From: Chloroflexota bacterium
GTDB lineage: Bacteria; Chloroflexota; Anaerolineae; Anaerolineales; Anaerolineaceae
NCBI GenBank assembly: GCA_029548365.1
Contig: JAKPNN010000002.1
Coordinates: forward strand, 1 to 64,000
Length of the DNA: 64,000 nt
Reading direction: 5' to 3'
The notes below the pieces were generated by a model. The model worked only from the letters and a program-made list of their open reading frames with translations. It made no database searches and had not been told where the DNA came from. This document shows positions 1 through 64,000 of the stretch, in pieces. Every line of letters starts with the position of its first letter. Within the stretch, counting starts at the first letter, position 1. A program made the translations under genes and the position numbers.

Positions 1-180
1 TCCAACTCCAATGCTACTGTCTTTACGTTCTTTCCAACCTTTCGGGTCATGGTTCTTTGCCTTTCGTTTCTGGGTTCTTTATTCACCCCAGTGGCTTACC
101 ATGACCCGCTGCTTTTTGCAGAACTTTTAGGACACTACCCCGGGTTGGCGGGAGGGGTGAAGGGGAGGAATCGCTTGCGG
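1..180. other. Left-edge sequence without a gene
   Basis: The first about 130 bases are clearly less GC-rich than what follows and show no open frame with protein-like features. They contain a string near 130-145 (TTTTAGGACACTACCCC) that resembles the kind of motif seen at insertion-sequence ends, but without a transposase or a matching inverted end in the window this cannot be confirmed. Confidence 0.2.
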
Positions 181-192
181 GTGGGCGGGTGG

Positions 193-846
193 GAGGCTTT
201 CTACTTTAGAGGCGGCTAAGCGGGCAGGATGCCCGCGCGCCGGGAGAGGCGGGGGTGAAAGTGCCGCGTGGGGGCACGCGGCCTTCTAAAGATGGAAGGA
301 AGCGCTGGCAGGCGGCGCGCACGCATGCAGCGTTAGCACGGCATTTCATGGCCGCACGAAAGCCTTGTCGGTCAGCGGGTGGGCAGGTGGGAGGCTTTTT
401 ACTTGAGGAACGGCTAAGCGGGCAGGATGCCCGCGCGCCGGGAGAGGCGGGGATGAAAGCGCCGCGTGGGGGCACGCGGCCTTCTGAAGATGGAAGGAGG
501 TGCTGGCAGGCGGCGCGCACGCATGCAGCGTTAGCCCGGCATTTTATGGCCGCACGAAAGCCTTGTCGGTCAGCGGGTGGGCGGGTGGGAGGCTTTTTAC
601 TTGAGGGACGGCTAAGCGGGCAGGATGCCCGCGCGCCGGGAGAGGCGGGGATGAAAGTGCCGCGTGGGGGCACGCGGCCTTCTGAAGATAGAAGGAGGCG
701 CTGGCAGGCGGCGCGCACGCATGCAGCGCTAGCACGACATTTTATGGCTGCACGAAAGCCTTGTCGGTCAGCGGGTGGGTGGATGGGCGGCTTTCTGCCT
801 GAGGGGTGGCTAAGCGGGCAGGATGCCCGCGCGCCGGGGGCGGATG
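193..846. repeat. 198-bp GC-rich tandem repeat, about 3.3 copies
   Basis: The block beginning GAGGCTTT recurs at 193, 391, 589 and, diverged, at 787, an exact 198-bp period. Each unit contains two perfect hairpins: GCGGGC/GCCCGC with a 5-nt loop, and CCGCGTG/CACGCGG with a 4-nt loop. Because 198 is a multiple of three, long frames stay open on both strands, but their low-complexity Arg/Gly/Ala/Pro products look non-genuine. I read it as a non-coding, REP-like repeat. Confidence 0.8.
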
Positions 847-868
847 AGAATGATTGGGGGCCGGGCCG

Positions 869-2197
869 TTAGAACCCGGCGCTAACGGTATGGAACCCCA
901 CGGGGGCTTCCGGCCGCAGCCGAACTGTCAGCAGAAATACCCGGCTGAAGGTGTTTGCGCCATCACTGACGGTGAGGGTGATATGGGCGCTGCCGATTTG
1001 CCCCGGGCGGGGCGTGAGGGTGACCGTGCGGTGGCTGCCGCTGCCCCCGAAGACAATGCCCGAAACCGGCACCAGGCCCGGGTTATCCGAATTGCCCGCA
1101 AGCGTCAGGCTCGCTGCGTCCGTCTCCGGGTCGCTGATGGTGAAGGGGATGGGCGGCGTGGTGGTGTTGGCCGCCATCACGTAGTCGGCCAGGGCGGAAA
1201 TCGTGGGCGGCTGGTTGGCCGGGTTGACGGTGACGGTGAAGGCGCGGGCGATGAGGTTGTTGCTCGCGCCGCCATCATTGACGGTGACGGTGATCGTGGC
1301 GGCACCACTGGCGGTGGCCACCGGGGTGAAACTGAGGGAGCCGGTGGTGTTGGGGCTGGTGTAGTTCACCGCCGGGGTCGGGATCAGGCCGGGATTGCTG
1401 GATGAGGCCGTAACGGTCAGCGTCTGGGATTCGTTGGGCGCCCCCGCGGTGATGCCGGAGAGGTTGACCGTTTGCCGGCCCGCACCCTGGTTGAGGGTGA
1501 GGTTGGGCAGGGCGTTCAACGTCGGCGGCTGGTTAACCGAATTGACCGTGACCGTAAAGGAGCGGGAGATGAGGTTGTTGACGGTGGCGCCATCGTTGAC
1601 GGTGACGGTGATCGTGGCGGAGCCGTAGGCATAGGCCACCGGGGTGAAGCTGAGGGTGCCGGAGGCGTTGGGGCTGGTGTAGTTCACCGTCGGGGTCGGA
1701 ATCAGGCCCGGGTTGCTGGACGAAGCCGTAACGGTCAGCGTCTGGGACTCATTGGCGGCGCCCGAGCTGATGCCCAGGAGGTTAACCGTCTGGGGGCCGG
1801 CATTCTCGTTGAGCGTCAGGTTGGCCAGGGCGTTCAAGGTCGGCGGCCGGTTGGCCTGGTTCAGCGGAATGAGTGCCGCAATCTCCGCGGAATAATCGCT
1901 CTCCGTGCCGTTGATGTCGGTGGCGGTGGCGGCGAAATAGTAAGTAAGCCCCCCGGCGAGATTGGAAATGGACACCGTCAGGTTGGTGCCAGCCGGAACC
2001 GAATGGGTGTAGGTGGCACTGGCCACGCCGTAGTAAACCCGGTATTGGACGATATCGGGGCTCGGGCTCGCGTCCCAGTTCAGCGTCACGCTCGCGGCGA
2101 AGAGAGAGGGCCGCGGGGCCAGAACGCCGAGCAGGCCCCCCAGCAGGCTGAGGGACACCGCGCGCTTCCGGAAGAACAACAATACTGAGTGCGACAT
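869..2197 (-). CDS. Secreted fibronectin III / Ig-like repeat protein
   Basis: A 442-residue protein with an N-terminal signal peptide (a basic start, then a Leu/Gly-rich core to about residue 34). Residues about 36-112 form a fibronectin type III domain (SVTLNWDASPSPDIVQYRVY). Three further repeats of about 90-100 residues begin with NRPPTLNAL/NQPPTLNAL/NQPPTISAL and end with SATITVTVNDG-type strands, as in cadherin-like or Ig-like adhesive folds. The first two repeats are nearly identical to each other, which points to recent duplication. There is no catalytic domain and no sorting signal that I recognise at the C-terminus. The role is probably extracellular binding or structure; the substrate is unknown. 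It is divergently transcribed from the kinase-like gene at 2668. Confidence 0.75.
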   Translation of the reverse strand: MSHSVLLFFRKRAVSLSLLGGLLGVLAPRPSLFAASVTLNWDASPSPDIVQYRVYYGVASATYTHSVPAGTNLTVSISNLAGGLTYYFAATATDINGTESDYSAEIAALIPLNQANRPPTLNALANLTLNENAGPQTVNLLGISSGAANESQTLTVTASSSNPGLIPTPTVNYTSPNASGTLSFTPVAYAYGSATITVTVNDGATVNNLISRSFTVTVNSVNQPPTLNALPNLTLNQGAGRQTVNLSGITAGAPNESQTLTVTASSSNPGLIPTPAVNYTSPNTTGSLSFTPVATASGAATITVTVNDGGASNNLIARAFTVTVNPANQPPTISALADYVMAANTTTPPIPFTISDPETDAASLTLAGNSDNPGLVPVSGIVFGGSGSHRTVTLTPRPGQIGSAHITLTVSDGANTFSRVFLLTVRLRPEAPVGFHTVSAGF

Positions 2198-2667
2198 ACG
2201 CTAACCCGCTCAACGCATAAATGCTGCCAACTCCGCTGGAGCCGCCGGCCCAAACCGCGCCAATACGGCGGCCTGGCTATAAATGAGACACGCCCCGCCC
2301 GCGAACGCGGTTAAACGGATTATTCGGCCGCGTTTTGGAGGTTCCACCACGGGCTGACGGCGCGCGCCCCGGCCCCGTGCCCCGCCTCCGCGCAACCCCG
2401 CCGGGCGGGCGGCGAAAGTTTTTCAGACAGTGTGTCCCGGAAAAGCACAGGGCACCCACCGCCGCCATAAGCCCGCCCCCCGGAGGCTATACGGCCGCGG
2501 CCCCGGAAAACCGGGGCGGCTGCGCGAACGGAAACCGCCGGACGCGGAGCCGGCCGCCCGGCGCAGGAACAGGCTTCCCTTGCCGGCCCAACCGTGGTAA
2601 CGTTTCTTGAGAGCGCACGGCAGACGGGACGCGAAATGGAAACGGACGCAGGAAGCAAAAAATACAC
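2198..2667. other. Intergenic region between divergent genes
   Basis: About 470 bases lie between two divergently transcribed genes, so the promoters of both should be here. I see no convincing -35/-10 pair, RNA gene or repeat. The open frames that cross it are short and rich in Arg, Pro and Gly, as expected by chance in GC-rich DNA. Confidence 0.5.
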
Positions 2668-3375
2668 ATGAAGACACAAGCTGGATTAGAGCGGGCTTTG
2701 AGTTTCATCAATTGCCAGTTGCAGCCGGGAGGCGCGGGGCAGACCGCGCGTGAAACGGACGCGCCGCGGCGCGCCGTGACCATTTCCCGCCAGACCGGCT
2801 CGGGCGCGCATATTGTGGCCCAGAACCTGGCAGCCTACCTGCACGCGCACGAACCCAAAGACGCCTGCCCGTGGGCGGTGTTCGATCGCAACCTTGTGGA
2901 GAAAGTCCTCGAAGACCACAATTTGCCCCAGCGCCTGGCCCGGTTCATGCCGGAAGACCGCGCCTCCGAAATCACGGACATCATGAACGAGCTGTTCGAC
3001 CTGCATCCCCCCTCCTGGACGCTGGTCCACAAAACCACCGACACCATTCTCCGCCTGGCGGAGCTGGGCAACGTGATCCTGATTGGCCGCGGGGCCACCG
3101 TGATCACCGCCAAGCTCCCCTACGTCTTCCGGGTCCGCATCATCGGCTCGCTGGAGAAGCGGATTAAACACGTGCAGGAGCTGGATCATTTCACCCGCCC
3201 GGTGGCGCGGGCGCGGATTCTGCAGGAAGACCGCGGGCGCAAACGCTACCTGCGAAAGTATTTCGACGCCGACCCCGATGATCCCCTGCTCTACCACCTC
3301 ATCATCAACACCGATGATGTGCCGTACGAAGAAGCCGCGCGCATCATCGGCGAGGCCGTGCTGCGACGCCGCTGA
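2668..3375 (+). CDS. Cytidylate kinase-like family protein
   Basis: A 235-residue protein of the cytidylate-kinase-like (Cytidylate_kin2) family. It has a phosphate-binding loop variant SRQTGSGAH at residues 40-48 and a second conserved LIGRGA motif at about 138-143; the C-terminal half carries the Arg-rich lid region (SLEKRIKHVQELDHFTR). Family members are usually annotated from these motifs and their substrate is rarely known; they differ from housekeeping Cmk in the P-loop. The first 35 residues are variable and may include an N-terminal extension if a later start is used. It stands alone here, divergent from the repeat protein and convergent with the propeller gene. Confidence 0.75.
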   Translation: MKTQAGLERALSFINCQLQPGGAGQTARETDAPRRAVTISRQTGSGAHIVAQNLAAYLHAHEPKDACPWAVFDRNLVEKVLEDHNLPQRLARFMPEDRASEITDIMNELFDLHPPSWTLVHKTTDTILRLAELGNVILIGRGATVITAKLPYVFRVRIIGSLEKRIKHVQELDHFTRPVARARILQEDRGRKRYLRKYFDADPDDPLLYHLIINTDDVPYEEAARIIGEAVLRRR

Positions 3376-3493
3376 GGTTCCCCCAAACGCAGGGAACGCG
3401 CAACTCGCCTGGCAGCCCTTGATTCAGGCGCCTTTCGCCGCGCTCAATTGAGCGCGGCCCCGTTGCCGTGCGGTGGCTGCGGCGGGCGGGGCG

Positions 3494-4894
3494 CTATTTT
3501 TTGAGCGGGCCGGGGAAGGCGATCAGGTCGGAGCGGGTCTTGCCGTTGGCCGTGATGCGCGGGAGGGTATAGATCATGCCGTCCTTGCCGATGGCCATGG
3601 CGTTGACGTAGAGCGGGCGCTGGCCGTCGGGGTAGAAGACGGCGCCGTGGTCGGTGTATCGGCCGGTCTTGAGGTCGTAGGTGATGAGGTGCAGGTCTTC
3701 GAGGCCTTTGGCTTCGCCCATCGCGGTTTTGGCCTTGCCGGCGAGGCGCTGGCCGTCAATGTAGATGGGAGCGCCGGTGAGGTAATGGATGGTCTTGCCG
3801 TCGGGGCCGAGGGCAAAGGCCAGGTAGCCATAGCTGAACTGGTCGAACATGCCGCTGCGCTTGGAGGGTTCGGAGGTGATGCGCTGCATGACTTCGAGGC
3901 GCGGCACGCGGGGGTCGAACCGGAACAGGTATCCCGAGTTGCCGTGGACGCCATAGATGAGGTTGTCCTGCTCCCGCCAGAAGGTCTGGCGCCAGTTGTA
4001 GCCCATGTGCCCGGCGTCGGTGGGGTCGTAGCTGCCGAAGTAATCCTTGACCATGGTTTCTCCCTTCATCGCGCTCACGGAGTCGCTCGCGGCATCGTAG
4101 CGGAAGATGGTGCCCTCGGAGGAGGTGAAGTAGGCGGAACCGTCCCGCGGGTCCACGACGATGGAGCGGCAGACGGTGCGGTAGGCCGGGCCGGTGCCGT
4201 TTTCCCCCTCGGCGCACATTTTGCCGAAGCTCTTCTGGTTGCGGGTGGCCAGGTCGTAGCGGTAGAAGATGCCGCTGGGCCAGGTCAGGGCAAAGAGACG
4301 GCCCCGGCGGGTGTCCATGTTCATGGTGAGCACGCCCTCGCGCTCCGGGCAGATGCCGTAGTCCTCGAACTTGCCGGTCTTCAGGTCGTAGGAGAGCAGG
4401 TGGCCGCCCGGGTAGGGTTTATAGCCCGCCGGGGGGATGCCCATGGTTTCCTTGCCGTCCACGTAGCTGTACACCCCGACGTGGGTGGCGAAATAGAGCT
4501 TATGATCCTTCTCGACGAAGTTGACGTGGCTCTTGCCCTGGGGAATGGCCTTGCTGCCCTTTTCGCCGCAGGCTTCCGTCACGTCGCCCACTTCCTTGAT
4601 CTGCTGGGTCTTGGGATCGAAGCAGAACATCTTGGCGCCCTGGTCAATATTCTCCGAGCTCAGGACGTAGTAGATCTTCCCGTCGCTGCCGGTGCCCATC
4701 GAGTTGTAGCTGTCGTGCCCCAGGGCAAAGTGGGAGTCATAGACCCGGGCGATGATTTTCCTGCCTTTGTAGGCCTTGCCGTCCGGGACGACGAGGCGCG
4801 GGGCGGCGTCCTGCGCGGCGCTGATGAGAACGCCGGCGCCGAGCAGCGCGGCGGTGAGCGGGAACAGAGTGTGGGCGGAGAGGATTCGGTTCAT
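3494..4894 (-). CDS. Secreted beta-propeller-like protein, unknown function
   Basis: A 466-residue protein with a clear signal peptide (residues 1-27, ending around SAAQDAAP). The body consists of repeated four-stranded blades with motifs of the kind DGKIYY, LYFATHVG, RLFALTW, GSAYFTSSEG, and LLSYDLKTGKFEDYG, as in periplasmic six- to eight-bladed propellers of Planctomycetes and Verrucomicrobia. There are four cysteines but no recognisable catalytic motif. It may bind or hydrolyse a carbohydrate, but nothing in the sequence proves that. A small Cys-rich ORF ends 15 bp upstream on the same strand and could be co-transcribed. Confidence 0.7.
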   Translation of the reverse strand: MNRILSAHTLFPLTAALLGAGVLISAAQDAAPRLVVPDGKAYKGRKIIARVYDSHFALGHDSYNSMGTGSDGKIYYVLSSENIDQGAKMFCFDPKTQQIKEVGDVTEACGEKGSKAIPQGKSHVNFVEKDHKLYFATHVGVYSYVDGKETMGIPPAGYKPYPGGHLLSYDLKTGKFEDYGICPEREGVLTMNMDTRRGRLFALTWPSGIFYRYDLATRNQKSFGKMCAEGENGTGPAYRTVCRSIVVDPRDGSAYFTSSEGTIFRYDAASDSVSAMKGETMVKDYFGSYDPTDAGHMGYNWRQTFWREQDNLIYGVHGNSGYLFRFDPRVPRLEVMQRITSEPSKRSGMFDQFSYGYLAFALGPDGKTIHYLTGAPIYIDGQRLAGKAKTAMGEAKGLEDLHLITYDLKTGRYTDHGAVFYPDGQRPLYVNAMAIGKDGMIYTLPRITANGKTRSDLIAFPGPLKK

Positions 4895-4909
4895 AGGTTT
4901 TGCGGATGA

Positions 4910-5161
4910 CTAAACAAGGGGGGCGCGTTCGCGCGCCCCGGTGGGAGCCGGGCGGGCCGGTTCCGGTTCGTAGGATTTCCGGCCATAGACCACCGCATAC
5001 GCCCGGCAAAACGGGCACAGGCGCGCGAAGGTCCGGACCAGCCAGAACGCCAGCCCCGCCTGCTGGCGGCGCGCGCGCTGGCACACGACGCAGTGGACGC
5101 TGCGCTGCGCGAGAAAACGGAGTCTGTCGCCGGACTGGTTCATAACCCTAATGCCGGGCAT
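4910..5161 (-). CDS. Small CxxC-containing protein
   Basis: An 83-residue frame containing two CxxC pairs (HCVVCQ at about 23-28 and LCPFCRAY at about 48-55) separated by about 22 residues, the spacing of a small zinc ribbon. It lies just upstream of, and on the same strand as, the propeller gene. A second ATG six codons in is an alternative start. The paired cysteines are what make it look real; GC-rich DNA yields many chance frames, so confidence is moderate. Confidence 0.4.
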   Translation of the reverse strand: MPGIRVMNQSGDRLRFLAQRSVHCVVCQRARRQQAGLAFWLVRTFARLCPFCRAYAVVYGRKSYEPEPARPAPTGARERAPLV

Positions 5162-5286
5162 TCTGCCAAAGTCCCGGCCCGCGTCAACCGGTTTCTCGCG
5201 CCGGTTTCCCGCGCCGCCGCCCCCGGCGGCGGGGGCATCTCCCGGCTTTCCAGCGGGGCGGGTTTGGTGTTTAGTGGCAGCCGCTT

Positions 5287-6228
5287 ATGATTAAAACCGC
5301 ATTATTATTTGCCGGGCAAGGCGCGCAAGTGGTGGGCATGGGCCGGGATTGGGCGCGGGAACTGCCCACCGCCCGGAGCTGGTTTGACCGGGCCAACGCG
5401 GCGCTGGGCTACGACCTGGCCGCGCTTTGCTTTGACGGGCCGGAAGCCGAGCTGACCCGGACGGAGAACGCGCAGCCGGGCATCTTCCTCGTGAGCTGGG
5501 TGGCGCTGCAATTACTGCGGGAGCGCGTGCCGGGGCTGAGCTTCCAGGCCGCCGCGGGCCTGTCGCTGGGCGAGTTCACCGCCCTGACGGCGGCGGGCGC
5601 GCTGGGCTTTGAAGACGGCTTGAACCTCGTGCGCCAGCGGGGGCGTTTCATGCAGGAAGCCTGCGCGGCCACCCGCGGCGGCATGGCGGCCATCATCGGC
5701 CTGGATGAGACCCCCACCCGCGAGGTCTGCGCCCAGGCCGGGGTGACGCTGGCCAACCTGAACTGCCCCGGGCAGTTGGTCATTTCCGGGCCCGCCGAAC
5801 ACATCGCCCGGGCCTGCGAGCTGGCCCGGGCCCGGGGCGCCCGCCGCGCGCTGCCGCTGCCCGTCGCCGGCGCCTATCATTCGCCCCTCATGGCCAGCGC
5901 CCAGCCCAAACTCCAGGCCGAGCTGGAGCGGGTGACCCTGCGCCCGCCCGCCGTCCCGGTCATCGCCAACGTCACCGCCCGGCCGCACGACGGCCCGGAG
6001 ACGCTCCGCGCCCGCCTGGTCGAGCAGGTCACCTCGCCGGTGCGCTGGGAGGAGTCCATGCGCTACCTGATCGAGCAGGGCTTCACCCGCTTCCTCGAAC
6101 TGGGCCCCGGCACCGCGCTGACGGGTTTTATGAAGCGGATCGCCAAGACCGCGCAGGTGTATAACGTGGCGGATATGGCCAGCCTGGCCGCCACGGCGGC
6201 GGCCCTGGGCGCGGACGGGGCGCGGTAG
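5287..6228 (+). CDS. fabD: Malonyl-CoA:ACP transacylase
   Basis: A 313-residue FabD that loads malonyl groups from CoA onto ACP for fatty-acid elongation in the cytoplasm. The oxyanion motif GQGAQ is at residues 10-14, the nucleophile is Ser93 in GLSLGEF (Leu instead of the usual His before the Ser), the carboxylate-binding Arg is in RQRGRFMQEA (about 118), and the catalytic His198 is in GAYHSPLM. Length is normal for the family. It is the first gene of a fabD-fabG-acpP-fabF cluster on the + strand; plsX and fabH, often next to it, are absent immediately upstream. Confidence 0.95.
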   Translation: MIKTALLFAGQGAQVVGMGRDWARELPTARSWFDRANAALGYDLAALCFDGPEAELTRTENAQPGIFLVSWVALQLLRERVPGLSFQAAAGLSLGEFTALTAAGALGFEDGLNLVRQRGRFMQEACAATRGGMAAIIGLDETPTREVCAQAGVTLANLNCPGQLVISGPAEHIARACELARARGARRALPLPVAGAYHSPLMASAQPKLQAELERVTLRPPAVPVIANVTARPHDGPETLRARLVEQVTSPVRWEESMRYLIEQGFTRFLELGPGTALTGFMKRIAKTAQVYNVADMASLAATAAALGADGAR

Positions 6229-6272
6229 CGGCTTGACAAGCGCCCGCGGATAGCGGAAAAGAAGCGCGTTTT

Positions 6273-7016
6273 ATGAACGAATTAGCCCAACAAGTGGCCG
6301 TGGTGACCGGGGCCGGGCGCGGCATCGGCCAGGCCATCGCCCTGCAACTGGCCGCCGCCGGCGCCGACATCGCCGGGGTGGACCTGCAACCGGAATCCTG
6401 CGCCGAGACCGTGGCGAAAGTCCAGGCGCTGGGCCGCCGGGCCTGGGCCTTCGGGGCCAACGTCGCCGACGCCGCCAGCGTGACGGCCGCCGCGGAGCAG
6501 ATCCTCGCCGCCGCCGGCAAGGTGGACATCCTGGTCAACAACGCCGGCATCACCCGGGACGGCCTGCTGATGCGCATGAGCGAGGCCGACTGGGATGCGG
6601 TGCTGGACGTCAACCTCAAGGGCACCTTCCTGTTCACCAAGGCCTTCACCCGCAGCTTCCTCAAGCAGCAATCCGGCCGCATCATCAACATCGCCTCCGT
6701 CATCGGCCTGATCGGCAACGCCGGGCAGTGCAACTACGGCGCGAGCAAAGCCGGCGTCATCGGCTTCACCAAGTCCGCCGCCCGGGAGCTGGCGTCCCGC
6801 GGCATCACCGTCAACGCCATCGCCCCCGGCTTCATCGAGACCGCCATGACGGCGAAGATCAGCCCCGAGGCGCGCGCGGCGCTGCTGAAGCAAATCCCGC
6901 TGGGCAGCCTGGGCCAGCCCGCGGACGTGGCCGGCGCCGTCCTGTTCCTGGCCGGGCCCGCCGGCCGCTACCTCACCGGGCAGGTGCTTTCGGTGGACGG
7001 CGGCATGGCCATGTAA
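6273..7016 (+). CDS. fabG: 3-oxoacyl-ACP reductase
   Basis: A 247-residue short-chain dehydrogenase that reduces beta-ketoacyl-ACP with NADPH. The nucleotide-binding motif TGAGRGIG is at 12-19, the structural NNAG motif at 89-92, and the catalytic triad is Ser142, Tyr155 and Lys159 (YGASK). The C-terminus [15 protein letters not shown] is typical of FabG. It follows fabD after 44 bp and precedes acpP by about 75 bp, consistent with a single operon. Confidence 0.95.
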
Positions 7017-7092
7017 TTTATTTTCGCTTCGGGCTTGACGCCCTTTGAACCTTAACATAGACACACTGCAAAACGAAGAACTGGAGAAACAC

Positions 7093-7338
7093 ATGGCAGA
7101 TAAGACGATTGAACAACGAGTCAAAGACATCATTGTCGAGCAACTGGGGGTGAATGCGGACCAGGTCACGCCCGAGGCCAAATTCATCGAAGACCTCGGG
7201 GCGGATTCCCTCGATACGGTGGAACTGGTCATGGCGCTCGAAGAGGAATTCGGCAGCGAGATACCCGACGAGCAGGCCGAAAAGCTGCAGAGCGTCGGCG
7301 ACGTCATCAAATACATCGAAGACCTGGAGCAAAAGTAA
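7093..7338 (+). CDS. acpP: Acyl carrier protein
   Basis: An 81-residue acidic acyl carrier protein. The phosphopantetheine attachment site is Ser39 in [10 protein letters not shown], followed by the conserved helix II ([14 protein letters not shown]). I chose the ATG at 7093 because GGAG lies at 7083-7086 and the product then starts [11 protein letters not shown] as ACPs normally do; the frame is open further upstream to a TTG at 7045, which would add 16 non-conserved residues. It sits between fabG and fabF as in most bacteria. Confidence 0.95.
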
Positions 7339-7404
7339 TTCGACCGTGAAGAGTTCCGGGGTGGCTCGAACTGGCATCAGCGAGGGCTGCCCCGTTTGAT
7401 TTTT

Positions 7405-8664
7405 ATGGGCAGTAATTGGACCGAACGCCGCGTCGTCGTCACCGGGCTGGGGGCCGTGACCCCGCTGGGCAACCAGGTGGACGAGTTTTGGCAGAACCTG
7501 CTGGCCGGCCGGTGCGGCATCGGCCGCATCACCCGCTTCGACCCCGCCCGGTTCGATTCGCAAATCGCCGGCGAGGTGAAGGCATTCGACCCCAGCCCCG
7601 CCCTGCCCTCCCCCAAGGAAATCCGGCGCACCGACCGCTTCTCCCAGTTTGGCTTGCACGCCGCCTGGCAGGCCCTGCGCGACTCGGGCCTGGACCTCGA
7701 GCGGGTCAACCGCGACGAAGTGGGCGTGCTCATCGGCTCCGGGATCGGCGGGTTGCAGACCGTCTCGGAACAATGCCAGATCCTGAGCGAGCGCGGCCCG
7801 GGCCGGCTCTCGGCCTTCATGATCCCCATGCTCATCGTCAACATGCCCTCGGGCATCTTCTCGATGTACCACAAGCTGCGGGGGCCCAACTTCGCCACCT
7901 GCTCGGCCTGCGCCACCGCCAACCACGCCCTGGGCGAAGCCTGGCGCACCGTCAAGATGGGCGACGCGCAAATCATGTTCGCCGGCGGCGCCGAGGCCAC
8001 CATCGTCCCCATCGGCATCGGCGGCTTCTGCGCCATGAAGGCGCTCAGCACCCGCAACGACGACCCCGCCCGCGCCTCGCGCCCGTTTGACCGGGAACGC
8101 GACGGCTTCGTCATGGGCGAGGGCGCGGGCGTGCTCGTGCTCGAAGAACTGGAGCACGCCAAAAAACGGGGCGCCCGCATCTACGCCGAAATCGCCGGCT
8201 ACGGCAACACCGCCGACGCCAACCACGTCACCGCCCCCAGCCCGGACGGCGAGGGCGCCGCCCGCTGCATGAAAATCGCCGTGCGCGGCGGCGGCCTCAA
8301 CCTCGAGGCCATCTCCTACATCAACGCCCACGGCACCTCCACCCCCCAGGGCGACATCGCCGAAACCCGGGCCATCAAGGCCCTCTTTGGCGACCACGCG
8401 CGCCGCCTCGCCGTCAGCTCCATCAAGGGCGCCACCGGCCACATGCTGGGCGCGGCGGGCGCGGTCGAAATGATTGCCTGCGTCAAGGCGATCCAGACCG
8501 GCATCATCCCGCCCACCATCAATTACGAAGTGCCGGACCCCGAGTGCGACCTGGATTACGTGCCCAACACCCCGCGCCCCATGAAGATCGAGGCCGCCCT
8601 CAACAATTCCTTCGGCTTCGGCGGCCACAACGCCAGCATCCTGGTCAAAAAGTTCAACGGCTGA
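7405..8664 (+). CDS. fabF: 3-oxoacyl-ACP synthase II
   Basis: A 419-residue KAS II condensing enzyme. The catalytic Cys169 is in the motif [12 protein letters not shown], and the two active-site histidines are in [12 protein letters not shown] and [13 protein letters not shown]. The usual FabF ending [18 protein letters not shown] is present. I place the start at the ATG at 7405 ([14 protein letters not shown]); an in-frame TTG nine bases upstream is less likely. It closes the fab operon and is the last confidently Verrucomicrobia-like gene before the mobile element. Confidence 0.95.
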
Positions 8665-8895
8665 CCCGCGCCGGGCCTCGTCCCGGGCGGAACCGCCGCC
8701 GCCCCCACCGCACCGCCCCCGCGAACCCCGCGCGCCCGCGCGCCCGCGCCCGCAAACCCGTTCCTCCCACCCCGGGCCCGCGCTTTGCCTCCCCGCGCCC
8801 CGCCTTCCCGTCCGCGGGCTGCGGGGCGGCGGCGGACCTTTCCGCGACGCGGGGTTGCGAGGCTTTTCGACGGAAGAAACCGGCGGGGAGGAGGT

Positions 8896-8953
8896 TGGTA
8901 CCCCGGCTAGGACTCGAACCTAGAACCAATTGATTAAGAGTCAACTGCTCTGC
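8896..8953 (-). tRNA. 3' fragment of tRNA-Lys(CTT), interrupted
   Basis: On the minus strand this is the 3' 58 nt of a tRNA, including encoded CCA (TGG at 8896-8898), acceptor 3' strand CCGGGGT, an intact T-arm (CTAGG/CCTAG around TTCGAGT), and an anticodon arm with loop CTCTTAA, giving anticodon CTT (Lys). The sequence past 8953 does not continue into the D-loop and 5' acceptor strand, so the gene is cut after the D-stem. An integrase gene begins 80 bp away, so I read this as an attachment-site end of an integrated element. The complete tRNA copy expected at the other end is not in the window. Confidence 0.8.
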
Positions 8954-9033
8954 ATCGATTAAAACAATACCCCTATATATAGGAAGTAAGCCTGTAATTA
9001 CTGAGTAAAAACCTGTATATAAGGGTGTTTTTT

Positions 9034-10011
9034 ATGACGCAAAAAAAAGCAACCAATAGACTATTTGAAAATAAACCGTCAGAAAACGATCAGATGTTAA
9101 GTGTTAGCGTTTCACAATCCGACATTTCAAAATGGATTGAAGCGTTTATTTTAGATCGCAAGGTTAAGGGATTGGCAGCCGGAACGATCTATTTTTATCA
9201 GATGATGCTGAAATTATTTACTCAGTATCTGGAGCGGTGCAGCAGCCCAGTAAACCTGAATGAGATCACCCCTAACCTGGTTAGGGCTTTTATGATCCAC
9301 TTAGAGGATACCGGACACAACCCAGGCGGCCGGCACGCGGCGTATAGATCATTAAGGGCATTAGTCTATTTTTGGCGTGATGAAGTTGAGCCGAAAAACT
9401 GGAAAAACCCGTTTACCAAAGTGGCGGCCCCGATAACAAGAAAAACACCACTACCTCCCATTGAATCGGCAAGCATTCAGGCATTATTAGCTACATGCGA
9501 AATAAAAACCAAAACCGCAGAACGGGACGCGGCTTTAATTTTAAGTTTGGCGGACACTGGAGCCAGGGCAAATGAATTACTGAGTATGAATCGGGATGAT
9601 CTCGATTTGATCACCGGTGAAGTTTACATCAGGCAAGGTAAAGGAAGTAAACCCCGTTTTGTGTTTATCGGGAAAAAAGCCCGGAAGGCAATCCGGCAAT
9701 ATCTCAAGGCCAGGAATGACAGCGAGCCGGCATTATGGATTTCTGAACAAGGCGGCCGGCTTACATATTGGGGCTTGCGTGAAATGATCAGACGAAGGTC
9801 AAAAGCGGCCGGCATTGAAACCCCTGGGCTACACGATTTCAGGCGATTCTTTGCGCTTGCTTGTCTTAGAAATGGCATGAACTTACACACACTCAGGCAA
9901 TTAATGGGCCACTCTGATTTACAAATGTTACAGCGATATTTAGCACTCAGTAATGATGATTTGCAGAAGGGCCATATTGCAGCTGGCCCAGTAGATCATT
10001 TACTTCTGTGA
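9034..10011 (+). CDS. Tyrosine recombinase / phage integrase
   Basis: A 325-residue tyrosine recombinase. The N-terminal SAM-like core-binding domain covers about residues 28-120, the catalytic domain about 145-310. The catalytic set is complete: Arg178 (TGARANELL), Lys203 (GKGSKPR), His267 and Arg270 (HDFRR), His293 (MGHSD) and the nucleophile Tyr302 (LQRYLAL). The C-terminal part (RRFFALACLRNGMNLHTL) is of a kind I associate with Chloroflexi integrases. I chose the ATG at 9034 because AAGGG lies eight bases upstream; a GTG at 9025 is in frame. It most likely catalyses integration at the tRNA-Lys end 80 bp away. Confidence 0.9.
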   Translation: MTQKKATNRLFENKPSENDQMLSVSVSQSDISKWIEAFILDRKVKGLAAGTIYFYQMMLKLFTQYLERCSSPVNLNEITPNLVRAFMIHLEDTGHNPGGRHAAYRSLRALVYFWRDEVEPKNWKNPFTKVAAPITRKTPLPPIESASIQALLATCEIKTKTAERDAALILSLADTGARANELLSMNRDDLDLITGEVYIRQGKGSKPRFVFIGKKARKAIRQYLKARNDSEPALWISEQGGRLTYWGLREMIRRRSKAAGIETPGLHDFRRFFALACLRNGMNLHTLRQLMGHSDLQMLQRYLALSNDDLQKGHIAAGPVDHLLL

Positions 10012-10229
10012 AACATTCTGTGAAACATTGATACTGAGTATTGGTGGGGGGTTCTGCCGCCATATGTAGACAAAATACCGAAATATATCCCTTTTTACCC
10101 CGTATTTACGGCAACCTTAAAATATGTGATTCTTTAACAATAAAACTGGAAAGAATAAATTTTCTATGATATTATTGTTGTAACACACAAAGAAAAGTGC
10201 AACCTCGCTCTGAGGATCGGTTAAGCCGG

Positions 10230-10287
10230 CCCGGATGCTACGAATAAGGAGAAACAACATCCCTATTCGTCATCCGGGTTTTTTATT
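10230..10287 (+). terminator. Long hairpin plus T-run before the RHH gene
   Basis: CCCGGATG at 10230-10237 pairs with CATCCGGG at 10271-10278, and ACGAATA pairs with TATTCGT inside it after a 2-nt bulge, followed by a run of six T. The loop contains AAGGAG, a perfect ribosome-binding sequence that is not followed by a start codon. A second small hairpin (CCTC/GAGG) lies just upstream at about 10203-10215. It is either the terminator of an unrecognised leader RNA or an attenuator for the gene at 10308. Confidence 0.6.
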
Positions 10288-10307
10288 ACAGAAAATGGAG
10301 ATAGTAG

Positions 10308-10508
10308 ATGTTTATAGAAAAACCCCAAAAAATAGAACGAATAGCACTCCGGATCGAACCCGCATTAAAAAATGATCTGTTAGCCCTGGCGCGAACAAAA
10401 GGGATTTCATACAGTGAGGCGATCCGGCAAATGATCAATAAACAAGTTAAAGCAAATAAGACAAGCGAAAGGTTGGTTGAGTATGAAGTGGAAAAGAAAA
10501 ACGATTAA
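10308..10508 (+). CDS. Small ribbon-helix-helix-like protein
   Basis: A 66-residue basic protein whose first part fits the ribbon-helix-helix fold: a short strand (KIERIALRIEP), helix A (ALKNDLLALARTKG) and helix B (SYSEAIRQMINKQV), as in CopG/Arc or the DNA-binding part of relaxosome and antitoxin proteins. A likely role is repression or copy control of the element. It lies directly behind the long hairpin at 10230-10287. No toxin-like partner follows in the same operon. Confidence 0.6.
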   Translation: MFIEKPQKIERIALRIEPALKNDLLALARTKGISYSEAIRQMINKQVKANKTSERLVEYEVEKKND

Positions 10509-10515
10509 TAAAAAA

Positions 10516-10534
10516 GCCCCGCAGTGGGCGGGGC
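10516..10534 (-). terminator. GC-rich hairpin with T-run on the minus strand
   Basis: GCCCCGC at 10516-10522 pairs with GCGGGGC at 10528-10534. On the minus strand it is followed by TTTTTTATTA, so it would stop transcription running leftwards; on the plus strand no T-run follows. Confidence 0.4.
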
Positions 10535-10586
10535 GGTGGGGTGGCTTGCCAAACATTTACATCAACAAAAGGAAGGGACGGGCTAA

Positions 10587-10913
10587 ATGTCTGACATATT
10601 TAGTATAACACAAAACCCCTATTCAAACATTGAGGGAATTAAATTACTGAAAAACTGGCAGTATGTTCAGGCCCTGTATGCTATTGGTTGCCGGCGATTT
10701 GAGATGTCGTTATGTGGTGCGGTTTATATTGACGGGATGCCGAATGACAAAATCTCAATGGGGATCATAAGAACAAAATTAAGAGAATTGGATATTAAGT
10801 TTTGTACTGGGTGGCTAAACGATGTGATCCTCATATTGGCATATAAGAATGCAGACCTGGATAAGCCCAACAATTTACCTGATTGGTTGAGGCCGAAAGG
10901 CTGGGAATTATGA
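10587..10913 (+). CDS. Hypothetical protein of the element
   Basis: A 108-residue protein that I do not recognise. It contains alternating hydrophobic strands and a WLRPKGWEL ending. Its stop codon overlaps the start of the helicase gene (ATGA at 10910-10913), which indicates translational coupling and suggests it works with the helicase, for example as a primase or loading accessory. GGGACGG upstream of the ATG is a weak ribosome-binding site. Confidence 0.55.
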   Translation: MSDIFSITQNPYSNIEGIKLLKNWQYVQALYAIGCRRFEMSLCGAVYIDGMPNDKISMGIIRTKLRELDIKFCTGWLNDVILILAYKNADLDKPNNLPDWLRPKGWEL

Positions 10914-12442
10914 CACAAAACACACTATACGATAGTTTAGTACAACATGGCATTTCAAAAAAAGATGCTAAACAGTTATCATCAGCATTTTCTAACAATG
11001 GGAACTGTAAGCATTTTCTGGATGGGTTAAAAACCATTGGGGGGCTTATAGACGGCATATCTTCAGCAGATGATTTTAAAGCCGGCAATGAGCCAAAAAG
11101 CGAACCCTGGACATCAATCTATGAACATATGGCCCATGAAATCATTCAGAACAATACTGACCCGTTAGAGGCATTCAGTCAGACATTGGCAGCCTGGGAT
11201 AACCAATGGGATTTACAGCAAGCAATCAGCAAAGCGGCGGGTTACCAGATGAAGGTAATTCAAGAACAAAAAGAATTAGAAAGCCAACAGGGGCGGAAAA
11301 AAGAACGCCAAACAGAAGATTACAAAAAAGCCCTCACGTCCCTGGGTTACACTTTCAGGGTTTGTATTATGAATGACACAATCGAAGTTAACAATCAACC
11401 CATTACAGATTTTACTGAGGCAAAAATTGTTAATGCAATGACCGACCGGGGTTTTCAAACGGCTAAGACTATCAGGGTTATTACTGATATGGCAGCAGAT
11501 ACTCAGTATCACCCGATAAGGGAGTACCTTGACGGCCTAACCTATGACGGCGGCGATTACATCCAGGCCCTGGCATCTTATTTCAATGATCAATATGGAA
11601 TGTTTTCAACCTGGATTAGAAAATGGCTAATTGGCTCGGTTGCGAAGGTTTATAAAGCAGAACAAAATCCTATGCTAGTTTTGGATGGTCGGCAAGGGAT
11701 CGGAAAATCTGTATTTGCGCGCTGGTTAGCCTCTCCCCTGCATGAGTATTTTATTGAAGGGCCAATAAACACCAATGACAAAGATTGTGAAATCCGGCTA
11801 ATTTCAAATTGGATCTGGGAAGTTAGCGAGTTAGGGACGACAACCCGAAAATCCGATTATGAGGCATTGAAGGCATTTCTAACAACCAGGAAAGTATCAG
11901 TAAGAAAACCATATGGCAAACACGACATAAACAAGCCGGCCCTGGCCTCATTCATTGGAACTATAAATAATTCATCCGGAGTTTTTTCAGATCCAACAGG
12001 AAGCCGGCGATTCTTAACCTCAAAACTGATTGATATTGTCTGGGATTATGCGAATGACCTCACACCTGATCAGATTTGGGCCGAAGCCATGGCAGCATAT
12101 AAAGACGGGGAAATCTGGCAATTGACATCTGATGAAATAAATAAAAGCAATGTAATCAATACTGAGTATGATGTCCCGGATGTGATTGAAGGTTTAATGA
12201 TGAAATTCTTTGAACTGGATAATACAAAAGATGATTGGTGGATTCCTACAAGCGATATTCTGGCCATACTAAAAGACCCGATAAAGGGCGATCTCAGGGG
12301 TAATGATCGATCGCTTGCTATGGACCTTGGCAAAACGATGACAAGGCTCGGACACGAAAGCAAAAGGCGAAAAAACAATCTGGGAAATAGTGTTAATGGG
12401 TATACAGGCATCAAATTATACTCAGTATTCCCTGGGCCATAG
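10910..12442 (+). CDS. VapE/VirE-like P-loop ATPase (replication helicase)
   Basis: A 510-residue protein of the virulence-associated E (VirE/VapE) superfamily found in phage satellites, prophages and plasmids. The Walker A motif is GRQGIGKS at 260-267, an acidic Walker-B-like VSELG at 305-309, and a conserved segment KPALASFIGTIN followed by DPTGSRRFL completes the SF3-like core. The N-terminal about 200 residues show no primase motifs, and a Gln/Glu/Lys-rich segment at about 117-142 is probably a linker. I use the ATG at 10910, which overlaps the previous stop; a TTG at 10883 is less likely. It probably drives replication of the excised element from the repeat-rich region just downstream. 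Confidence 0.8.
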   Translation: MTQNTLYDSLVQHGISKKDAKQLSSAFSNNGNCKHFLDGLKTIGGLIDGISSADDFKAGNEPKSEPWTSIYEHMAHEIIQNNTDPLEAFSQTLAAWDNQWDLQQAISKAAGYQMKVIQEQKELESQQGRKKERQTEDYKKALTSLGYTFRVCIMNDTIEVNNQPITDFTEAKIVNAMTDRGFQTAKTIRVITDMAADTQYHPIREYLDGLTYDGGDYIQALASYFNDQYGMFSTWIRKWLIGSVAKVYKAEQNPMLVLDGRQGIGKSVFARWLASPLHEYFIEGPINTNDKDCEIRLISNWIWEVSELGTTTRKSDYEALKAFLTTRKVSVRKPYGKHDINKPALASFIGTINNSSGVFSDPTGSRRFLTSKLIDIVWDYANDLTPDQIWAEAMAAYKDGEIWQLTSDEINKSNVINTEYDVPDVIEGLMMKFFELDNTKDDWWIPTSDILAILKDPIKGDLRGNDRSLAMDLGKTMTRLGHESKRRKNNLGNSVNGYTGIKLYSVFPGP

Positions 12443-12444
12443 GA

Positions 12445-12474
12445 GAAAACCAGTGAAAACCAGTAAAAACCAGT
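12445..12474 (+). repeat. Iteron-like array A, 10 bp x 3
   Basis: Three direct repeats GAAAACCAGT / GAAAACCAGT / AAAAACCAGT immediately follow the helicase stop codon. The core is related to arrays C and D further downstream. Confidence 0.75.
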
Positions 12475-12490
12475 AGTTAAAGGGCATGAA

Positions 12491-12619
12491 TACATACATA
12501 CATACCAACCTTATAAAAAAACTATTTTAAGTATTAATTAAAGCATACAAAGAATAATGACAGCGGAAACGATTAAACGGTTTAAAGGCAAAGGTATGTA
12601 TGGTATGTATGGTATGTAA
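12491..12619. repeat. Array B: inverted TACATA / GGTATGTAT repeats
   Basis: TACATACATACATACC at 12491-12506 faces three perfect-to-near-perfect 9-bp direct repeats GGTATGTAT at 12593, 12602 and 12611. The two groups are complementary, so the region can fold into a large stem or bind a protein cooperatively. Confidence 0.75.
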
Positions 12620-12798
12620 TCCGGTTGAGATTTTGGAGGTGCAAGGGAGAAAATACTGAGTATCAAAGGGTAATGATCAGTGAATGAGATACAAACTGGG
12701 TTGAATGAATTGGAGCAAACTGGTACTCAAATGTGCCATATAGCGGAAAAAACCATTATTTTACGGCGCTTACTCAGTAGAGACTCAGTAGGGTTTTG

Positions 12799-12831
12799 GT
12801 AGAAAACTAGTAGAAAACTAGTAGAAAAATA
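12799..12831 (+). repeat. Iteron-like array C, 11 bp x 3
   Basis: GTAGAAAACTA occurs twice and GTAGAAAAATA once in perfect tandem, right after two adjacent TACTSAGTA-type sites at 12770-12791. Confidence 0.75.
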
Positions 12832-12847
12832 GAGTAGTTTTTGCAAA

Positions 12848-12899
12848 TTGACATTTTCTCATAAACTATAATTGCCTTAAAATAGAACGGTTGTTCTAT
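12848..12899 (+). promoter_or_regulatory. Possible promoter with LexA-like (SOS) operator
   Basis: ATAGAAC at 12882-12888 and GTTCTAT at 12893-12899 form a perfect palindrome around GGTT. The core GAAC-N4-GTTC matches the LexA/DinR box of Gram-positive-type bacteria. Just upstream are TTGACA at 12848 and TATAAT at 12867, although their 13-bp spacing is shorter than normal. The operator would lie at the transcription start, a position suited to repression. Confidence 0.5.
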
Positions 12900-12950
12900 G
12901 TTTGCGCTAGCAGTATTGCTTATAAAGGTTAGCAGAAAAGGTTAACAAAT

Positions 12951-13070
12951 ATGGAATTACAAACAGATGAAATGATTGAAATAAACACCGGTTATCACCA
13001 ACTAACTTATTTTGATTGCGCAATTCCCCGCGGGCACTGCTTGCGATTTAAGGGGGTGCTTATAAACTAA
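12951..13070 (+). CDS. Small 39-aa ORF behind the LexA-like box
   Basis: A short frame starting MELQTDEMIEINTG and ending LRFKGVLIN, acidic at the start and basic at the end. It begins 52 bp after the LexA-like operator and is the first ATG of that putative transcript. The ribosome-binding site is weak (AGG about 10 bases upstream) and I recognise no family. It could be an SOS-induced regulator such as an excisionase or antirepressor, or a non-coding leader. Confidence 0.3.
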   Translation: MELQTDEMIEINTGYHQLTYFDCAIPRGHCLRFKGVLIN

Positions 13071-13074
13071 TTAA

Positions 13075-13130
13075 CAGTACAAACCAGAAAAAACCAGTAC
13101 AAAATCAGTAGAAAAACAGTACAAAATAAA
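13075..13130 (+). repeat. Iteron-like array D, about 10-11 bp x 5
   Basis: Five degenerate units with the core CAGTACAAAA (CAGTACAAAC, CAGAAAAAAC, CAGTACAAAAT, CAGTAGAAAAA, CAGTACAAAATA) lie upstream of the gene at 13166. The core resembles array A (CAGTGAAAAC) and array C (AGTAGAAAAC), so arrays A, C and D may bind the same protein. Confidence 0.65.
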
Positions 13131-13165
13131 ACACCTGGAAAACCAGGACAGAAAAGGACATAATC

Positions 13166-13826
13166 ATGAATAAAGATACACGGATTGAAATAAGAGAAAA
13201 ATTTTCAAAAATCAATCACACCTTGAAGGATTACCAGGCAGCCAGGGAAGAGTACAAGCGTCAGGTTGCCAAGATTAAAGACCAGGGGAGAACTTACACC
13301 CAGGAACATCTAGAAAAAAAAGCTGAAGGAAGCGCAAATGCAGTTGAGGGAAGCGGGAAAAGCCGCGCTGGAAGCTATGAAAGCGCAGGTGCATGATTTG
13401 ACCGCTAAGCTAATTGAGGTTGATGGGCGACCAATTGAGGCGGAGCGTATGCAATCCTTAAGTGCAGCTTTGCAGTTGATCCAAACCGGCGCGTTGGATT
13501 ACAAGGCAGCAAGCCAGGTAAACCAAACCTTTTTGGGTGATCAAACCGAATTAAAGACATTACGGCGCGCATATCGACAAGCCAACCTTGCAGACGGCGG
13601 CGTTGATAAAATGATCTATCCCTATGAAATTGAACTGTTGCCAAAAACCCTACTCGATACCGCTTATGGTGTTTTTGTTGGCGGGGACATCAGCGTTAAC
13701 CAGTTAGCTAACAAGATCGCCGAAATTGCGAGATACTGGGGCATAACTGATCATGACTGGAAAATTGACCCGTCCGGTTTAGTGAATGCAGCCAGGCAAG
13801 CCGCGGGGTTACCACCGCAGGACTGA
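13166..13826 (+). CDS. Coiled-coil hypothetical protein, frame interrupted at an A8 run
   Basis: Two frames overlap here. The first (13166 on) encodes MNKDTRIEIREKF and a Lys/Glu-rich helix; the second, open to 13826, encodes a continuing coiled coil and a C-terminal domain ending ARQAAGLPPQD. They join smoothly if one A is removed from the eight-A run at 13314-13321: the helix then reads EKKLKEAQMQLREAGKAALE. The combined product is about 219 residues. The cause could be a sequencing homopolymer error, a true frameshift, or transcriptional slippage. The C-terminal domain has no family I recognise; the position after the repeat-rich region suggests an element-specific accessory protein. Confidence 0.5.
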
Positions 13827-13955
13827 ACAGCATGAAATCGCCACAATCGGTTAAATAGTGGTCAAGTTTTGGTGAAAGCTACACCAGAAGCCCCCAAAGC
13901 GATACTAAGCGTTTTTACTCAGTACCCATAGGGTGGATATTGTAATCGAATAATA

Positions 13956-14005
13956 AAGCCGGTATTGAAACTCTGAGCTATCTCAAAAACATTTTATACC
14001 GGCTT
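13956..14005 (-). terminator. Hairpin, possible terminator on the minus strand
   Basis: AAGCCGGTAT at 13956-13965 pairs perfectly with ATACCGGCTT at 13996-14005 across a 30-nt loop. On the minus strand it is followed by TATTATT and lies 10 bp after the stop of the small frame at 14015-14230. Confidence 0.4.
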
Positions 14006-14014
14006 ACTATTGCT

Positions 14015-14230
14015 TTATTGCTTTTTCCTAACAACAATAATAATCTCTCTCCCAAAGATGATGATACTCATAAAGATATTATTAGATATTTTTTCAAATC
14101 GAATAAAAGACGGCTTAAGATAATTTGTTTTAATATTCATTTCAAGAATCCTTTCAGAGGCATTGCCCCATTTGATTAGTTTCCACTGAAAGGGGTGTTG
14201 GGAGTTATAATACTGAGTATCCCTGATCAC
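14015..14230 (-). CDS. Possible small protein at the element's right end
   Basis: A 71-residue frame, basic, ending in a hydrophobic stretch (IFMSIIIFGREIIIVV) before RKKQ. Its start overlaps the last TACTSAGTA palindrome and a terminator-like hairpin follows its stop. I recognise no family and see no convincing ribosome-binding site, so it may be chance. Confidence 0.3.
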   Translation of the reverse strand: MIRDTQYYNSQHPFQWKLIKWGNASERILEMNIKTNYLKPSFIRFEKISNNIFMSIIIFGREIIIVVRKKQ

Positions 14231-14253
14231 TGCCGTTTCAGTGGTTTGGGTTA

Positions 14254-14292
14254 GCCCTGGTCAGTGCTAATGACACTGGTCAGGGCGTTTTA
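14254..14292 (+). terminator. Hairpin terminator
   Basis: GCCCTGGTCAGTG at 14254-14266 pairs with CACTGGTCAGGGC with one internal mismatch pair, then GTTTTAAA. It lies at the probable right edge of the mobile element. Confidence 0.5.
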
Positions 14293-14351
14293 AATGATGA
14301 ACAATGGTTATTATAAGGTAAACCGGTTTGTTGTCAATAGTATGTATGGGT

Positions 14352-14654
14352 TCAATACATATGAGACAATTGGGGGATGATCGAGGGGTGGTATTGTTGA
14401 ATATACTCATAAGGCGTCAGGTTGTCCAGAGCACGATGGGGACGGACATTATTGTAGATTCTTTCCCATTCTTCAAGCACGTTATTGAGTGTTGGTGAGG
14501 CAAAGTCAATCGGATAAGCTGAATAGAATTCGTCCAAATGGGTTCGATGGGCTCGTTCAACTCTGCCATTCAGTTTAGGAGAGCGGGGCGGTAACACAAA
14601 CAATTTCAAGCCCAGTTCTGCACAACTTTCTTCAAAATGAATTTTTGAATTCAC
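14352..14654 (-). pseudogene. C-terminal remnant of an rve-type IS transposase
   Basis: About 100 residues match the end of a DDE integrase-core transposase: LFVLPPRSPKLNGRVERAH, then a WERIYNNVRPHRALDNLTP segment. The catalytic Glu region is partly present, but the two Asp-containing parts are missing: upstream of residue 1 the frame turns into unrelated sequence (SEQTAQADEAV). No inverted repeats are seen. The fragment marks the junction between the mobile element and the Chloroflexi-like block, and it abuts a truncated phosphorylase gene. Confidence 0.7.
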
Positions 14655-14673
14655 TGCCTCATCCGCCTGAGCC

Positions 14674-14892
14674 GTCTGTTCAGAGATGGAAGCAGCTGCA
14701 CTCTTTATTCTTTCCTCGATTTACCGTAAACGGGCGGGTGGGGTCATGCATATGGTCAGCCTGTATAAAGAAAGTGATTTGACTACTGAGGAAAAAGATG
14801 CACTTCTTGATGTTGACCGACCGATCCGGGTGGCGATTGAAGCCATTAAGATATTAATTGAAAAAGATCGACAGTCAAAAGCAGACTATTAG
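14674..14892 (+). pseudogene. C-terminal remnant of a nucleoside (uridine) phosphorylase
   Basis: The last about 72 residues of a PNP/UDP-family phosphorylase: SEMEAAALFILSSIYRKRAG is the conserved ribose-binding motif (the E-M-E in uridine and purine phosphorylases), and the C-terminal helix DRPIRVAIEAIKILIEKD ends normally. An in-frame TGA at about 14671 and the IS remnant immediately upstream remove the rest of the gene. It probably once continued leftwards, so the chromosome was rearranged here. Confidence 0.65.
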
Positions 14893-14936
14893 TTGCGATC
14901 AAAATCATTACAGCAAAAACGAAGAACCCATATTTT

Positions 14937-16238
14937 ATGATTGGTCGCGACATCAGGCAATTACAGAGTAAACATCCCGAATTTGTGGCTCGGATGGAGA
15001 GTTATTACCGGTGGAACTTCATCGCACTGGCTTTTGATTCATCTATTTATGCCTTTGCGGTTGCAGCCCTTTCTCAGGACACAATTATCCCTTACTTTGT
15101 TGAGCAGCTCACAGATAAAAGCTGGATTATCGGCTTGGTGCCGGCAATTTACTATTTCGGATTCTTTTTGCCTCAGTTAATAGGTGCCTATCTGGTCAAT
15201 GGAAGGCGCACAAAAAAGAATTTTGTGTTAAAAGTTGCCATCACCGAGCGGTTTGGGGTCTTACTGGTTGCAATTGTCGCCCAAATTTTTGGCTTGTTCA
15301 GCAATACATTGATCCTGATCTTGTTGCTCGTGGCTTATATGATTTTCTCAGTAACCAATGGGATGATCAGCCCCGGTTATTCAGATTTTATCAGCAAAAG
15401 CATTGTTAAAAATCGAGGGTTTTTCTACGGTTTTACCAATGGGCTTGGTGGGATCATTGGTTTTGGCTCATCGCTTTTTAGCCATTATTTGCTGGACAAT
15501 TATGCTTTTCCCTTCAATTTGAGAATTCTATTTTGGACGGCTTTGGCAACTTCGGTCATTTCACCAATTATCATCGCCAGCTTCAAAGAAGAGCCCTACC
15601 CTGAACAGGTCAAACCTGAGCCACTGGGCACCTTTATCCGGACTATTCCCAAACACATCAAACATAATCCCGATTTCAGTCGATTTATGATCTCACGGGC
15701 TGTATTGGGTTTGGGCGTGCTGGGAAATGCATATTTCGCCCTCTACAGTCGGCGCACCCTTTCATTGCCGGATGGCAGCCTGGCTATCTTTAACATGATT
15801 ATCCTCATCACCCAGAGTGTGCTTGGGTTCTTGTGGGGATGGATTGGCGATCGGTTTGGGTATAAGGTTGTATATGTGATTGTTTCTCTGTTTGTAGTAC
15901 TGCAAGGTGTTTTTGGGGTATGGGCAAAAGCGCCCTGGATGTTTTACTCCATTGCATTTTTTATCGGGGGCGTCTATGCCTCAATCCGTATTTGCGATCC
16001 TAACATGATTTTTGAAATCGCCCCCACATCTGAAACCGGGCGTTATATTGGCATCAACAACACACTTGTTGGGCCCGTGATGACCATGGCTCCTTTGATT
16101 GGTGGTTTACTGGTTGACCTTTTTTCTCACCAGGTTTTATTTTATAGCGTCATTATTGTTGGGGTTATCTCAGCTTTACTGGTAATCTTGCTGATGCCCC
16201 ATATTCACCGAGAGCATTCTCAATCGATACACAATTAA
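14937..16238 (+). CDS. Major facilitator superfamily transporter
   Basis: A 433-residue integral membrane protein with about 12 hydrophobic segments, an N-terminal cytoplasmic lead (RDIRQLQSKHPEFVARMESYYRWNF) and the loop 8-9 motif GDRFGYKV typical of MFS carriers. A long central cytoplasmic loop (EEPYPEQVKPEPLGTFI) separates the two six-helix bundles. The substrate cannot be read from sequence. It is transcribed towards the oligoendopeptidase gene. Confidence 0.8.
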   Translation: MIGRDIRQLQSKHPEFVARMESYYRWNFIALAFDSSIYAFAVAALSQDTIIPYFVEQLTDKSWIIGLVPAIYYFGFFLPQLIGAYLVNGRRTKKNFVLKVAITERFGVLLVAIVAQIFGLFSNTLILILLLVAYMIFSVTNGMISPGYSDFISKSIVKNRGFFYGFTNGLGGIIGFGSSLFSHYLLDNYAFPFNLRILFWTALATSVISPIIIASFKEEPYPEQVKPEPLGTFIRTIPKHIKHNPDFSRFMISRAVLGLGVLGNAYFALYSRRTLSLPDGSLAIFNMIILITQSVLGFLWGWIGDRFGYKVVYVIVSLFVVLQGVFGVWAKAPWMFYSIAFFIGGVYASIRICDPNMIFEIAPTSETGRYIGINNTLVGPVMTMAPLIGGLLVDLFSHQVLFYSVIIVGVISALLVILLMPHIHREHSQSIHN

Positions 16239-16241
16239 AAA

Positions 16242-16283
16242 CAACCAGGGTGCTTTCAGCTAACGATGAACGCACCTGGTTGC
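16242..16283 (-). terminator. Hairpin between convergent genes
   Basis: CAACCAGG at 16242-16249 pairs with CCTGGTTG at 16275-16282, extended by a GTGC/GCAC pairing. On the minus strand it runs into TTTTTAATT, so it best serves as the terminator of pepF. Confidence 0.6.
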
Positions 16284-16352
16284 CATTATCCTGATTCAAT
16301 CAGGATATCATAACTACCGTGTAAACTGATTTACTGGATCAACCGGTAAACG

Positions 16353-18128
16353 TCAGGTTAAATTCTCCAGCGTTGTTACCATCTCATCGATGATATCAAA
16401 TCCACCTTGCCAGAATTCAGCCCGGGTTATATCAATACCTGCACGGGCGAGCAATTCAATCGGAGCAATCGAACCGCCCGCGGCCAGGATATCCATGTAA
16501 CGCGGTTTGAAGGCATTGCCTTCAGCCTGATATTGCTTATACAGGGATAGCACCAGCAGTTGACCAAAGGCGTAGGCATAGACATAGAACGGCACATTGT
16601 AAATGTGTGGGATCATGACCCACTCCCAACGAAACTCATCGGCGATCTCTACTGAATCGCCAAATTCATCCTGTAAATTTTCCAGGTAAGCTTTTGCCAG
16701 ATCGTCCACCTGAGCGCCCTGAGCAACCAGTTCATGAGCCGTATGCTCGAACATTGAGAAATAGTTCTGACGTAAAATGGTGGCGAAAGCATCATCCATT
16801 TGTCTGAAAAGCAGATCGCGCCGAACGGCTTGATCGCTTTCCTGAGCTAAAAGCTTATCGATCAGCATTATCTCGCCAAAGGTTGAGGCAGTTTCTGCCA
16901 GGGGCAAACAGGCGTGTTGCGTGAAAGCGGTATGATCCCGTGCCATCAATGCATGGATGCCATGCCCTAATTCATGTGCCATGGTTGCTACATCTTCCGC
17001 TTTACCCTGATAGTTGAGCAACACCCAGGGTGCCAGGTCGGGTGTTATGGTCGCACAGAAGGCACCACTCATCTTGCCTTTGCGAATTTCGCTATCGACA
17101 TGCCGGGCATCAAAGATCTCTTTTGCCAGGTCGGCAAATTTCGGGTCAAACTCATGGAAGGATTCCAGCACCATCTCTGCTGCCTGGTCAAACGCATATT
17201 TCTTATCCGATTTCTCCACTGGGGCGTAAATATCATATCGGCGCAGTTTTTCCACTCCAAGCCGTTTAGCCTTCAATCTGAAGAAACGCTGGAAGTGTTT
17301 TGTGTTTTGCCGGGTGACTTCTAAAAGGGTTTCAACAACGGGATCGGGGATGTCATTGATCAGGTTGCGTACTGAAACCGGATGCTTAAATTTGCGCAAG
17401 TCGAGATTCTCGTTGCGCCAATCGCGCACAACCGCCTGATAAATCTGGCCCAGAATAGGTGCATCATCTTCGTAAACCTTGAATAATGCCTGGTAAGCGC
17501 GTTCTCGCAGATCGGGATCCGGTTCTCTGACCAGGGCGGTCACCTCACCGCGCGTCAATTCTTTGAGTTCGCCATCGATCTCAACTTTGAAAAGATAACG
17601 GTTGGTGATCGATTCGTAAAGCATGTTAATGGCGTTTACGCCTGTGACATCCTTGATATTGATAATTTTTTCTTCCGCTTCGCTGAGGGTGAACTCTTTG
17701 AAGTTACGCATAGTAACCAGCCAGTAATGAAAATCACCTGATGCCTTCAACAAGCGCTCAGCGTTTTCATTATCGAGTGCTTTCCACCACAGGCTAAAAA
17801 ACATTGTATAGTTGTCGATTTCAGCATAAAACTGAGTGACACGAGCCACCTGCGCCTGAGCCGCCTGATCCTGAGTGTCAGCGGCAAACGCCAGCTGACT
17901 GAAACCGAATAAACGGCTTAGAATACGGGTGTAATGTTCATATTCTGTGATTATGCTGAGGAACAGCTCTTCGCTGATCTGTGGAGCCAGTTGATCTCGG
18001 AAGGTTTGAAATCTTTGTGCGCCTTTACGGACTTCCTCAAATGCTGCTTCGTAAGCAGGGTCGTCAAAGCCCAGAAACAGGTCTTCCAGGCTCCAGGGGG
18101 ATTGTGTGTAGGTAACTTTTAGGGTCAT
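16353..18128 (-). CDS. pepF: Oligoendopeptidase F (M3 family)
   Basis: A 591-residue M3 metallopeptidase that cleaves short cytoplasmic peptides. The zinc-binding motif HELGH is at 385-389 with catalytic Glu386, and the third ligand is Glu412 in AETASTFGE. The N-terminal M3 helical domain (about 1-200) is intact and the length fits PepF/PepB enzymes (about 600). No signal peptide. It may be co-transcribed with the upstream methylase on the same strand, from which a hairpin (CCGGTGAT/ATCACCGG, 18153-18182) separates it. Confidence 0.92.
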   Translation of the reverse strand: MTLKVTYTQSPWSLEDLFLGFDDPAYEAAFEEVRKGAQRFQTFRDQLAPQISEELFLSIITEYEHYTRILSRLFGFSQLAFAADTQDQAAQAQVARVTQFYAEIDNYTMFFSLWWKALDNENAERLLKASGDFHYWLVTMRNFKEFTLSEAEEKIINIKDVTGVNAINMLYESITNRYLFKVEIDGELKELTRGEVTALVREPDPDLRERAYQALFKVYEDDAPILGQIYQAVVRDWRNENLDLRKFKHPVSVRNLINDIPDPVVETLLEVTRQNTKHFQRFFRLKAKRLGVEKLRRYDIYAPVEKSDKKYAFDQAAEMVLESFHEFDPKFADLAKEIFDARHVDSEIRKGKMSGAFCATITPDLAPWVLLNYQGKAEDVATMAHELGHGIHALMARDHTAFTQHACLPLAETASTFGEIMLIDKLLAQESDQAVRRDLLFRQMDDAFATILRQNYFSMFEHTAHELVAQGAQVDDLAKAYLENLQDEFGDSVEIADEFRWEWVMIPHIYNVPFYVYAYAFGQLLVLSLYKQYQAEGNAFKPRYMDILAAGGSIAPIELLARAGIDITRAEFWQGGFDIIDEMVTTLENLT

Positions 18129-18196
18129 TGATCATTTCCTTTTTATTGATGTCCGGTGATAGATGGGAAACAGGATCACCGGATGAAATTTAACAT

Positions 18197-19291
18197 TTAT
18201 CCTGCGTTGCGCAGGCGGTTGCGTAAGATGTCGATAGGTTCCCTCTGCCCCGTTTCAGGGTTCAGGTAATACCACAACTGCCAACCATTGGCGGGGCCAT
18301 TCCGGATCCACCTGGCAGTCTGGTGAATGGATCCGCGCTTTCCATCGCAGTTGAGGTGACCATCGGCCAGCACCCTGGCTGTCGTTTCGTTTTGCCCTGT
18401 GAAATACAGGGTCTGCCCGGGCTCCAACAGGCCGTATTCGACCAGGCTGCCAAAGGGGATGCGTCTTTCCCGGCGGGGGTTGGGCGTTTCAAATAGCTGT
18501 GAATTGAAGGGCTGTGGGGCAATGGCACCTATCCGCTGTGTAGCCAATTGGGCGTAGAAGGGGTCCACCTCGATGCCGATGAATTGCCGATGCAGCTGGC
18601 GGGCGACAGCGCCAGTGGTGCCCGTACCAAAAAAGGGGTCCAGCACCACATCGCCGGGGTTGGAGCTGGCTGAGATCACCCGGTAGAGCAGGGCTTCCGG
18701 CTTCTGGGTGGAATGGGCTTTCTCGCCATCGGGGCCTTTTTGACGCTCCGGCCCGGTGCAGATCGGAATCTCCCAATCGCTGCGCATTTGCAGGTCATCG
18801 TTCAGCGCCTTCATGGCGCGGTAGTTGAAGGTATATTTTTGGCGCTTATCCTTCTGAGACCACAGCAGGGTTTCGTGGGCATTGGTAAAGCGCATTCCCT
18901 GGAAGTTGGGCATCGGGTTGGTTTTGACCCACACCACGTCGTTGAGAATCCAAAAGTCCAGGTTTTGGAGGATGGCGCCCACCCGGTAGATATTGTGATA
19001 AGAGCCAATCACCCACAATGTGCCTGTGGGTTTGAGCACGCGTCGGCAGGCGGACAGCCACTCGTGGGTGAAATTATCGTACTGCGCAAAACTCTCGAAT
19101 TGGTCCCAGTCGTCATCCACCGGGTCGACCCGGCTGTGGTCAGGGCGCCAGAGTTCGCCCTCAAGTTGCAGGTTATAGGGTGGATCGGCAAAGATCAGGT
19201 CGACCGAATTCTCGGGAAGCGTGGGCAGGATGACGCAGCAGTCACCGACCAGGACCTGGTTCAGGGGAAGTGCAGGATTGTAATTCGTCAT
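18197..19291 (-). CDS. CcrM-like DNA adenine methyltransferase
   Basis: A 364-residue beta-class N6-adenine methyltransferase. The catalytic motif DPPY is at 36-39 and the AdoMet motif FGTGTTG at 221-227. The whole N-terminal domain follows the CcrM pattern (SYHNIYRVG, NPMPNFQGMRFTNAHET, NDDLQMRSDW, STQKPE), which in known members methylates GANTC. The C-terminal about 100 residues (from RIPFGSLVEYGLLEPGQTLY) form the RAMA DNA-binding domain also found in CcrM. No restriction enzyme gene is adjacent, so it is an orphan methylase, probably regulatory. Confidence 0.88.
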   Translation of the reverse strand: MTNYNPALPLNQVLVGDCCVILPTLPENSVDLIFADPPYNLQLEGELWRPDHSRVDPVDDDWDQFESFAQYDNFTHEWLSACRRVLKPTGTLWVIGSYHNIYRVGAILQNLDFWILNDVVWVKTNPMPNFQGMRFTNAHETLLWSQKDKRQKYTFNYRAMKALNDDLQMRSDWEIPICTGPERQKGPDGEKAHSTQKPEALLYRVISASSNPGDVVLDPFFGTGTTGAVARQLHRQFIGIEVDPFYAQLATQRIGAIAPQPFNSQLFETPNPRRERRIPFGSLVEYGLLEPGQTLYFTGQNETTARVLADGHLNCDGKRGSIHQTARWIRNGPANGWQLWYYLNPETGQREPIDILRNRLRNAG

Positions 19292-19520
19292 AACGGCTTA
19301 ATTGTAACGGTATTTGAATCCTTTGGGCAGGGAGGTTAACAAAGTGCCCAAGGTTTTCCTGCAGAACCGGTGAAGTCGTAATTCAACCCCCGCGGGTCCT
19401 GTAATGTGTTGATTGGGATTGGCAGGTAAACGGCGATCTTTTGTATTACTTCAGACCTCTGGAAAATTAAGGTTATAATCTTCATGACCAATGCGCATTT
19501 ATCTCGCAGGAAATGAGCTC

Positions 19521-21293
19521 ATGACAGAAAACAACGCACAACCGATCCTCAACCAGCGCTGGCGTGTCCAGCCAAAAATCCCCCACGATATTGACCTGGC
19601 ATTGCGCGACTTCCCCCCGCTCTTGCGGCAATTGCTTTACAATCGCGGCTATTTTAACGCTGAATCGGCGTCCAGTTTTGTTAATGGTGAAGCGCCTTTT
19701 TCAAGTGACCCGCTCCAGATCAAAGATATGCAGGCTGCAGTGGAGCGATTGCACCGCGCGGTTACGGCTGGCGAAAAAATCGCCATCTACGGCGATTATG
19801 ACGCCGATGGGGTCACCGCCTGCACCCTGATGCATGATTTCCTGGTGAGTCTGGGTGTAAATCCGGAGATTTACATTCCCAATCGTTACGATGAAGGCTA
19901 TGGCTTAAACGCGGATGCCATCCAGGCCCTGGCAGACATGGGCATCAACCTGGTGATCACAGTGGATTGCGGGATTCGTTCCAATCGCGAGGTGGCGCAG
20001 GCTCACAACCTGGGCATGGACGTCATCATCACCGACCACCACCAGCCCGGAACAGAACTCCCCCCTGCACTGGCCGTGATCAACCCCAAGCAACCTGAAG
20101 ATCACTACCCTGAAAAAGATTTATCGGGCGTCGGTTTAGCGCACAAACTAACCCAGGCTTACCTGGAGATTCACCCCCAGCAGGGTGTAAACCCTGAAGC
20201 GTGGTTGGATCTGGTGGCCATCGGCACCGTGGCAGACCTGGTGCCGCTGAAAGGCGAAAACCGGGCGTTGGTTAAGAAAGGTCTGGCGTGCATCCGACAG
20301 CAAAGACGCCCGGGATTAAGAGCTCTGGCTGGTGCAGCAGAGATTGATTTAACCCAGTGTGATACGTCAATGATTGGTTTCAAGCTGGCACCCCGGTTGA
20401 ACGCAGCCGGACGGATGGAATCGGCCATGCTGGCTTATGAACTGCTGGTAACACAGGATCAACAAAAAGCTGGCGAACTGGCTCAAATCCTGGACTCCCA
20501 GAACAAAGAACGCCAGGTGGAAACAAACTGGATCCGCGAACAGGCTGCAGCGCAGGTTTTAGCCCAGGATCCGGGCGCACTGCTATTTTTTGCAGCCGAT
20601 CCTAAATTTAGTGAGGGCGTGGTGGGATTGGCAGCCTCGCGCCTGACAGAAACCTATTATCGACCGGCGATTATTGCTCACCAGGGCGAAGAATTTACCG
20701 TAGCTTCCTGCCGTTCGATCCCAGAATTTCACATTACTCGGGCTTTGGACGAGTGCGCCGACCTGCTGGTGCGGCATGGTGGTCACGCCGCGGCTGCGGG
20801 CTTTACCGTCAGTAACGTAAACCTGCCGATATTAATTGAACAACTGTACGCCATTGCGCAACGGGAATTGGCTGATGTAACCCTTTTACCCGTGATTGAT
20901 ATTGACCGCGAGATCATTTTAGAAAATTTATCACCCTATTATATCGGCGGGATTTTTAACGACCTGCACCAGTTAGAACCCACGGGACGCGGCAATCCTG
21001 ACCCGGTTTTTATGTCCCGCGATCTGGTTGTGCGCCAGGTTAGAACTGTGGGACGGGACAGCAGGCACCTGAAGCTGACCCTGCAAGCCGGGCAATATAT
21101 CTACGATGCCATCGCTTTCCAGCAGGGGCACTGGGTTGATGAGCTGCCCGAGAGAATTGATATCGTTTACCGGTTTGAGGAAAACACCTACAAGGGTCGG
21201 GTTAATTTGCAGTTGAATGTCAAGGATATCAGACCGTCTGAATCCCAGGGTGAACCGGATTCTCCTGCTGAAAATCGTTCAACATCTGAGTGA
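19521..21293 (+). CDS. recJ: Single-stranded-DNA-specific exonuclease RecJ
   Basis: A 590-residue DHH-family 5'-3' exonuclease used in recombinational and mismatch repair. The DHH-domain metal motifs are GDYDADGVTA at 91-100 and TDHHQPG at 171-177; the DHHA1 motif RHGGHAAAAGF-type (GGHAAAAGFTV) lies in the second half and a C-terminal OB-fold follows. I chose the ATG at 19521 because AGGA is nine bases upstream; an in-frame ATG at 19491 would add ten residues. Length is typical. Confidence 0.92.
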   Translation: MTENNAQPILNQRWRVQPKIPHDIDLALRDFPPLLRQLLYNRGYFNAESASSFVNGEAPFSSDPLQIKDMQAAVERLHRAVTAGEKIAIYGDYDADGVTACTLMHDFLVSLGVNPEIYIPNRYDEGYGLNADAIQALADMGINLVITVDCGIRSNREVAQAHNLGMDVIITDHHQPGTELPPALAVINPKQPEDHYPEKDLSGVGLAHKLTQAYLEIHPQQGVNPEAWLDLVAIGTVADLVPLKGENRALVKKGLACIRQQRRPGLRALAGAAEIDLTQCDTSMIGFKLAPRLNAAGRMESAMLAYELLVTQDQQKAGELAQILDSQNKERQVETNWIREQAAAQVLAQDPGALLFFAADPKFSEGVVGLAASRLTETYYRPAIIAHQGEEFTVASCRSIPEFHITRALDECADLLVRHGGHAAAAGFTVSNVNLPILIEQLYAIAQRELADVTLLPVIDIDREIILENLSPYYIGGIFNDLHQLEPTGRGNPDPVFMSRDLVVRQVRTVGRDSRHLKLTLQAGQYIYDAIAFQQGHWVDELPERIDIVYRFEENTYKGRVNLQLNVKDIRPSESQGEPDSPAENRSTSE

Positions 21294-21314
21294 ATAGCGT
21301 TCTTCCCCCCATTA

Positions 21315-21479
21315 TTAATTGAGGTCAGGATGATCACTTACCTCAGCCAGGTTTCCATCCCACACGCGCTGCATTTCCGAGGTGGTGCTCAGCGGTGCTT
21401 CCAGGTTGAATCTTTCAAATACCGTGAAGTGTGATTGGTGAATGATGATTTGAGGGATTGCGAACCCATTAATTTTCAC
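21315..21479 (-). pseudogene. Possible gene remnant or small ORF
   Basis: A 54-codon minus-strand frame (from GTG) encodes a peptide that looks protein-like (FAIPQIIIHQSHFTVFER, then SEMQRVWDGNLAEVSDH) and ends TAA, but an in-frame stop lies directly upstream and no ribosome-binding site is visible. It may be the C-terminal end of a lost gene. The family is not recognised. Confidence 0.25.
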
Positions 21480-21534
21480 GATCTAAATCCAACCGTAACT
21501 CAACAACCGACCTGCGGGGTTTGTGAAGAAGGCG

Positions 21535-22383
21535 TCAGGGGTTGATCGCCTCGCGGATCAGGCTCTCATCAAACAGGCTGACCTGTCCATCAGCAGCATA
21601 AGCGTACACCGCCGCTGAAAAGATGCCGCTGAGGGTGCTGCTGAGCAATGAAATGACCATGATAAAGAGCAGGAGCAAAACGCCGAAAATGATGATCGGG
21701 ATGATGCTCTTTAACCAAAAGGAAAGAGCAACGCCAATATCGATCATCAACATCCCGCCAGCAATGCCGATCAGCCCGAAGATCAACCCGATAGACAGGG
21801 TTCCCGAGATTTGCTCTCCCCAACTGCGTTTAAGCAGCTCCCAACTGCGTTGTATCGCTTTAATCGGACCCAATCCCTCCACCGCCAGAACAGGTACGAC
21901 CAGAAAGGTGAGCACATTCCAAGCAGCGCCCAGAATGGAGGCGATCAAGCCGCCCAGACCCCTGCGCTTATTTTCAGAATTACCGGAAATCATGTTGAGG
22001 ATCAGCCCAACTGTGGCTGAAATCAGCGCCCAACCCAGGATAGGTACAATGCGCTGATTGGCAATTTTATAACCGTCCCTGACCGTTGGGTCTCCTCCCC
22101 GCAAGCGGATCATCGCGGCGCCTACCAGGGCTGTGTTATTGTAAAAAACTACCGTGTATTGCACCAGGTAGAACAGGAACAGAACCATATAGCCGAACAC
22201 CGGCATGCCCGTATCGAAGATGGTATCCAGTACATTCCCGACCAGTGTGGGGATCAGGAAGGTCAGCGTGATGAAGATCATCACAATGGATGAGATCAAC
22301 GGAAAAATAAGCAATTCTTTATCGAGTTTGAGAACTTCGACGCTGGCTTTGACCAGCGCCCAACTGCGTTTGATACGCTCCAT
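21535..22383 (-). CDS. Integral membrane protein, DUF6159-like
   Basis: A 282-residue protein with six predicted membrane segments. It opens with the characteristic ERIKRSWALVKASVEVLKLDKEL amphipathic region and contains a RLRGGDPTVRDGYKIA loop and a second RSWELLKRSWG repeat, a pattern of a widespread uncharacterised membrane family. No known biochemical function. It is a single gene, divergent from the glycosyltransferase region. Confidence 0.65.
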   Translation of the reverse strand: MERIKRSWALVKASVEVLKLDKELLIFPLISSIVMIFITLTFLIPTLVGNVLDTIFDTGMPVFGYMVLFLFYLVQYTVVFYNNTALVGAAMIRLRGGDPTVRDGYKIANQRIVPILGWALISATVGLILNMISGNSENKRRGLGGLIASILGAAWNVLTFLVVPVLAVEGLGPIKAIQRSWELLKRSWGEQISGTLSIGLIFGLIGIAGGMLMIDIGVALSFWLKSIIPIIIFGVLLLLFIMVISLLSSTLSGIFSAAVYAYAADGQVSLFDESLIREAINP

Positions 22384-22465
22384 GATGAACCCTTTCCATT
22401 ATAGTGAACACGCTCAATTATAAAATAGCACCGTGATGACTGTCAACGATCAGCCGCCAGTCTGA

Positions 22466-22648
22466 TTAAAAATCAACAAGCAAGGCGCACCATACGTAAT
22501 AATCCTTATAGGGGTTGCTCTCAACTTTATGAAAGTGTGTGAACCATTCGTGTTCAATCGAGGTGTGCCCGGTGACCAGGTCCAACAGCACCCAGATACC
22601 GCACATTTTGGCTTCTGATCTCAGTTGCTTCAGAGACAGGTTTGTCAA
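22466..22648 (-). pseudogene. Remnant of a GH13 alpha-amylase-type gene
   Basis: A 60-codon minus-strand frame contains a segment that matches the first conserved region of GH13 enzymes: a LLDLVTGHTSIEHEWF stretch followed by NPYKDYYVW, as in VLLDLVPGHTSDEHPWF...NPYRDYYIW of trehalose synthases and alpha-glucosidases. A stop follows at once and no more of the (beta/alpha)8 barrel is found. It is a decayed fragment. Confidence 0.5.
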
Positions 22649-22714
22649 TCCAGGGAGTCAAAGACCTTGCGCTATGATATACTAATCTCAGGTCCAACCA
22701 GAGCAGAGCAGCCT

Positions 22715-23680
22715 ATGAAACTGATTATCCAAATCCCATGCTATAACGAAGCCTTAATATTACCTAAAACCCTGACGCAGCTTCCAAAAACCGTCGAAGG
22801 CTTTGACCAGGTTGAAATTCTGGTGGTGGATGATGGTAGCACAGATGAAACCCCTGCTGTGGCAAGGCATGCGGGTGCTGATCATATTGTCCATCTCAGC
22901 CGGCACATGGGGCTGGCAAAAGCTTTTACCCATGGACTGGACGCATGCCTGCGGTTGGGCGCAGATGTGATCGTCAATACCGATGCCGATAACCAGTATC
23001 CAGCAGAGGATATCCACAAACTGGTCAAACCGATTCTGGATGGCGAAGCTGAAATGGTCATCGGAGACCGGGGCGTGAGCAAGACCCCTCATTTTCCAGC
23101 CCACAAGCGTGCCCTGCAGATCCTGGGCAGCAGGGTCGTCTCTGCCACTGCCGGTTTTGATATCCCGGATGCCACCAGCGGGTTCAGAGCGCTCACCCGT
23201 GACGTTGCGCTGGAAACTTTGGTACTGAGCAATTATTCTTACACCCTGGAAACCCTGATTCAAGCTGGCGCCCGCAAGGTGCGGGTGGCTTTTGTCCCTA
23301 TTGAAACCAACCCGCCTGAACGTCCATCACGGTTGTTCAGCAGCATTCGGAATTATCTGCTCAACTCCAGTGTTACGATCATGCGTTCATTTACAATGTA
23401 CCGGGCGCTGCGCATCTTCACCAGCATCAGCGTCCTGATGCTGCTGGTTGGCACAGCGCTTGGCGTGCGCTTCCTGGTGGCTTTCATCCAGAACAAAGGC
23501 GCCGGTATGGTTCAATCCCTGATCCTGGCAGCGGTATTCCTGATCGTGGGCTTTATGACCTTCCTGATCGGTTTGATCGCAGACCTGGTCAGTTTCAATC
23601 GGAAGATCCTCGAAGAGATCCTGTTTAGAATCCGCAAGCATGACAGCGAACCGGAACCTGACCCGCAGGACCCACCGTAA
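22715..23680 (+). CDS. Glycosyltransferase family 2 with membrane anchor
   Basis: A 321-residue GT-A glycosyltransferase. The N-terminal GT2 domain starts at residue 1 ([11 protein letters not shown]), with DDGST as the nucleotide-binding Asp motif and NTDADNQYP as the DxD motif. Two C-terminal membrane helices (about 230-250 and 265-290) match DPMS/DPG-synthase-like enzymes that act on lipid-linked sugars. I start at the ATG at 22715; upstream extension to a TTG at 22625 adds non-conserved residues. Confidence 0.85.
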
Positions 23681-23780
23681 GCGTGCTGATCGGTAAATAC
23701 TTCCCACGGGTGCAAAAGCCCACATTAAAGAATGGCATTATTTCCACTCCGTACAGTGGATCATTTGATGGAGGTGAAAA

Positions 23781-24359
23781 TTGTTTAAACCCTTAAAGGC
23801 ACGGATTGCTGAGTATGGTGAGAGTCTGGGTGGTGGAATTTTAAAAGTGGATAGTTTTATCAATCACCAGGTGGACCCTATCCTGATGGAAGCTTGCGGG
23901 AAAGAGTTTGCCCGGCTGTTTGCTGACACCAAACCGACCAAGGTGCTGACGGCAGAAATTTCTGGTATTGCGCCGGCTTTGATGACCGGTAAATTCCTCG
24001 ACCTGCCGGTGGTGTATGCTCGCAAGCGCAAGCCGATCACCATGCCCGATGCAATTTTCTTAACATTAGCGCCCTCGCATACCAAGGGGAGGATGGTGGA
24101 ACTGATCGTCTCACCAGAATACCTGCGGAACAGCGAGCGGGTACTGATTATCGATGACTTCCTGGCTTCGGGTGCAACAATCGCCGGATTAGCGCGTTTA
24201 TCGGAAATTGCTGGCGCCAAACTGGTGGGCATCGGCACACTGATTGAAAAGACATTTGAGGGCGGGCGCGAGTTGCTCACACCGCTGAATATTCCCATCA
24301 AGTCCCTGGTCCCGATTGCCTCACTGGACGATGGTCAGATCATCTTCGCTGAAGAATAA
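23781..24359 (+). CDS. xpt: Xanthine phosphoribosyltransferase
   Basis: A 192-residue type I phosphoribosyltransferase that makes XMP from xanthine and PRPP. The PRPP loop VLIIDDFLASGAT lies near residues 117-129, and the N-terminal segment (YGESLGGGILKVDSFINHQVDP) and RKRKPITM motif are typical of Xpt. The start is a TTG with an excellent GGAGG seven bases upstream (the gene would otherwise lack a start). It is the first gene of an operon with a HIT-like gene and guaA, so XMP made here feeds GMP synthase. Confidence 0.92.
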   Translation: MFKPLKARIAEYGESLGGGILKVDSFINHQVDPILMEACGKEFARLFADTKPTKVLTAEISGIAPALMTGKFLDLPVVYARKRKPITMPDAIFLTLAPSHTKGRMVELIVSPEYLRNSERVLIIDDFLASGATIAGLARLSEIAGAKLVGIGTLIEKTFEGGRELLTPLNIPIKSLVPIASLDDGQIIFAEE

Positions 24360-24762
24360 ACTGCTGGCTCTGCTGCTGGCAATTGCTCGCTGGAAACGCC
24401 TGCAGCGCTTGGTAGCCCGGGTATATCAACCTGTGTATCGCATGCTGCCCGTTGACCGGTTGGGAGAAAACGCCCATTGGACGGCATTTCATCACCCCCA
24501 GCCCAATTACCCCCTGCACATCCTGATCCTTCCAGGGTCGGCGATCCCGACTCTTCTGGCTGCGCCTGGCAGTGACCCAACAGTGTACGCCGCTCTGTTT
24601 CAATTGGTCAACCAGCTGATTCAGGATTTTAACCTCGAGCAACGGGGCTACCGCCTGATCACCAACGGTGGTCCATATCAATCCATTCCCATCTGGCACT
24701 GGCACCTGGTCAGTGAAGCATCTTCCCAGGACGCTGCTGACCCCGGAGATTCCTATGACTGA
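24331..24762 (+). CDS. HIT-like nucleotide-binding protein
   Basis: A 143-residue protein related to the histidine-triad family. After a basic N-terminal helix comes DRLGENAHWTAFHHPQPNYPLHILILPG, as in HIT proteins, then the C-terminal signature QSIPIWHWHLVSE, which aligns with the triad motif QxVxHxHxH; the first His is replaced by Ile, so only HxH remains. It overlaps the end of xpt and the start of guaA, so it belongs to the same operon and may handle a nucleotide. The missing His makes classical hydrolase activity doubtful. Confidence 0.55.
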   Translation: MVRSSSLKNKLLALLLAIARWKRLQRLVARVYQPVYRMLPVDRLGENAHWTAFHHPQPNYPLHILILPGSAIPTLLAAPGSDPTVYAALFQLVNQLIQDFNLEQRGYRLITNGGPYQSIPIWHWHLVSEASSQDAADPGDSYD

Positions 24763-26314
24763 GACGATCGTCATTCTTGATTTTGGTTCACCCTACAGCC
24801 CGTTAATCGCCCGCCGCGTGCGAGAATCACAGGTGTATGCCGAGTTGCTCCCCTGGGATACACCTGAAAGCGCGGTGATGGCGCACAATCCTGAGGGCTT
24901 TATCCTTTCGGGCTGCCTGCGATCAGCACTCGAACCCGGCGCGCCAGTCTTGCCGGGCTATGTCATCCAGTCCAGGCGCCCGATCCTGGGTATTGGATCT
25001 GGCATGTCAGCGCTGGTGCTGGCCCTTGGCGGAAGGATGACCTCTACTGCTGCACAGAAATACGACCTTCACCGGGTGAACATCCCATGCTCAAGCCGGA
25101 TATTGCAAGTCGGCGATGACCCACGGGTGTGGATGTCCTGTGCTGATCGGGTTGACGCAGTACCCGAGGGGTTTCAAATCCTGGCCAGTGCTGCAGACTG
25201 CCCGATTGCCGCGCTGGGCGACGGCAACCGGGATTATTACGGGCTTCAATTTCACCCGGGGCTTGAGTTTACGCCTGCTGGAAGGCAGATCATCGCCCGC
25301 TTTGTGCGTGGCGTGTGCCAGTGCTCGGGCGATTGGACCGCACAGGCGATTATTGATCATGCCGTCCGCCAGGTTCGGACGCAGGTGGGAGATGCCCGGG
25401 TGCTTTCGACGGTCAGCGGCGGGGTGGATTCGAGCGTCGCCACAGCCCTGGTGAGCAGAGCCGTGGGCGACCAGCTCAGCGCGGTCTATGTGGATACTGG
25501 CTTGATGCGCAAAGATGAAACTCAATGGGTCAGGAAGGCTTTCCAGGACAAGCTGGGCGCCAACCTGCACTGTGTGGACGCTGCAGAAACCTTTTTTTTC
25601 AACCTGCAGGGGATCACTGATCCTGAAGCCAAGCGCCGCGTGATTGGCGAGACCTTTATCCGTGTTTTTGAAGCAACCACACACAATTTAGGCGATCCGC
25701 CCTTCCTGGTGCAGGGGACAATCTATCCGGATGTGATCGAATCCCGCAATTTGCAGCAGGGGGATGCCCGCCCGATTAAAACCCACCACAATGTCGGTGG
25801 CTTGCCCGAAGCGATGGATTTTGAACTGGTCGAGCCTTTGCAAAACTTATTTAAGGATGAAGTGCGCGTTGTGGGTGAGGCACTGGGATTGCCCTCGGAA
25901 TTGGTCTGGCGGCAGCCCTTTCCCGGGCCTGGGCTGGCAGTGCGCTGCCTGGGCGAGGTCACCCCTGGGCGCGTGGAAAAGTTGCGCCAGGCGGATGCCA
26001 TCTTCACCGAAGAATTGGCACATGCCGGGCTGCTGGTCTATCGCCAGGGCGAGGAAAAGCAGGGAACAGCTCAAGCTTTCGCAGTTTTATTGCCGGTGAA
26101 AACGGTGGGGATGGCAAACAACCAGCGCACCTACGAGGAAGTGATTGCCCTGCGGGCGGTCACCACGACCGACTTCATGACCGCCGATTGGGCGCGTTTG
26201 CCGGATGAGCTTTTGGCACGGGTGGCTTACCGCATCGTGGACGAAGTGCAGGGGGTCAACCGGGTGGTGTATGATATCACCAGCAAACCCCCGGGGACGA
26301 TCGAGTGGGAGTAA
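24755..26314 (+). CDS. guaA: GMP synthase with a degenerate glutaminase domain
   Basis: A 519-residue GuaA (XMP to GMP, ATP-dependent). The ATP-pyrophosphatase domain is intact (SGGVDSS at 221-227) and the C-terminal dimerisation domain ends normally (KPPGTIEWE). In the N-terminal glutaminase domain the nucleophile motif GICYGM reads GIGSGM (Gly81 for Cys), the triad Glu after HP is Gly169 (His167 is kept), and the GGP loop is changed to SGCLRS. Glutamine-dependent activity should therefore be lost; free ammonia could still be used. GGAG lies six bases before the ATG. The last 120 bp are repeated at 29308-29427. Confidence 0.88.
   Translation: MTETIVILDFGSPYSPLIARRVRESQVYAELLPWDTPESAVMAHNPEGFILSGCLRSALEPGAPVLPGYVIQSRRPILGIGSGMSALVLALGGRMTSTAAQKYDLHRVNIPCSSRILQVGDDPRVWMSCADRVDAVPEGFQILASAADCPIAALGDGNRDYYGLQFHPGLEFTPAGRQIIARFVRGVCQCSGDWTAQAIIDHAVRQVRTQVGDARVLSTVSGGVDSSVATALVSRAVGDQLSAVYVDTGLMRKDETQWVRKAFQDKLGANLHCVDAAETFFFNLQGITDPEAKRRVIGETFIRVFEATTHNLGDPPFLVQGTIYPDVIESRNLQQGDARPIKTHHNVGGLPEAMDFELVEPLQNLFKDEVRVVGEALGLPSELVWRQPFPGPGLAVRCLGEVTPGRVEKLRQADAIFTEELAHAGLLVYRQGEEKQGTAQAFAVLLPVKTVGMANNQRTYEEVIALRAVTTTDFMTADWARLPDELLARVAYRIVDEVQGVNRVVYDITSKPPGTIEWE
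26191..26310 (+). repeat. Direct repeat, copy 1 (3' end of guaA)
   Basis: This 120-bp segment of guaA recurs at 29308-29427 with four substitutions (about 97% identical). The two copies bracket a 3-kb segment with a different gene style. Such a 3'-end duplication is the signature of site-specific insertion of an island into the 3' end of guaA. Confidence 0.9.
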
Positions 26315-26315
26315 G

Positions 26316-26471
26316 CAGAAAATATTACCCGAAACATGGGACTTGAAGCTCCCGATAGACAGAATCACAAAGTTTTTTCCTCGCTCCTATACACCGCAGG
26401 GGATGGAAGAAACCATCATCAAACTGCTTGAGAGTTGGATGAAAAATCGACAGCGAGACCAAGAGAGATGA
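26316..26471 (+). pseudogene. Possible C-terminal remnant of a regulator (TetR-like)
   Basis: A frame directly behind the repeat encodes DRITKFFPRSYTPQGMEE and then a Lys/Arg-rich helix ending KNRQRDQER with a TGA. Such a helix would suit the end of a TetR-type regulator, but no HTH domain is present. It may be the left-hand end of the inserted island cut off from its gene. Identity is uncertain. Confidence 0.3.
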
Positions 26472-26542
26472 AAACTAAATATCGGAAACGAGCCGAACAC
26501 GAATACCGATTGATTCGATTTGTTTGTGCTTTCACTTTCTGC

Positions 26543-26571
26543 TTGATTAAATGAAACATTGCATGCATAAT
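26543..26571 (+). promoter_or_regulatory. Probable promoter of the islet genes
   Basis: TTGATT at 26543-26548, a 17-bp spacer and CATAAT at 26566-26571 match the sigma-70 pattern, 48 bp before the CrtC-like gene. Confidence 0.5.
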
Positions 26572-26618
26572 GAAAGCAAGCAAGGGTGTCAAGAATTTCT
26601 ATAAGCGGAGATGTAAAC

Positions 26619-27608
26619 ATGTCAAAGATCAAAAAAATACGATACAAAGGCCGTGAGCACGGCAGTTTTGAAGAGGAATGGGGGTTGCACAAAGGCTGTT
26701 CGGAATGGTGGTATGCCACTGGATATCTTAAAGACGATTTGGACAGGCTATACTCATACCAATTTACCGTATTGCGCGTGCATGTATCAGCCTTTTTCCC
26801 CTATCTTATCATGCTGGGACTGACGGATTTTTCCACCGGCAAGCATGCGTACTATCAGAATATCCAGCTCTCATCAAAAGGAATCGTCATCAGCCCTGAC
26901 ACTATCGGATATGGTGATATTGCTCAAATACGCAAAGGTGAACAGGGCATGACGCTGGCTGTGCAGCACAAGGATTTCACGCTCGATTTGGAGCTTAACT
27001 ATGGTAAGGGCGCTGTTTGGCACTGTGACAACGGTTTTTTACGAATGGGCATCCATGATGAGAAACAGACAACGGTGTATTATTCTTATCCCAATATGCC
27101 GACCGCCGGCACGATGAGGTTCAATGGGAATACGGTCCATGTAACAGGGAAATCTTGGTTCGATAAGCAAGGCGGGCCTTACAGTTTGATGAATATCAAG
27201 ACGCATTGGGAATGGTTTTCGCTACGGTTTTTTGATGATGAAGAAATGATGCTGTTCTCCTTCCCACAGAGCCACTATCAAGATGGCACATATATTCGGA
27301 AGAACGGTGATTGCCATAGGCTAAATAATTATACGATCACCCCCACCGAATTCGCCTATCCAAACGGTGTGAAATATTCCTGTAAATGGGAACTGACCGT
27401 ACCGGGATTCAAGGCAGAGCGGTATACAATTATACCGCTCTTAAAAGGGCAAATGAACATGGGCTATTATGAATTGCTTGCGAGCATTTACAACGACAAA
27501 AACGAACAAGTGGGGTTGTGTTTTGTGGAGCTTTTGCCCGGCGTATATAATAAAAAATTCAAAAGAACGCTACTGGCAAAAACGAAGGATAACCCTTCAA
27601 ACGCATAA
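26619..27608 (+). CDS. CrtC/AttH-like lipocalin-fold protein
   Basis: A 329-residue protein with the CrtC/AttH signature near its start (SEWWYATGYL) and several further aromatic strand motifs (KSWFDKQGGPYSL, HWEWFSLRFFDDEEMMLF) that fit the double-lipocalin fold of hydroxyneurosporene (carotenoid 1,2-) hydratase and AttH proteins. The best start is the ATG at 26619 with GGAG eight bases upstream. It precedes a CrtI-like oxidase by 112 bp, which supports a role on an isoprenoid or other polyene lipid. The base composition differs from neighbouring chromosomal genes. Confidence 0.7.
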   Translation: MSKIKKIRYKGREHGSFEEEWGLHKGCSEWWYATGYLKDDLDRLYSYQFTVLRVHVSAFFPYLIMLGLTDFSTGKHAYYQNIQLSSKGIVISPDTIGYGDIAQIRKGEQGMTLAVQHKDFTLDLELNYGKGAVWHCDNGFLRMGIHDEKQTTVYYSYPNMPTAGTMRFNGNTVHVTGKSWFDKQGGPYSLMNIKTHWEWFSLRFFDDEEMMLFSFPQSHYQDGTYIRKNGDCHRLNNYTITPTEFAYPNGVKYSCKWELTVPGFKAERYTIIPLLKGQMNMGYYELLASIYNDKNEQVGLCFVELLPGVYNKKFKRTLLAKTKDNPSNA

Positions 27609-27720
27609 AATACCTGTTGACAGGTGCTGTTGGAATTTGGGCGACAATCTGGTGCACGAGTTACTCGTTGTTTGAGGAAGGCGACTTGGTAAAGTTGCCA
27701 CAAAGGGAAAGGAGATAAAA

Positions 27721-29193
27721 ATGCAAAACTATGATGTCATTGTTGTTGGAGCAGGGCCCGGCGGAACAACTGTGGCAAGCCTCCTCGCCAATTCTGGTAA
27801 GAAGGTACTACTAATCGATAAAAACCAGAAACCGGGCGGCCGAATGATGACAATAAACAGGGACGGCTTTTCCTATGAGTTGTTTCCAATCAATTGTGTG
27901 CCACAGCACGATTCGCTCTTTGAAAAGCTCAGCCAAACGCTTGGTAAAGAGAATCATGTCAAACTAATTTTGGGTGATGATTTCGGCATTGGCAAGCTGT
28001 TTTATGAGAACCGGGAAGGGGAAATCACAAGCTGGCAAATGGGGCTCAAATTCCCGGGCGTATTGAAAATGTTTGGATTCATTGGTGTCAAGCCGTGGCA
28101 GCTCCGCTCTATTTTTCAAATAGCGCGCGTGGTGGGTAAATTGCGTGCCATGGACGAAACGGAAATATCGGCGCTATATAACGTTTCCGCCATGGAATAC
28201 CTTGATAGCCTGGGCCCTATGCCGGCAGGTTTTCGCACTTTTATGCTGGCCTCTTTTGGAGAAGGCGCTTTTGAAATGACATCTGACCGCGTTGCGGCAG
28301 GGGAAATGGTTAGGATGTTTCAAGAGACGTTCAGCGGTAGCGGCGGACGCTATTACGAGGGCGGTGTTGGTCATTTTTTTGAAGTGATGGCGCAAACGGT
28401 GGAAGAAAAGGGCGGCAAGGTAAGAATGAATGCCCGCGTGGAATCTATCAATACGTGGGATGGAAGTGTCTGCGGCATTACGACGCAAACGGGCGAAACA
28501 TATACGGCGCCCGTTGTGATAAGCAACGCGGGAATCCGGCAGACGGTTCTTAAACTTGTGGGGGAAGATAAATTTGAAACGGATTATGTGGAAAGAATCA
28601 AGAGCCTAGAAAGCAACCTTGCTTGCGTAGGTTATCGCTATTTCACGAGCCGCCCCGTGTTGACATCCCCAATGATGGTGTTGTTCCCGGAAGGCTGCGT
28701 GGCAAAATACAGCGAATTTGAAGCCATTGCGCATGGCGAGGCGAAGCCGGAAAACGGCTACATTTATCTCGGCACAACATCCCTCTATCCAAATATGGCG
28801 CCCGTAGACAAGCAGGTGGTTTATGCGGTTGTTTCCTGCTTGCCCGCCCTTCATGTTGAGTCGAAGCCATGTTTGGAGTACATCGAAAAAGGGGTCCGAA
28901 AGATTGCACCGGAATTGTACGAACCTGACGTAATAACCCATACGGAAATCATGACCACCGCTATTGTACCAAGCGTGGGCAACGATGCGATTCTCCCTGG
29001 ACAAGGGGGAGAATCCTACGGAATTGCTAATTCCATAGGGCAGGCAGGGCCGCACCGACCAAAGGGCGACACACCCATCAGCGGTCTCTACATCGTTGGC
29101 AATGACACAGAAGGGTTTGGGCTCGGAACACACCAGGCAGTAGATTCTGGGTTCAAGGTATATGAAAAGGTCGTGGCGTGGTTGGATAATTGA
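27721..29193 (+). CDS. CrtI/phytoene-desaturase-like FAD oxidoreductase
   Basis: A 490-residue flavoprotein with an N-terminal Rossmann motif VGAGPGGTTVASLLA (residues about 9-23) and the linked Asp/Lys motif (LLIDKNQKPGGRM); the C-terminal FAD motif SGLYIVGNDTEGFGLGTHQA is well preserved. The overall arrangement fits carotenoid desaturases, isomerases and retinol-saturase-like enzymes. It follows the CrtC-like gene with GGAG before the ATG and probably acts with it. The exact substrate is unknown; no phytoene synthase is in the window. Confidence 0.75.
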   Translation: MQNYDVIVVGAGPGGTTVASLLANSGKKVLLIDKNQKPGGRMMTINRDGFSYELFPINCVPQHDSLFEKLSQTLGKENHVKLILGDDFGIGKLFYENREGEITSWQMGLKFPGVLKMFGFIGVKPWQLRSIFQIARVVGKLRAMDETEISALYNVSAMEYLDSLGPMPAGFRTFMLASFGEGAFEMTSDRVAAGEMVRMFQETFSGSGGRYYEGGVGHFFEVMAQTVEEKGGKVRMNARVESINTWDGSVCGITTQTGETYTAPVVISNAGIRQTVLKLVGEDKFETDYVERIKSLESNLACVGYRYFTSRPVLTSPMMVLFPEGCVAKYSEFEAIAHGEAKPENGYIYLGTTSLYPNMAPVDKQVVYAVVSCLPALHVESKPCLEYIEKGVRKIAPELYEPDVITHTEIMTTAIVPSVGNDAILPGQGGESYGIANSIGQAGPHRPKGDTPISGLYIVGNDTEGFGLGTHQAVDSGFKVYEKVVAWLDN

Positions 29194-29307
29194 AGCGAAT
29201 TGAACGGTGGTAGGACCTCTGAACATATTTATTGGAATGCGACGAAATCCGCCGCCCTTCTTTATGCTGTGTCAACGTATTCCTGGCTACAAATCCGCCA
29301 TGGCGCA

Positions 29308-29427
29308 GGCGCGTCTGCCGGATGAGCTTTTGGCGCGGGTGGCTGACCGCATCGTGGACGAAGTGCAGGGGGTCAACCGGGTGGTGTATGATATCACCAG
29401 CAAACCCCCGGGGACAATCGAGTGGGA
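29308..29427 (+). repeat. Direct repeat, copy 2 (guaA 3' end)
   Basis: Duplicate of 26191-26310 with four base differences. It is preceded by an unrelated frame, so it encodes only the last about 40 residues of GuaA ([19 protein letters not shown] and the KPPGTIEWE end) without the rest of the enzyme. Confidence 0.9.
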
Positions 29428-29573
29428 ATGATGTCTTTCAAGAAGGCTGTAACTTTTGGTCTGATTGGCTAAAGACATCTTCTGAACTTGCTGCTGAGTA
29501 ATGTATGAGCAACTCAAAATTCAGTCTATTAAAGGGATTGCCAAGCCCTACAGCCAGGTAATTCCCTCCTATC

Positions 29574-30194
29574 CTAATCAAATATAACCTCCCAATTCTC
29601 ATTTTGATAGGCTTCAAAGCACATTTTTATCTGTTCAATATTATTTTTCTCTTCTGCTAATGAAGGAAGTTCATCCAAAGCATAGAATTTACTTTCTGTG
29701 GTTTCAATATTCTGCAAAAAACGACCACCCATCTTCTCACAAAGAACAAATACTTTGCAAATTCCATATGCATAAACAGGTTTATTGTGCTTATTTCTAT
29801 CCTGTAAAGCTATTAATCTGACTGCTTTAACATTTAAACCAGCTTCTTCTTTAACTTCTTTAATAATATTTGATTTTATAGATTCATTTACATCGACCCA
29901 GCCACCTGGTAAAGACCATTTCCCATTAAGTTCTTTAACCAATAAAATTTTCCCACTTTCAAATATTACAGCCCTTGTATCGAGTTTAGGTGTTTGAAAA
30001 CCAGTTTCATTACAGAATAAGTCCTTGACCTTTTCTAAAGGGATTTCACTGTAATAACTTATGATTTCAGCAGATATTTCTCTGATTCTTTTAAAGCGTT
30101 CTATATCAAAATCATTTTCGGAATAAGTCAATCCCACCTGAGATAAAAACTGCAATTCCTTAGCCCAATCCAGCCAGCGCTGATAATTTTCCAT
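29574..30194 (-). CDS. NUDIX hydrolase
   Basis: A 206-residue enzyme with an N-terminal helical domain of the Nudix_hydro_N kind (NYQRWLDWAKELQFLSQVGLTYSENDFDIERF) and a Nudix box from Gly98 to about residue 121: G-x5-Glu104-x7-Lys112-Glu113-Val114-x-Glu116-Glu117-x-Gly119 (Lys in place of the usual Arg). It should hydrolyse a nucleoside diphosphate linked to another moiety; the substrate is unknown. The low GC resembles Firmicutes-type genes and suggests transfer. Confidence 0.88.
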   Translation of the reverse strand: MENYQRWLDWAKELQFLSQVGLTYSENDFDIERFKRIREISAEIISYYSEIPLEKVKDLFCNETGFQTPKLDTRAVIFESGKILLVKELNGKWSLPGGWVDVNESIKSNIIKEVKEEAGLNVKAVRLIALQDRNKHNKPVYAYGICKVFVLCEKMGGRFLQNIETTESKFYALDELPSLAEEKNNIEQIKMCFEAYQNENWEVIFD

Positions 30195-30765
30195 AATTTT
30201 CTATCCCTTGCATAAAATTCAAGTAAAAAATAGTGTCTCTTAAAAGTTGTTTTTTGACTATATCACATAAGAACAACTCATGGTCATATGTAAAGACAAT
30301 ATCATAAAGCAAAACTTTATAATAATAAGTGCTTATATGTATCGATTATTATTAATCCAGATGTTTACAGTTAACATGCTTTGCGGTATGGGAAGGGTAC
30401 TTCTGACTCACTACTTTTGTTAAGGTTCAAGATCTTACAGAAACAATGTTACACGAACAGTAATTAATATATTAAGCAAAACCATTTTGTTGATCATTGT
30501 TTTTTGACTCATTAAAGGGGTTACATTACTAAACAATCAGCTTCACCTCTCATAAATTGGAGAAATTCAAGAAAAACCATCGTCCACAGACCCTTTTTCT
30601 GAGGATTGATTCAAAGAAATAATTTCTTACTTTAATTCGTCAGGGAAAATGACTTGGAATTAAAGTGAAACAAGCGCTGTCATTAAAATTAGAGGGGCAA
30701 GCGATGCTTTCTTGATTATTTCGACTTATTATGTAAGATAAAGTCGGTCAAAGGAGATGAGCGCA
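30195..30765. other. AT-rich intergenic region with an IS end remnant
   Basis: No gene is evident in about 570 bases. The only recognisable feature is an IS-end-like stretch at 30424-30454 (see that entry). The rest is AT-rich and has no hairpin array or RNA gene that I can see. Confidence 0.5.
30424..30454. mobile_element. Solo IS end (remnant)
   Basis: GGTTCAA-GATCTTACAGAAACAATGTTACAC closely matches the right end of the IS256-family element at 50504-50533 (shared run GAAACAATGTTACAC) and, inverted, its left end at 49221. No transposase lies nearby, so this is a leftover end. Confidence 0.55.
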
Positions 30766-31248
30766 ATGGATTTTGGAGAACAAATCAAGTCTATACGGCT
30801 TGAAAATAATTTAACCCAGGAACAAATGGCCAGCAAACTCAATGTGACCAGGCAGGCTGTCTCTAATTGGGAGGGCAATCGCAATCTTCCGGATATTGAA
30901 ATGTTGATCACCATTTCAAACGTGTTTCATCTCTCACTTGATCAACTTATTCTTGGTGGTGAAAACATGAGCAATATTAAAGAAAAACTCATCAGAGATG
31001 GAAGTGAGACACGGCGCGCCAGGTTGAATTTGATCAGCATCTCCATTGGGGCGGCATTGCTATTGTTTGGTTTTTTCCTGATCCTGGTAAAAGGAGCTTC
31101 GGTAGAATATATTGATGAAGCCGGAATCCTGCATGAGAATTTTTTCTTACTGCCAATGGGCTTCCTCTTTATATTCAGCGGATTTGTAACGTTTTTTATC
31201 ACTGGTGTTCGTCATCTGATCTTAAAACTAAAAAATATAAAACGATAA
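30766..31248 (+). CDS. XRE-family regulator with two membrane segments
   Basis: A 160-residue protein: N-terminal XRE helix-turn-helix (residues about 3-62, with LTQEQMASKLNVTRQAVSNW as the DNA-reading part), then two hydrophobic segments (about 91-111 and 132-152). This arrangement is common in Firmicutes membrane-linked regulators. AAGGAG at 30751-30756 suits the ATG at 30766, not the nearer ATG at 30757. A 6-bp inverted repeat (CGACTT/AAGTCG) in the leader could be its operator. Confidence 0.75.
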   Translation: MDFGEQIKSIRLENNLTQEQMASKLNVTRQAVSNWEGNRNLPDIEMLITISNVFHLSLDQLILGGENMSNIKEKLIRDGSETRRARLNLISISIGAALLLFGFFLILVKGASVEYIDEAGILHENFFLLPMGFLFIFSGFVTFFITGVRHLILKLKNIKR

Positions 31249-31439
31249 CGTTAACAACTCGAATGATAAAAAAATAATATTCTGGATTAATTAGAATAAC
31301 CCAATTCGCCGCGCGGATTTCTGAATGGAAATTGTTATTGAATTGATCTTGAGCTGATTATTCCCATTTTTCATTTATAATCAGGGGTGAGGACAAATTG
31401 CCGTTTATTACCGAACCTCATTAAGTAAGGAGCACACTC

Positions 31440-32423
31440 ATGAATTATGGAGAAATACTCTCAAAAGCCTGGAAAATCATCTGGAAAAATAAGATATTAT
31501 GGTTGTTTGGCATTCTGGCGGGTTGCAGCGCCTCTGGCGGGGTCGGCAGCAGCGGAGGAAGCAGCGCAGGCAGCAGTGGAACCAACGCTGCCATCAACCC
31601 CGACTCGTTAGATTTTCTGGGTTCTTCAACCCAAAAAGCATTAACCGATTTCGGCCAATTGATCGCAGGCATCGATGTTTGGGTGTGGATATTACTTGCC
31701 ATCGGGTTGTTTGTGGTGGTGTTTATTCTGTCTATTGCCTTTTACATGCTGGGCACCCTCGGTGAAACCGGCGTGATTGCCGGCACCAGCCTGGCAGACA
31801 AAGCAGACCAGGACGCACCTCGCCTCTCCTTGGGCGCAGTTTTTACAGCCCTCAAACCCCATTACTGGAAAGTGCTTTTATTCAGAATTGGATATGGACT
31901 GATCAACTTTTTTATTGTGCTCTTCCTGCTCATTCCCATCATATTATTGATGACCTGTACCTGCTGCCTGGGTTTTCTCTTATTGATACCCGTTGGTTGG
32001 TTTCTCGAAATTATGGTCAGGTTTACAATCATCGCCATTATCGATGAGGGGTTGGGCATCTTTCCCGCGATTTCGCGCGCCTGGGCGGTGTTCACCCGTA
32101 ACCTGCTGCCTGCAGTGGTGATGGTCCTGATCCTTGGCCTGGGTGGGTTGATTGTAGCAGTGGCGATCAGCCTGCCGCTTCTACTTATCCTGCTGCCCTT
32201 TGGCATCATCCTGACGATAATGTTAACCACCGGTTCAGGCACCCTAATGGCAGGATTGATTTTCAGTATACTGCTGTCCCTGGTTCTGGTCCCGGTGTTG
32301 ATCCTTCTGAGTGGCGTGTTTCAGACCTACGTTCTGGCAGCCTGGACGCTCACCTACCGCCGGCTGTCCTTAAATGAGGATCTCAAACCAACGCTGCTGA
32401 GCGACACGCCTGTTGAGGATTAG
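31440..32423 (+). CDS. Multi-pass membrane protein, unknown function
   Basis: A 327-residue integral membrane protein. The cytoplasmic N-terminus (YGEILSKAWKIIWKNKILWLFG) is followed by a Gly/Ser-rich, probably extracellular loop (about residues 31-53) and five to six further membrane segments. The opening and the ISRAWAVFTRNLLPAV repeat resemble the uncharacterised membrane protein family also seen at 21535-22383. Function unknown. An AAGGAG site precedes the ATG. Confidence 0.65.
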   Translation: MNYGEILSKAWKIIWKNKILWLFGILAGCSASGGVGSSGGSSAGSSGTNAAINPDSLDFLGSSTQKALTDFGQLIAGIDVWVWILLAIGLFVVVFILSIAFYMLGTLGETGVIAGTSLADKADQDAPRLSLGAVFTALKPHYWKVLLFRIGYGLINFFIVLFLLIPIILLMTCTCCLGFLLLIPVGWFLEIMVRFTIIAIIDEGLGIFPAISRAWAVFTRNLLPAVVMVLILGLGGLIVAVAISLPLLLILLPFGIILTIMLTTGSGTLMAGLIFSILLSLVLVPVLILLSGVFQTYVLAAWTLTYRRLSLNEDLKPTLLSDTPVED

Positions 32424-32510
32424 CACCAGGCATTCCTTGCTGAATACAAAACCTGGATAGCTGTCGTTCCCATAAACTTTAAACGTCTCATCTGCCAGAG
32501 AAGAGAGAAT

Positions 32511-32591
32511 TTCTCTGGCAGATTGCTTTCTCTAATTAGTGTTTTATTCTTAGCTACCAACCTTGTATTGCGTGTTGGTTTCTCCTTATGA
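32511..32591 (+). pseudogene. Remnant duplicate of a vWA-FHA gene leader region
   Basis: In one frame this reads FSGRLLSLISVLFLATNLVL and RVGFSL, then TGA. It aligns residue for residue with the signal segment of the vWA-FHA protein at 34643 (FTDRLLSVICILFLVTNLML). About 80 bp of a related gene thus survive upstream of the lipoprotein gene. Confidence 0.6.
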
Positions 32592-32640
32592 TAGCATTTT
32601 TGAACAAAACGAACGAATGTCACTTTACTCAAGAATTAAT

Positions 32641-32669
32641 TTGACATTTAGATAGGGAGTTCTTATAAT
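32641..32669 (+). promoter_or_regulatory. Consensus sigma-70 promoter
   Basis: TTGACA at 32641-32646, a 17-bp spacer and TATAAT at 32664-32669: a perfect match to both hexamers with ideal spacing, 41 bp before the ATG of the lipoprotein gene. It probably drives the three-gene envelope signalling operon. Confidence 0.8.
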
Positions 32670-32709
32670 CGAAACAGAAACAATTACCCATACCAAAAGA
32701 GAGTGAGAA

Positions 32710-34713
32710 ATGAAAAGAAACCGTCAAAACATTTTCTTGTGTTTCCTTGTTGGGTCTATCATCACGCTTTCCTGCAGGCTCCCCTTGAGCGCGTTAAAAA
32801 ACTTAATAGAAAGTGGTTCACAAGAAACCACCCTGGATGTCCCCTCTAAGGCCCCCATTCCAATTGCTGTTGAACAGGACACGACTCTGGGTGGGCTGGA
32901 AGGTGAGCCTGCCCGGGTTCAAATTCCAGCAGGCGCCTTTATGACAGATGCTTCAGCGTCTATAAGCTATTCGGATACTCTACCGGCTTTACCGGAAGAA
33001 GGCTGGGTAGGGCTTGGAGCAACCCTGAGTGTGGAGCTTGAAAGCGAGCAAACCCGTTCTGACCAACCCATGCAGGTCAGGATGGAATTTGATGCTACCG
33101 GGATCGAGGAACCCGGCGAAGTGTTTGTTGGTTATTTCAATGAACAGCATGGCTGGTACTTTTTTGAACCTGATTCGGTCGACCTGGATCAGGGTGTCTT
33201 GACCTTTACCACCTTCCATTTCAGCCTGAATGCGCCATTTTCAGCTGATGAAGCCAAACGGATAGATAAATACCTGGACAAAAAAGCCACCGAAACCTTT
33301 GTGAAAGAGAATTCACTGGGCAAATCTCAGGGAGAGGTGGAAGCAATGGTAAAAACAATCCTGGAACAAGGTGTGGGGATAAACGATAACCGGGTGGTGG
33401 AGATCATCATAAAGGGCGTTGTTGAACAAATGCCTTTAGGCAATATCGCTGTTGCCATATATGATCATGATTCTGAAGAATTAACTCAAGCCACGCTGGA
33501 AGAAACATTTAAAGCTCTTGGAAATTATGTCGCATCGGACGATAACTTGCTAAAAGAAATCACCAGTGACAAAGTAAAAATCTTTGCGAATAGCCTGTCA
33601 CACAATGCAATGCTTGTCTTCGATTTAAATAAATTTGCAAACCGGGTTGTTGAATTGTCCAATGAAGTCATCACCAACGTCTGGTTTAATCCTGAGATTG
33701 AAAAAGCCTTCCAGGTATATAAGAATGGTGCAGAAGGTGGATGGTTTGGCTATTCGGTAGATGCGCGGGATTGGGACCAATTGTCTGTGCAGATGCGTGG
33801 CATTTTTGCGAAAGTGCAATCGGATTATCTATCCTCTTACTGTAGCCGTCGTGGGATCAACCCTGACCAATTGAGCGAAGACGAAAGAAACACCATTGCT
33901 CATAATGGTATGGAAGCATTGAAAGCAAAATTTGATGAACGTCTTTCGAACCAGGAAAAGATTGATGAAATCAAGGCTAAGCAGGAACAGCTGATCGAAT
34001 TGTTTGCAAATCAACAGCTCCTGATTCGGGAAAGCGTAAATCCGATGTATGCCGGAAATGAGGACCTCGAAACGCTGATGAATCGTTTGTTTCTGATGAC
34101 TGAGAAAATTATGCGGGATACTGGCAGATCAGAGATTATCTTCCACTCCTTTGATGAAAACATTGATCGACCGGGCACTCAGATTTATGGTCAACAAATC
34201 GCAAATTTGGTGCGGACATGGTATATTAACAGGGAGATAAGCCCTGAACAGGCTGAAAAAGCCTATCACCAGGCGCTCATCGATATGGGATTGATCGAAG
34301 ATGAAAATTTGATCCATGGTGTTGAGCCCCAGAAGGTAACTTGCACCGGTGATTATGTGTCAACATTTACAGAAGTCTATGAAGATGAATCAACTCGCGT
34401 ATGCTCATTTACGATGCCATTCTCCATTGAATTTTGGAATGTTGGGGCTTTGGGCGGGGCTGAATATTCAGGGGCAAGTTTAACCTGGTCATTTGTGAAT
34501 TTTAAATATGCTGATTGCAGTATAGATAATTTGGAAGAGCGAGTTTCAACCGGTGAATTTTCAGGAGGACCTAACGGTCATGCAACCATTGGATGGGCGA
34601 ACTTCAGTTTAAACTCAGGCGTGACAGCTTCCGTTTCATATAGTGATGAAGATGAATATGTTTCAGGATCTTGCACCATTCTCAACCCCTCAGCCTTTTC
34701 AGGTTGGAAGTGA
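32710..34713 (+). CDS. Large putative lipoprotein, unknown function
   Basis: A 667-residue secreted protein. The N-terminus (MKRNRQNIFLCFLVGSIITLSC) is a lipoprotein-like signal with a lipobox Cys at residue 22. Residues about 55-170 look like a beta-rich ZU5-like/Ig-like domain (VQIPAGAFMTDASASISYSDTLP), the middle is helical and charged, and the last about 130 residues contain a Cys-rich beta segment. No catalytic motif is apparent. It overlaps the vWA-FHA gene and shares its operon, suggesting a partner on the outside of the membrane. Confidence 0.6.
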   Translation: MKRNRQNIFLCFLVGSIITLSCRLPLSALKNLIESGSQETTLDVPSKAPIPIAVEQDTTLGGLEGEPARVQIPAGAFMTDASASISYSDTLPALPEEGWVGLGATLSVELESEQTRSDQPMQVRMEFDATGIEEPGEVFVGYFNEQHGWYFFEPDSVDLDQGVLTFTTFHFSLNAPFSADEAKRIDKYLDKKATETFVKENSLGKSQGEVEAMVKTILEQGVGINDNRVVEIIIKGVVEQMPLGNIAVAIYDHDSEELTQATLEETFKALGNYVASDDNLLKEITSDKVKIFANSLSHNAMLVFDLNKFANRVVELSNEVITNVWFNPEIEKAFQVYKNGAEGGWFGYSVDARDWDQLSVQMRGIFAKVQSDYLSSYCSRRGINPDQLSEDERNTIAHNGMEALKAKFDERLSNQEKIDEIKAKQEQLIELFANQQLLIRESVNPMYAGNEDLETLMNRLFLMTEKIMRDTGRSEIIFHSFDENIDRPGTQIYGQQIANLVRTWYINREISPEQAEKAYHQALIDMGLIEDENLIHGVEPQKVTCTGDYVSTFTEVYEDESTRVCSFTMPFSIEFWNVGALGGAEYSGASLTWSFVNFKYADCSIDNLEERVSTGEFSGGPNGHATIGWANFSLNSGVTASVSYSDEDEYVSGSCTILNPSAFSGWK

Positions 34714-36601
34714 CCATAAAGGACGCCCTTACCGGAAAAACTCACGTTTCACTGACAGATTACTCTCTGTAATCTGTATTTTATTCTTAGTAACCAACCT
34801 TATGTTATGGGTTGGTTTTTCCTTACCGTGGCGTGTGCAAGCACAGGGGGACGACACATTGATCGTTCTTCCGCCAGATACCATCGGTTTTCCCCTTCTT
34901 TCCACACAAATTAAACCCAAATTGATCCCCGGAGCGGCGACGCCCCCACTGCAAAGGGAAGACCTGATCGTACTGGAAGATGAAAGGAGTGTTGAGGTCA
35001 TCAGCCTGGAAAAGCGGCGTGGCGGCGTTCACTTTACCCTGGTGATCAACAGCGACAGGCGCCTGGATGTGCGCGATGCCAACGGCGAATCACCCTATCA
35101 CCGCATCCAGTTGGCTTTTTCTGACTGGGTCCAGGAGCATCGCTTCAGCTCAGAAGACTCCCTTTCACTGGTGGTGCAGGAAGGCTCGCTGATTCGCAAC
35201 AGCCATGACCGCCATAACTGGGTAGAAGCGCTGCAGAATTATCAGCCCAATTTTCGCAGCATGGCACCTGACCTAGTCAGCCTTGAATTGGCTTTGGGAC
35301 TGTCTGAAGAACGGGTTGTGCCCTTTGGGGTGGATAAAGCCCTGTTGTATATCACGCCCCCGCCTGCACCCGAAGAAATCACCCCCTTATTGACCCTGGC
35401 AGAAACAGCCCGTGCCGCTGAAATCCAGGTGCATGTGTGGATGCTGGGCGAAGAATTCTTCCTCAACAACGACCAGGGAAAGGCGTTGATTGACCTGGCA
35501 AACGCCACCGGCGGTGAGTTTTTTCATTACACCGGCGCCGGCGCTCCCCCCGCCCCGGAACGTTATTTTGAGGATATTGGCGTTTATTATGATCTGACCT
35601 TTGTGTCCGGCATCCGCCAGGAGGGCAATTATGCCATCAGTGTTGGAACCGTGGACGGCGCGCTGCATGGCGAGAGCAGTGAATTTTATCTCAATGTCCA
35701 CGCACCCAAGCCAATTTTAATCAACCCGCCGCCGACGATCACCCGCTCGGCACCCCAAAATTGGGATGAGAACCTTGAAAACCTCCTTCCCGAGAGTGTG
35801 GCGATTGAAATCATGCTGGAGTTCCCCGATGGTTATCCGCGTGATTTGAGTTTCAGCCGTTTGTTCGTGGATGGGCAGATGGTGGATGAACGTACGGAAG
35901 CGCCGTTTGAGCTTCTGACCTGGGGTCTGTCCGCTGTGGACAAAACGGGCGAATACGTGATCCAGGTAGGGGTGGAAGATACCTTGGGACTTTTTGGTGA
36001 AACGATCCTGACCCCGATCCGGGTTGAGCTGAGCGCGCCCGAAACCGAATCCCCGCGGCCTGTTCAACACATTGGTCTGATACTTGTTTGGGTGGTATTG
36101 GCTGGGGCAGCCTTGATTTTGGTTATTTGGGGAGCGCTAAGTTTTTTTCGCTCTAGGTTTGCGCAGCGCTTCTTTAATAAGCTGTTTTCATCCAGGTCGA
36201 TATCCACTGCTGAGAAATCAACTGAGCCAGAAGATCAGGGCGGGCCCTTTGCCAGCTTGCTCCCCCTGGAGGGTGGGATTTCAGGCTGGAAACAGGCTGC
36301 CATTCAGGTTATGCAGGCGAACACGGTCATCGGCAGCGACCCGGAGCGCGCCAGCCTGCTCCTTAGCGGTGATACTATTGATGGATTACACGCATGCTTA
36401 CACAGTGAACAGGGTGCTTTCTGGCTGATGGATTGCGGATCCAGGAGCGGCACCTGGATTAACTACAACCCGATTGGTAGTCAGCCGGTAGAATTGCATC
36501 CTGGCGACCTGATCCACATAGGCTCGGCAGGATTTCGGTTTACAATCATTGATGTGGAATCGCCGCCCGGTGCTACGATTGAAAAATACAAACTGGAATG
36601 A
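34643..36601 (+). CDS. vWA-type protein with TM helix and FHA domain
   Basis: A 652-residue protein: signal segment (about 38-62), an extracytoplasmic vWA-like domain (HFTLVINSDRRLDVRD; the usual MIDAS is imperfect), an Ig-like region (about 330-460), one membrane helix (about 476-500), a linker and a C-terminal cytoplasmic FHA domain (about 560-640: GSD, then DTIDGLHACLH, DCGSRSGTWIN, GDLIHIGS), which should bind phosphothreonine peptides. The start is uncertain because the first ATG lies inside the preceding gene. The next gene, a PP2C phosphatase, overlaps its stop codon. Confidence 0.7.
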   Translation: MMKMNMFQDLAPFSTPQPFQVGSDHKGRPYRKNSRFTDRLLSVICILFLVTNLMLWVGFSLPWRVQAQGDDTLIVLPPDTIGFPLLSTQIKPKLIPGAATPPLQREDLIVLEDERSVEVISLEKRRGGVHFTLVINSDRRLDVRDANGESPYHRIQLAFSDWVQEHRFSSEDSLSLVVQEGSLIRNSHDRHNWVEALQNYQPNFRSMAPDLVSLELALGLSEERVVPFGVDKALLYITPPPAPEEITPLLTLAETARAAEIQVHVWMLGEEFFLNNDQGKALIDLANATGGEFFHYTGAGAPPAPERYFEDIGVYYDLTFVSGIRQEGNYAISVGTVDGALHGESSEFYLNVHAPKPILINPPPTITRSAPQNWDENLENLLPESVAIEIMLEFPDGYPRDLSFSRLFVDGQMVDERTEAPFELLTWGLSAVDKTGEYVIQVGVEDTLGLFGETILTPIRVELSAPETESPRPVQHIGLILVWVVLAGAALILVIWGALSFFRSRFAQRFFNKLFSSRSISTAEKSTEPEDQGGPFASLLPLEGGISGWKQAAIQVMQANTVIGSDPERASLLLSGDTIDGLHACLHSEQGAFWLMDCGSRSGTWINYNPIGSQPVELHPGDLIHIGSAGFRFTIIDVESPPGATIEKYKLE

Positions 36602-37710
36602 TGACCAATCTTAATCAAGCCCATCTGGATATTGCTGCTGCCAGTCACCCCGGCCTGGTTGGCAAAAATAATGAAGACCGTTACAGTGTATCGGCTTTTA
36701 TGACTGGCTTCAGGGGAAAGGTGCCGGCGGTGTTCGCCATTCTGTGCGATGGGATCGGTGGGCATCGCGCCGGTGAGATCGCTGCGCAACTGGGTGTGAC
36801 AACCGTTACCGAGGTCATTACAGCCAGTGATGGGCTTCAGCCGTTAGAAACCCTGGAAAATGCCATCCACCGCGCCAATCATGCCATCTTTGAGGCTTCT
36901 CTTTCAGTACAGGGGCATAGGGGCATGGGCACAACCTGTGTCTGTGCCTGGGTGATCGCCGACAGGCTGTACACCGCTAACCTGGGTGATTCTCGAATTT
37001 ACCTGCTGCGCGGAGAGCACATCATGCAGCTTACGACGGATCACACCTGGCTGCAGGAAGCCTATGATGCCGGGATCATCAGCGATGCACACGGCGGGGA
37101 GCACCCAAACGCGCATGTCATCCGCCGTTATTTGGGCTCCGCCAGGGCCCCCCAGCTCGATTTCCGGTTGTGGTTTTTTGACGGCGAAAGCGACGCTGAG
37201 GCAGTCGAGAACCAGGGCTTACCTCTTGAAGCGGGAGATACCCTGCTGTTATGCAGTGACGGTCTGACAGACCTCGTCTCTGATCATGAGATTCAGCGCC
37301 TGGTCAAGTCTGCTCCGTTGGACCGTGCACCCGGGGCGCTGATTGACCTGGCGAATGCGCGCGGCGGGCATGATAACACAACCGTTGTGCTGCTCAGGGT
37401 TCCTGGGGAGCAGGATCAACCGGCGAACCGCTTTCGCAAGGGTCGGATCCTGCGTGGCTGTGTAGCCGGGCTGGTCCTGATGGGTTTGCTGACCCTGGCG
37501 ATATACTTTGGTCTACGCTGGCGAGCACCGCGTTTTGATTTGCATGGGTCGCCAACGTCTGTTGCAACCCGTGTACTTTCCACCCAGCAGCCGGGGACGC
37601 CTTCTGCAGCTGAAACGGTACCGGCTGTGATTGAAGCCAGCCCGTCCCCAGGTCAAGAGCAAGGTCCTACCCTTACGCCCTGGCCGACTCATACCCTGCA
37701 AAATGAGTAG
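36598..37710 (+). CDS. PP2C-type Ser/Thr phosphatase, membrane-anchored
   Basis: A 370-residue PPM-family phosphatase. The metal-binding motifs are present: GKNNEDRY (about 22-29), LCDGIGGH (about 49-56), GDSRIYLLRG, CSDGLTD and GGHDNTTVV. A membrane helix (about 287-307) is followed by a short, Thr/Pro/Ser-rich extracellular tail. It overlaps the FHA-protein gene by 4 bp and probably dephosphorylates ligands of that FHA domain. No Ser/Thr kinase gene is seen next to it. Confidence 0.9.
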   Translation: MMTNLNQAHLDIAAASHPGLVGKNNEDRYSVSAFMTGFRGKVPAVFAILCDGIGGHRAGEIAAQLGVTTVTEVITASDGLQPLETLENAIHRANHAIFEASLSVQGHRGMGTTCVCAWVIADRLYTANLGDSRIYLLRGEHIMQLTTDHTWLQEAYDAGIISDAHGGEHPNAHVIRRYLGSARAPQLDFRLWFFDGESDAEAVENQGLPLEAGDTLLLCSDGLTDLVSDHEIQRLVKSAPLDRAPGALIDLANARGGHDNTTVVLLRVPGEQDQPANRFRKGRILRGCVAGLVLMGLLTLAIYFGLRWRAPRFDLHGSPTSVATRVLSTQQPGTPSAAETVPAVIEASPSPGQEQGPTLTPWPTHTLQNE

Positions 37711-37888
37711 CTCGCGCTTGCCTTCGCACACGGTCTGGGCCTGCTGATGCAGCTTAAGAGAATGTGTTGGGAGCGGCTGAAATTTTAGCAGCAACACGAC
37801 TCGTGAAGTTATTGCATCTTTAGTCGTGAAGGGTATGATTAAGTTTTGTCTGGTAGAAACCGGCTATTGATGTTAGAATTTTTAACCC

Positions 37889-37975
37889 GGAGGGATGGCC
37901 GAGTGGTTTAAGGCGCCTGTCTTGAAAACAGGTGTGGGTTTACGCCCACCGTGGGTTCGAATCCCTCTCCCTCCG
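37889..37975 (+). tRNA. tRNA-Ser(TGA)
   Basis: An 87-nt tRNA with acceptor GGAGGGA/TCCCTCC, discriminator G, anticodon loop CTTGAAA (anticodon TGA) and a long variable arm (GTGGGT...GCCCAC), characteristic of tRNA-Ser. A TAGAAT -10-like sequence precedes it. Confidence 0.95.
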
Positions 37976-38012
37976 CCTTGAAGTTTGAGGGTAAAATAAA
38001 CAAGTGAAGATC

Positions 38013-38102
38013 GGGGAGGTGCCAGAGTGGTTGATTGGGGCCGCCTGCTAAGTGGTTGTTGGGTTTGAAGCTCAACCGGGGGTTCGAATCCCCCCCTCCC
38101 CG
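38013..38102 (+). tRNA. tRNA-Ser(GCT)
   Basis: A 90-nt tRNA with acceptor GGGGAGG/CCTCCCC, discriminator G, anticodon loop CTGCTAA (anticodon GCT) and a long variable arm (TTGGGTTTGAAGCTCAA). It follows the first tRNA-Ser by 37 bp and is probably co-transcribed. Confidence 0.95.
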
Positions 38103-38115
38103 CTAAAGGATCAGG

Positions 38116-38146
38116 CTCGCAATGGAAATTTGCGAGTTTGTTTTTT
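38116..38146 (+). terminator. Rho-independent terminator of the tRNA-Ser pair
   Basis: CTCGCAA at 38116-38122 pairs with TTGCGAG at 38130-38136, followed by TTTGTTTTTT. Confidence 0.8.
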
Positions 38147-38151
38147 AACTG

Positions 38152-38600
38152 CTGGCCATTCAAACCCCGGGGGCCTGTCCACAAACATAGACCCCTGGGG
38201 TTTATGTTAAATCTTCACTTGGCTGGCATTAAAACCCCGGGGGTCTGACCGCAAATTAAGATCCCCTGGGTTTACGTTAAACCTCACCTGCCTAGCATTC
38301 AAACCCCGGAGGCCTGACCACAAACATAGACCCCCGGGGTTTATGCTGAATCTTCACCTGGTTGGCATTAAAACCCCGGGGGTCTGACCGCATACTAAGA
38401 CCCCCAGGGTTTATGTTGAATCTTCACCTGCCAGGCAATCAAACCCCGCGGGTCTGACCGCATACTAAGACCCCCGGGGTTTATGTTAAACCTTCACTTG
38501 CCTCGCATTAAAACCCCGGGGGTCTGACCGCAAACAAAGACATCCGGGGTTTATGTTGAATCTTCTCCTGCCTGGTATTCAAACCCCGGGGGTCTGAAAA
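38152..38600. repeat. Seven 70-bp tandem units, each a long hairpin
   Basis: AAACCCCGG starts units at 38162, 38232, 38301, 38371, 38441, 38511 and 38581 (the last incomplete). Each unit holds AAACCCCGGGGGTCT and its reverse complement AGACCCCCGGGGTTT around a loop of about 13 nt, forming a stem of up to 15 bp, joined by TTATGTTGAATCTTCACCTG-type spacers. The stems vary by compensatory or single changes. Not a CRISPR array: no non-repetitive spacers. Confidence 0.9.
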
Positions 38601-38652
38601 GACGATACTTAATTTTCTCTCCAAGCAACCATCGGGGATTGTCAAATCCCGA

Positions 38653-39099
38653 TTAATTATTCACAATCAACTGGCCTTCCATACCCGCCTGGCGGTGACC
38701 GGTCACACTGCAGTAGTAAAAGAAAGTGCCTGCCTGGTCGACGGTGAATTGAATGGTCTCTTCCTGTCCAATTTCACTGAATACGGACGTGGCTGCATTG
38801 AACTCATCAATCACGAAATCGTGGAAGCGTCCATCATCGTTAATCAGGGTGATTGCGACGGTGTCGCCCACGTTGGCAGTCAGGTCCGGGTTAATCTGCC
38901 CGTCAATTTCGCCTCCCACGCCGATGAAGATCAATTGACCATCAGCGGCGCCTGTTTTCAGGGTGTAATGTATCTCTGCCTCGAGTGCTCCTTCGGCGGT
39001 GTTATGGGCTGGGGCAGCCGGGCTGCAAGCCGCCATCAGAAAAATACCGACCAGGACGAGGAAGGTAAACAGTTTTTGACTACCTGAGATATTGTTCAT
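38653..39099 (-). CDS. Cupredoxin (blue-copper) lipoprotein
   Basis: A 148-residue lipoprotein: signal peptide with lipobox LMAAC (Cys25), then a plastocyanin-like domain with the type 1 copper ligands His93 (RFHDF), Cys130, His135 and Met140 in YYCSVTGHRQAGM. It should carry electrons on the outside of the membrane, for example to a terminal or nitrogen-oxide reductase. The nearest neighbour is hcp, divergently transcribed, which fits a nitrogen-oxide context without proving it. Confidence 0.88.
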   Translation of the reverse strand: MNNISGSQKLFTFLVLVGIFLMAACSPAAPAHNTAEGALEAEIHYTLKTGAADGQLIFIGVGGEIDGQINPDLTANVGDTVAITLINDDGRFHDFVIDEFNAATSVFSEIGQEETIQFTVDQAGTFFYYCSVTGHRQAGMEGQLIVNN

Positions 39100-39287
39100 G
39101 AGAATCTCCTTTTCTATTATTATAATTTAGACCATATTTATCTCTATTATAACATAATTGATTGAAATCACCAAGCATCCGGACAACTTTTCTAATCCTA
39201 TATGTAGGTGAACAACCGACAGTTCACGGGGTTGGCCGGTAGTTGACCGCTGATGGGTGGCAGATTGCTCCTATGTCCTAATTTCTG

Positions 39288-39350
39288 CTACCTAATTCTG
39301 CTACCTAATTCTTGCTACCTGATTCCTCCTACCTGATTCCTAATTACCTG
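39288..39350. repeat. 13-14-bp tandem repeats upstream of hcp
   Basis: CTACCTAATTCTG-type units start at 39288, 39301, 39315 and 39329, with a partial fifth unit. They lie in the 372-bp interval between the divergent cupredoxin and hcp genes. Confidence 0.7.
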
Positions 39351-39387
39351 TTTCCAAATTCCTACTCACCTTCCACCACCCACCCAA

Positions 39388-39431
39388 TGTGATTTAAGTC
39401 ATATTTTCAATTGTGTTCTCCATGTTAGAAT
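39388..39431 (+). promoter_or_regulatory. CRP/FNR-family (HcpR-like) site and -10 box of hcp
   Basis: TGTGA-N6-TCATA at 39388-39403 resembles the TTGTGA-N6-TCACAA operator of HcpR and related regulators. TAGAAT at 39426-39431 is a suitable -10 box. If transcription starts near 39438, the operator centre is at about -42, the classical class II activator position. Confidence 0.5.
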
Positions 39432-39471
39432 TAAGCTGTAAACAAAATTGAATACAAGGAGACGACCAACT

Positions 39472-41157
39472 ATGAAAGATGCAATGTTCTGTTTCCAGTG
39501 CCAGGAAACGATGCGCAATACGGGCTGTACTTCGCGGGGCGTGTGCGGGAAGCCCGCCGAGGTAGCCAACCTGCAGGATTTATTGATCTATTTACTTAAA
39601 GGCATCGCCTTTTGGGGCACCCGCGCCCGGGACATGGACGTAATCCACGAAGACACCAACATCTTCGTTGCCCAGGCCCTGTTTGCCACCATCACCAATG
39701 CCAATTTCGACCCCGATCGGTTTGTTGAATATATCCGTGAAGCCATTCAACGCCGTGAGGAACTGCGCGCTGAAGCCCAGGCGCGCTGTGAGGAACTGCA
39801 CGGCAATCCCTGCACGGGCACCGGTCCGGATTGGGCTGGCTGGCAGCCGGAATCCTACGAGATCGAAGTTTTGCTGGAAAAAGCCAACCAGGTTGGCGTG
39901 ATGGTGGATGAGACCTTGAATGAGGACATCCGCTCGCTGCGCGAACTGATCACCTACGGGTTAAAAGGTATGGCAGCATATGTAGAGCACGCTTACGTGC
40001 TTGATGTAACCGATTCAGAACTGCTGCACTTCATTCAAGAGATGCTGGAAGCCACCACCAACGACAAGCTGACCGTCGAGGAATTGACCAACCTGGTTCT
40101 CAAAACCGGGGAAATGGGGCTACGCGCCATGGCCCTGCTGGACCAAGCCAACACAGACACCTATGGTCACCCCGAACCCACGCAGGTCTTTTTGGGTGTG
40201 CGTCCCGGACCGGGCATCCTGGTCAGCGGGCATGATTTGCGGGACCTGGACGAATTGCTTCAGCAAACCGAGGGCAGCGGCGTAAACGTCTACACCCATG
40301 GCGAGATGCTGCCCGCCCAGGCTTACCCGGCGTTTAAGAAGTACGCCCACTTTGCTGGCAATTATGGCGGTTCATGGTTTCATCAACGGGAAGAATTCGA
40401 AAACTTTAACGGCCCGATCCTGATGACCACCAACTGCATTGTCACAGCCAGAGACAGCTATCTCAGTCGACTCTTTACCACCGGCCAGGCTGGATATCCC
40501 GACGCCATCCATATCCCGGACCGCAAGGCTGGCGAACAGAAGGATTTCTCAGGGCTGATCGAGCTGGCGAAAACCTGTGCGGATCCGCAACCGCTGGAAG
40601 ATATCACCATCACCACCGGCTTTGCCCGCAACACCGTCCTGGCCCATGCCGGCACGGTCGTCGACGCGGTTAAAGCCGGCGACATTCAGCGTTTTGTGGT
40701 CATGGCGGGTTGTGACGGGCGACATAAGACCCGGCAATATTACACCGATGTTGCGGAAGCCTTGCCGGATAACACCGTGATCCTGACCGCCGGGTGTGCC
40801 AAGTATCGCTACAATAAGCTCGACCTGGGCGAGATCAACGGCATCCCGCGCATATTGGATGCCGGGCAGTGCAACGACTCCTATTCGTTGATCCGCACGG
40901 CGCAAGCACTGGCTGAGGTCTTCGAGGTTGCCGATGTCAACGACCTGCCGATCTCATACGACATTGCCTGGTACGAACAAAAAGCGGTCATCGTGCTGCT
41001 GGCGCTGCTCTACCTGGGCATCCGCAAGATCCGTCTGGGCCCCACACTGCCTGCGTTCCTATCGCCAAACGTGATCGATGTGCTGGTGAAGAACTTCAAC
41101 CTGATGCCGATCGGCACCGTTGAAGAAGACGTAGCGGCAATGATGGCCGGGAATTAA
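39472..41157 (+). CDS. hcp: Hydroxylamine reductase / hybrid-cluster protein
   Basis: A 561-residue Hcp (prismane protein). The N-terminal cluster cysteines are Cys7, Cys10, Cys19 and Cys25 (Cys-x2-Cys-x8-Cys-x5-Cys), and the hybrid-cluster ligands appear in the C-terminal half ([36 protein letters not shown]). Known members reduce hydroxylamine and act on NO. AAGGAG precedes the ATG at 39472. It likely protects an anaerobe against nitrosative stress with the flavodiiron protein encoded 2 kb downstream. Confidence 0.95.
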
Positions 41158-41248
41158 TCATCAATTTTAAACCATTCGCAGGGTGCGCCCCGAGCAGGAA
41201 ATCCGCGCACCCCGCGAATAGAAAAAATTAAGGAAGTCAATTTTTCAA

Positions 41249-41575
41249 ATGATTGAAGAAGTTTTTACGCTGGCGCAGGGCCCACAACGAACTGTTGAGA
41301 AGGTTATCCAGGATAACAACGTGGATTATATCCACATGCTGTTCAACAAAGACGAAGGACTGCCGCTGCATTACTCAAACTCCAATGTGTATATGACTGT
41401 TTTGCAAGGCATGCTCACCATCGGGTTGAACGACCAGGACGATCATATTTACCCGGCAGGCACGCTGTTAAAGATCCCCTACAAAACAAAGATGAACGTC
41501 AGGAATGCCCACGAAGATTTGCTGGAATTGCTGGTGATCAAAGCTCCGGCACCGAAAAACTATCCCCGTGATTAA
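41249..41575 (+). CDS. Cupin-domain protein
   Basis: A 108-residue single-domain cupin: the conserved barrel motifs LPLHYSNSNVYMTVLQGMLTI and YPAGTLLKIPYKTKM are visible, but only one of the usual metal-binding His residues (His41 region) is clear. It follows hcp by about 90 bp in the same direction and may share its transcript. Role unknown. Confidence 0.7.
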   Translation: MIEEVFTLAQGPQRTVEKVIQDNNVDYIHMLFNKDEGLPLHYSNSNVYMTVLQGMLTIGLNDQDDHIYPAGTLLKIPYKTKMNVRNAHEDLLELLVIKAPAPKNYPRD

Positions 41576-41766
41576 AGCCTTCAAGGAGAAATTAAAGGGA
41601 TCAGGTCAAACGTTTTTACGATGCTCGACCTGATCCCTGGCTTTTTGCAGCCTGTTGTTGAAGTCAGTTGGCCCTAGTTGCCGCTCATAATAAATTTAGC
41701 GACATACACTTACTTGAAGAGGAAGTATAATGCTTCCACCAAGTTTGGTTCTTACCGGTCAGAAAT

Positions 41767-41985
41767 ATGAGTGAACACCGATCTGCATCCCACGAATTAG
41801 CCTCACCCCTGGCGCGCTTGTTCCACATCGCCAGGCAACAGGGGTACCTGACCTATGATGATATCCTGGCGGTTATGCCTGCGCCTGACCAGGACCTGGA
41901 CCAACTTGACCGGCTCTATGCCGCCTTATTGGCTGCAGGCATACCGTATGGCGATGCAAGCGCTTTTGACGAGGGAGCCAAATAG
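41767..41985 (+). CDS. Free-standing sigma-70 region 1.1-like protein
   Basis: A 72-residue protein made of little more than one domain: LARLFHIARQQGYLTYDDIL then DQLDRLYAALLAAGI. This is the pattern of region 1.1 of housekeeping sigma factors (GYLTY plus a DQ-D-LL-GI helix), which normally masks the DNA-binding domains of sigma-70. Here it is not fused to regions 2-4. TATAAT lies about 40 bp upstream. It could modulate RNA polymerase, but that is inference. Confidence 0.6.
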   Translation: MSEHRSASHELASPLARLFHIARQQGYLTYDDILAVMPAPDQDLDQLDRLYAALLAAGIPYGDASAFDEGAK

Positions 41986-42319
41986 GGTCATCGCAGTTGG
42001 TCGTAGTTCGCTGATGGGTTTTGCTTCTGGTGGAAGAGGCGTTAGCGTCTGAAAGGCTGCAGCAGGGGGTTTTGTTTGTAAGGGCGCTTTTGAGAGCAGC
42101 TTCCAAATTTTCTCATTGATCAATTTGCTATCATTTTGGATAACGCATTGGTATCAAATTTTATTTTTTAACACCCTCTAATATTTTATTCAGCAGATCA
42201 GCCGGCAAAAAGGCAGGGATGAGTTTTTCTGGGTATAATTTAATCTCAGTTTGTGTCCAAGCGGGTCTGCGTTTCGTTTTCAGTGAGCAGCCACCGCATG
42301 ATTGATTAAGGAGAAAAAA
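41986..42319. other. Intergenic region before the aldolase gene
   Basis: About 330 bases without a gene. A TATAAT at 42234-42239, 81 bp upstream of the aldolase start, is a candidate -10 box, but no good -35 is seen. Nothing else is recognised. Confidence 0.4.
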
Positions 42320-43267
42320 ATGATCGTTACAACCAAGAAATTATTTGAAGCCGCGTATGGCAAGTATGCCATTGGCGCCTACAATATCAACAACCTGGAG
42401 CAAACCGTGGGGTTGTTCAGCGGCAACCTGCGCTCGCAGGCGCCGTTTATCATCCAGATCAGCAAGGGCGCTCGCTCGTACTCCGACAAGGTGCTGCTGG
42501 AAGGTTTGATCCGCAGCGCAGACGAGGTCTTCCCGGAAGCCATCTTTGCTGTGCATCTTGACCATGGCGATGAAGAAACAGCCATGGACTGTATCGAGTC
42601 GGGCTTCTACAGCTCGGTGATGATCGATGCCAGCCACGAGGATTTTGAGACCAATATCGCCATCACCCGGCGCGTGGTCGATGCTGCCCATGCTCGGGGC
42701 ATCGTGGTTGAAGCTGAACTGGGCCAGTTGGGCGGCGTGGAAGAGCACGTCCAGGTGGCAGAAGCAGACGCCAAACTCACCGATCCCAAACAGGCACGCG
42801 AGTTCGTGGAACGCTCCGGTTGTGATTCCCTGGCTGTGGCCATTGGCACCAGTCACGGCGCGTTCAAATTCTCCGGTTCGCAATCGCTGCATTTTGACGT
42901 GCTGGCGGATATCCAGAAAGAGCTGCCCGGCTTTCCGCTGGTCATGCACGGATCCAGTTCTGTGCCCCAGGATGAGGTCGCCCGCATCAACGCGGCTGGC
43001 GGCAAGCTGGAAGGCGCTAAAGGCGTCGACGCCAGCCAGTTCAAACAAGCCGCTCAACTGGGCGTGACCAAGATCAATATCGACACCGACGGTCGCCTGG
43101 TGTGGACGCGCGTGCACCGCGAAGTCTTCCGCGATCACCCCGAGGTATTTGACCTGCGCAACCCTGGCAAAATCTTCATGGAAGAATATGCAAAATTCAT
43201 TGCCGAAAAGAACGGCTACCTGGGCAGCGCAGGCCAGCTCCCTGCCGTGCGCGCCCTGCTTACCTGA
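42320..43267 (+). CDS. Class II fructose-bisphosphate (ketose-bisphosphate) aldolase
   Basis: A 315-residue class II aldolase with a zinc-dependent active site: HLDHGDEETAMDCI contains the catalytic Asp and first His, EAELGQLGG the second-shell Glu, and GTSHGAFKF and VMHGSSSVP the remaining His ligands; GVTKINIDTDGR closes the phosphate site. Length and motifs suit fructose- or tagatose-1,6-bisphosphate cleavage in glycolysis or gluconeogenesis. AAGGAG ten bases upstream supports the ATG at 42320. It is followed after 11 bp by a flavodiiron gene. Confidence 0.9.
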   Translation: MIVTTKKLFEAAYGKYAIGAYNINNLEQTVGLFSGNLRSQAPFIIQISKGARSYSDKVLLEGLIRSADEVFPEAIFAVHLDHGDEETAMDCIESGFYSSVMIDASHEDFETNIAITRRVVDAAHARGIVVEAELGQLGGVEEHVQVAEADAKLTDPKQAREFVERSGCDSLAVAIGTSHGAFKFSGSQSLHFDVLADIQKELPGFPLVMHGSSSVPQDEVARINAAGGKLEGAKGVDASQFKQAAQLGVTKINIDTDGRLVWTRVHREVFRDHPEVFDLRNPGKIFMEEYAKFIAEKNGYLGSAGQLPAVRALLT

Positions 43268-43278
43268 AAGGAGTTGCG

Positions 43279-44481
43279 ATGAAACCCATAGAAATACGCC
43301 CGGGCATCTACTGGGTTGGCGTGAATGACCGCGTCACCGATTTGTTTGAGGGGTTATGGCCGATCAGCCAGGTTGGGGTTTCCTATAACGCCTACCTGGT
43401 CAAGGACGAAAAGACCGCCCTGATCGACCTTTCCAAGGAAATACTCAGCGATGATTACTTAAGTCAACTGTCCGCCGTCGTTGACCTGGCTTCGGTTGAC
43501 TACGTGGTCATCAACCACATGGAGCCCGATCACAGCGGCGCATTAAAGCGGATTCTGGAATTTGCCCCGAACGCACAAATTTTAGGGATGCCGAAGGCAA
43601 TTGACATGCTGAAAGATTTTTATGGGCTGGACGAAAATACCACCCGGCTCTCCAATAACCAGGAGCTGTCCCTCGGAAAGTACACCCTGCGCTTTGTCTA
43701 TACGCCCTTTGTGCACTGGCCGGAAACCATGATGACTTACCTGGTGGAAGAAGGCATCCTGTTTTCCTGCGATGGTTTTGGCGGTTATGGCGCGCTGGAC
43801 GGGGGCGTGTTTGATGATGATTACGCCGACCTGGCTTTCTTTGAAACCGAGGCGCTGCGGTATTTTTCCAATATCGTGGCTGCCTTCAGCAAATCGGTGC
43901 TGAGCGCGTTGAAGAAGTTCGTCGACATGCCAATCCGGATGATTGCCCCCTCCCACGGGCTGATCTGGCGGGCTGATCCCGCGCGCATCATTGAGCTGTA
44001 TCGCGCCTGGTCGGAATTCCATCATGAGCCGGCTGAGGTGGGTATCACGGTATTGTTCGGCACCATGTACCGCAACACTGAACACGCCCTCAACGCTGCC
44101 CTCCAGGGGATCGCCGCGCAGGGCGTGCCGGTCAGCGTGCACGATGTGCGCAAGACCCATGTCAGCTATATCCTCCCCGGCCTGTGGACTCAGCGCGGCG
44201 TGCTTGTCGCCGCCCCAACCTACGAGGGCGGGCTGTTCCCAACCGCCATGGACGTGCTGATGATGGCTGATCGCAAGCGAATGACGAACAAAACAGCGGC
44301 TTACCTGGGCAGCAAGGCTTGGAGCGGCGGCGCACAGGCTGATTTTGCCCGCATCGCTGAAAAATTGGACTGGCAGGTCCTCAGCAGCATGGATTTCCTG
44401 GGCGGACCTACACAGGAAGACCTGGTTCGGGCACGGGAAATCGGCTCACAACTGGCACGGGCTGTCAAATCGACCGCTTAA
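43279..44481 (+). CDS. Flavodiiron protein (A-type flavoprotein)
   Basis: A 400-residue FprA/ROO-type protein that reduces O2 and/or NO to protect anaerobes. The beta-lactamase-like domain has the di-iron ligands His80, Glu82, Asp84 and His85 (HMEPDHSG), His146 (VHWPETM), Asp165 (SCDGFG) and His226 (PSHGL). The C-terminal flavodoxin domain (about 250-400) has the FMN loop VLFGTMYRNTEH. No rubredoxin domain is fused. It follows the aldolase gene after 11 bp with a GGAG site, and may share its transcript. Confidence 0.93.
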   Translation: MKPIEIRPGIYWVGVNDRVTDLFEGLWPISQVGVSYNAYLVKDEKTALIDLSKEILSDDYLSQLSAVVDLASVDYVVINHMEPDHSGALKRILEFAPNAQILGMPKAIDMLKDFYGLDENTTRLSNNQELSLGKYTLRFVYTPFVHWPETMMTYLVEEGILFSCDGFGGYGALDGGVFDDDYADLAFFETEALRYFSNIVAAFSKSVLSALKKFVDMPIRMIAPSHGLIWRADPARIIELYRAWSEFHHEPAEVGITVLFGTMYRNTEHALNAALQGIAAQGVPVSVHDVRKTHVSYILPGLWTQRGVLVAAPTYEGGLFPTAMDVLMMADRKRMTNKTAAYLGSKAWSGGAQADFARIAEKLDWQVLSSMDFLGGPTQEDLVRAREIGSQLARAVKSTA

Positions 44482-44501
44482 TATCTTCCATTAACATTTG
44501 G

Positions 44502-44531
44502 TTTGGTGGCACGGCATGCTGTGCCACCAAA
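44502..44531 (+). terminator. Perfect 11-bp hairpin upstream of glnS
   Basis: TTTGGTGGCAC at 44502-44512 pairs with GTGCCACCAAA at 44521-44531 around an 8-nt loop (GGCATGCT). No T-run follows, so it is either a weak terminator for the flavodiiron gene or a structure in the glnS leader. Confidence 0.45.
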
Positions 44532-44569
44532 TGATCATTGACCATAGAAATCATCCCATGGAGTTCAAC

Positions 44570-46252
<1,683 letters not shown>

Positions 46253-46275
46253 CGATTAACCCATCACCATTATGG

Positions 46276-46281
46276 TATAAT
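46276..46281 (+). promoter_or_regulatory. -10 box of tRNA-Met
   Basis: A perfect TATAAT lies 13 bp before the mature 5' end of tRNA-Met. Confidence 0.55.
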
Positions 46282-46294
46282 GTTCACTCACGCC

Positions 46295-46366
46295 GGGCCC
46301 GTAGCTCAGCGGCAGAGCAGGCGGCTCATAACCGCTTGGTCGTAGGTTCGAATCCTACCGGGCCCA
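46295..46366 (+). tRNA. tRNA-Met(CAT), elongator-type (or Ile-CAT)
   Basis: A 72-nt tRNA with acceptor GGGCCCG/CGGGCCC, discriminator A, and an anticodon arm GCGG-CTCATAA-CCGC (anticodon CAT). The first base pair G-C argues against initiator tRNA. CCA is not encoded. Anticodon modification (lysidine) cannot be read, so tRNA-Ile(CAT) remains possible. Confidence 0.9.
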
Positions 46367-46422
46367 TGCTGATTTCAATATTATTTTGTAATTAATTTAT
46401 ATTTGTGTTCTTTATCCGTTAT

Positions 46423-46445
46423 AATCTCTTTACAGAGATTTTTTT
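46423..46445 (+). terminator. Terminator of tRNA-Met
   Basis: AATCTCT at 46423-46429 pairs with AGAGATT at 46434-46440, followed by five T. Confidence 0.75.
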
Positions 46446-46480
46446 GTGTTACTCTCAAGACATTTTAGAGGGATTATTTT

Positions 46481-47416
46481 ATGGCAAATCACACCAACAA
46501 CGCCGTCGAGCCGATCGAAAAACAACTCTGGAAGGCTGCCGATAAACTGCGGAAAAACATCGACGCGGCAGAATACAAACATGTGGTTTTGGGCTTGATT
46601 TTCTTGCGCTACATCTCGGAGGCTTTCGAAGCTTTATACGCCCGGCTGAAAAACGGCAGCGACGAGTACGAAGGCGCCGACCCCGAAGACCGGGACGAAT
46701 ACCGCGCGGAAAATGTGTTCTTTGTGCCCCCCACCGCCCGCTGGTCCTATTTGCAAGCCCAGGCCAAACAGACGGGAATTGGCAAGGATATCGACGACGC
46801 CATGGATGCCATCGAAAAAGAGAACCCCTCGCTGAAAGGCGTTTTGCCCAAGGTGTATGCCCGCGGCAACCTGGACCCAACAAGCCTGGGCGAATTAATT
46901 GACCTGATGAGCAATATCGCCCTGGGTGAAGCCCAACAGCGCAGCGCAGACCTGCTGGGGCATGTATTTGAATACTTTCTGGGTGAATTTGCCCTGCAGG
47001 AGGGGAAAAAGGGCGGGCAGTTCTATACCCCCCGGCCCGTGGTGCGGCTGCTGGTGGAGATGCTGGAACCCTTTGAGGGCCGCGTTTTCGACCCTTGTTG
47101 CGGGTCGGGCGGGATGTTTGTACAATCGGAAGCCTTCGTCCTCAACCATCAGGGCAGAATCAACCAGATTTCAATCTACGGGCAGGAGAGCAACCTGACC
47201 ACCTGGCGCCTGGCGAAGATGAACCTGGCCATCCGCGGCATCGATTCATCGCAGATTCGCTGGAACAACGAGGGCTCATTCCTCAACGACGCCCATAAAG
47301 ACCTGAAAGCCGATTATGTGATGGCAAACCCGCCCTTCAACGACAGCGACTGGGGCGGCGACCTGCTGCCTGCAAATACAAGCCTAAGGGGACAATTTCA
47401 TGAAATTGTCTATTGA
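46481..47416 (+). pseudogene. hsdM: Truncated type I restriction methylase HsdM
   Basis: The first about 300 residues of an HsdM N6-adenine methyltransferase: the helical N-terminal domain ([20 protein letters not shown]), [18 protein letters not shown], the AdoMet motif [10 protein letters not shown] and catalytic [10 protein letters not shown]. After [11 protein letters not shown] the normal protein would continue for about 200 residues. Here the frame runs for 14 more residues into a 95-bp palindromic element and stops. No hsdS or hsdR follows. The gene is therefore almost certainly inactive. Confidence 0.88.
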
Positions 47417-47465
47417 AGAAATCTGCTTTTTTGAAAATCGTTGAATTTTCAGGCTTGTAAATGCA
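47371..47465. mobile_element. 95-bp palindromic insertion (MITE-like)
   Basis: The ends TGCAAATACAAGCCT (47371-47385) and AGGCTTGTAAATGCA (47451-47465) are inverted repeats with two mismatches. Inside, at 47391-47410, is a perfect 20-bp palindrome (GACAATTTCA joined to its own complement). The left end coincides with the point where hsdM loses homology. Confidence 0.6.
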
Positions 47466-47544
47466 TTAACTTCGATCTACCCATGGTATTCTTAAAAATA
47501 CTGTTGCACTTAATACTTGAATCTACAATCGATGGATAAACAAA

Positions 47545-48390
47545 ATGTTAATATCAATAGCCGGTGCAAGTTCGTCAGGAAAGTCAACTTTACTAAATGG
47601 TTTTATAAGCATTTTTGGTCAAGACAATGTAGCCTATATAGATATGGATGGGTATCATTTTCACACAAGACAAAAAAGAATAGAGATTAACCAATACCCA
47701 GATGAATTTGAAGCTAATGATTTCACAAGACTAATCTCGCATCTTGAAGTGTTAGAATCCGGTAAATCAATAATAATGCCAACTTATGATCATACACAGG
47801 GGACATTTGGTGATTCCATCTTAATTGTTCCGAAGAAGTTTATATTCATTGAAGGCTTACATGCAAATTATTTGAATTCGTTTTCTGGAAAAGATTTGAT
47901 TAAATTTTCTATTTTTGTTAATCCTGAAGAAGATTTGAGAAGATCCTGGAAAGTAAAAAGAGATGTTTCTAAAAGGGGTTACTCATATTCTGATGCAATA
48001 CAACAAATCTATAAAAGAGAAGAGTATGAAAAAAAATATATCTTTCCACAAGTATCAATATCAGACAGTGTTATGAACATAGAAAGAGTTGTTAAGATAA
48101 GTTCCACAAAAACAAGTTTATTAATAACAGACAAAATGCAGAAAACAATTAAAAATATTATTAAAGACTTCTCCAAAATTTCTGTTGAGTTTATTGAAAG
48201 ATCAATGTGTGGTTATGTAATGTATGAAATATGTTTTGTTAATGATGATAATATTGGGTTAGCTCTTAATGAGCTATTAGTTCAGATTTATCATCGCGAT
48301 GTGAGAGTGCCCTATTATACTAAAGGGAATTATTCATATAATAAAGCTGTAAATTCGTTAGCTTTACTTATCTCAATGCTAAGTTTATAA
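47545..48390 (+). CDS. Uridine-kinase/phosphoribulokinase-like P-loop kinase
   Basis: A 281-residue protein. Its N-terminal about 190 residues fit the PRK/uridine kinase family: P-loop GASSSGKS at 7-14, the acidic YIDMDGYHF motif at about 31-39, and RRSWKVKRDVSKRGYSYSD then YIFPQ in the lid region. The C-terminal about 90 residues have no known family and end in a hydrophobic segment. The substrate is likely a ribose- or nucleoside-containing compound. It is AT-rich, unlike the chromosome around it, and followed after 20 bp by a phosphoribosyltransferase-like gene. Confidence 0.75.
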   Translation: MLISIAGASSSGKSTLLNGFISIFGQDNVAYIDMDGYHFHTRQKRIEINQYPDEFEANDFTRLISHLEVLESGKSIIMPTYDHTQGTFGDSILIVPKKFIFIEGLHANYLNSFSGKDLIKFSIFVNPEEDLRRSWKVKRDVSKRGYSYSDAIQQIYKREEYEKKYIFPQVSISDSVMNIERVVKISSTKTSLLITDKMQKTIKNIIKDFSKISVEFIERSMCGYVMYEICFVNDDNIGLALNELLVQIYHRDVRVPYYTKGNYSYNKAVNSLALLISMLSL

Positions 48391-48410
48391 CCAATTATTG
48401 GAGGAAAACA

Positions 48411-49082
48411 ATGACCATATTGGAGGTGATTTTGATAATAATTTCCATTGTTGGTTTCATCGGGGCTTTGCCACAAATCTGGGGGTCTGATTGGAGGGCT
48501 ATTTACCGGTATCAAATCAGTGGGATTATTTCTTGGGACCAGGTTAATGAAGCATATTTAAGAGTATTTAGTTTAGTTAAAGAACAATCTTTCACTCCAT
48601 CTGTGATTGTTGGAATTGGTAGGGGTGGCATTGTGGCTGCGGGATTGCTTTGCAGTGAATTTATTAATAAAGCATGTATTATTGAAAACACCCAAGCAGA
48701 GGAGACAATACCAAAAATAAAAATTGGCGTGATCAATTCAATAGTTCATTATAAGAAGTTTTTTGCTCCCGAACCAAATAGTCATGGGTTAAAAAGTCAG
48801 ATTGAAGGTATTGAATTGATTTCACCAGAATTAGAACTGAACAAAGATGACAAAATTCTCTTAGTCGTGGCTCAGAATTTCATCGGTCAGTCTATTAAGG
48901 ATGCAAAAAACCTTATTCTTTCAAAAGGAATACCAATAGAAAACATTAAAACTGCAGCACTAGTATGTCATGAACATCCCAATATCGATGTTAATTATCA
49001 TCCAGATTTTATTGGTTTTAGAACAAAAATTAATAAAACTATGCCATGGAAAAGTAAAAAGAGAAATACGGATAGGTTTTAG
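48411..49082 (+). CDS. Membrane-anchored phosphoribosyltransferase-like protein
   Basis: A 223-residue protein with an N-terminal membrane helix (about 5-22), then a phosphoribosyltransferase-like core: SVIVGIGRGGIVAAGLLC (about 64-81) matches the PRTase beta1 loop, and KILLVVAQNFIGQSIKDAK (about 148-166) occupies the PRPP-loop position, but the usual Asp-Asp pair is replaced by Ala-Gln, so classical PRPP chemistry may be altered. A His/Cys pair (CHEHPN) lies near the C-terminus. GGAGG precedes the ATG and it is clearly in an operon with the kinase. Confidence 0.65.
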   Translation: MTILEVILIIISIVGFIGALPQIWGSDWRAIYRYQISGIISWDQVNEAYLRVFSLVKEQSFTPSVIVGIGRGGIVAAGLLCSEFINKACIIENTQAEETIPKIKIGVINSIVHYKKFFAPEPNSHGLKSQIEGIELISPELELNKDDKILLVVAQNFIGQSIKDAKNLILSKGIPIENIKTAALVCHEHPNIDVNYHPDFIGFRTKINKTMPWKSKKRNTDRF

Positions 49083-49219
49083 AATTTGAATATAGATATA
49101 TTATTTTATAAACTCGGCATGGAATTTATGGAAACTGAAACGTCCGAATAATTTTAATTCATTATTCTATTAACGTCGTCAATAAATTATTTAATATCTT
49201 GTTACTATAAAATTAGATT

Positions 49220-50533
49220 ATGCAACATTTTTTCTGTAAAACAGGTCACAAATCCTCACATCAAACGTCATTCAGGTTCCATTTGTAAAAAAAATCTGCC
49301 AAATTCCCATTCCTTTCCAATCTCCATCAAAATAGCTGCAACTAATCGCAAGCAAGAGGCCTCATTCGGGAAAACACGCACAACTCTGGTTCGACGTTTG
49401 ATTTCCTGACTGACCCTTTCTAAACAATTAGAGGTTCGAACTCTTCTCCAATGATCAAAAGGAAAGGCAAAGAATGAAAAGCCGTCAGGAAGATTAACCT
49501 CCATCCAATCAGCTAATCGGGGTGCGATCCGAGCAAATTTTTCAACAGATTCAGCGAGATACTCCTCAGCCTTCTCTCTACTGGGGGCATTGAAGATCAT
49601 CCGTATATCCTCAATAGCCTGCTTTTGCATAGCCCTACGTGGCACATAACTTTGTGCATTTAGCAGCAAATGAAACGAGCATCGCTGCCAAAGGGTTCCG
49701 GTGAATAAGGCCTTGCGTGCTGCTTTCAATCCAGCATAATCATCACTCACAGTCAGCCGTACGCCGGACAAGCCAAGGCCGATCAGGCTTTCTAAAAATG
49801 ATCGCCAATGCTCCTCTGCTTCGTTAAGAAATAAGGAAGCACCCAAAATAATGCGTTTCACATAACTTTTGATGCCACTGTCCATCAAAATAGCCGCATC
49901 TCGCACATGACCGGCTTGTCTGACCTTCTCATACCGTGCATACAGAAACAAATAAGGGGTTTCTCCCAGTGGTCGGCTGCTCTAAAGCTCAAGTTCCTCA
50001 TCAAGCCTCTTAGCCGCCCGGCTGACTTGCATAGAACTGTCTGTTGAACCGCATAGCCGCTCCGTTATCGCTGCCAAATCTCTGGTGCTTACTCCCTGGA
50101 CATACATTTCTGCCAGGGCTAACGTCAAGGCTCGTTCGCTAGGAATCCCCTTTTCCAAGGCGCTGGGATAAAAGTTCCCTTCTCGTACTTGTGGTATTGC
50201 AAAGGTCACTTTTCCATATCTTGTATTGACCGTTTTGGGTTTGGAGCCATTGGCATATCCTCTGCGATCTTTGCTGCGTTCATAACGCTTGGCGCTCAAA
50301 CAGTTTTCTCGCTCGATCTGCATGGTCTCATTGATCAGAATCCGTATCAGATCTGGTAGCCCTTCCATTCCTTTTTCTGCCAGCTCTTCTAAATATTCAC
50401 TTCATAACAAACAATCTGTCTCATAGACCATAGTTTTTCTCCTTTCATTTTGAACCGACATCTTGTGAAAGGATATTGTGATCTATTTCTTTTATCTACC
50501 CTGGGTTCAAAATTCTTAGAAACAATGTTACAC
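49220..50533 (-). mobile_element. IS256-family insertion sequence (inactive)
   Basis: A transposase-coding region of about 1.16 kb between related ends: left TGCAACATTTTTTCTGTAAA (49221 on) and right, on the opposite strand, GTGTAACATTGTTTCTAAGA (up to about 50533). A clean target duplication is not visible. Confidence 0.7.
49268..50431 (-). pseudogene. IS256-family transposase with two in-frame stops
   Basis: Reading the minus strand from the ATG at 50431, the transposase continues in one frame to 49268 but is broken twice: TGA at codon 10 (50404-50402), and TAG at 49984-49982 after RLDEELEL, where IS256 transposases usually have Trp. Between and after them are normal IS256 motifs: TRDLAAITERLCG, LTVSDDYAGLKAARKAL (second catalytic Asp region), QRCSFHLLLNAQSYVPR (C-x2-H) and the C-terminal helix with RVRTSNCLERVSQEIKRRT. 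The catalytic Asp/Asp/Glu residues are thus largely present but the enzyme cannot be made as one chain. Confidence 0.85.
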
Positions 50534-50569
50534 TAACCTGACCAGCTCGTAACTAATGGAGGTTGCCAA

Positions 50570-51439
50570 ATGTTATCTGGTTATGAATATATTGTTTCTA
50601 AGCAAATTCAATGGGCAAACAACAGAAATATTCCTTTGATCGGCAGCAAAGGCAGGAGAGGACGTCCTGCATATACGCTTGATCTCGATCAAAACTTGTT
50701 TGAACCGCTCCTTGAGGAAAATAAAATACAATTTCTCAACGGAAACGGGAAGGAAATTCTTGGTACTCAAGAAAGCCCCGCAAAGATGCAAGCTTTGCAT
50801 TCCTCATCCGCCCTGGGCGTCAACGTTTTCCAGTACTGGCAAAAACGAGGATTGATCAATGAGATTGCAGCGGCTTGTGGTTTTTGTAAACGCACAAGCA
50901 ATTATTCTAAATCGATCGTTTTTGAAGAAACGTTTGATATAAAAACCGAATTTATCATTCCCCCGCACATTGATGTTGTTTTTCACAATAATGACTCTTC
51001 CCCATACAAACTCTTTGCTGTAGAGTGCAAATTCTCAGAAGCTTATGGGGGCAGAGCTCATGGTGGTTTGAAATCAAAATACCTGGCTGACAAAAATCTA
51101 TGGACTGGCTTAAGCGCGCTTGAAGAATTAGCCCATGAAATCAATCCTGATGATAAACGGTATAACTACTTGCATGCTGCACAGCTCATCAAGCACATCC
51201 TGGGGTTAACAGCTGGAGTCGGAAAGAATAAATTCAGGCTGCTCTATCTCTGGTACGATGTCCTGGGGAAAGACGGGGCTTTCCACAGAGAAGAAGTTGA
51301 AGATTTTACCAGAATTGCCACATCCGACGGGGTTCGTTTCCATGCGATGACCTACCATGAACTGATCATCACACTCGATCGATACTATCGCGATGACCAC
51401 CCGGGGGTTATTAAATATTTGACAGAAAGATACTTCTGA
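50570..51439 (+). CDS. PD-(D/E)XK nuclease-like protein (PGN_0703-like)
   Basis: A 289-residue protein that resembles PGN_0703-type putative restriction endonucleases. The likely nuclease core is HIDVVFHN (Asp135), then FAVECKFSEAYGG with Glu152 and Lys154, the D...ExK pattern. A basic GRRGRPAYTL motif lies near the N-terminus. No methylase is adjacent, so it may be a remnant of a defence system or an orphan nuclease. Position next to the IS and broken HsdM supports a defence-island context. Confidence 0.6.
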   Translation: MLSGYEYIVSKQIQWANNRNIPLIGSKGRRGRPAYTLDLDQNLFEPLLEENKIQFLNGNGKEILGTQESPAKMQALHSSSALGVNVFQYWQKRGLINEIAAACGFCKRTSNYSKSIVFEETFDIKTEFIIPPHIDVVFHNNDSSPYKLFAVECKFSEAYGGRAHGGLKSKYLADKNLWTGLSALEELAHEINPDDKRYNYLHAAQLIKHILGLTAGVGKNKFRLLYLWYDVLGKDGAFHREEVEDFTRIATSDGVRFHAMTYHELIITLDRYYRDDHPGVIKYLTERYF

Positions 51440-51627
51440 AACTGCGTATCATCTCACAATTAATGCGAAACATAGCACTGATGGGATTAAGTAAGGTTCT
51501 GCACCTTTGATAATGGTGCACACAAAAGAATCGCACACCCTTCCAATCGCTAAACTCCCGCGGCAAAATGGTAAAATAGAGCCATACTCTCAAAGTTTCC
51601 ATCCTGCAGCTAAATAAGGAAGTGACG

Positions 51628-52611
51628 ATGCGCATCCTGATAGAAAAAGATGGTAAGGCAATGGTTGAATCGGCAGACCTGGACGAAGTGCGCGCCGCAC
51701 TCAAGGGCCAGGAAACCCTCCTCTGGGTTGACCTGTATGGCGACGATCCTGATGTCAGCCGCCGGGTATTGACGCAGGTTTTCGACTTTCACCCGCTTTC
51801 AGTCGATGACGCCCTGGTGGAAATCCATGTGCCCAAGATCGACGATTGGGGCTCTTACCTGTATACCTCGCTGATCGCCATCATCCCCGACCAGCCTCTG
51901 GGCAACATTGACAAATCAATCGAACTGGACGTGTTTGTCGGCACGAATTTCATCGTCACCGTTCACCAGCAGGCGGTCGCAGCGCTTGGCCTGGTGTGGA
52001 ACAGGCTCCGGCGCAACGATTCCCACCTGCAGCGCGGCAGCCGGTTCATCCTTTACCAGATTATTGATGAGCTGGCTAACGACTATATGAGGATGATCGA
52101 CGACCTGGACACGCGCATTGACGGAATCGAAGACACGGTGATCGAAAAGCCCGATAAGAATATTCTGGAAGATATCTTCTCCATCAAGCGTTCGCTGCTT
52201 AACCTGCGGCGGATTGTCGCCCCGCAACGCGAGGTGCTGAACAAACTCTCGCGCGACGATTTTGAGATCGTCAGCGAAAAGGAACGCATGTATTTCCGGG
52301 ATGTGCATGACCATCTTGTGCGGATACACGAAATCATCGAAAGCCTGCGGGATATGGTCAGCGGTGCATTGGATACGTATTTGTCCGTGGTTAACAACCA
52401 GTTGAGCAACATCATGAAAACGTTAACCATCATCACCACGCTGTTCATGCCCCTGTCATTCCTGACCGGTTTTTTTGGGATGAATTTCTTTGCAGCCAGC
52501 GGTCAACTCAACCACTGGACGGGCCGCGCCAGCTTCGGCCTGGTTATGGCAGTCATGGTCATTCTTCCGACGATCATGTTCCTGTGGATGCGCCGCCGCG
52601 ATTGGATGTGA
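51628..52611 (+). CDS. corA: CorA-type magnesium/cobalt transporter
   Basis: A 327-residue CorA. The large cytoplasmic alpha/beta domain (1-245) precedes two membrane helices (about 262-282 and 300-320), and the selectivity motif GMN is at 284-286 (GFFGMNFF). AAGGA seven bases upstream supports the ATG at 51628; a GTG at 51622 is in frame. A strongly related gene without the GMN motif lies on the other strand at 55995-56975. Confidence 0.9.
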   Translation: MRILIEKDGKAMVESADLDEVRAALKGQETLLWVDLYGDDPDVSRRVLTQVFDFHPLSVDDALVEIHVPKIDDWGSYLYTSLIAIIPDQPLGNIDKSIELDVFVGTNFIVTVHQQAVAALGLVWNRLRRNDSHLQRGSRFILYQIIDELANDYMRMIDDLDTRIDGIEDTVIEKPDKNILEDIFSIKRSLLNLRRIVAPQREVLNKLSRDDFEIVSEKERMYFRDVHDHLVRIHEIIESLRDMVSGALDTYLSVVNNQLSNIMKTLTIITTLFMPLSFLTGFFGMNFFAASGQLNHWTGRASFGLVMAVMVILPTIMFLWMRRRDWM

Positions 52612-52750
52612 GGATTTTTGCTCTTTTTCTGTTGTGTTTGCGTATCGCTGATCTGAACATACAGGCGATGACAGCCAGGCGCTGTTATCCTCATACACCC
52701 TTTCCAACAGCCAAACGAATTAAAGTACACTTTAAGGTGAAGGAGAAACT

Positions 52751-53623
52751 ATGGAATTATCACCTGAAATCCTGAAAGAATTGCTCAAAGCCCAGCGGGC
52801 TGAGATCACCGAATATCATGTCTATACCAACATTGCCAATTCTCTTCCCGATGAGCACAACCGCCAGATCATCACCCAAATTGCTCGGGATGAAAAACGC
52901 CACTACGAGATCTGGAAAGGCTACACCGGTGAGAACGTTAAGCCCAGCCGCTTCCAGGTCTGGCTGTACACTGCCATCAGCCGTGTGTTCGGGTTCACCT
53001 TTGGCATCAAGCTGATGGAGTTGGGTGAGGAAAAAGCCCAGGTTAACTATGCGAAAATCGCTGAGGAAATCCCGGAGGCGCACAAGGTCATCCAGGACGA
53101 AAACGACCATGAAGCCAGGCTGTTGAGCATGCTGGATGAGGAATCCCTTCTGTATGCCGGCTCGGTCGTGCTGGGCTTGAACGATGCCCTGGTGGAGTTG
53201 ACCGGCGCGCTGGCCGGGCTGACCTTTGCCTTCCGCGATGTGAAGATCATCGCTCTCACGGGGCTGATCACCGGAATCGCTGCATCGCTCTCGATGGCTT
53301 CCTCGGAATATCTTTCCACCCGCTCAGAGGAGACCCAAAAGAACCCGGTGCGCGCCGCACTCACCACCGGGATTGCCTACATTATCACCGTGGCGCTGCT
53401 GATCCTGCCCTATTTGCTGTTGAACAATGAGATCATCAGCCTGGTGATTACGATGACCATCTCGTTGTTGATCATCGCTGGTTTTAACTTCTACTTATCC
53501 GTTGCCAAGGATCTTCCCTTTGGGAAACACTTCCTCGAGATGGCGGGATTAAGCCTGGGTGTGGCTGCCATCAGCTTTCTTATCGGGATTCTCATCCGCA
53601 ACTGGTTTGGAATTGAGGTGTAA
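52751..53623 (+). CDS. Ferritin-like / VIT1-CCC1 fusion (MbfA-like)
   Basis: A 290-residue fusion: residues about 1-135 are a ferritin-like/rubrerythrin four-helix domain (EITEYHVYTNIANSLPDEHN, then DEKRHYEIW) with the Glu and His residues that build a di-iron site; residues about 140-290 are a VIT1/CCC1-type transporter domain (SVVLGLNDALVELTGALAGL, SMASSEYLSTRSE) with five membrane helices. Members of this Er-VIT/MbfA group move iron out of the cytoplasm or manganese, usually against oxidative stress. GGAG precedes the ATG. A terminator follows. Confidence 0.88.
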   Translation: MELSPEILKELLKAQRAEITEYHVYTNIANSLPDEHNRQIITQIARDEKRHYEIWKGYTGENVKPSRFQVWLYTAISRVFGFTFGIKLMELGEEKAQVNYAKIAEEIPEAHKVIQDENDHEARLLSMLDEESLLYAGSVVLGLNDALVELTGALAGLTFAFRDVKIIALTGLITGIAASLSMASSEYLSTRSEETQKNPVRAALTTGIAYIITVALLILPYLLLNNEIISLVITMTISLLIIAGFNFYLSVAKDLPFGKHFLEMAGLSLGVAAISFLIGILIRNWFGIEV

Positions 53624-53715
53624 ATAAAGAACCTGCCGGTCTTCGAACAGTGCCAAAGCCAGTTTAACAGCCTTTTAAGGCCATCCACACTTTCAAATAT
53701 CCCCAAAGTGCCTGA

Positions 53716-53746
53716 GCCCGCCAGTAAAAACTGGCGGGCTTTTTTC
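53716..53746 (+). terminator. Rho-independent terminator
   Basis: GCCCGCCAG pairs with CTGGCGGGC around TAAAAA, followed by six T. It closes the transport gene upstream. Confidence 0.85.
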
Positions 53747-53825
53747 ATTCTAAACTGTGCTAAGTTTCAGCTCAGAATCTAAAACCTGGCGAAAGCCCAG
53801 TGAAATCAGTCAAACCGAAAATGCC

Positions 53826-54752
53826 TTATGGGATGTTCCAGGTTGTATAGCCGATTTTTATTGCTTCTCCCTCATATCCGTTAAAGCGGAAAGCGCCGGG
53901 CCGCCCTTCGTTCGTTTTGTAGCACACATAGGTGCCCTCCGACATGAATAAAAGAGAGATAGAGTCTGTACTTAGATCGGCTCCCAAACAGTCGTACATA
54001 CTGGGCGCAAATTCACCGTAAACTTTAAATTTGGCTCCATTGATAGGGGTGAGAGACCTTAAGAGTAAAGAAATAAACGAATACTTGATATCCTTGCCAG
54101 AGCCGCCATTTAATAGACCCAGATCTAAATCGGCTGTATAGTTCCTTTCAATCGCCAGCGGGCCGGTGCTGTATGTAGATGGGGCTGGTGTATCGGTGAT
54201 AGCTGGCGTTGGTGTGGGTGGTGGGTCCCAAACGGGCAGACTGCCTGTGGGTCCAAGCACCGTGGCGTAATAACCCCACAACCAGCACGTGCCCGCTCCA
54301 CCTGGGTTACGGACCACCCAATAAGCGCCGTCGGCGCTGCGCGCCATCACCTCCACCTGTGTTCCAACCAACAACACGCTGACCTGGTCATATGCCACCC
54401 CCGGCCCGATACGGCAGTTCGTAGGCACGCTGACCGATACCATGGGTACGGACAATGTGGCGGTGTAGGCCAGGGTTGGAACCATGGTCTGTGTCGGAAT
54501 CGCTGTGAAGGTTGCCGTGGGTGTGGATGGTTCCGCCGTTGGTTCCAGTGTAGGTTCTGCAATTTCCCCGGCAGACATCGTCATCGCCACGATGGTCTCG
54601 ACGCTTTGCAACACCTCCAACGTCTCGGCAACACCGGTGCTGGCCTGATCTTGAATGCTGAGCTGCTCCTGCGTGCCGAAAAAAGCGCACCCATTCAACA
54701 GCAACGAGCTGATAAGTAACATAATCATCAAAAACCATAACTTCCAATTCAT
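53826..54752 (-). CDS. Lipoprotein with bacterial SH3 domain
   Basis: A 308-residue lipoprotein (lipobox LLLNGC, Cys about 21 from the chosen ATG). A Thr/Pro/Glu-rich linker (PTLEPTAEPSTPTATFTAIP) leads into an SH3b domain (SVPTNCRIGPGVAYDQVSVLL through CWLWGYYATV), another proline-rich linker and a C-terminal beta domain of about 110 residues. This architecture is abundant in Anaerolineae. SH3b domains usually bind cell-surface polymers; the C-terminal domain is unknown. I chose the ATG at 54752 with AGAGG upstream; a GTG at 54758 is in frame. Confidence 0.75.
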   Translation of the reverse strand: MNWKLWFLMIMLLISSLLLNGCAFFGTQEQLSIQDQASTGVAETLEVLQSVETIVAMTMSAGEIAEPTLEPTAEPSTPTATFTAIPTQTMVPTLAYTATLSVPMVSVSVPTNCRIGPGVAYDQVSVLLVGTQVEVMARSADGAYWVVRNPGGAGTCWLWGYYATVLGPTGSLPVWDPPPTPTPAITDTPAPSTYSTGPLAIERNYTADLDLGLLNGGSGKDIKYSFISLLLRSLTPINGAKFKVYGEFAPSMYDCLGADLSTDSISLLFMSEGTYVCYKTNEGRPGAFRFNGYEGEAIKIGYTTWNIP

Positions 54753-55000
54753 AAGCACCTCTTCTGTCGTGAACTTACCTCAATTTTCGTGATTGGAAAC
54801 ATGTTGATCCACAAACTGCATGATGATGACCGGGTTACAAATAGTATAGCAGTTTAGTTAATTATTTTCCACAACCTTCTTTCTGTTTCTCACCACTTGT
54901 TTTAAAAAGCGCGCCCTTATTTGCTGTTTTTTGCCCCAGGTTTTTGATTATTTTTGCAGGGTACAATTTATCTCAAGTTTGATGAAAGAAGAGGTTATTT

Positions 55001-55177
55001 ATGAGTAAAAAAGCAAGGTTGTTTACAAGCAAAGAACACAAAAGCCGCGCCGAGGTCAGTGTGACCCGCAAGGACAAACCGAAGCAGGGCGCGCGCCATA
55101 AATTAACTCTAAAACTCGCCTGGGGCGAAGGTGACCACCAGGAATCTCCTCTGGATTCAGGATGGGCAGGTGCCTGA
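55001..55177 (+). CDS. Small basic 58-aa protein, coupled to a methyltransferase
   Basis: A 58-residue frame starting MSKKARLFTSKEHKSRAEVS and ending in DSGWAGA; 11 Lys/Arg in the first half. AAGAAGAGG precedes the ATG. Its stop overlaps the start of the methyltransferase (TGATG at 55175-55179), so the two are translationally coupled. No family recognised. Confidence 0.5.
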   Translation: MSKKARLFTSKEHKSRAEVSVTRKDKPKQGARHKLTLKLAWGEGDHQESPLDSGWAGA

Positions 55178-55908
55178 TGGCTGATCCGCTGAACCCCAAA
55201 AATGAGCCAATCGCTCAGGAAGCCTACAACCAGTTGGCGGATGAATATTCAGCCCGAATTGATACCAAAGCGCATAATGCCTATTACGAACGGCCAGCAA
55301 CCCTCAGTTTGCTGCCAGACGTGCGGGGTCTACGCGTGCTGGACGCGGGTTGCGGCCCTGGAATTTATGCGCAGATCCTGGTAGAACAGGGGGCACAGGT
55401 CGTGGCGCTGGACGCTAACCCAAAAATGGTGACCTTTGCCCGCGCCCGCCTGGGCGAGGCTGTGCAGGTCATTCAGGCCAGCCTGGAAAATCCACTGAGG
55501 TTTTTTGAGGACGAATCGTTTGACCTGGTGGTGGCGCCCCTGGTGATGGACTATGTGCGCGATTGGCGCTTCACTTTCAGCGAATTTCAACGGGTTTTAA
55601 AGCCGGACGGAATACTGGTGTTTTCCATTGAGCACCCTGCGATGAAGTATTTTGATTTCATCGAAAAAAGCAACTACTTCCAGGTTGAGCAAGTGTCCTA
55701 TACCTGGAAAGGATTTGGACCGCCGGTGGAAGTGCCGACTTACCGGCGCTCGCTGGCGGATGTGTTCAACCCGCTGATTGAGGCAGGCTTCAACATCGAC
55801 CGGGTGCTGGAGCCCCTGCCAACGGAAGCATTTAAAGCAGCAGAACCGGAGGATTACGAGAAGCTCTTACGAGAGCCGGGCTTCATGTGCATCCGAGCCG
55901 TGCGCTAA
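55177..55908 (+). CDS. Class I SAM-dependent methyltransferase
   Basis: A 243-residue methyltransferase with AdoMet motif I VLDAGCGPGIYAQIL (about 50-64), acidic motif II (VVALDANPKM) and motif post-II around LVVAPLVMDYVRDW. It matches the UbiE/type 11 group without a clear substrate. I start at the ATG at 55177, which overlaps the stop of the small ORF; the frame is open to 55162. Confidence 0.85.
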   Translation: MADPLNPKNEPIAQEAYNQLADEYSARIDTKAHNAYYERPATLSLLPDVRGLRVLDAGCGPGIYAQILVEQGAQVVALDANPKMVTFARARLGEAVQVIQASLENPLRFFEDESFDLVVAPLVMDYVRDWRFTFSEFQRVLKPDGILVFSIEHPAMKYFDFIEKSNYFQVEQVSYTWKGFGPPVEVPTYRRSLADVFNPLIEAGFNIDRVLEPLPTEAFKAAEPEDYEKLLREPGFMCIRAVR

Positions 55909-55994
55909 TCAGCAGGGCATCCGGACAGCGGCTGCACAATGGAATTGAGCTGAAGGGGAAACCCCGTCTTTGGGTTATGGTCGGAGGAAATCGG

Positions 55995-56975
55995 TCACAT
56001 CCAATCGCGGTGGCGCATCCGCAGGAGGATGATCACCAGAAGCAAAACCAATACAGCTAAGAACAAACCAATACCAGTTATGCTGATCCACTGGTTAAGC
56101 TGACTTCCGGTTGTGAAAATTTTCTCCCCAAAGAATTCGTTAAAGAATGAAAACAGCATGACCAGCGTGGTGATGATGGTGAGAATTTTAATGGTGTTGT
56201 TCAACTGGTTGTTGACCACGGATAAGTAAATATCCAGGACACTGTTGACGAATTCCCGCAGAATTTCGATGACTTCGTGCACCCGAATGAGATGATCGTA
56301 CACATCCCTGAAATACATACGCTCTTTGTATTCAATAATCTCAAAATCGCCAAGGGAGAGTTTGTTCAGTACCTCACTTTGCGGCAAAACAATAAGCCGC
56401 AAATTGAGCAGAGAACGCTTGATGGAAAATACTTCCTTAAGTAATGCTTTGTCTGGCTTTTGAATGAGTGAGCCTTCAATTTCTACAACGCGCGAATCCA
56501 GATTATTGATCATTTTCATGTATTCGTCGGTCAGCGCATCGAGGATCTGGTAAAGGATTAATCGACTGTTTTGATGGTGGTTTTCGTTACGCAGGAGCCT
56601 GTTCCACACCAGGTCCACAGCAGGATAACTTTCCTGGTGGTAGGTGACGATATAATTTGACCCCAAAAACACATCCAGCTCGATGGATTTATCAATATCA
56701 TCCAGGGGTTGACCTGCTCTAACAGCGACTAAAGACAGATAGAAATAATCGCCCCAATCATCAATTTTTGGCACATGAATTTCCTCCAGCGCATCGTCGA
56801 TGGAGAGGGGGTGAAAATTAAACACCTCCGAAAGCACCTGTCGGCTCTTGTCAGGGGAGTCGTGATAAAGATCAACCCAGACAAGAGCTTCTGGGTCTTC
56901 AAGTGCAGAGCGGACGGCATCCAGATCGGTCGATTCAGGCCATAAATTTCCATCTTTTTCTATCAGGATGCGCAT
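55995..56975 (-). CDS. CorA paralogue lacking the GMN signature
   Basis: A 326-residue CorA homologue that aligns along its whole length with the gene at 51628 (for example LSIDDALEEIHVPKIDDWG). The GMN selectivity motif is replaced by GEK at 283-285 (NEFFGEKIF), and the preceding FMPLSFLTG becomes VMLFSFFNE. The second membrane helix is also hydrophobically altered. It may be an auxiliary subunit, a channel of different selectivity, or a decaying duplicate. Confidence 0.8.
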   Translation of the reverse strand: MRILIEKDGNLWPESTDLDAVRSALEDPEALVWVDLYHDSPDKSRQVLSEVFNFHPLSIDDALEEIHVPKIDDWGDYFYLSLVAVRAGQPLDDIDKSIELDVFLGSNYIVTYHQESYPAVDLVWNRLLRNENHHQNSRLILYQILDALTDEYMKMINNLDSRVVEIEGSLIQKPDKALLKEVFSIKRSLLNLRLIVLPQSEVLNKLSLGDFEIIEYKERMYFRDVYDHLIRVHEVIEILREFVNSVLDIYLSVVNNQLNNTIKILTIITTLVMLFSFFNEFFGEKIFTTGSQLNQWISITGIGLFLAVLVLLLVIILLRMRHRDWM

Positions 56976-57228
56976 TGTGCCTCCTTCGTCGTCATCAGCG
57001 ATTATCTACTGGATTACAGTTCAATTTTACCATTCAAGCCAGTCGTTTTCGTTTTGGAAAAGCAGCACAATAACGGATACCTGCATGTTTTCCCCCATTG
57101 CCTCCCTTTTATGATAAAATGAGTTTTCTCTGTAAATCTTCACCCTGGTTCACCTGCATGCTGTCTTTTCCCTCAGCATAAATTTGCAGCGCACTTGGCG
57201 AGACGGTTTCTTTTTCGGAGAAATTATT

Positions 57229-58059
57229 ATGATGTCTTTCCAGCTCTACCCCAAAATCAGCGTGGTTACCTGTGCTTACAACTGTGAGCCCTTCCTGGAG
57301 CAATCCCTGGCCAGCGTTGAAAACCAAACCTATCCCAATATCGAGCACATCTTCAACTATTCTCCCTCGACAGATGCTACTTTGACGATCCTGGAGGCAT
57401 ATATTCGGCGCAACCAGCACCGCTACCCGATCAAGCTGGTCTACTCCGAGCCCGGAGGTGTGGGACGCGCGCTCAACAACGCCACTGCCCACGCTACAGG
57501 CGATGTTATCCATTACCTGCACGGCGATGATTACTACCTGGGTACAGACACGCTGTCGAAGGTGGCCTGTCATTTCGCAGACAACCCGGATCTGGTGTGG
57601 TTGACAGGCAACTTCGTGGTCGAGTGGCGCGGCAAGCGGATCATCCTTCCCCAGACGATCATTCTGCAGCCCAGCCTGGAGATTGCGCTTTCGATGATGA
57701 ATTTTATCTCCCATGAGAATACCTTTATGAAGACCGCGGCGGTGCTGCAATATGGCGGTTTCAACGAGAATAAAGAGGATGTGGTGGAGTATTCGCTTTG
57801 GTTGAAGCTGATGCGGGATCACCGTCCCCTGATCATCAACGATGAGTTCTGCGTATTTATTATCCACAAGGGCAGCACCTCCACGGGGTCTGTACTCCGG
57901 CTGTTGCAGGCAGTCAGGCGGGCGTTTCATACACAACGCAAGGAGCACGTTCTGCCACTGGTGGGACATTACGCTGAGCGGCGGTCGTATCAGCAGTTGC
58001 GAGGCTTGCTTAAAAGGATCGCCGGCTGGCGGTCTTTGCTGGGGATGCGCATGCTGTAG
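57229..58059 (+). CDS. Glycosyltransferase family 2
   Basis: A 276-residue GT2 enzyme with N-terminal VVTCAYNCEPFLEQSLASV, the SPSTD nucleotide-binding loop in place of DDGST (an unusual variant), and the DxD motif HGDDYYLG. A candidate catalytic base is in HENTFMKT. The product is probably a surface polysaccharide or glycolipid step. CGGAG eight bases before the ATG at 57229 supports the start. Confidence 0.85.
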   Translation: MMSFQLYPKISVVTCAYNCEPFLEQSLASVENQTYPNIEHIFNYSPSTDATLTILEAYIRRNQHRYPIKLVYSEPGGVGRALNNATAHATGDVIHYLHGDDYYLGTDTLSKVACHFADNPDLVWLTGNFVVEWRGKRIILPQTIILQPSLEIALSMMNFISHENTFMKTAAVLQYGGFNENKEDVVEYSLWLKLMRDHRPLIINDEFCVFIIHKGSTSTGSVLRLLQAVRRAFHTQRKEHVLPLVGHYAERRSYQQLRGLLKRIAGWRSLLGMRML

Positions 58060-58290
58060 GGGTATGAAAGTTGTCTGTTCCCAGCAAAACACACGATTGG
58101 AAATTAATGCTTTCTTCTGGGTCGCCAAACATCACCCGGTATCTGAAGTGTGTATTGACAAAGGCAGAGCAGACCCACCTGTCTGTATAGCCACCTGTAT
58201 AGCCGAGGGTAGCTGTTCTGGCGGCTATCGCCTTGGCCGTCTGGAGACCAATAACCGTTTCAGCGTCAGCGGAATAATTATCGATACCAA

Positions 58291-58770
58291 ATGAACATTT
58301 CAACCATCCTCATTGATCACTTAAAACGCTACCCCTTGATGCAAGCCCAGGATGTGTATAAACTCATTCACCAGGCGGCATGCGGTCCAGCCCACGCAGT
58401 CACCCATCGCGATGCTGCCCTTGAGTGGCTGGAAAATGAGCTTGAAACCCTGTCTGACCCATGGCCGGAGGCACTTATCGACCCGATCAGCCCGGATGGA
58501 GAATTGGTGCGGGTCCACCTGGCTCCCTTTAAGGCCAGCAGGGGTGACCCTCTCACGCTGTTGGATGCCTTCATCCGCACCAGCCAGGAGGTCCATCCAG
58601 ATGATGAGCGGCTGGAAAGGTACCTGGCAGCCTCTCTCGAGTCAGTCCCGGAGCTGGCAGGGTTGCTGGCATCCCTGAAATCACAGGGCTTTCCCGCCCT
58701 GCACCACTCCGACGCATACCGCACCGCTTACCGACCTGCTTATCGCGTCGTGCTGAAAAAATACTTGTGA
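58291..58770 (+). CDS. Conserved hypothetical protein
   Basis: A 159-residue soluble protein, helical, with a YPLMQAQDVYKLIHQAACGP opening and LEWLENELETLSDP and AYRTAYRPAYRVVLKKYL motifs. It resembles a conserved bacterial protein group of unknown function that I know only from this pattern. It may follow the glycosyltransferase gene in the same direction, with 231 bp between them. Confidence 0.5.
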   Translation: MNISTILIDHLKRYPLMQAQDVYKLIHQAACGPAHAVTHRDAALEWLENELETLSDPWPEALIDPISPDGELVRVHLAPFKASRGDPLTLLDAFIRTSQEVHPDDERLERYLAASLESVPELAGLLASLKSQGFPALHHSDAYRTAYRPAYRVVLKKYL

Positions 58771-58973
58771 ACACAACCTCAAGCGGGTAGGTGAGTGGTG
58801 AAGATGAAAGACTGACCATAAATCAGCTAAACAACCCCTGAATAAAAAGCTCTCTAAACAAGAAGTGGAAGTACAAAACGAAGTTGAGCGGGATCGGGTT
58901 CGATGGTTAACTTCCAGTTCGCTTCACACCCTATGATAAGATTAATAATGACATTTCACACAGGAGGTCGAAC

Positions 58974-60191
58974 TTGAGCGCTAAACATGCCATCATTGCC
59001 GGGCTGCTCTGCCTGGACGTGATCCCCGATCTCTCGGCGGTTCCTGAGGGGCAATTTCAACACCGGTTTCAACCCGGGCACTTGATGCGCACGGGCGGCA
59101 TCAGGTCTGTCCCGGGCGGCGCAGTCGCCAATACCGGGCTGGCTTTGCACCGCCTGGGCATCCCCGTACGGCTGGTTGGCAAAATCGGGGATGACCTATT
59201 CGGCCAGGTGCTCCAGGATGCCCTCCATGAAGTGTCACCTCACCTGGCTGCCGACCTGGTGATTGACCCCGGTCAGTCCACCGGCGTCATGATTGTCATC
59301 GACCCGCCCGGGGCAGACCAATCCTTCCTCCAACACCCGGGCGTCAACGATACCTTTTATGCCTCCGATCTGCCCCGCGAAGTCCTGGAAAGCGCCGACC
59401 TGTTCCATTTTGGATACCCGTCGCTCATGCGCTCAATCTACCGCGGCGAAGGGGCAGAGTTAGTCTCAATTTTGGGGCGCGCCCGGCGCGCCGGTCTGAC
59501 CACTGCACTTGATTTCAGCCTTCCCGACCTTTCTGGTCCGGCCGGTCGCCTGGATTGGCTGACAATCCTGGACAATACCCTCCCCCTGGTAGACCTGTTC
59601 GTTCCCAGTGTGGAAGAATTGATCTTTTTGCTCGATCGAAAGCTGTTTGACCAGCACTGTGCAAAGCCTGATATGTCTCTAATCGACGCTATTGAGCCGG
59701 CACATTTGGAAGGGTTGGCCGACAGGATTCTGCGTTACGGCGTCAAAGCCCTGATGTTCAAACTCGGTCAGCGTGGAATTTACCTGCGCACAGCGCCAGC
59801 AAATCGCTGGCAAAAATGCGGGCGCGGACTGGAGCATCTTGGTGAGGACTGGCATGATCGGCAAATCTGGGCGCCCGCTTTTGCAGTCACGGAAAAATCA
59901 GGCACTGGTGCCGGCGATGCGGCTATCGCCGGGTTCCTGGCCAGTATTTTGCGGGGCGCCTCTCCCGAGCAAGCCCTGCGTATGGCTGTGGCAACCGGCG
60001 CCCACTGCGTTGAAACCCCGGGGGGGATGGCTGAACTGGAGGGGTGGGATCAAATCGGGTCGCGGGTTGCGCACGGTTGGGAAACCCTCCCGCTTAATTT
60101 AGCACCTTGCGGGTGGTCAGAAGACCGGGCTCAGGGCGTATGGATCAAACCGCCAACCCACACCGCCAACAGCTCAAGCGTAACGAAATGA
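58974..60191 (+). CDS. PfkB-family carbohydrate kinase
   Basis: A 405-residue ribokinase-like kinase. The N-terminal glycine motif (GGIRSVPGGAVANTGLALHRLG) and the C-terminal active-site motif SGTGAGDAAIAGF with the catalytic Asp are both clear. The sugar substrate cannot be assigned. It starts with TTG, supported by a strong AGGAGG seven bases upstream. Its stop codon overlaps the start of sfsA (ATGA). Confidence 0.85.
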   Translation: MSAKHAIIAGLLCLDVIPDLSAVPEGQFQHRFQPGHLMRTGGIRSVPGGAVANTGLALHRLGIPVRLVGKIGDDLFGQVLQDALHEVSPHLAADLVIDPGQSTGVMIVIDPPGADQSFLQHPGVNDTFYASDLPREVLESADLFHFGYPSLMRSIYRGEGAELVSILGRARRAGLTTALDFSLPDLSGPAGRLDWLTILDNTLPLVDLFVPSVEELIFLLDRKLFDQHCAKPDMSLIDAIEPAHLEGLADRILRYGVKALMFKLGQRGIYLRTAPANRWQKCGRGLEHLGEDWHDRQIWAPAFAVTEKSGTGAGDAAIAGFLASILRGASPEQALRMAVATGAHCVETPGGMAELEGWDQIGSRVAHGWETLPLNLAPCGWSEDRAQGVWIKPPTHTANSSSVTK

Positions 60192-60883
60192 AATTTCCAC
60201 CACTTCAGCCGGGCATTCTGATTGAGCGAATAAACCGGTTCTCCGCGTTGGTGCAGCTTGACGGCGGCAAAACAACCACAGCTTATGTACCCACTACCGG
60301 CCGGTTGACCGGCGCACTCTATCCAGGATGCCGGGTGTGGATGGAGCAGGCACACAATCCTGGACGCAAGACCGCCTTCACCCTCCTGCTGAGCGAACTG
60401 CCGGGGGGCGGTCTGTGCTCGGTCAAGGCAACCATGGCCAACACGCTCTTTGCCGAAGCCGTGAGCGCGGGTCTGTTGGCAGCTTTCCCTTTTACAAGCA
60501 TTGAAAAAGAAGTCACCTATGGGCACAGCCGGCTGGACTTTCGCCTGTCATCGCCTGAAACTGTGTGCTGGGTGGAGGTTAAATCAGTGACCTTTGTTGA
60601 AAATGGTATGGGCATGTTCCCCGATGCCCCCACAACGCGCGGCCGACGACACCTGGAGACTTTGGCAGAATTGGCGGCAGGCGGTGAGCAGGCGAGCGCG
60701 GTCTTCATCGCTCAGCGCAGCGATGCACAACGCTTCACCCCTTATGAGACAGTCGACCCCGAATTTGCTGCCGGGTTGCGCTGGGTCAATCGTGCCGGCG
60801 TGGAAGTCCACGCTTACCGCTGTGACGTGCGCCTGGATGGAATTGAGATCGCAGAGGAAATACCTGTAGATAATATTAAATAA
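60188..60883 (+). CDS. sfsA: SfsA-family protein
   Basis: A 231-residue SfsA homologue. It carries the N-terminal OB-like part (GILIERINRFSALVQLDGG) and the nuclease-like core YGHSRLDFRLS (Asp), VEVKSVTF (E-x-K) and DAPTTRGRRHLETL, as in SfsA/RecB-like folds. The family is linked to sugar catabolism regulation or nuclease activity, without a settled function. The ATG overlaps the pfkB stop, so it is translationally coupled. Confidence 0.88.
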   Translation: MKFPPLQPGILIERINRFSALVQLDGGKTTTAYVPTTGRLTGALYPGCRVWMEQAHNPGRKTAFTLLLSELPGGGLCSVKATMANTLFAEAVSAGLLAAFPFTSIEKEVTYGHSRLDFRLSSPETVCWVEVKSVTFVENGMGMFPDAPTTRGRRHLETLAELAAGGEQASAVFIAQRSDAQRFTPYETVDPEFAAGLRWVNRAGVEVHAYRCDVRLDGIEIAEEIPVDNIK

Positions 60884-60901
60884 AATATTAAGGAAATAAT
60901 C

Positions 60902-60931
60902 TTGACGGGAGTTACCAAATTGAGCTATATT
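60902..60931 (+). promoter_or_regulatory. Probable promoter of the restriction-modification genes
   Basis: TTGACG at 60902-60907 and TATATT at 60926-60931, separated by 18 bp, precede the methylase start by about 23 bp. Confidence 0.5.
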
Positions 60932-60954
60932 TATATATAACAATTGTTCTAAAA

Positions 60955-61839
60955 ATGGATTTAGTTATGAATATTGAAAATCAGATAATGTTAGGTGATT
61001 GTGAGAAAGTATTAAAAACTTTGCCAGGTAATTGTATTGATTTAATATTTACTTCACCTCCCTATGCTGACCAAAGAAAGACAACTTATGGTGGAATAAA
61101 ACCTGACGAATATGTAAATTGGTTTATGCCAAAAGCAACTGAATTCTTCCGTGTATTAAAGCCACAAGGAACCTTCATTTTAAATATTAAAGAAAGAGTA
61201 GTCAATGGAGAAAGACACACCTATGTTATTGATTTAATACACAAAATGCGGGAATGTGGTTGGCTATGGACAGAGGAATTCATCTGGCATAAAAAAAATT
61301 CTTATCCAGGAAAATGGCCGAATAGATTCCGTGATAATTGGGAAAGGCTACTTCAATTTAATAAAAATAAAAAATTTTATATGTATCAAGAAGCTGTTAT
61401 GGTGCCCGTCGGGGATTGGGCAAAGGATAGGTTAAGCAATTTAAGCGATACTGATAAAATCAGGGATGAATCAAAAGTGGGTAGTGGTTTTGGGAAAAAC
61501 ATTAGCAATTGGGTTGGAAGGCAAAAGGTTTATCCAAACAATGTTATTCATTTAGCAACCGAATGCTCTAACAGAAATCATAGTGCAGCATTTCCAATTG
61601 ATTTACCCCTTTGGTTTATTAAACTCTTCACAAAGCCAAATGATTTAGTTCTTGATCCATTTATTGGCTCAGGAACAACAGCTGTTGCAGCCTTACAATT
61701 GGGAAGAAAATATCTGGGAATAGATACTGAAAAGAATTATGTTGAATTGAGCAACAATAGATTAACGGACCTGCAGATAAGATTGCCAATAATTGCTGAA
61801 AATTCAGGTGCATATCAAGTCGATAATGATGAGGAATAA
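60955..61839 (+). CDS. Type II DNA methyltransferase (N4-cytosine-type)
   Basis: A 294-residue methyltransferase with catalytic TSPPY at 33-37 and AdoMet motif DPFIGSGTT near the C-terminus. SPPY is typical of N4-cytosine methylases. Low GC relative to neighbours suggests transfer. A PmeII-like nuclease gene follows after 81 bp. An alternative ATG at 60967 is in frame. Confidence 0.88.
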   Translation: MDLVMNIENQIMLGDCEKVLKTLPGNCIDLIFTSPPYADQRKTTYGGIKPDEYVNWFMPKATEFFRVLKPQGTFILNIKERVVNGERHTYVIDLIHKMRECGWLWTEEFIWHKKNSYPGKWPNRFRDNWERLLQFNKNKKFYMYQEAVMVPVGDWAKDRLSNLSDTDKIRDESKVGSGFGKNISNWVGRQKVYPNNVIHLATECSNRNHSAAFPIDLPLWFIKLFTKPNDLVLDPFIGSGTTAVAALQLGRKYLGIDTEKNYVELSNNRLTDLQIRLPIIAENSGAYQVDNDEE

Positions 61840-61920
61840 ATGAATAAAGTAGAATTTCTCTAAATATGCGATTTTGTTAATAAGAACATTGTTTATTTTC
61901 ATCAATGCAGGATATATTCA

Positions 61921-62598
61921 TTGGAGAGTCTCGACTTAAATAAATTATTGAAGAAAAACCCATATCTTTTCAGAGCAAAAAATGTTTCAACAGCAAATGA
62001 ATTGATCACAGGGCTACTCGATGCTTTTTTATCCTCATCAGAAGAAAAATTGTTTGGGGATTTTCTTGAAGAATTAGCAATTTTCATTGCAGGTCAAACA
62101 TATAATGGGCACAAATCTTCTGCACCGGGTGTGGATCTGGAATTCTTTAAAGATGACATTCATTATATTGTCTCCATCAAGTCAGGTACAAGTTGGGGAA
62201 ACAGTTCCCAGCATAAAAAGCTACAGGAAGATCTGGAAAATGCAGTCAAGAGGGTAAAGCAATCCAATATCCATAAGAATGTTCAATCTGTCCTTGGTAT
62301 TTGCTATGGAAAGACAAAAATTAGCTTTCTACGTGGTTATATGAAAGTTGTAGGTCAAAACTTTTAGTTCTTAATTAGTGGAAACAAAGAATTGTACAAA
62401 GAAATCATCGAACCATTAGGATTTCGTGCCAAAGAGCATAATGATTCGTTTTATCTTGAAAAGAATCGTGTTGTCAATCGCTTTACCAAACTATTTCTTG
62501 ATAATTATTGTGACGACATCGGGGAAATAAATTGGGATAAATTGGTCGAGTTCAATAGTGGAAACTATGATCTTGATAAAATCTACTTTAAGGAATAG
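61921..62598 (+). pseudogene. PmeII-like type II restriction endonuclease with amber codon
   Basis: The frame from a TTG at 61921 (AGGA eight bases upstream) runs to 62598, interrupted once by TAG at codon 149 (62365-62367). Before it are the typical motifs NPYLFRAKNVSTANELITGL, LLDAFLSSSEEKLFGDFLE, the nuclease core GVDLEFF...YIVSIKSG (D...SxK) and GICYGKTK; after it LISGNKELYKEIIEPLGF and LVEFNSG. The sequence around the stop (VGQNF-stop-FLISGN) normally has Trp, so TGG mutated to TAG. The nuclease is probably dead, leaving the methylase alone. Confidence 0.78.
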
Positions 62599-62691
62599 GA
62601 TTCTTGCTCTAAATTCATCTTTTGCCAGAATATTTCTGAATTACTATCATTTATAATTCTGCAAAACCAATTACCAAATTGGAGAAACTCT

Positions 62692-63726
62692 ATGAACATC
62701 CTGATCATCGGTGGAACAGGTCTGATCAGCACGTCCATCAGCCGCCAACTGCTCGAAGCCGGACACAACCTGACCCTGTTCAACCGCGGCCAAACCGAGT
62801 CCAGAGTGGATGGCAATTATAAGCACATCCGGGGCGACCGGAACAACTTGGCTGCTTTTGAAGAACAAATTGCCGCTGCCGGGCCCTTTGATTGTGTTAT
62901 CGATATGGTTTGCTATAAACCGGAACAGGCTGAAAGCGCCATCCGGGCGTTGACCGGCAAAACGGGGCAATTGATCTTCTGTAGCACGGTTGACGTCTAC
63001 ACCAAGCCGCCGGCGACTTTTCCTGTGCTTGAATCCCACCCGCGGGAATCCCTCTCGGATTATGGGCGTGAAAAAGCCGCCTGCGAAGATGTGTTCATGG
63101 CTGCCCACCATGCCGGACATTTCCCGGTCACCATCCTGCGGCCAGCCAGCACCTATGGCGAAGGCGGAACCATCATTCATACTCTCGGCAGTGACACCTA
63201 TTTCCTGGACCGAATCCGCCAGGGCAAACCCGTGATTGTTCACGGCGATGGCGAGTCCCTGTGGGTCTCATGTCATGTTGATGATGTTGCCCGCGCGTTT
63301 GTCAACGCAGCAGGGAACGAAACTGCCTTTGGAAAGGTCTATCACCTGGCCGGTGAGGAATGGCAAACCTGGAATCAATACCACGAGCGCCTGGCCGCAG
63401 CCATTGGCGCGCCCAAACCAAACATCGTCCACATTCCTGCGGACATCCTAGCCCGCATCACGCCGGAAAACGCCATCGTCACCTATCTCAATTTTCAGTA
63501 CACCAACATCTTCGACAACAGTGCTGCCAAACGCGATCTGGGGTTTGAAGTCACCGTCAATTGGCTTTCTGGGTCGAAACGGACTTACGATTGGCTGGAC
63601 GAACACCATCTGATCGAAGATTGGCAAAGCTTTCCGGTCTATGATCATCTGATTGAAGGCTATCGTCAACAGTGCAATAAATTAGTTGCTGGTTTGGCGG
63701 GTTTTAACAACCATAAATCGCACTAA
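62692..63726 (+). CDS. NAD-dependent epimerase/dehydratase
   Basis: A 344-residue extended SDR enzyme. The nucleotide-binding motif is IIGGTGLISTSI (about 5-16). Atypically for the family, the active-site Tyr appears in SDYGREKAACED (YxxxK present as Y-G-R-E-K). Other motifs (ILRPASTYGEGG, VHGDGESLWVSCHVDDVARAF) fit nucleotide-sugar or isoflavone-reductase-like epimerases. A ribosome-binding site GGAG precedes the ATG. Confidence 0.85.
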   Translation: MNILIIGGTGLISTSISRQLLEAGHNLTLFNRGQTESRVDGNYKHIRGDRNNLAAFEEQIAAAGPFDCVIDMVCYKPEQAESAIRALTGKTGQLIFCSTVDVYTKPPATFPVLESHPRESLSDYGREKAACEDVFMAAHHAGHFPVTILRPASTYGEGGTIIHTLGSDTYFLDRIRQGKPVIVHGDGESLWVSCHVDDVARAFVNAAGNETAFGKVYHLAGEEWQTWNQYHERLAAAIGAPKPNIVHIPADILARITPENAIVTYLNFQYTNIFDNSAAKRDLGFEVTVNWLSGSKRTYDWLDEHHLIEDWQSFPVYDHLIEGYRQQCNKLVAGLAGFNNHKSH

Positions 63727-63978
63727 AGGTTTCCTCTCGGAATATCACAATTGAACCGCTCGTTTATTAATGTGGCATGTGTTCCTTTTTAATAGTTATT
63801 CTGCACGCGTTCCATCCAAGAAAGTGCCCAGAAAAACATCGCAGTACACGGATTACCAATTTCAATGATTCAATTCACCTCCCATGAAATCTCCAAAACG
63901 GAGTGGTACTTTTCACCCTATTGATCTCACCCGTATCTTCACCTCCAGGAAGTAAATTCGTGATAAACTAACTTCGCA

Positions 63979-64000
63979 TGGATAAAAAAGCTTATCTGAC
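63979..64000 (+). CDS. Possible start of a gene cut by the window edge
   Basis: An ATG with MDKKAYL follows an AT-rich leader, but there is no clear ribosome-binding site and only seven codons are visible. Confidence 0.25.

Follow-up and report, generated by a model that had tools for sequence, protein, structure and literature searches.

The TACTSAGTA copies and the element that carries them

What could account for a 9-bp palindrome repeated along one small mobile element of an Anaerolineaceae genome? In the window, the whole 64-kb stretch of DNA that was analysed, TACTSAGTA has 11 exact matches, every one at 8999-14219, and no exact copy was found in the remainder. Dinucleotide shuffles gave a mean of 0.06 copies and at most 1, and none of 100 reached 11. 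A search allowing one mismatch yielded 21 matches in the window (shuffle mean 3.79). Two one-mismatch copies, at 9944 and 12782, lie within the element in addition to the exact ones, so the count of thirteen in the first-pass annotation is right as 11 plus 2. Its statements that well under one copy is expected and that the rest of the window has none also hold. The 11-bp form that it gave, WTACTSAGTAW, fits 9 of the 11 exact sites, which have W on both sides, but not 12771 (3' G) or 13916 (3' C). The source MAG (1.65 Mb, 70.7% complete) contains 13 sites, 11 in the element and 2 elsewhere, and 3 matches to a reversed-pattern control. The G000 site C28:22677 is directly before a gene read as lepA and looks like chance. 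In 21 motif-bearing sets taken together, 183 sites had S as the centre base and 4 had W; the fuller consensus is SATACTSAGTATS.

The part examined as the element (8955-14700) follows the 3' half of a tRNA-Lys(CTT) gene on the minus strand (8895-8955). Its 5' half is missing, and about 31 bp are in common with the complete tRNA-Lys that the MAG carries on contig C30. This half is the probable left attachment site and the left 9 kb of the contig are probably foreign, with a chimeric join suspected; no 10-base repeat of the tRNA half was found near the right edge. All predicted genes are on the plus strand: a tyrosine integrase at 9034-10011 (ATG start, listed ORF from 9025; PF00589, 4e-31), a 66-aa protein at 10308-10508 weakly resembling ribbon-helix-helix (RHH) proteins (RHH_1, E 0.0011, below the cut-off; PHROG Arc-like repressor, 4.4e-5), a 108-aa ORF at 10587-10913 with no family in domain or PHROG scans, a VapE-type replication helicase at 10910-12442 (PF05272, 2.4e-40; PHROG DNA helicase, 1.2e-53; the ATG at 10910 was read from the sequence and the protein scanned from 10913), and two overlapping ORFs of 76 and 162 aa at 13166-13826 with no convincing family. 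An integrase and a replication gene are thus present and structural genes were not recognised, and the locus looks like a small integrase/VapE element resembling a phage satellite. PICI/SaPI- and P4-like satellites carry an integrase, a small regulator and a VapE-type replication gene in about 5 kb, with no recognised structural genes. The element, a putative satellite, shares this gene content but differs in having no recognised packaging-interference gene or right end.

The exact copies are found in coding and non-coding DNA. TACTGAGTA occurs upstream of the integrase (8999-9007), in the integrase (9578-9586), between genes (10032-10040), in vapE (12160-12168), in non-coding DNA (12654-12662) and as the last copy (14211-14219). 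TACTCAGTA occurs in the integrase (9219-9227), in vapE (11500-11508), at the end of vapE (12419-12427), in non-coding DNA (13916-13924) and at 12771-12790, where it is followed by the one-mismatch copy GACTCAGTA; the other one-mismatch copy is CACTCAGTA (9944-9952). The half-site AGTA is also present in three plus-strand arrays of direct repeats with 10-11 bp spacing, which the first-pass annotation did not describe: CAGTG/CAGTA spaced by 10 bp at the end of vapE (12441-12475), CTAGTAG with an 11-bp period (12792-12843) and CAGTA with an 11-bp period (13075-13130). DNA folding of 12440-13140 was not notable (z -0.94).

The first-pass annotation held that selection acts on the DNA sequence itself, and the coding copies bear this out. 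In the coding DNA of the element there are 5 sites, compared to a mean of 0.155 and a maximum of 2 in 200 synonymous-codon shuffles. Across the motif-bearing DNA, sites are mostly within predicted ORFs, in all frames and without strand bias (in-ORF status and frame counts, like the gene clusters used below, rest on greedy ORF calls), and 128 coding sites were observed against 6.65 in synonymous-codon shuffles. Relative to transcription, the centre base in predicted ORFs was C at 54 sites and G at 50; with no such bias, an RNA-level or strand-specific signal was rejected. The commonest frame of the coding sites encodes T-[EQ]-Y, as amino-acid bias might produce, but such bias, chance and composition are excluded by dinucleotide, Markov and synonymous-codon shuffles, and we regard the probability of such an origin as negligible.

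Occurrence in phages and prophages of the family

TACTSAGTA also occurs in phages with a related VapE, which were reached by protein searches. In Ornatilinea apprima all four genomic ATACTSAGTAT sites are inside one prophage (OAPP), and a 32-kb IMG/VR phage, G447, has 6 sites, where 20 Markov shuffles averaged 0; both were found by VapE searches without using the motif. When 400 genomes of the order were scanned, the matches listed included further prophage clusters, e.g. 21 sites in 30 kb and 26 sites in 35 kb. Most of the additional prophages were found through the motif, and their enrichment is therefore selected; the unbiased motif phages are those from VapE searches and the terminase set. 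The fetched clusters all came from the family of the window, Anaerolineaceae; eight genomes outside it were re-examined, with places for G527, G491 and part of G461 and by counts only for the other five. Prophages carry 6-26 copies distributed along their length, which conflicts with roles that call for a single copy, such as a lone origin or packaging site. Density was 2.09 sites per kb in the element, 0.99 in G602, 0.73 in G523, 0.70 in G647, 0.43 in G018 and 0.18 in G447.

Not all phage-like DNA of the family carries the motif. A terminase profile had 6 matches in 141 genomes (it missed other motif phages, e.g. G647 and G018), 2 in motif prophages and 4 in stretches with 0 sites, one of these in the O. 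apprima genome and three in other genomes of the family. The four, one of which is an 11.5-kb contig, are called phage-like from the terminase match and some shared clusters, and no other dispersed palindrome was flagged in them. The first-pass annotation had proposed a search for the motif in related VapE elements and counted absence from otherwise similar elements against its reading, and such absence was in part observed. Nearer VapE relatives do have sites, but 28 of 30 IMG/VR loci with a distant VapE had none (the other two had one). Sites were also missing from 28 of the 29 short loci taken around relatives of the integrase, and a scan of IMG/VR with the integrase of the element found no relative. 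Its claim of confinement to the element stands for mobile DNA, where the clusters lie in the genomes examined, but other elements have the motif too. In the two genomes checked, counts beyond the element or prophage were at background or zero; in G026 (4.3 Mb), counted with the 11-base form only, ATACTSAGTAT was absent outside one prophage.

Homologous pairs with more than 800 aligned bases and the motif were compared for retention of sites, on aligned pieces of no more than 97% identity. Only ungapped windows were used, both here and in comparisons of gain and loss. Conservation exceeded the 9-mer background in 23 of 37 pairs and no site was kept in the other 14. In 28 of the 37 pairs, which are not independent, 34 of 94 site comparisons were conserved (11.1 expected); in the G018-G602b pair it was 0 of 6. 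Many non-motif counterparts of sites are one mismatch away. G018 is without two sites present in G736 and G738 (160470 and 163193, the former also present in G517 and G602b) and without two present in G738b, and the reverse case was not seen in these three; G018 may have lost sites or the others may have gained them.

Candidate readers of the site

The word is scattered in the element and in differing prophages and hardly occurs in the host chromosomes examined, and therefore a protein probably reads it. Our tentative first choice is that TACTSAGTA acts in cis, as a double-strand DNA site, in a group of temperate phages of the Anaerolineaceae and in the satellite-like element, with a dimeric reader acting in trans in replication or maintenance and Prim-Pol/VapE as first candidate. 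The sites are spread along the whole length of the phage-group DNA and of the element, where a symmetric protein supplied in trans would read them. The candidate would be the module that replicates the phages, in which a stand-alone Prim-Pol bearing a CHC2 zinc finger (seen in all three such proteins scanned) works together with a VapE helicase. The element has VapE and Prim-Pol is absent from it; it would borrow the phage Prim-Pol and would gain from denser sites. Published PrimPols can require a template motif, e.g. TTTGGTTA for NrS-1 (PMC8718748), and the half-site arrays adjoining vapE support a reading in replication. Of 12 IMG/VR stretches dense in the motif, 6 had a Prim-Pol relative; of the 29 other two-site matches, 0 had one. 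"Dense" (12 of 41) was chosen after counting, as at least 4 sites at no fewer than 0.4 per kb, plus L197, and the set is partly redundant (L164 and L176 are near-identical, L177 and L178 from one contig); the association may be only shared descent. Against Prim-Pol, the 12-site G018, which seems to be a complete prophage, is without a homologue of this Prim-Pol or VapE and carries other replication genes, the phages are without runs of at least 3 YAGTA half-sites, and a palindrome is not required of a primase site read on single strands. The absence of Prim-Pol from the element and the 14 pairs in which no site is kept also count against it. Searches of the DNA surrounding the G697, G661 and G517 clusters gave no homologue of either protein (the G661 contig starts inside the cluster). 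VapE as common reader was rejected, with no relative in G018 and no motif in distant VapE phages. It is possible, if far from assured, that the site is a shared address label by which dissimilar phages and the satellite are marked for one trans factor needed along the molecule, the satellite being several-fold denser to compete.

More doubtful is a host dimeric DNA-binding protein that silences or compacts the resident element, like a sequence-specific xenogeneic silencer to which prophages have adapted. It would suit a site shared by elements with almost no genes in common (the element and G018 have no gene cluster in common), the restriction of the fetched clusters to one host family and the background or zero counts outside mobile DNA, but the four terminase-bearing stretches of the family, including the second one in the O. 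apprima genome, have 0 sites. Nor do 32 short loci around listed or chromosomal sites indicate an autoregulated reader gene; sharing no gene beyond prophage relatives and one 36% match, they led us to reject that candidate. Chi-like or recombination-associated sites serving a phage nuclease/annealing module are improbable. Genes for an exonuclease, a Sak4-like protein and an ERCC4-domain protein are present in G647 (phage gene names without a family match are our reading of the sequences), the exonuclease has relatives in 7 sets and so does the ERCC4 protein, and sites are placed a little more evenly than at random in G647 (P 0.052), G523 (0.039) and G018 (0.066). This is not so in G447 (0.30), G602 (0.17) or the element (0.70), the element has no such module and G018 none by similarity, and host chromosomes checked are not enriched. 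Chi sites are polar, but TACTSAGTA is not.

The RHH-like protein at 10308-10508, the reader suggested at first, has no homologue in 3,816 ORFs of 15 motif-bearing stretches (phmmer); it therefore cannot explain the shared motif and was rejected as common reader. Within this element alone, where its gene is present and half-site arrays adjoin vapE, it might read palindromes and arrays for partition, copy control or an origin, and RHH dimers are well matched to a 9-bp palindrome of this compactness and to half-sites phased at 11 bp; with no homologue in the other stretches, we hold this to be quite unlikely. We give little credence to the phage immunity repressor reading the sites as stoperators that block transcription through the prophage. 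Cluster A mycobacteriophages do have dispersed sites for their repressor (PMC6550527). A related XRE-type repressor was found in 10 motif-bearing sets, as a fragment in one and in divergent form in two, and in 0 of 4 motif-free ones, and in 8 of the 10 a site falls inside or within 100 bp of its gene. None was found in the G738, G697 and G661 stretches. To the left and right of 1307-1563, the G447 and OAPP sequences match at 89-93%; the interval itself does not align and holds the DNA-binding half of the repressor and the operator region; the recognition helices, as read, are widely different and TACTSAGTA is absent from both operator stretches, yet 4 of 5 aligned sites are kept. Because these two phages, 92% identical, differ in this half but share sites, the repressor appears an unlikely reader. 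Cluster A stoperators are also many, short and dispersed in temperate phages, but they lack symmetry, point along the direction of transcription and change from one repressor to another (PMC6550527), whereas TACTSAGTA is symmetric and has no strand orientation.

Relation to known repeats

A close likeness is with cluster O mycobacteriophages, for which PMC4351075 describes a 17-bp dyad, TGTTCGGNNNCCGAACA, dispersed between and inside genes with little evidence of orientation and reported without a function. Many symmetric copies throughout the phage genome, coding and non-coding, are likewise found for TACTSAGTA. The sequence (SATACTSAGTATS, not TGTTCGGNNNCCGAACA) and the host differ, and cluster O is one group of five similar phages, whereas TACTSAGTA is in prophages with different replication and packaging genes and in a small integrative element. 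HIP1 of cyanobacteria is also a short palindrome kept dense by selection but is chromosome-wide (PMC6604393); in the genomes checked, TACTSAGTA does not exceed background beyond mobile elements, and the 2 sites outside the element in the 1.65-Mb MAG are not the host density of HIP1 or an uptake signal. Among the matches listed, no paper was recognised as describing the motif; a literal-motif query returned a plant paper, and PMC9723563, as far as its text was available, is not about dispersed repeats of this kind.

Dispersed phage palindromes were thus known before, lacking a function. The pattern here is common to a small element and to phages that differ in their genes for replication, packaging and the repressor, and therefore leaves fewer candidate readers. 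Ornatilinea apprima, a named cultured species, has a motif-bearing prophage and a motif-free phage-like stretch together, and TACTSAGTA is usable as a sequence mark to recognise such phages and satellites in metagenomes.

Motif content and boundaries of the element

Eleven exact copies of TACTSAGTA were found at 8999-14219, within the integrase/VapE mobile element, while 100 dinucleotide shuffles of the 64-kb window gave a mean of 0.06. A one-mismatch search added copies within the element at 9944 and 12782, which accounts for the thirteen palindromes reported in the first-pass annotation, and the confinement of exact copies to the element was borne out, as the remainder of the window had none. 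The whole MAG (1.65 Mb) contained 13 sites compared to 3 for the reversed motif. Five sites lie in genes of the element against a mean of 0.155 in synonymous-codon shuffles, an excess that withstands codon-preserving shuffling.

The element encodes, in order, a tyrosine integrase, a ribbon-helix-helix (RHH)-like protein (a weak match), a 108-aa ORF and a VapE-type helicase, followed by a pair of small ORFs that overlap. Direct repeats of the AGTA half-site, spaced 10-11 bp, form three stretches at or after the end of vapE. The ORFs that overlap in different frames at 13166-13826 may formerly have been a single gene. The non-coding DNA 3' of vapE also carries mutually complementary repeats, ATACATACATAC and GTATGTATGG (12487-12620), which base-pair in the predicted DNA fold.

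To the left of the element, a tRNA-Lys(CTT) gene is represented at 8895-8955 by its 3' half alone; an intact copy on MAG contig C30 differs from it in the T arm. No right-end repeat of the tRNA half was found within the window. An rve_3 transposase remnant (2.7e-16) at 14352-14654, immediately right of the last motif copy, may be connected with the lack of a right end. The sequence at 1-8955 is GC-rich (0.62-0.72 per kb), ends inside the tRNA-Lys gene and includes fatty-acid genes read as fabD, fabG, acpP and fabF. We compared fabF with 12 same-genus genomes and with genomes of the order's other families. None of the 12 had a full-length relative; two had partial matches (≤33%) within frames of >1,100 aa, and in eight genomes of other families of the order the best match was 49-54%. 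Judged from these relationships, the tRNA probably marks the junction with a foreign segment (1-8955), a junction that arose through misassembly or because the element resides in another organism. Of the seven loci in the genome collection whose VapE is closest, six are titled Chloroflexi or subgroups and one "bacterium", which argues for an Anaerolineae element.

Distribution among phages and genomes

A search of related VapE elements gave a divided answer: phages with nearer VapE carry the extended form ATACTSAGTAT, while 28 of the 30 IMG/VR loci whose VapE is distant (≤36% identity) had no site and two had one each. In Ornatilinea apprima (family Anaerolineaceae), all four ATACTSAGTAT sites fall within 160958-187118 of one contig, in a prophage (OAPP). 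The related IMG/VR phage G447 has six in 32 kb; genome G445 has three, two of them on a phage contig, and G446 has none. The mean number of exact sites in 20 Markov shuffles of G447 and OAPP was 0.

At least one ATACTSAGTAT was present in 150 of 400 genomes of the order, and local clusters, among the matches listed, were in members of the window's family. Ten of them were retrieved. TACTSAGTA counts were 21 (G647), 26 (G523), 12 (G018, with one more in further flanks), 12 and 5 on two contigs (G602), 8 (G517), 8 and 6 on two contigs (G738), 7 (G736), 5 (G697), 5 (G661, with two more in further flanks) and 2 (G722). The G523 cluster holds 26 of that genome's 31 sites. PHROGs matches in G647 include a terminase, an exonuclease and Prim-Pol among other phage families, G523 has a terminase (Pfam), and the remaining stretches have gene clusters in common with these two or with one another. 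Re-examined genomes of other families had site counts near the reversed controls (G461, 22 vs 20; G488, 20 vs 23; G491, 11 vs 13; G733, 24 vs 23; G527, 16 vs 9; G538, 11 vs 29; G566, 11 vs 7; G520, 5 vs 3), as did two family members (G028, 26 vs 25; G674, 16 vs 16).

Two runs of a two-site IMG/VR scan returned 26 and 15 stretches, of which 12 were dense by our count, reaching 15 sites in 13.8 kb. When 141 genomes of the family were scanned for terminase, six hits turned up in five of them. Two fall in the motif prophages of O. apprima and G523. TACTSAGTA was absent from the four remaining stretches, which include a second O. apprima locus, so that carrying the motif seems to characterise certain phages rather than all phages of the host.

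Selection on the sites

Across 17 motif-bearing and four motif-free sets, 128 coding sites were observed compared to 6.65 in synonymous-codon shuffles; the motif-free sets had none. Sites occupy all three reading frames (65, 32 and 7), the rarest being closed by TGA if the centre is G, and the centre relative to transcription is C in 54 and G in 50. These results uphold the earlier proposal that selection acts on the DNA itself. The consensus over 183 sites is SATACTSAGTATS.

Sites were conserved above the level of other 9-mers in 23 of 37 homologous pairs (9/11 vs 28.5% in G602-G647, 2/2 vs 3.3% in the locus pair L168-L174, 3/3 vs 10.6% in G018-G647) and not at all in 14 (0/6 in G018-G602b, 0/5 in G738b-G602b, 0/4 in G697-G647). 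Summed over 28 of the 37 pairs, which are not independent, the site was kept in 34 of 94 comparisons against 11.1 expected. Spacing was slightly more even than random in G647 (P 0.052), G523 (P 0.039) and G018 (P 0.066), but not in G447 (0.30), G602 (0.17) or the element (0.70).

Candidate readers and other dispersed palindromes

No gene was common by similarity to all motif-bearing sets. The RHH-like protein at 10308-10508, put forward in the first-pass annotation as a candidate reader, lost ground as a shared one: like the 108-aa and small ORFs, it has no relatives in the motif phages. A related XRE-type repressor occurs in 10 motif-bearing sets and no motif-free set; the G738, G697 and G661 stretches yielded none, and its recognition helix varies among sets. 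That the repressor is not present at every left end weakens further the idea that it reads the sites, which we rate as improbable in any case. G447 and OAPP are 92% identical overall, yet G447 1307-1563, comprising the DNA-binding half of the repressor and its operators, does not align with OAPP (near 161200-161460 of contig C34); the repressor's C-terminal part is kept, the flanks are 89-93% identical, and four of five aligned sites are kept. In ten sets and further IMG/VR stretches the motif goes with a stand-alone Prim-Pol, which bore a CHC2 zinc finger in three of three proteins scanned; G018 and the surroundings of the G697, G661 and G517 clusters yielded none. PrimPols described in the literature can require a motif in the template (PMC8718748). 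We therefore loosely rank a replication or maintenance factor supplied in trans first as the reader, and a host silencer reading the same sites second.

A different palindrome, AAACGGCCGTTT, occurs 950 times in the 4.9-Mb Chloroflexi MAG G786 (reversed control, 4) and is a HIP1-like genome-wide iterated palindrome; in the form AACGGCCGTT it occurs five times in L061, the integrase/VapE locus of that MAG. We recognised no published report of TACTSAGTA among the matches listed in the literature searched. Published work describes dispersed dyad repeats without assigned function in cluster O mycobacteriophages (PMC4351075), dispersed repressor sites in cluster A mycobacteriophages (PMC6550527) and chromosomal iterated palindromes (HIP1) in cyanobacteria (PMC6604393). 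The present case differs from all three in that one motif is common to dissimilar phages and a small element within one bacterial family.
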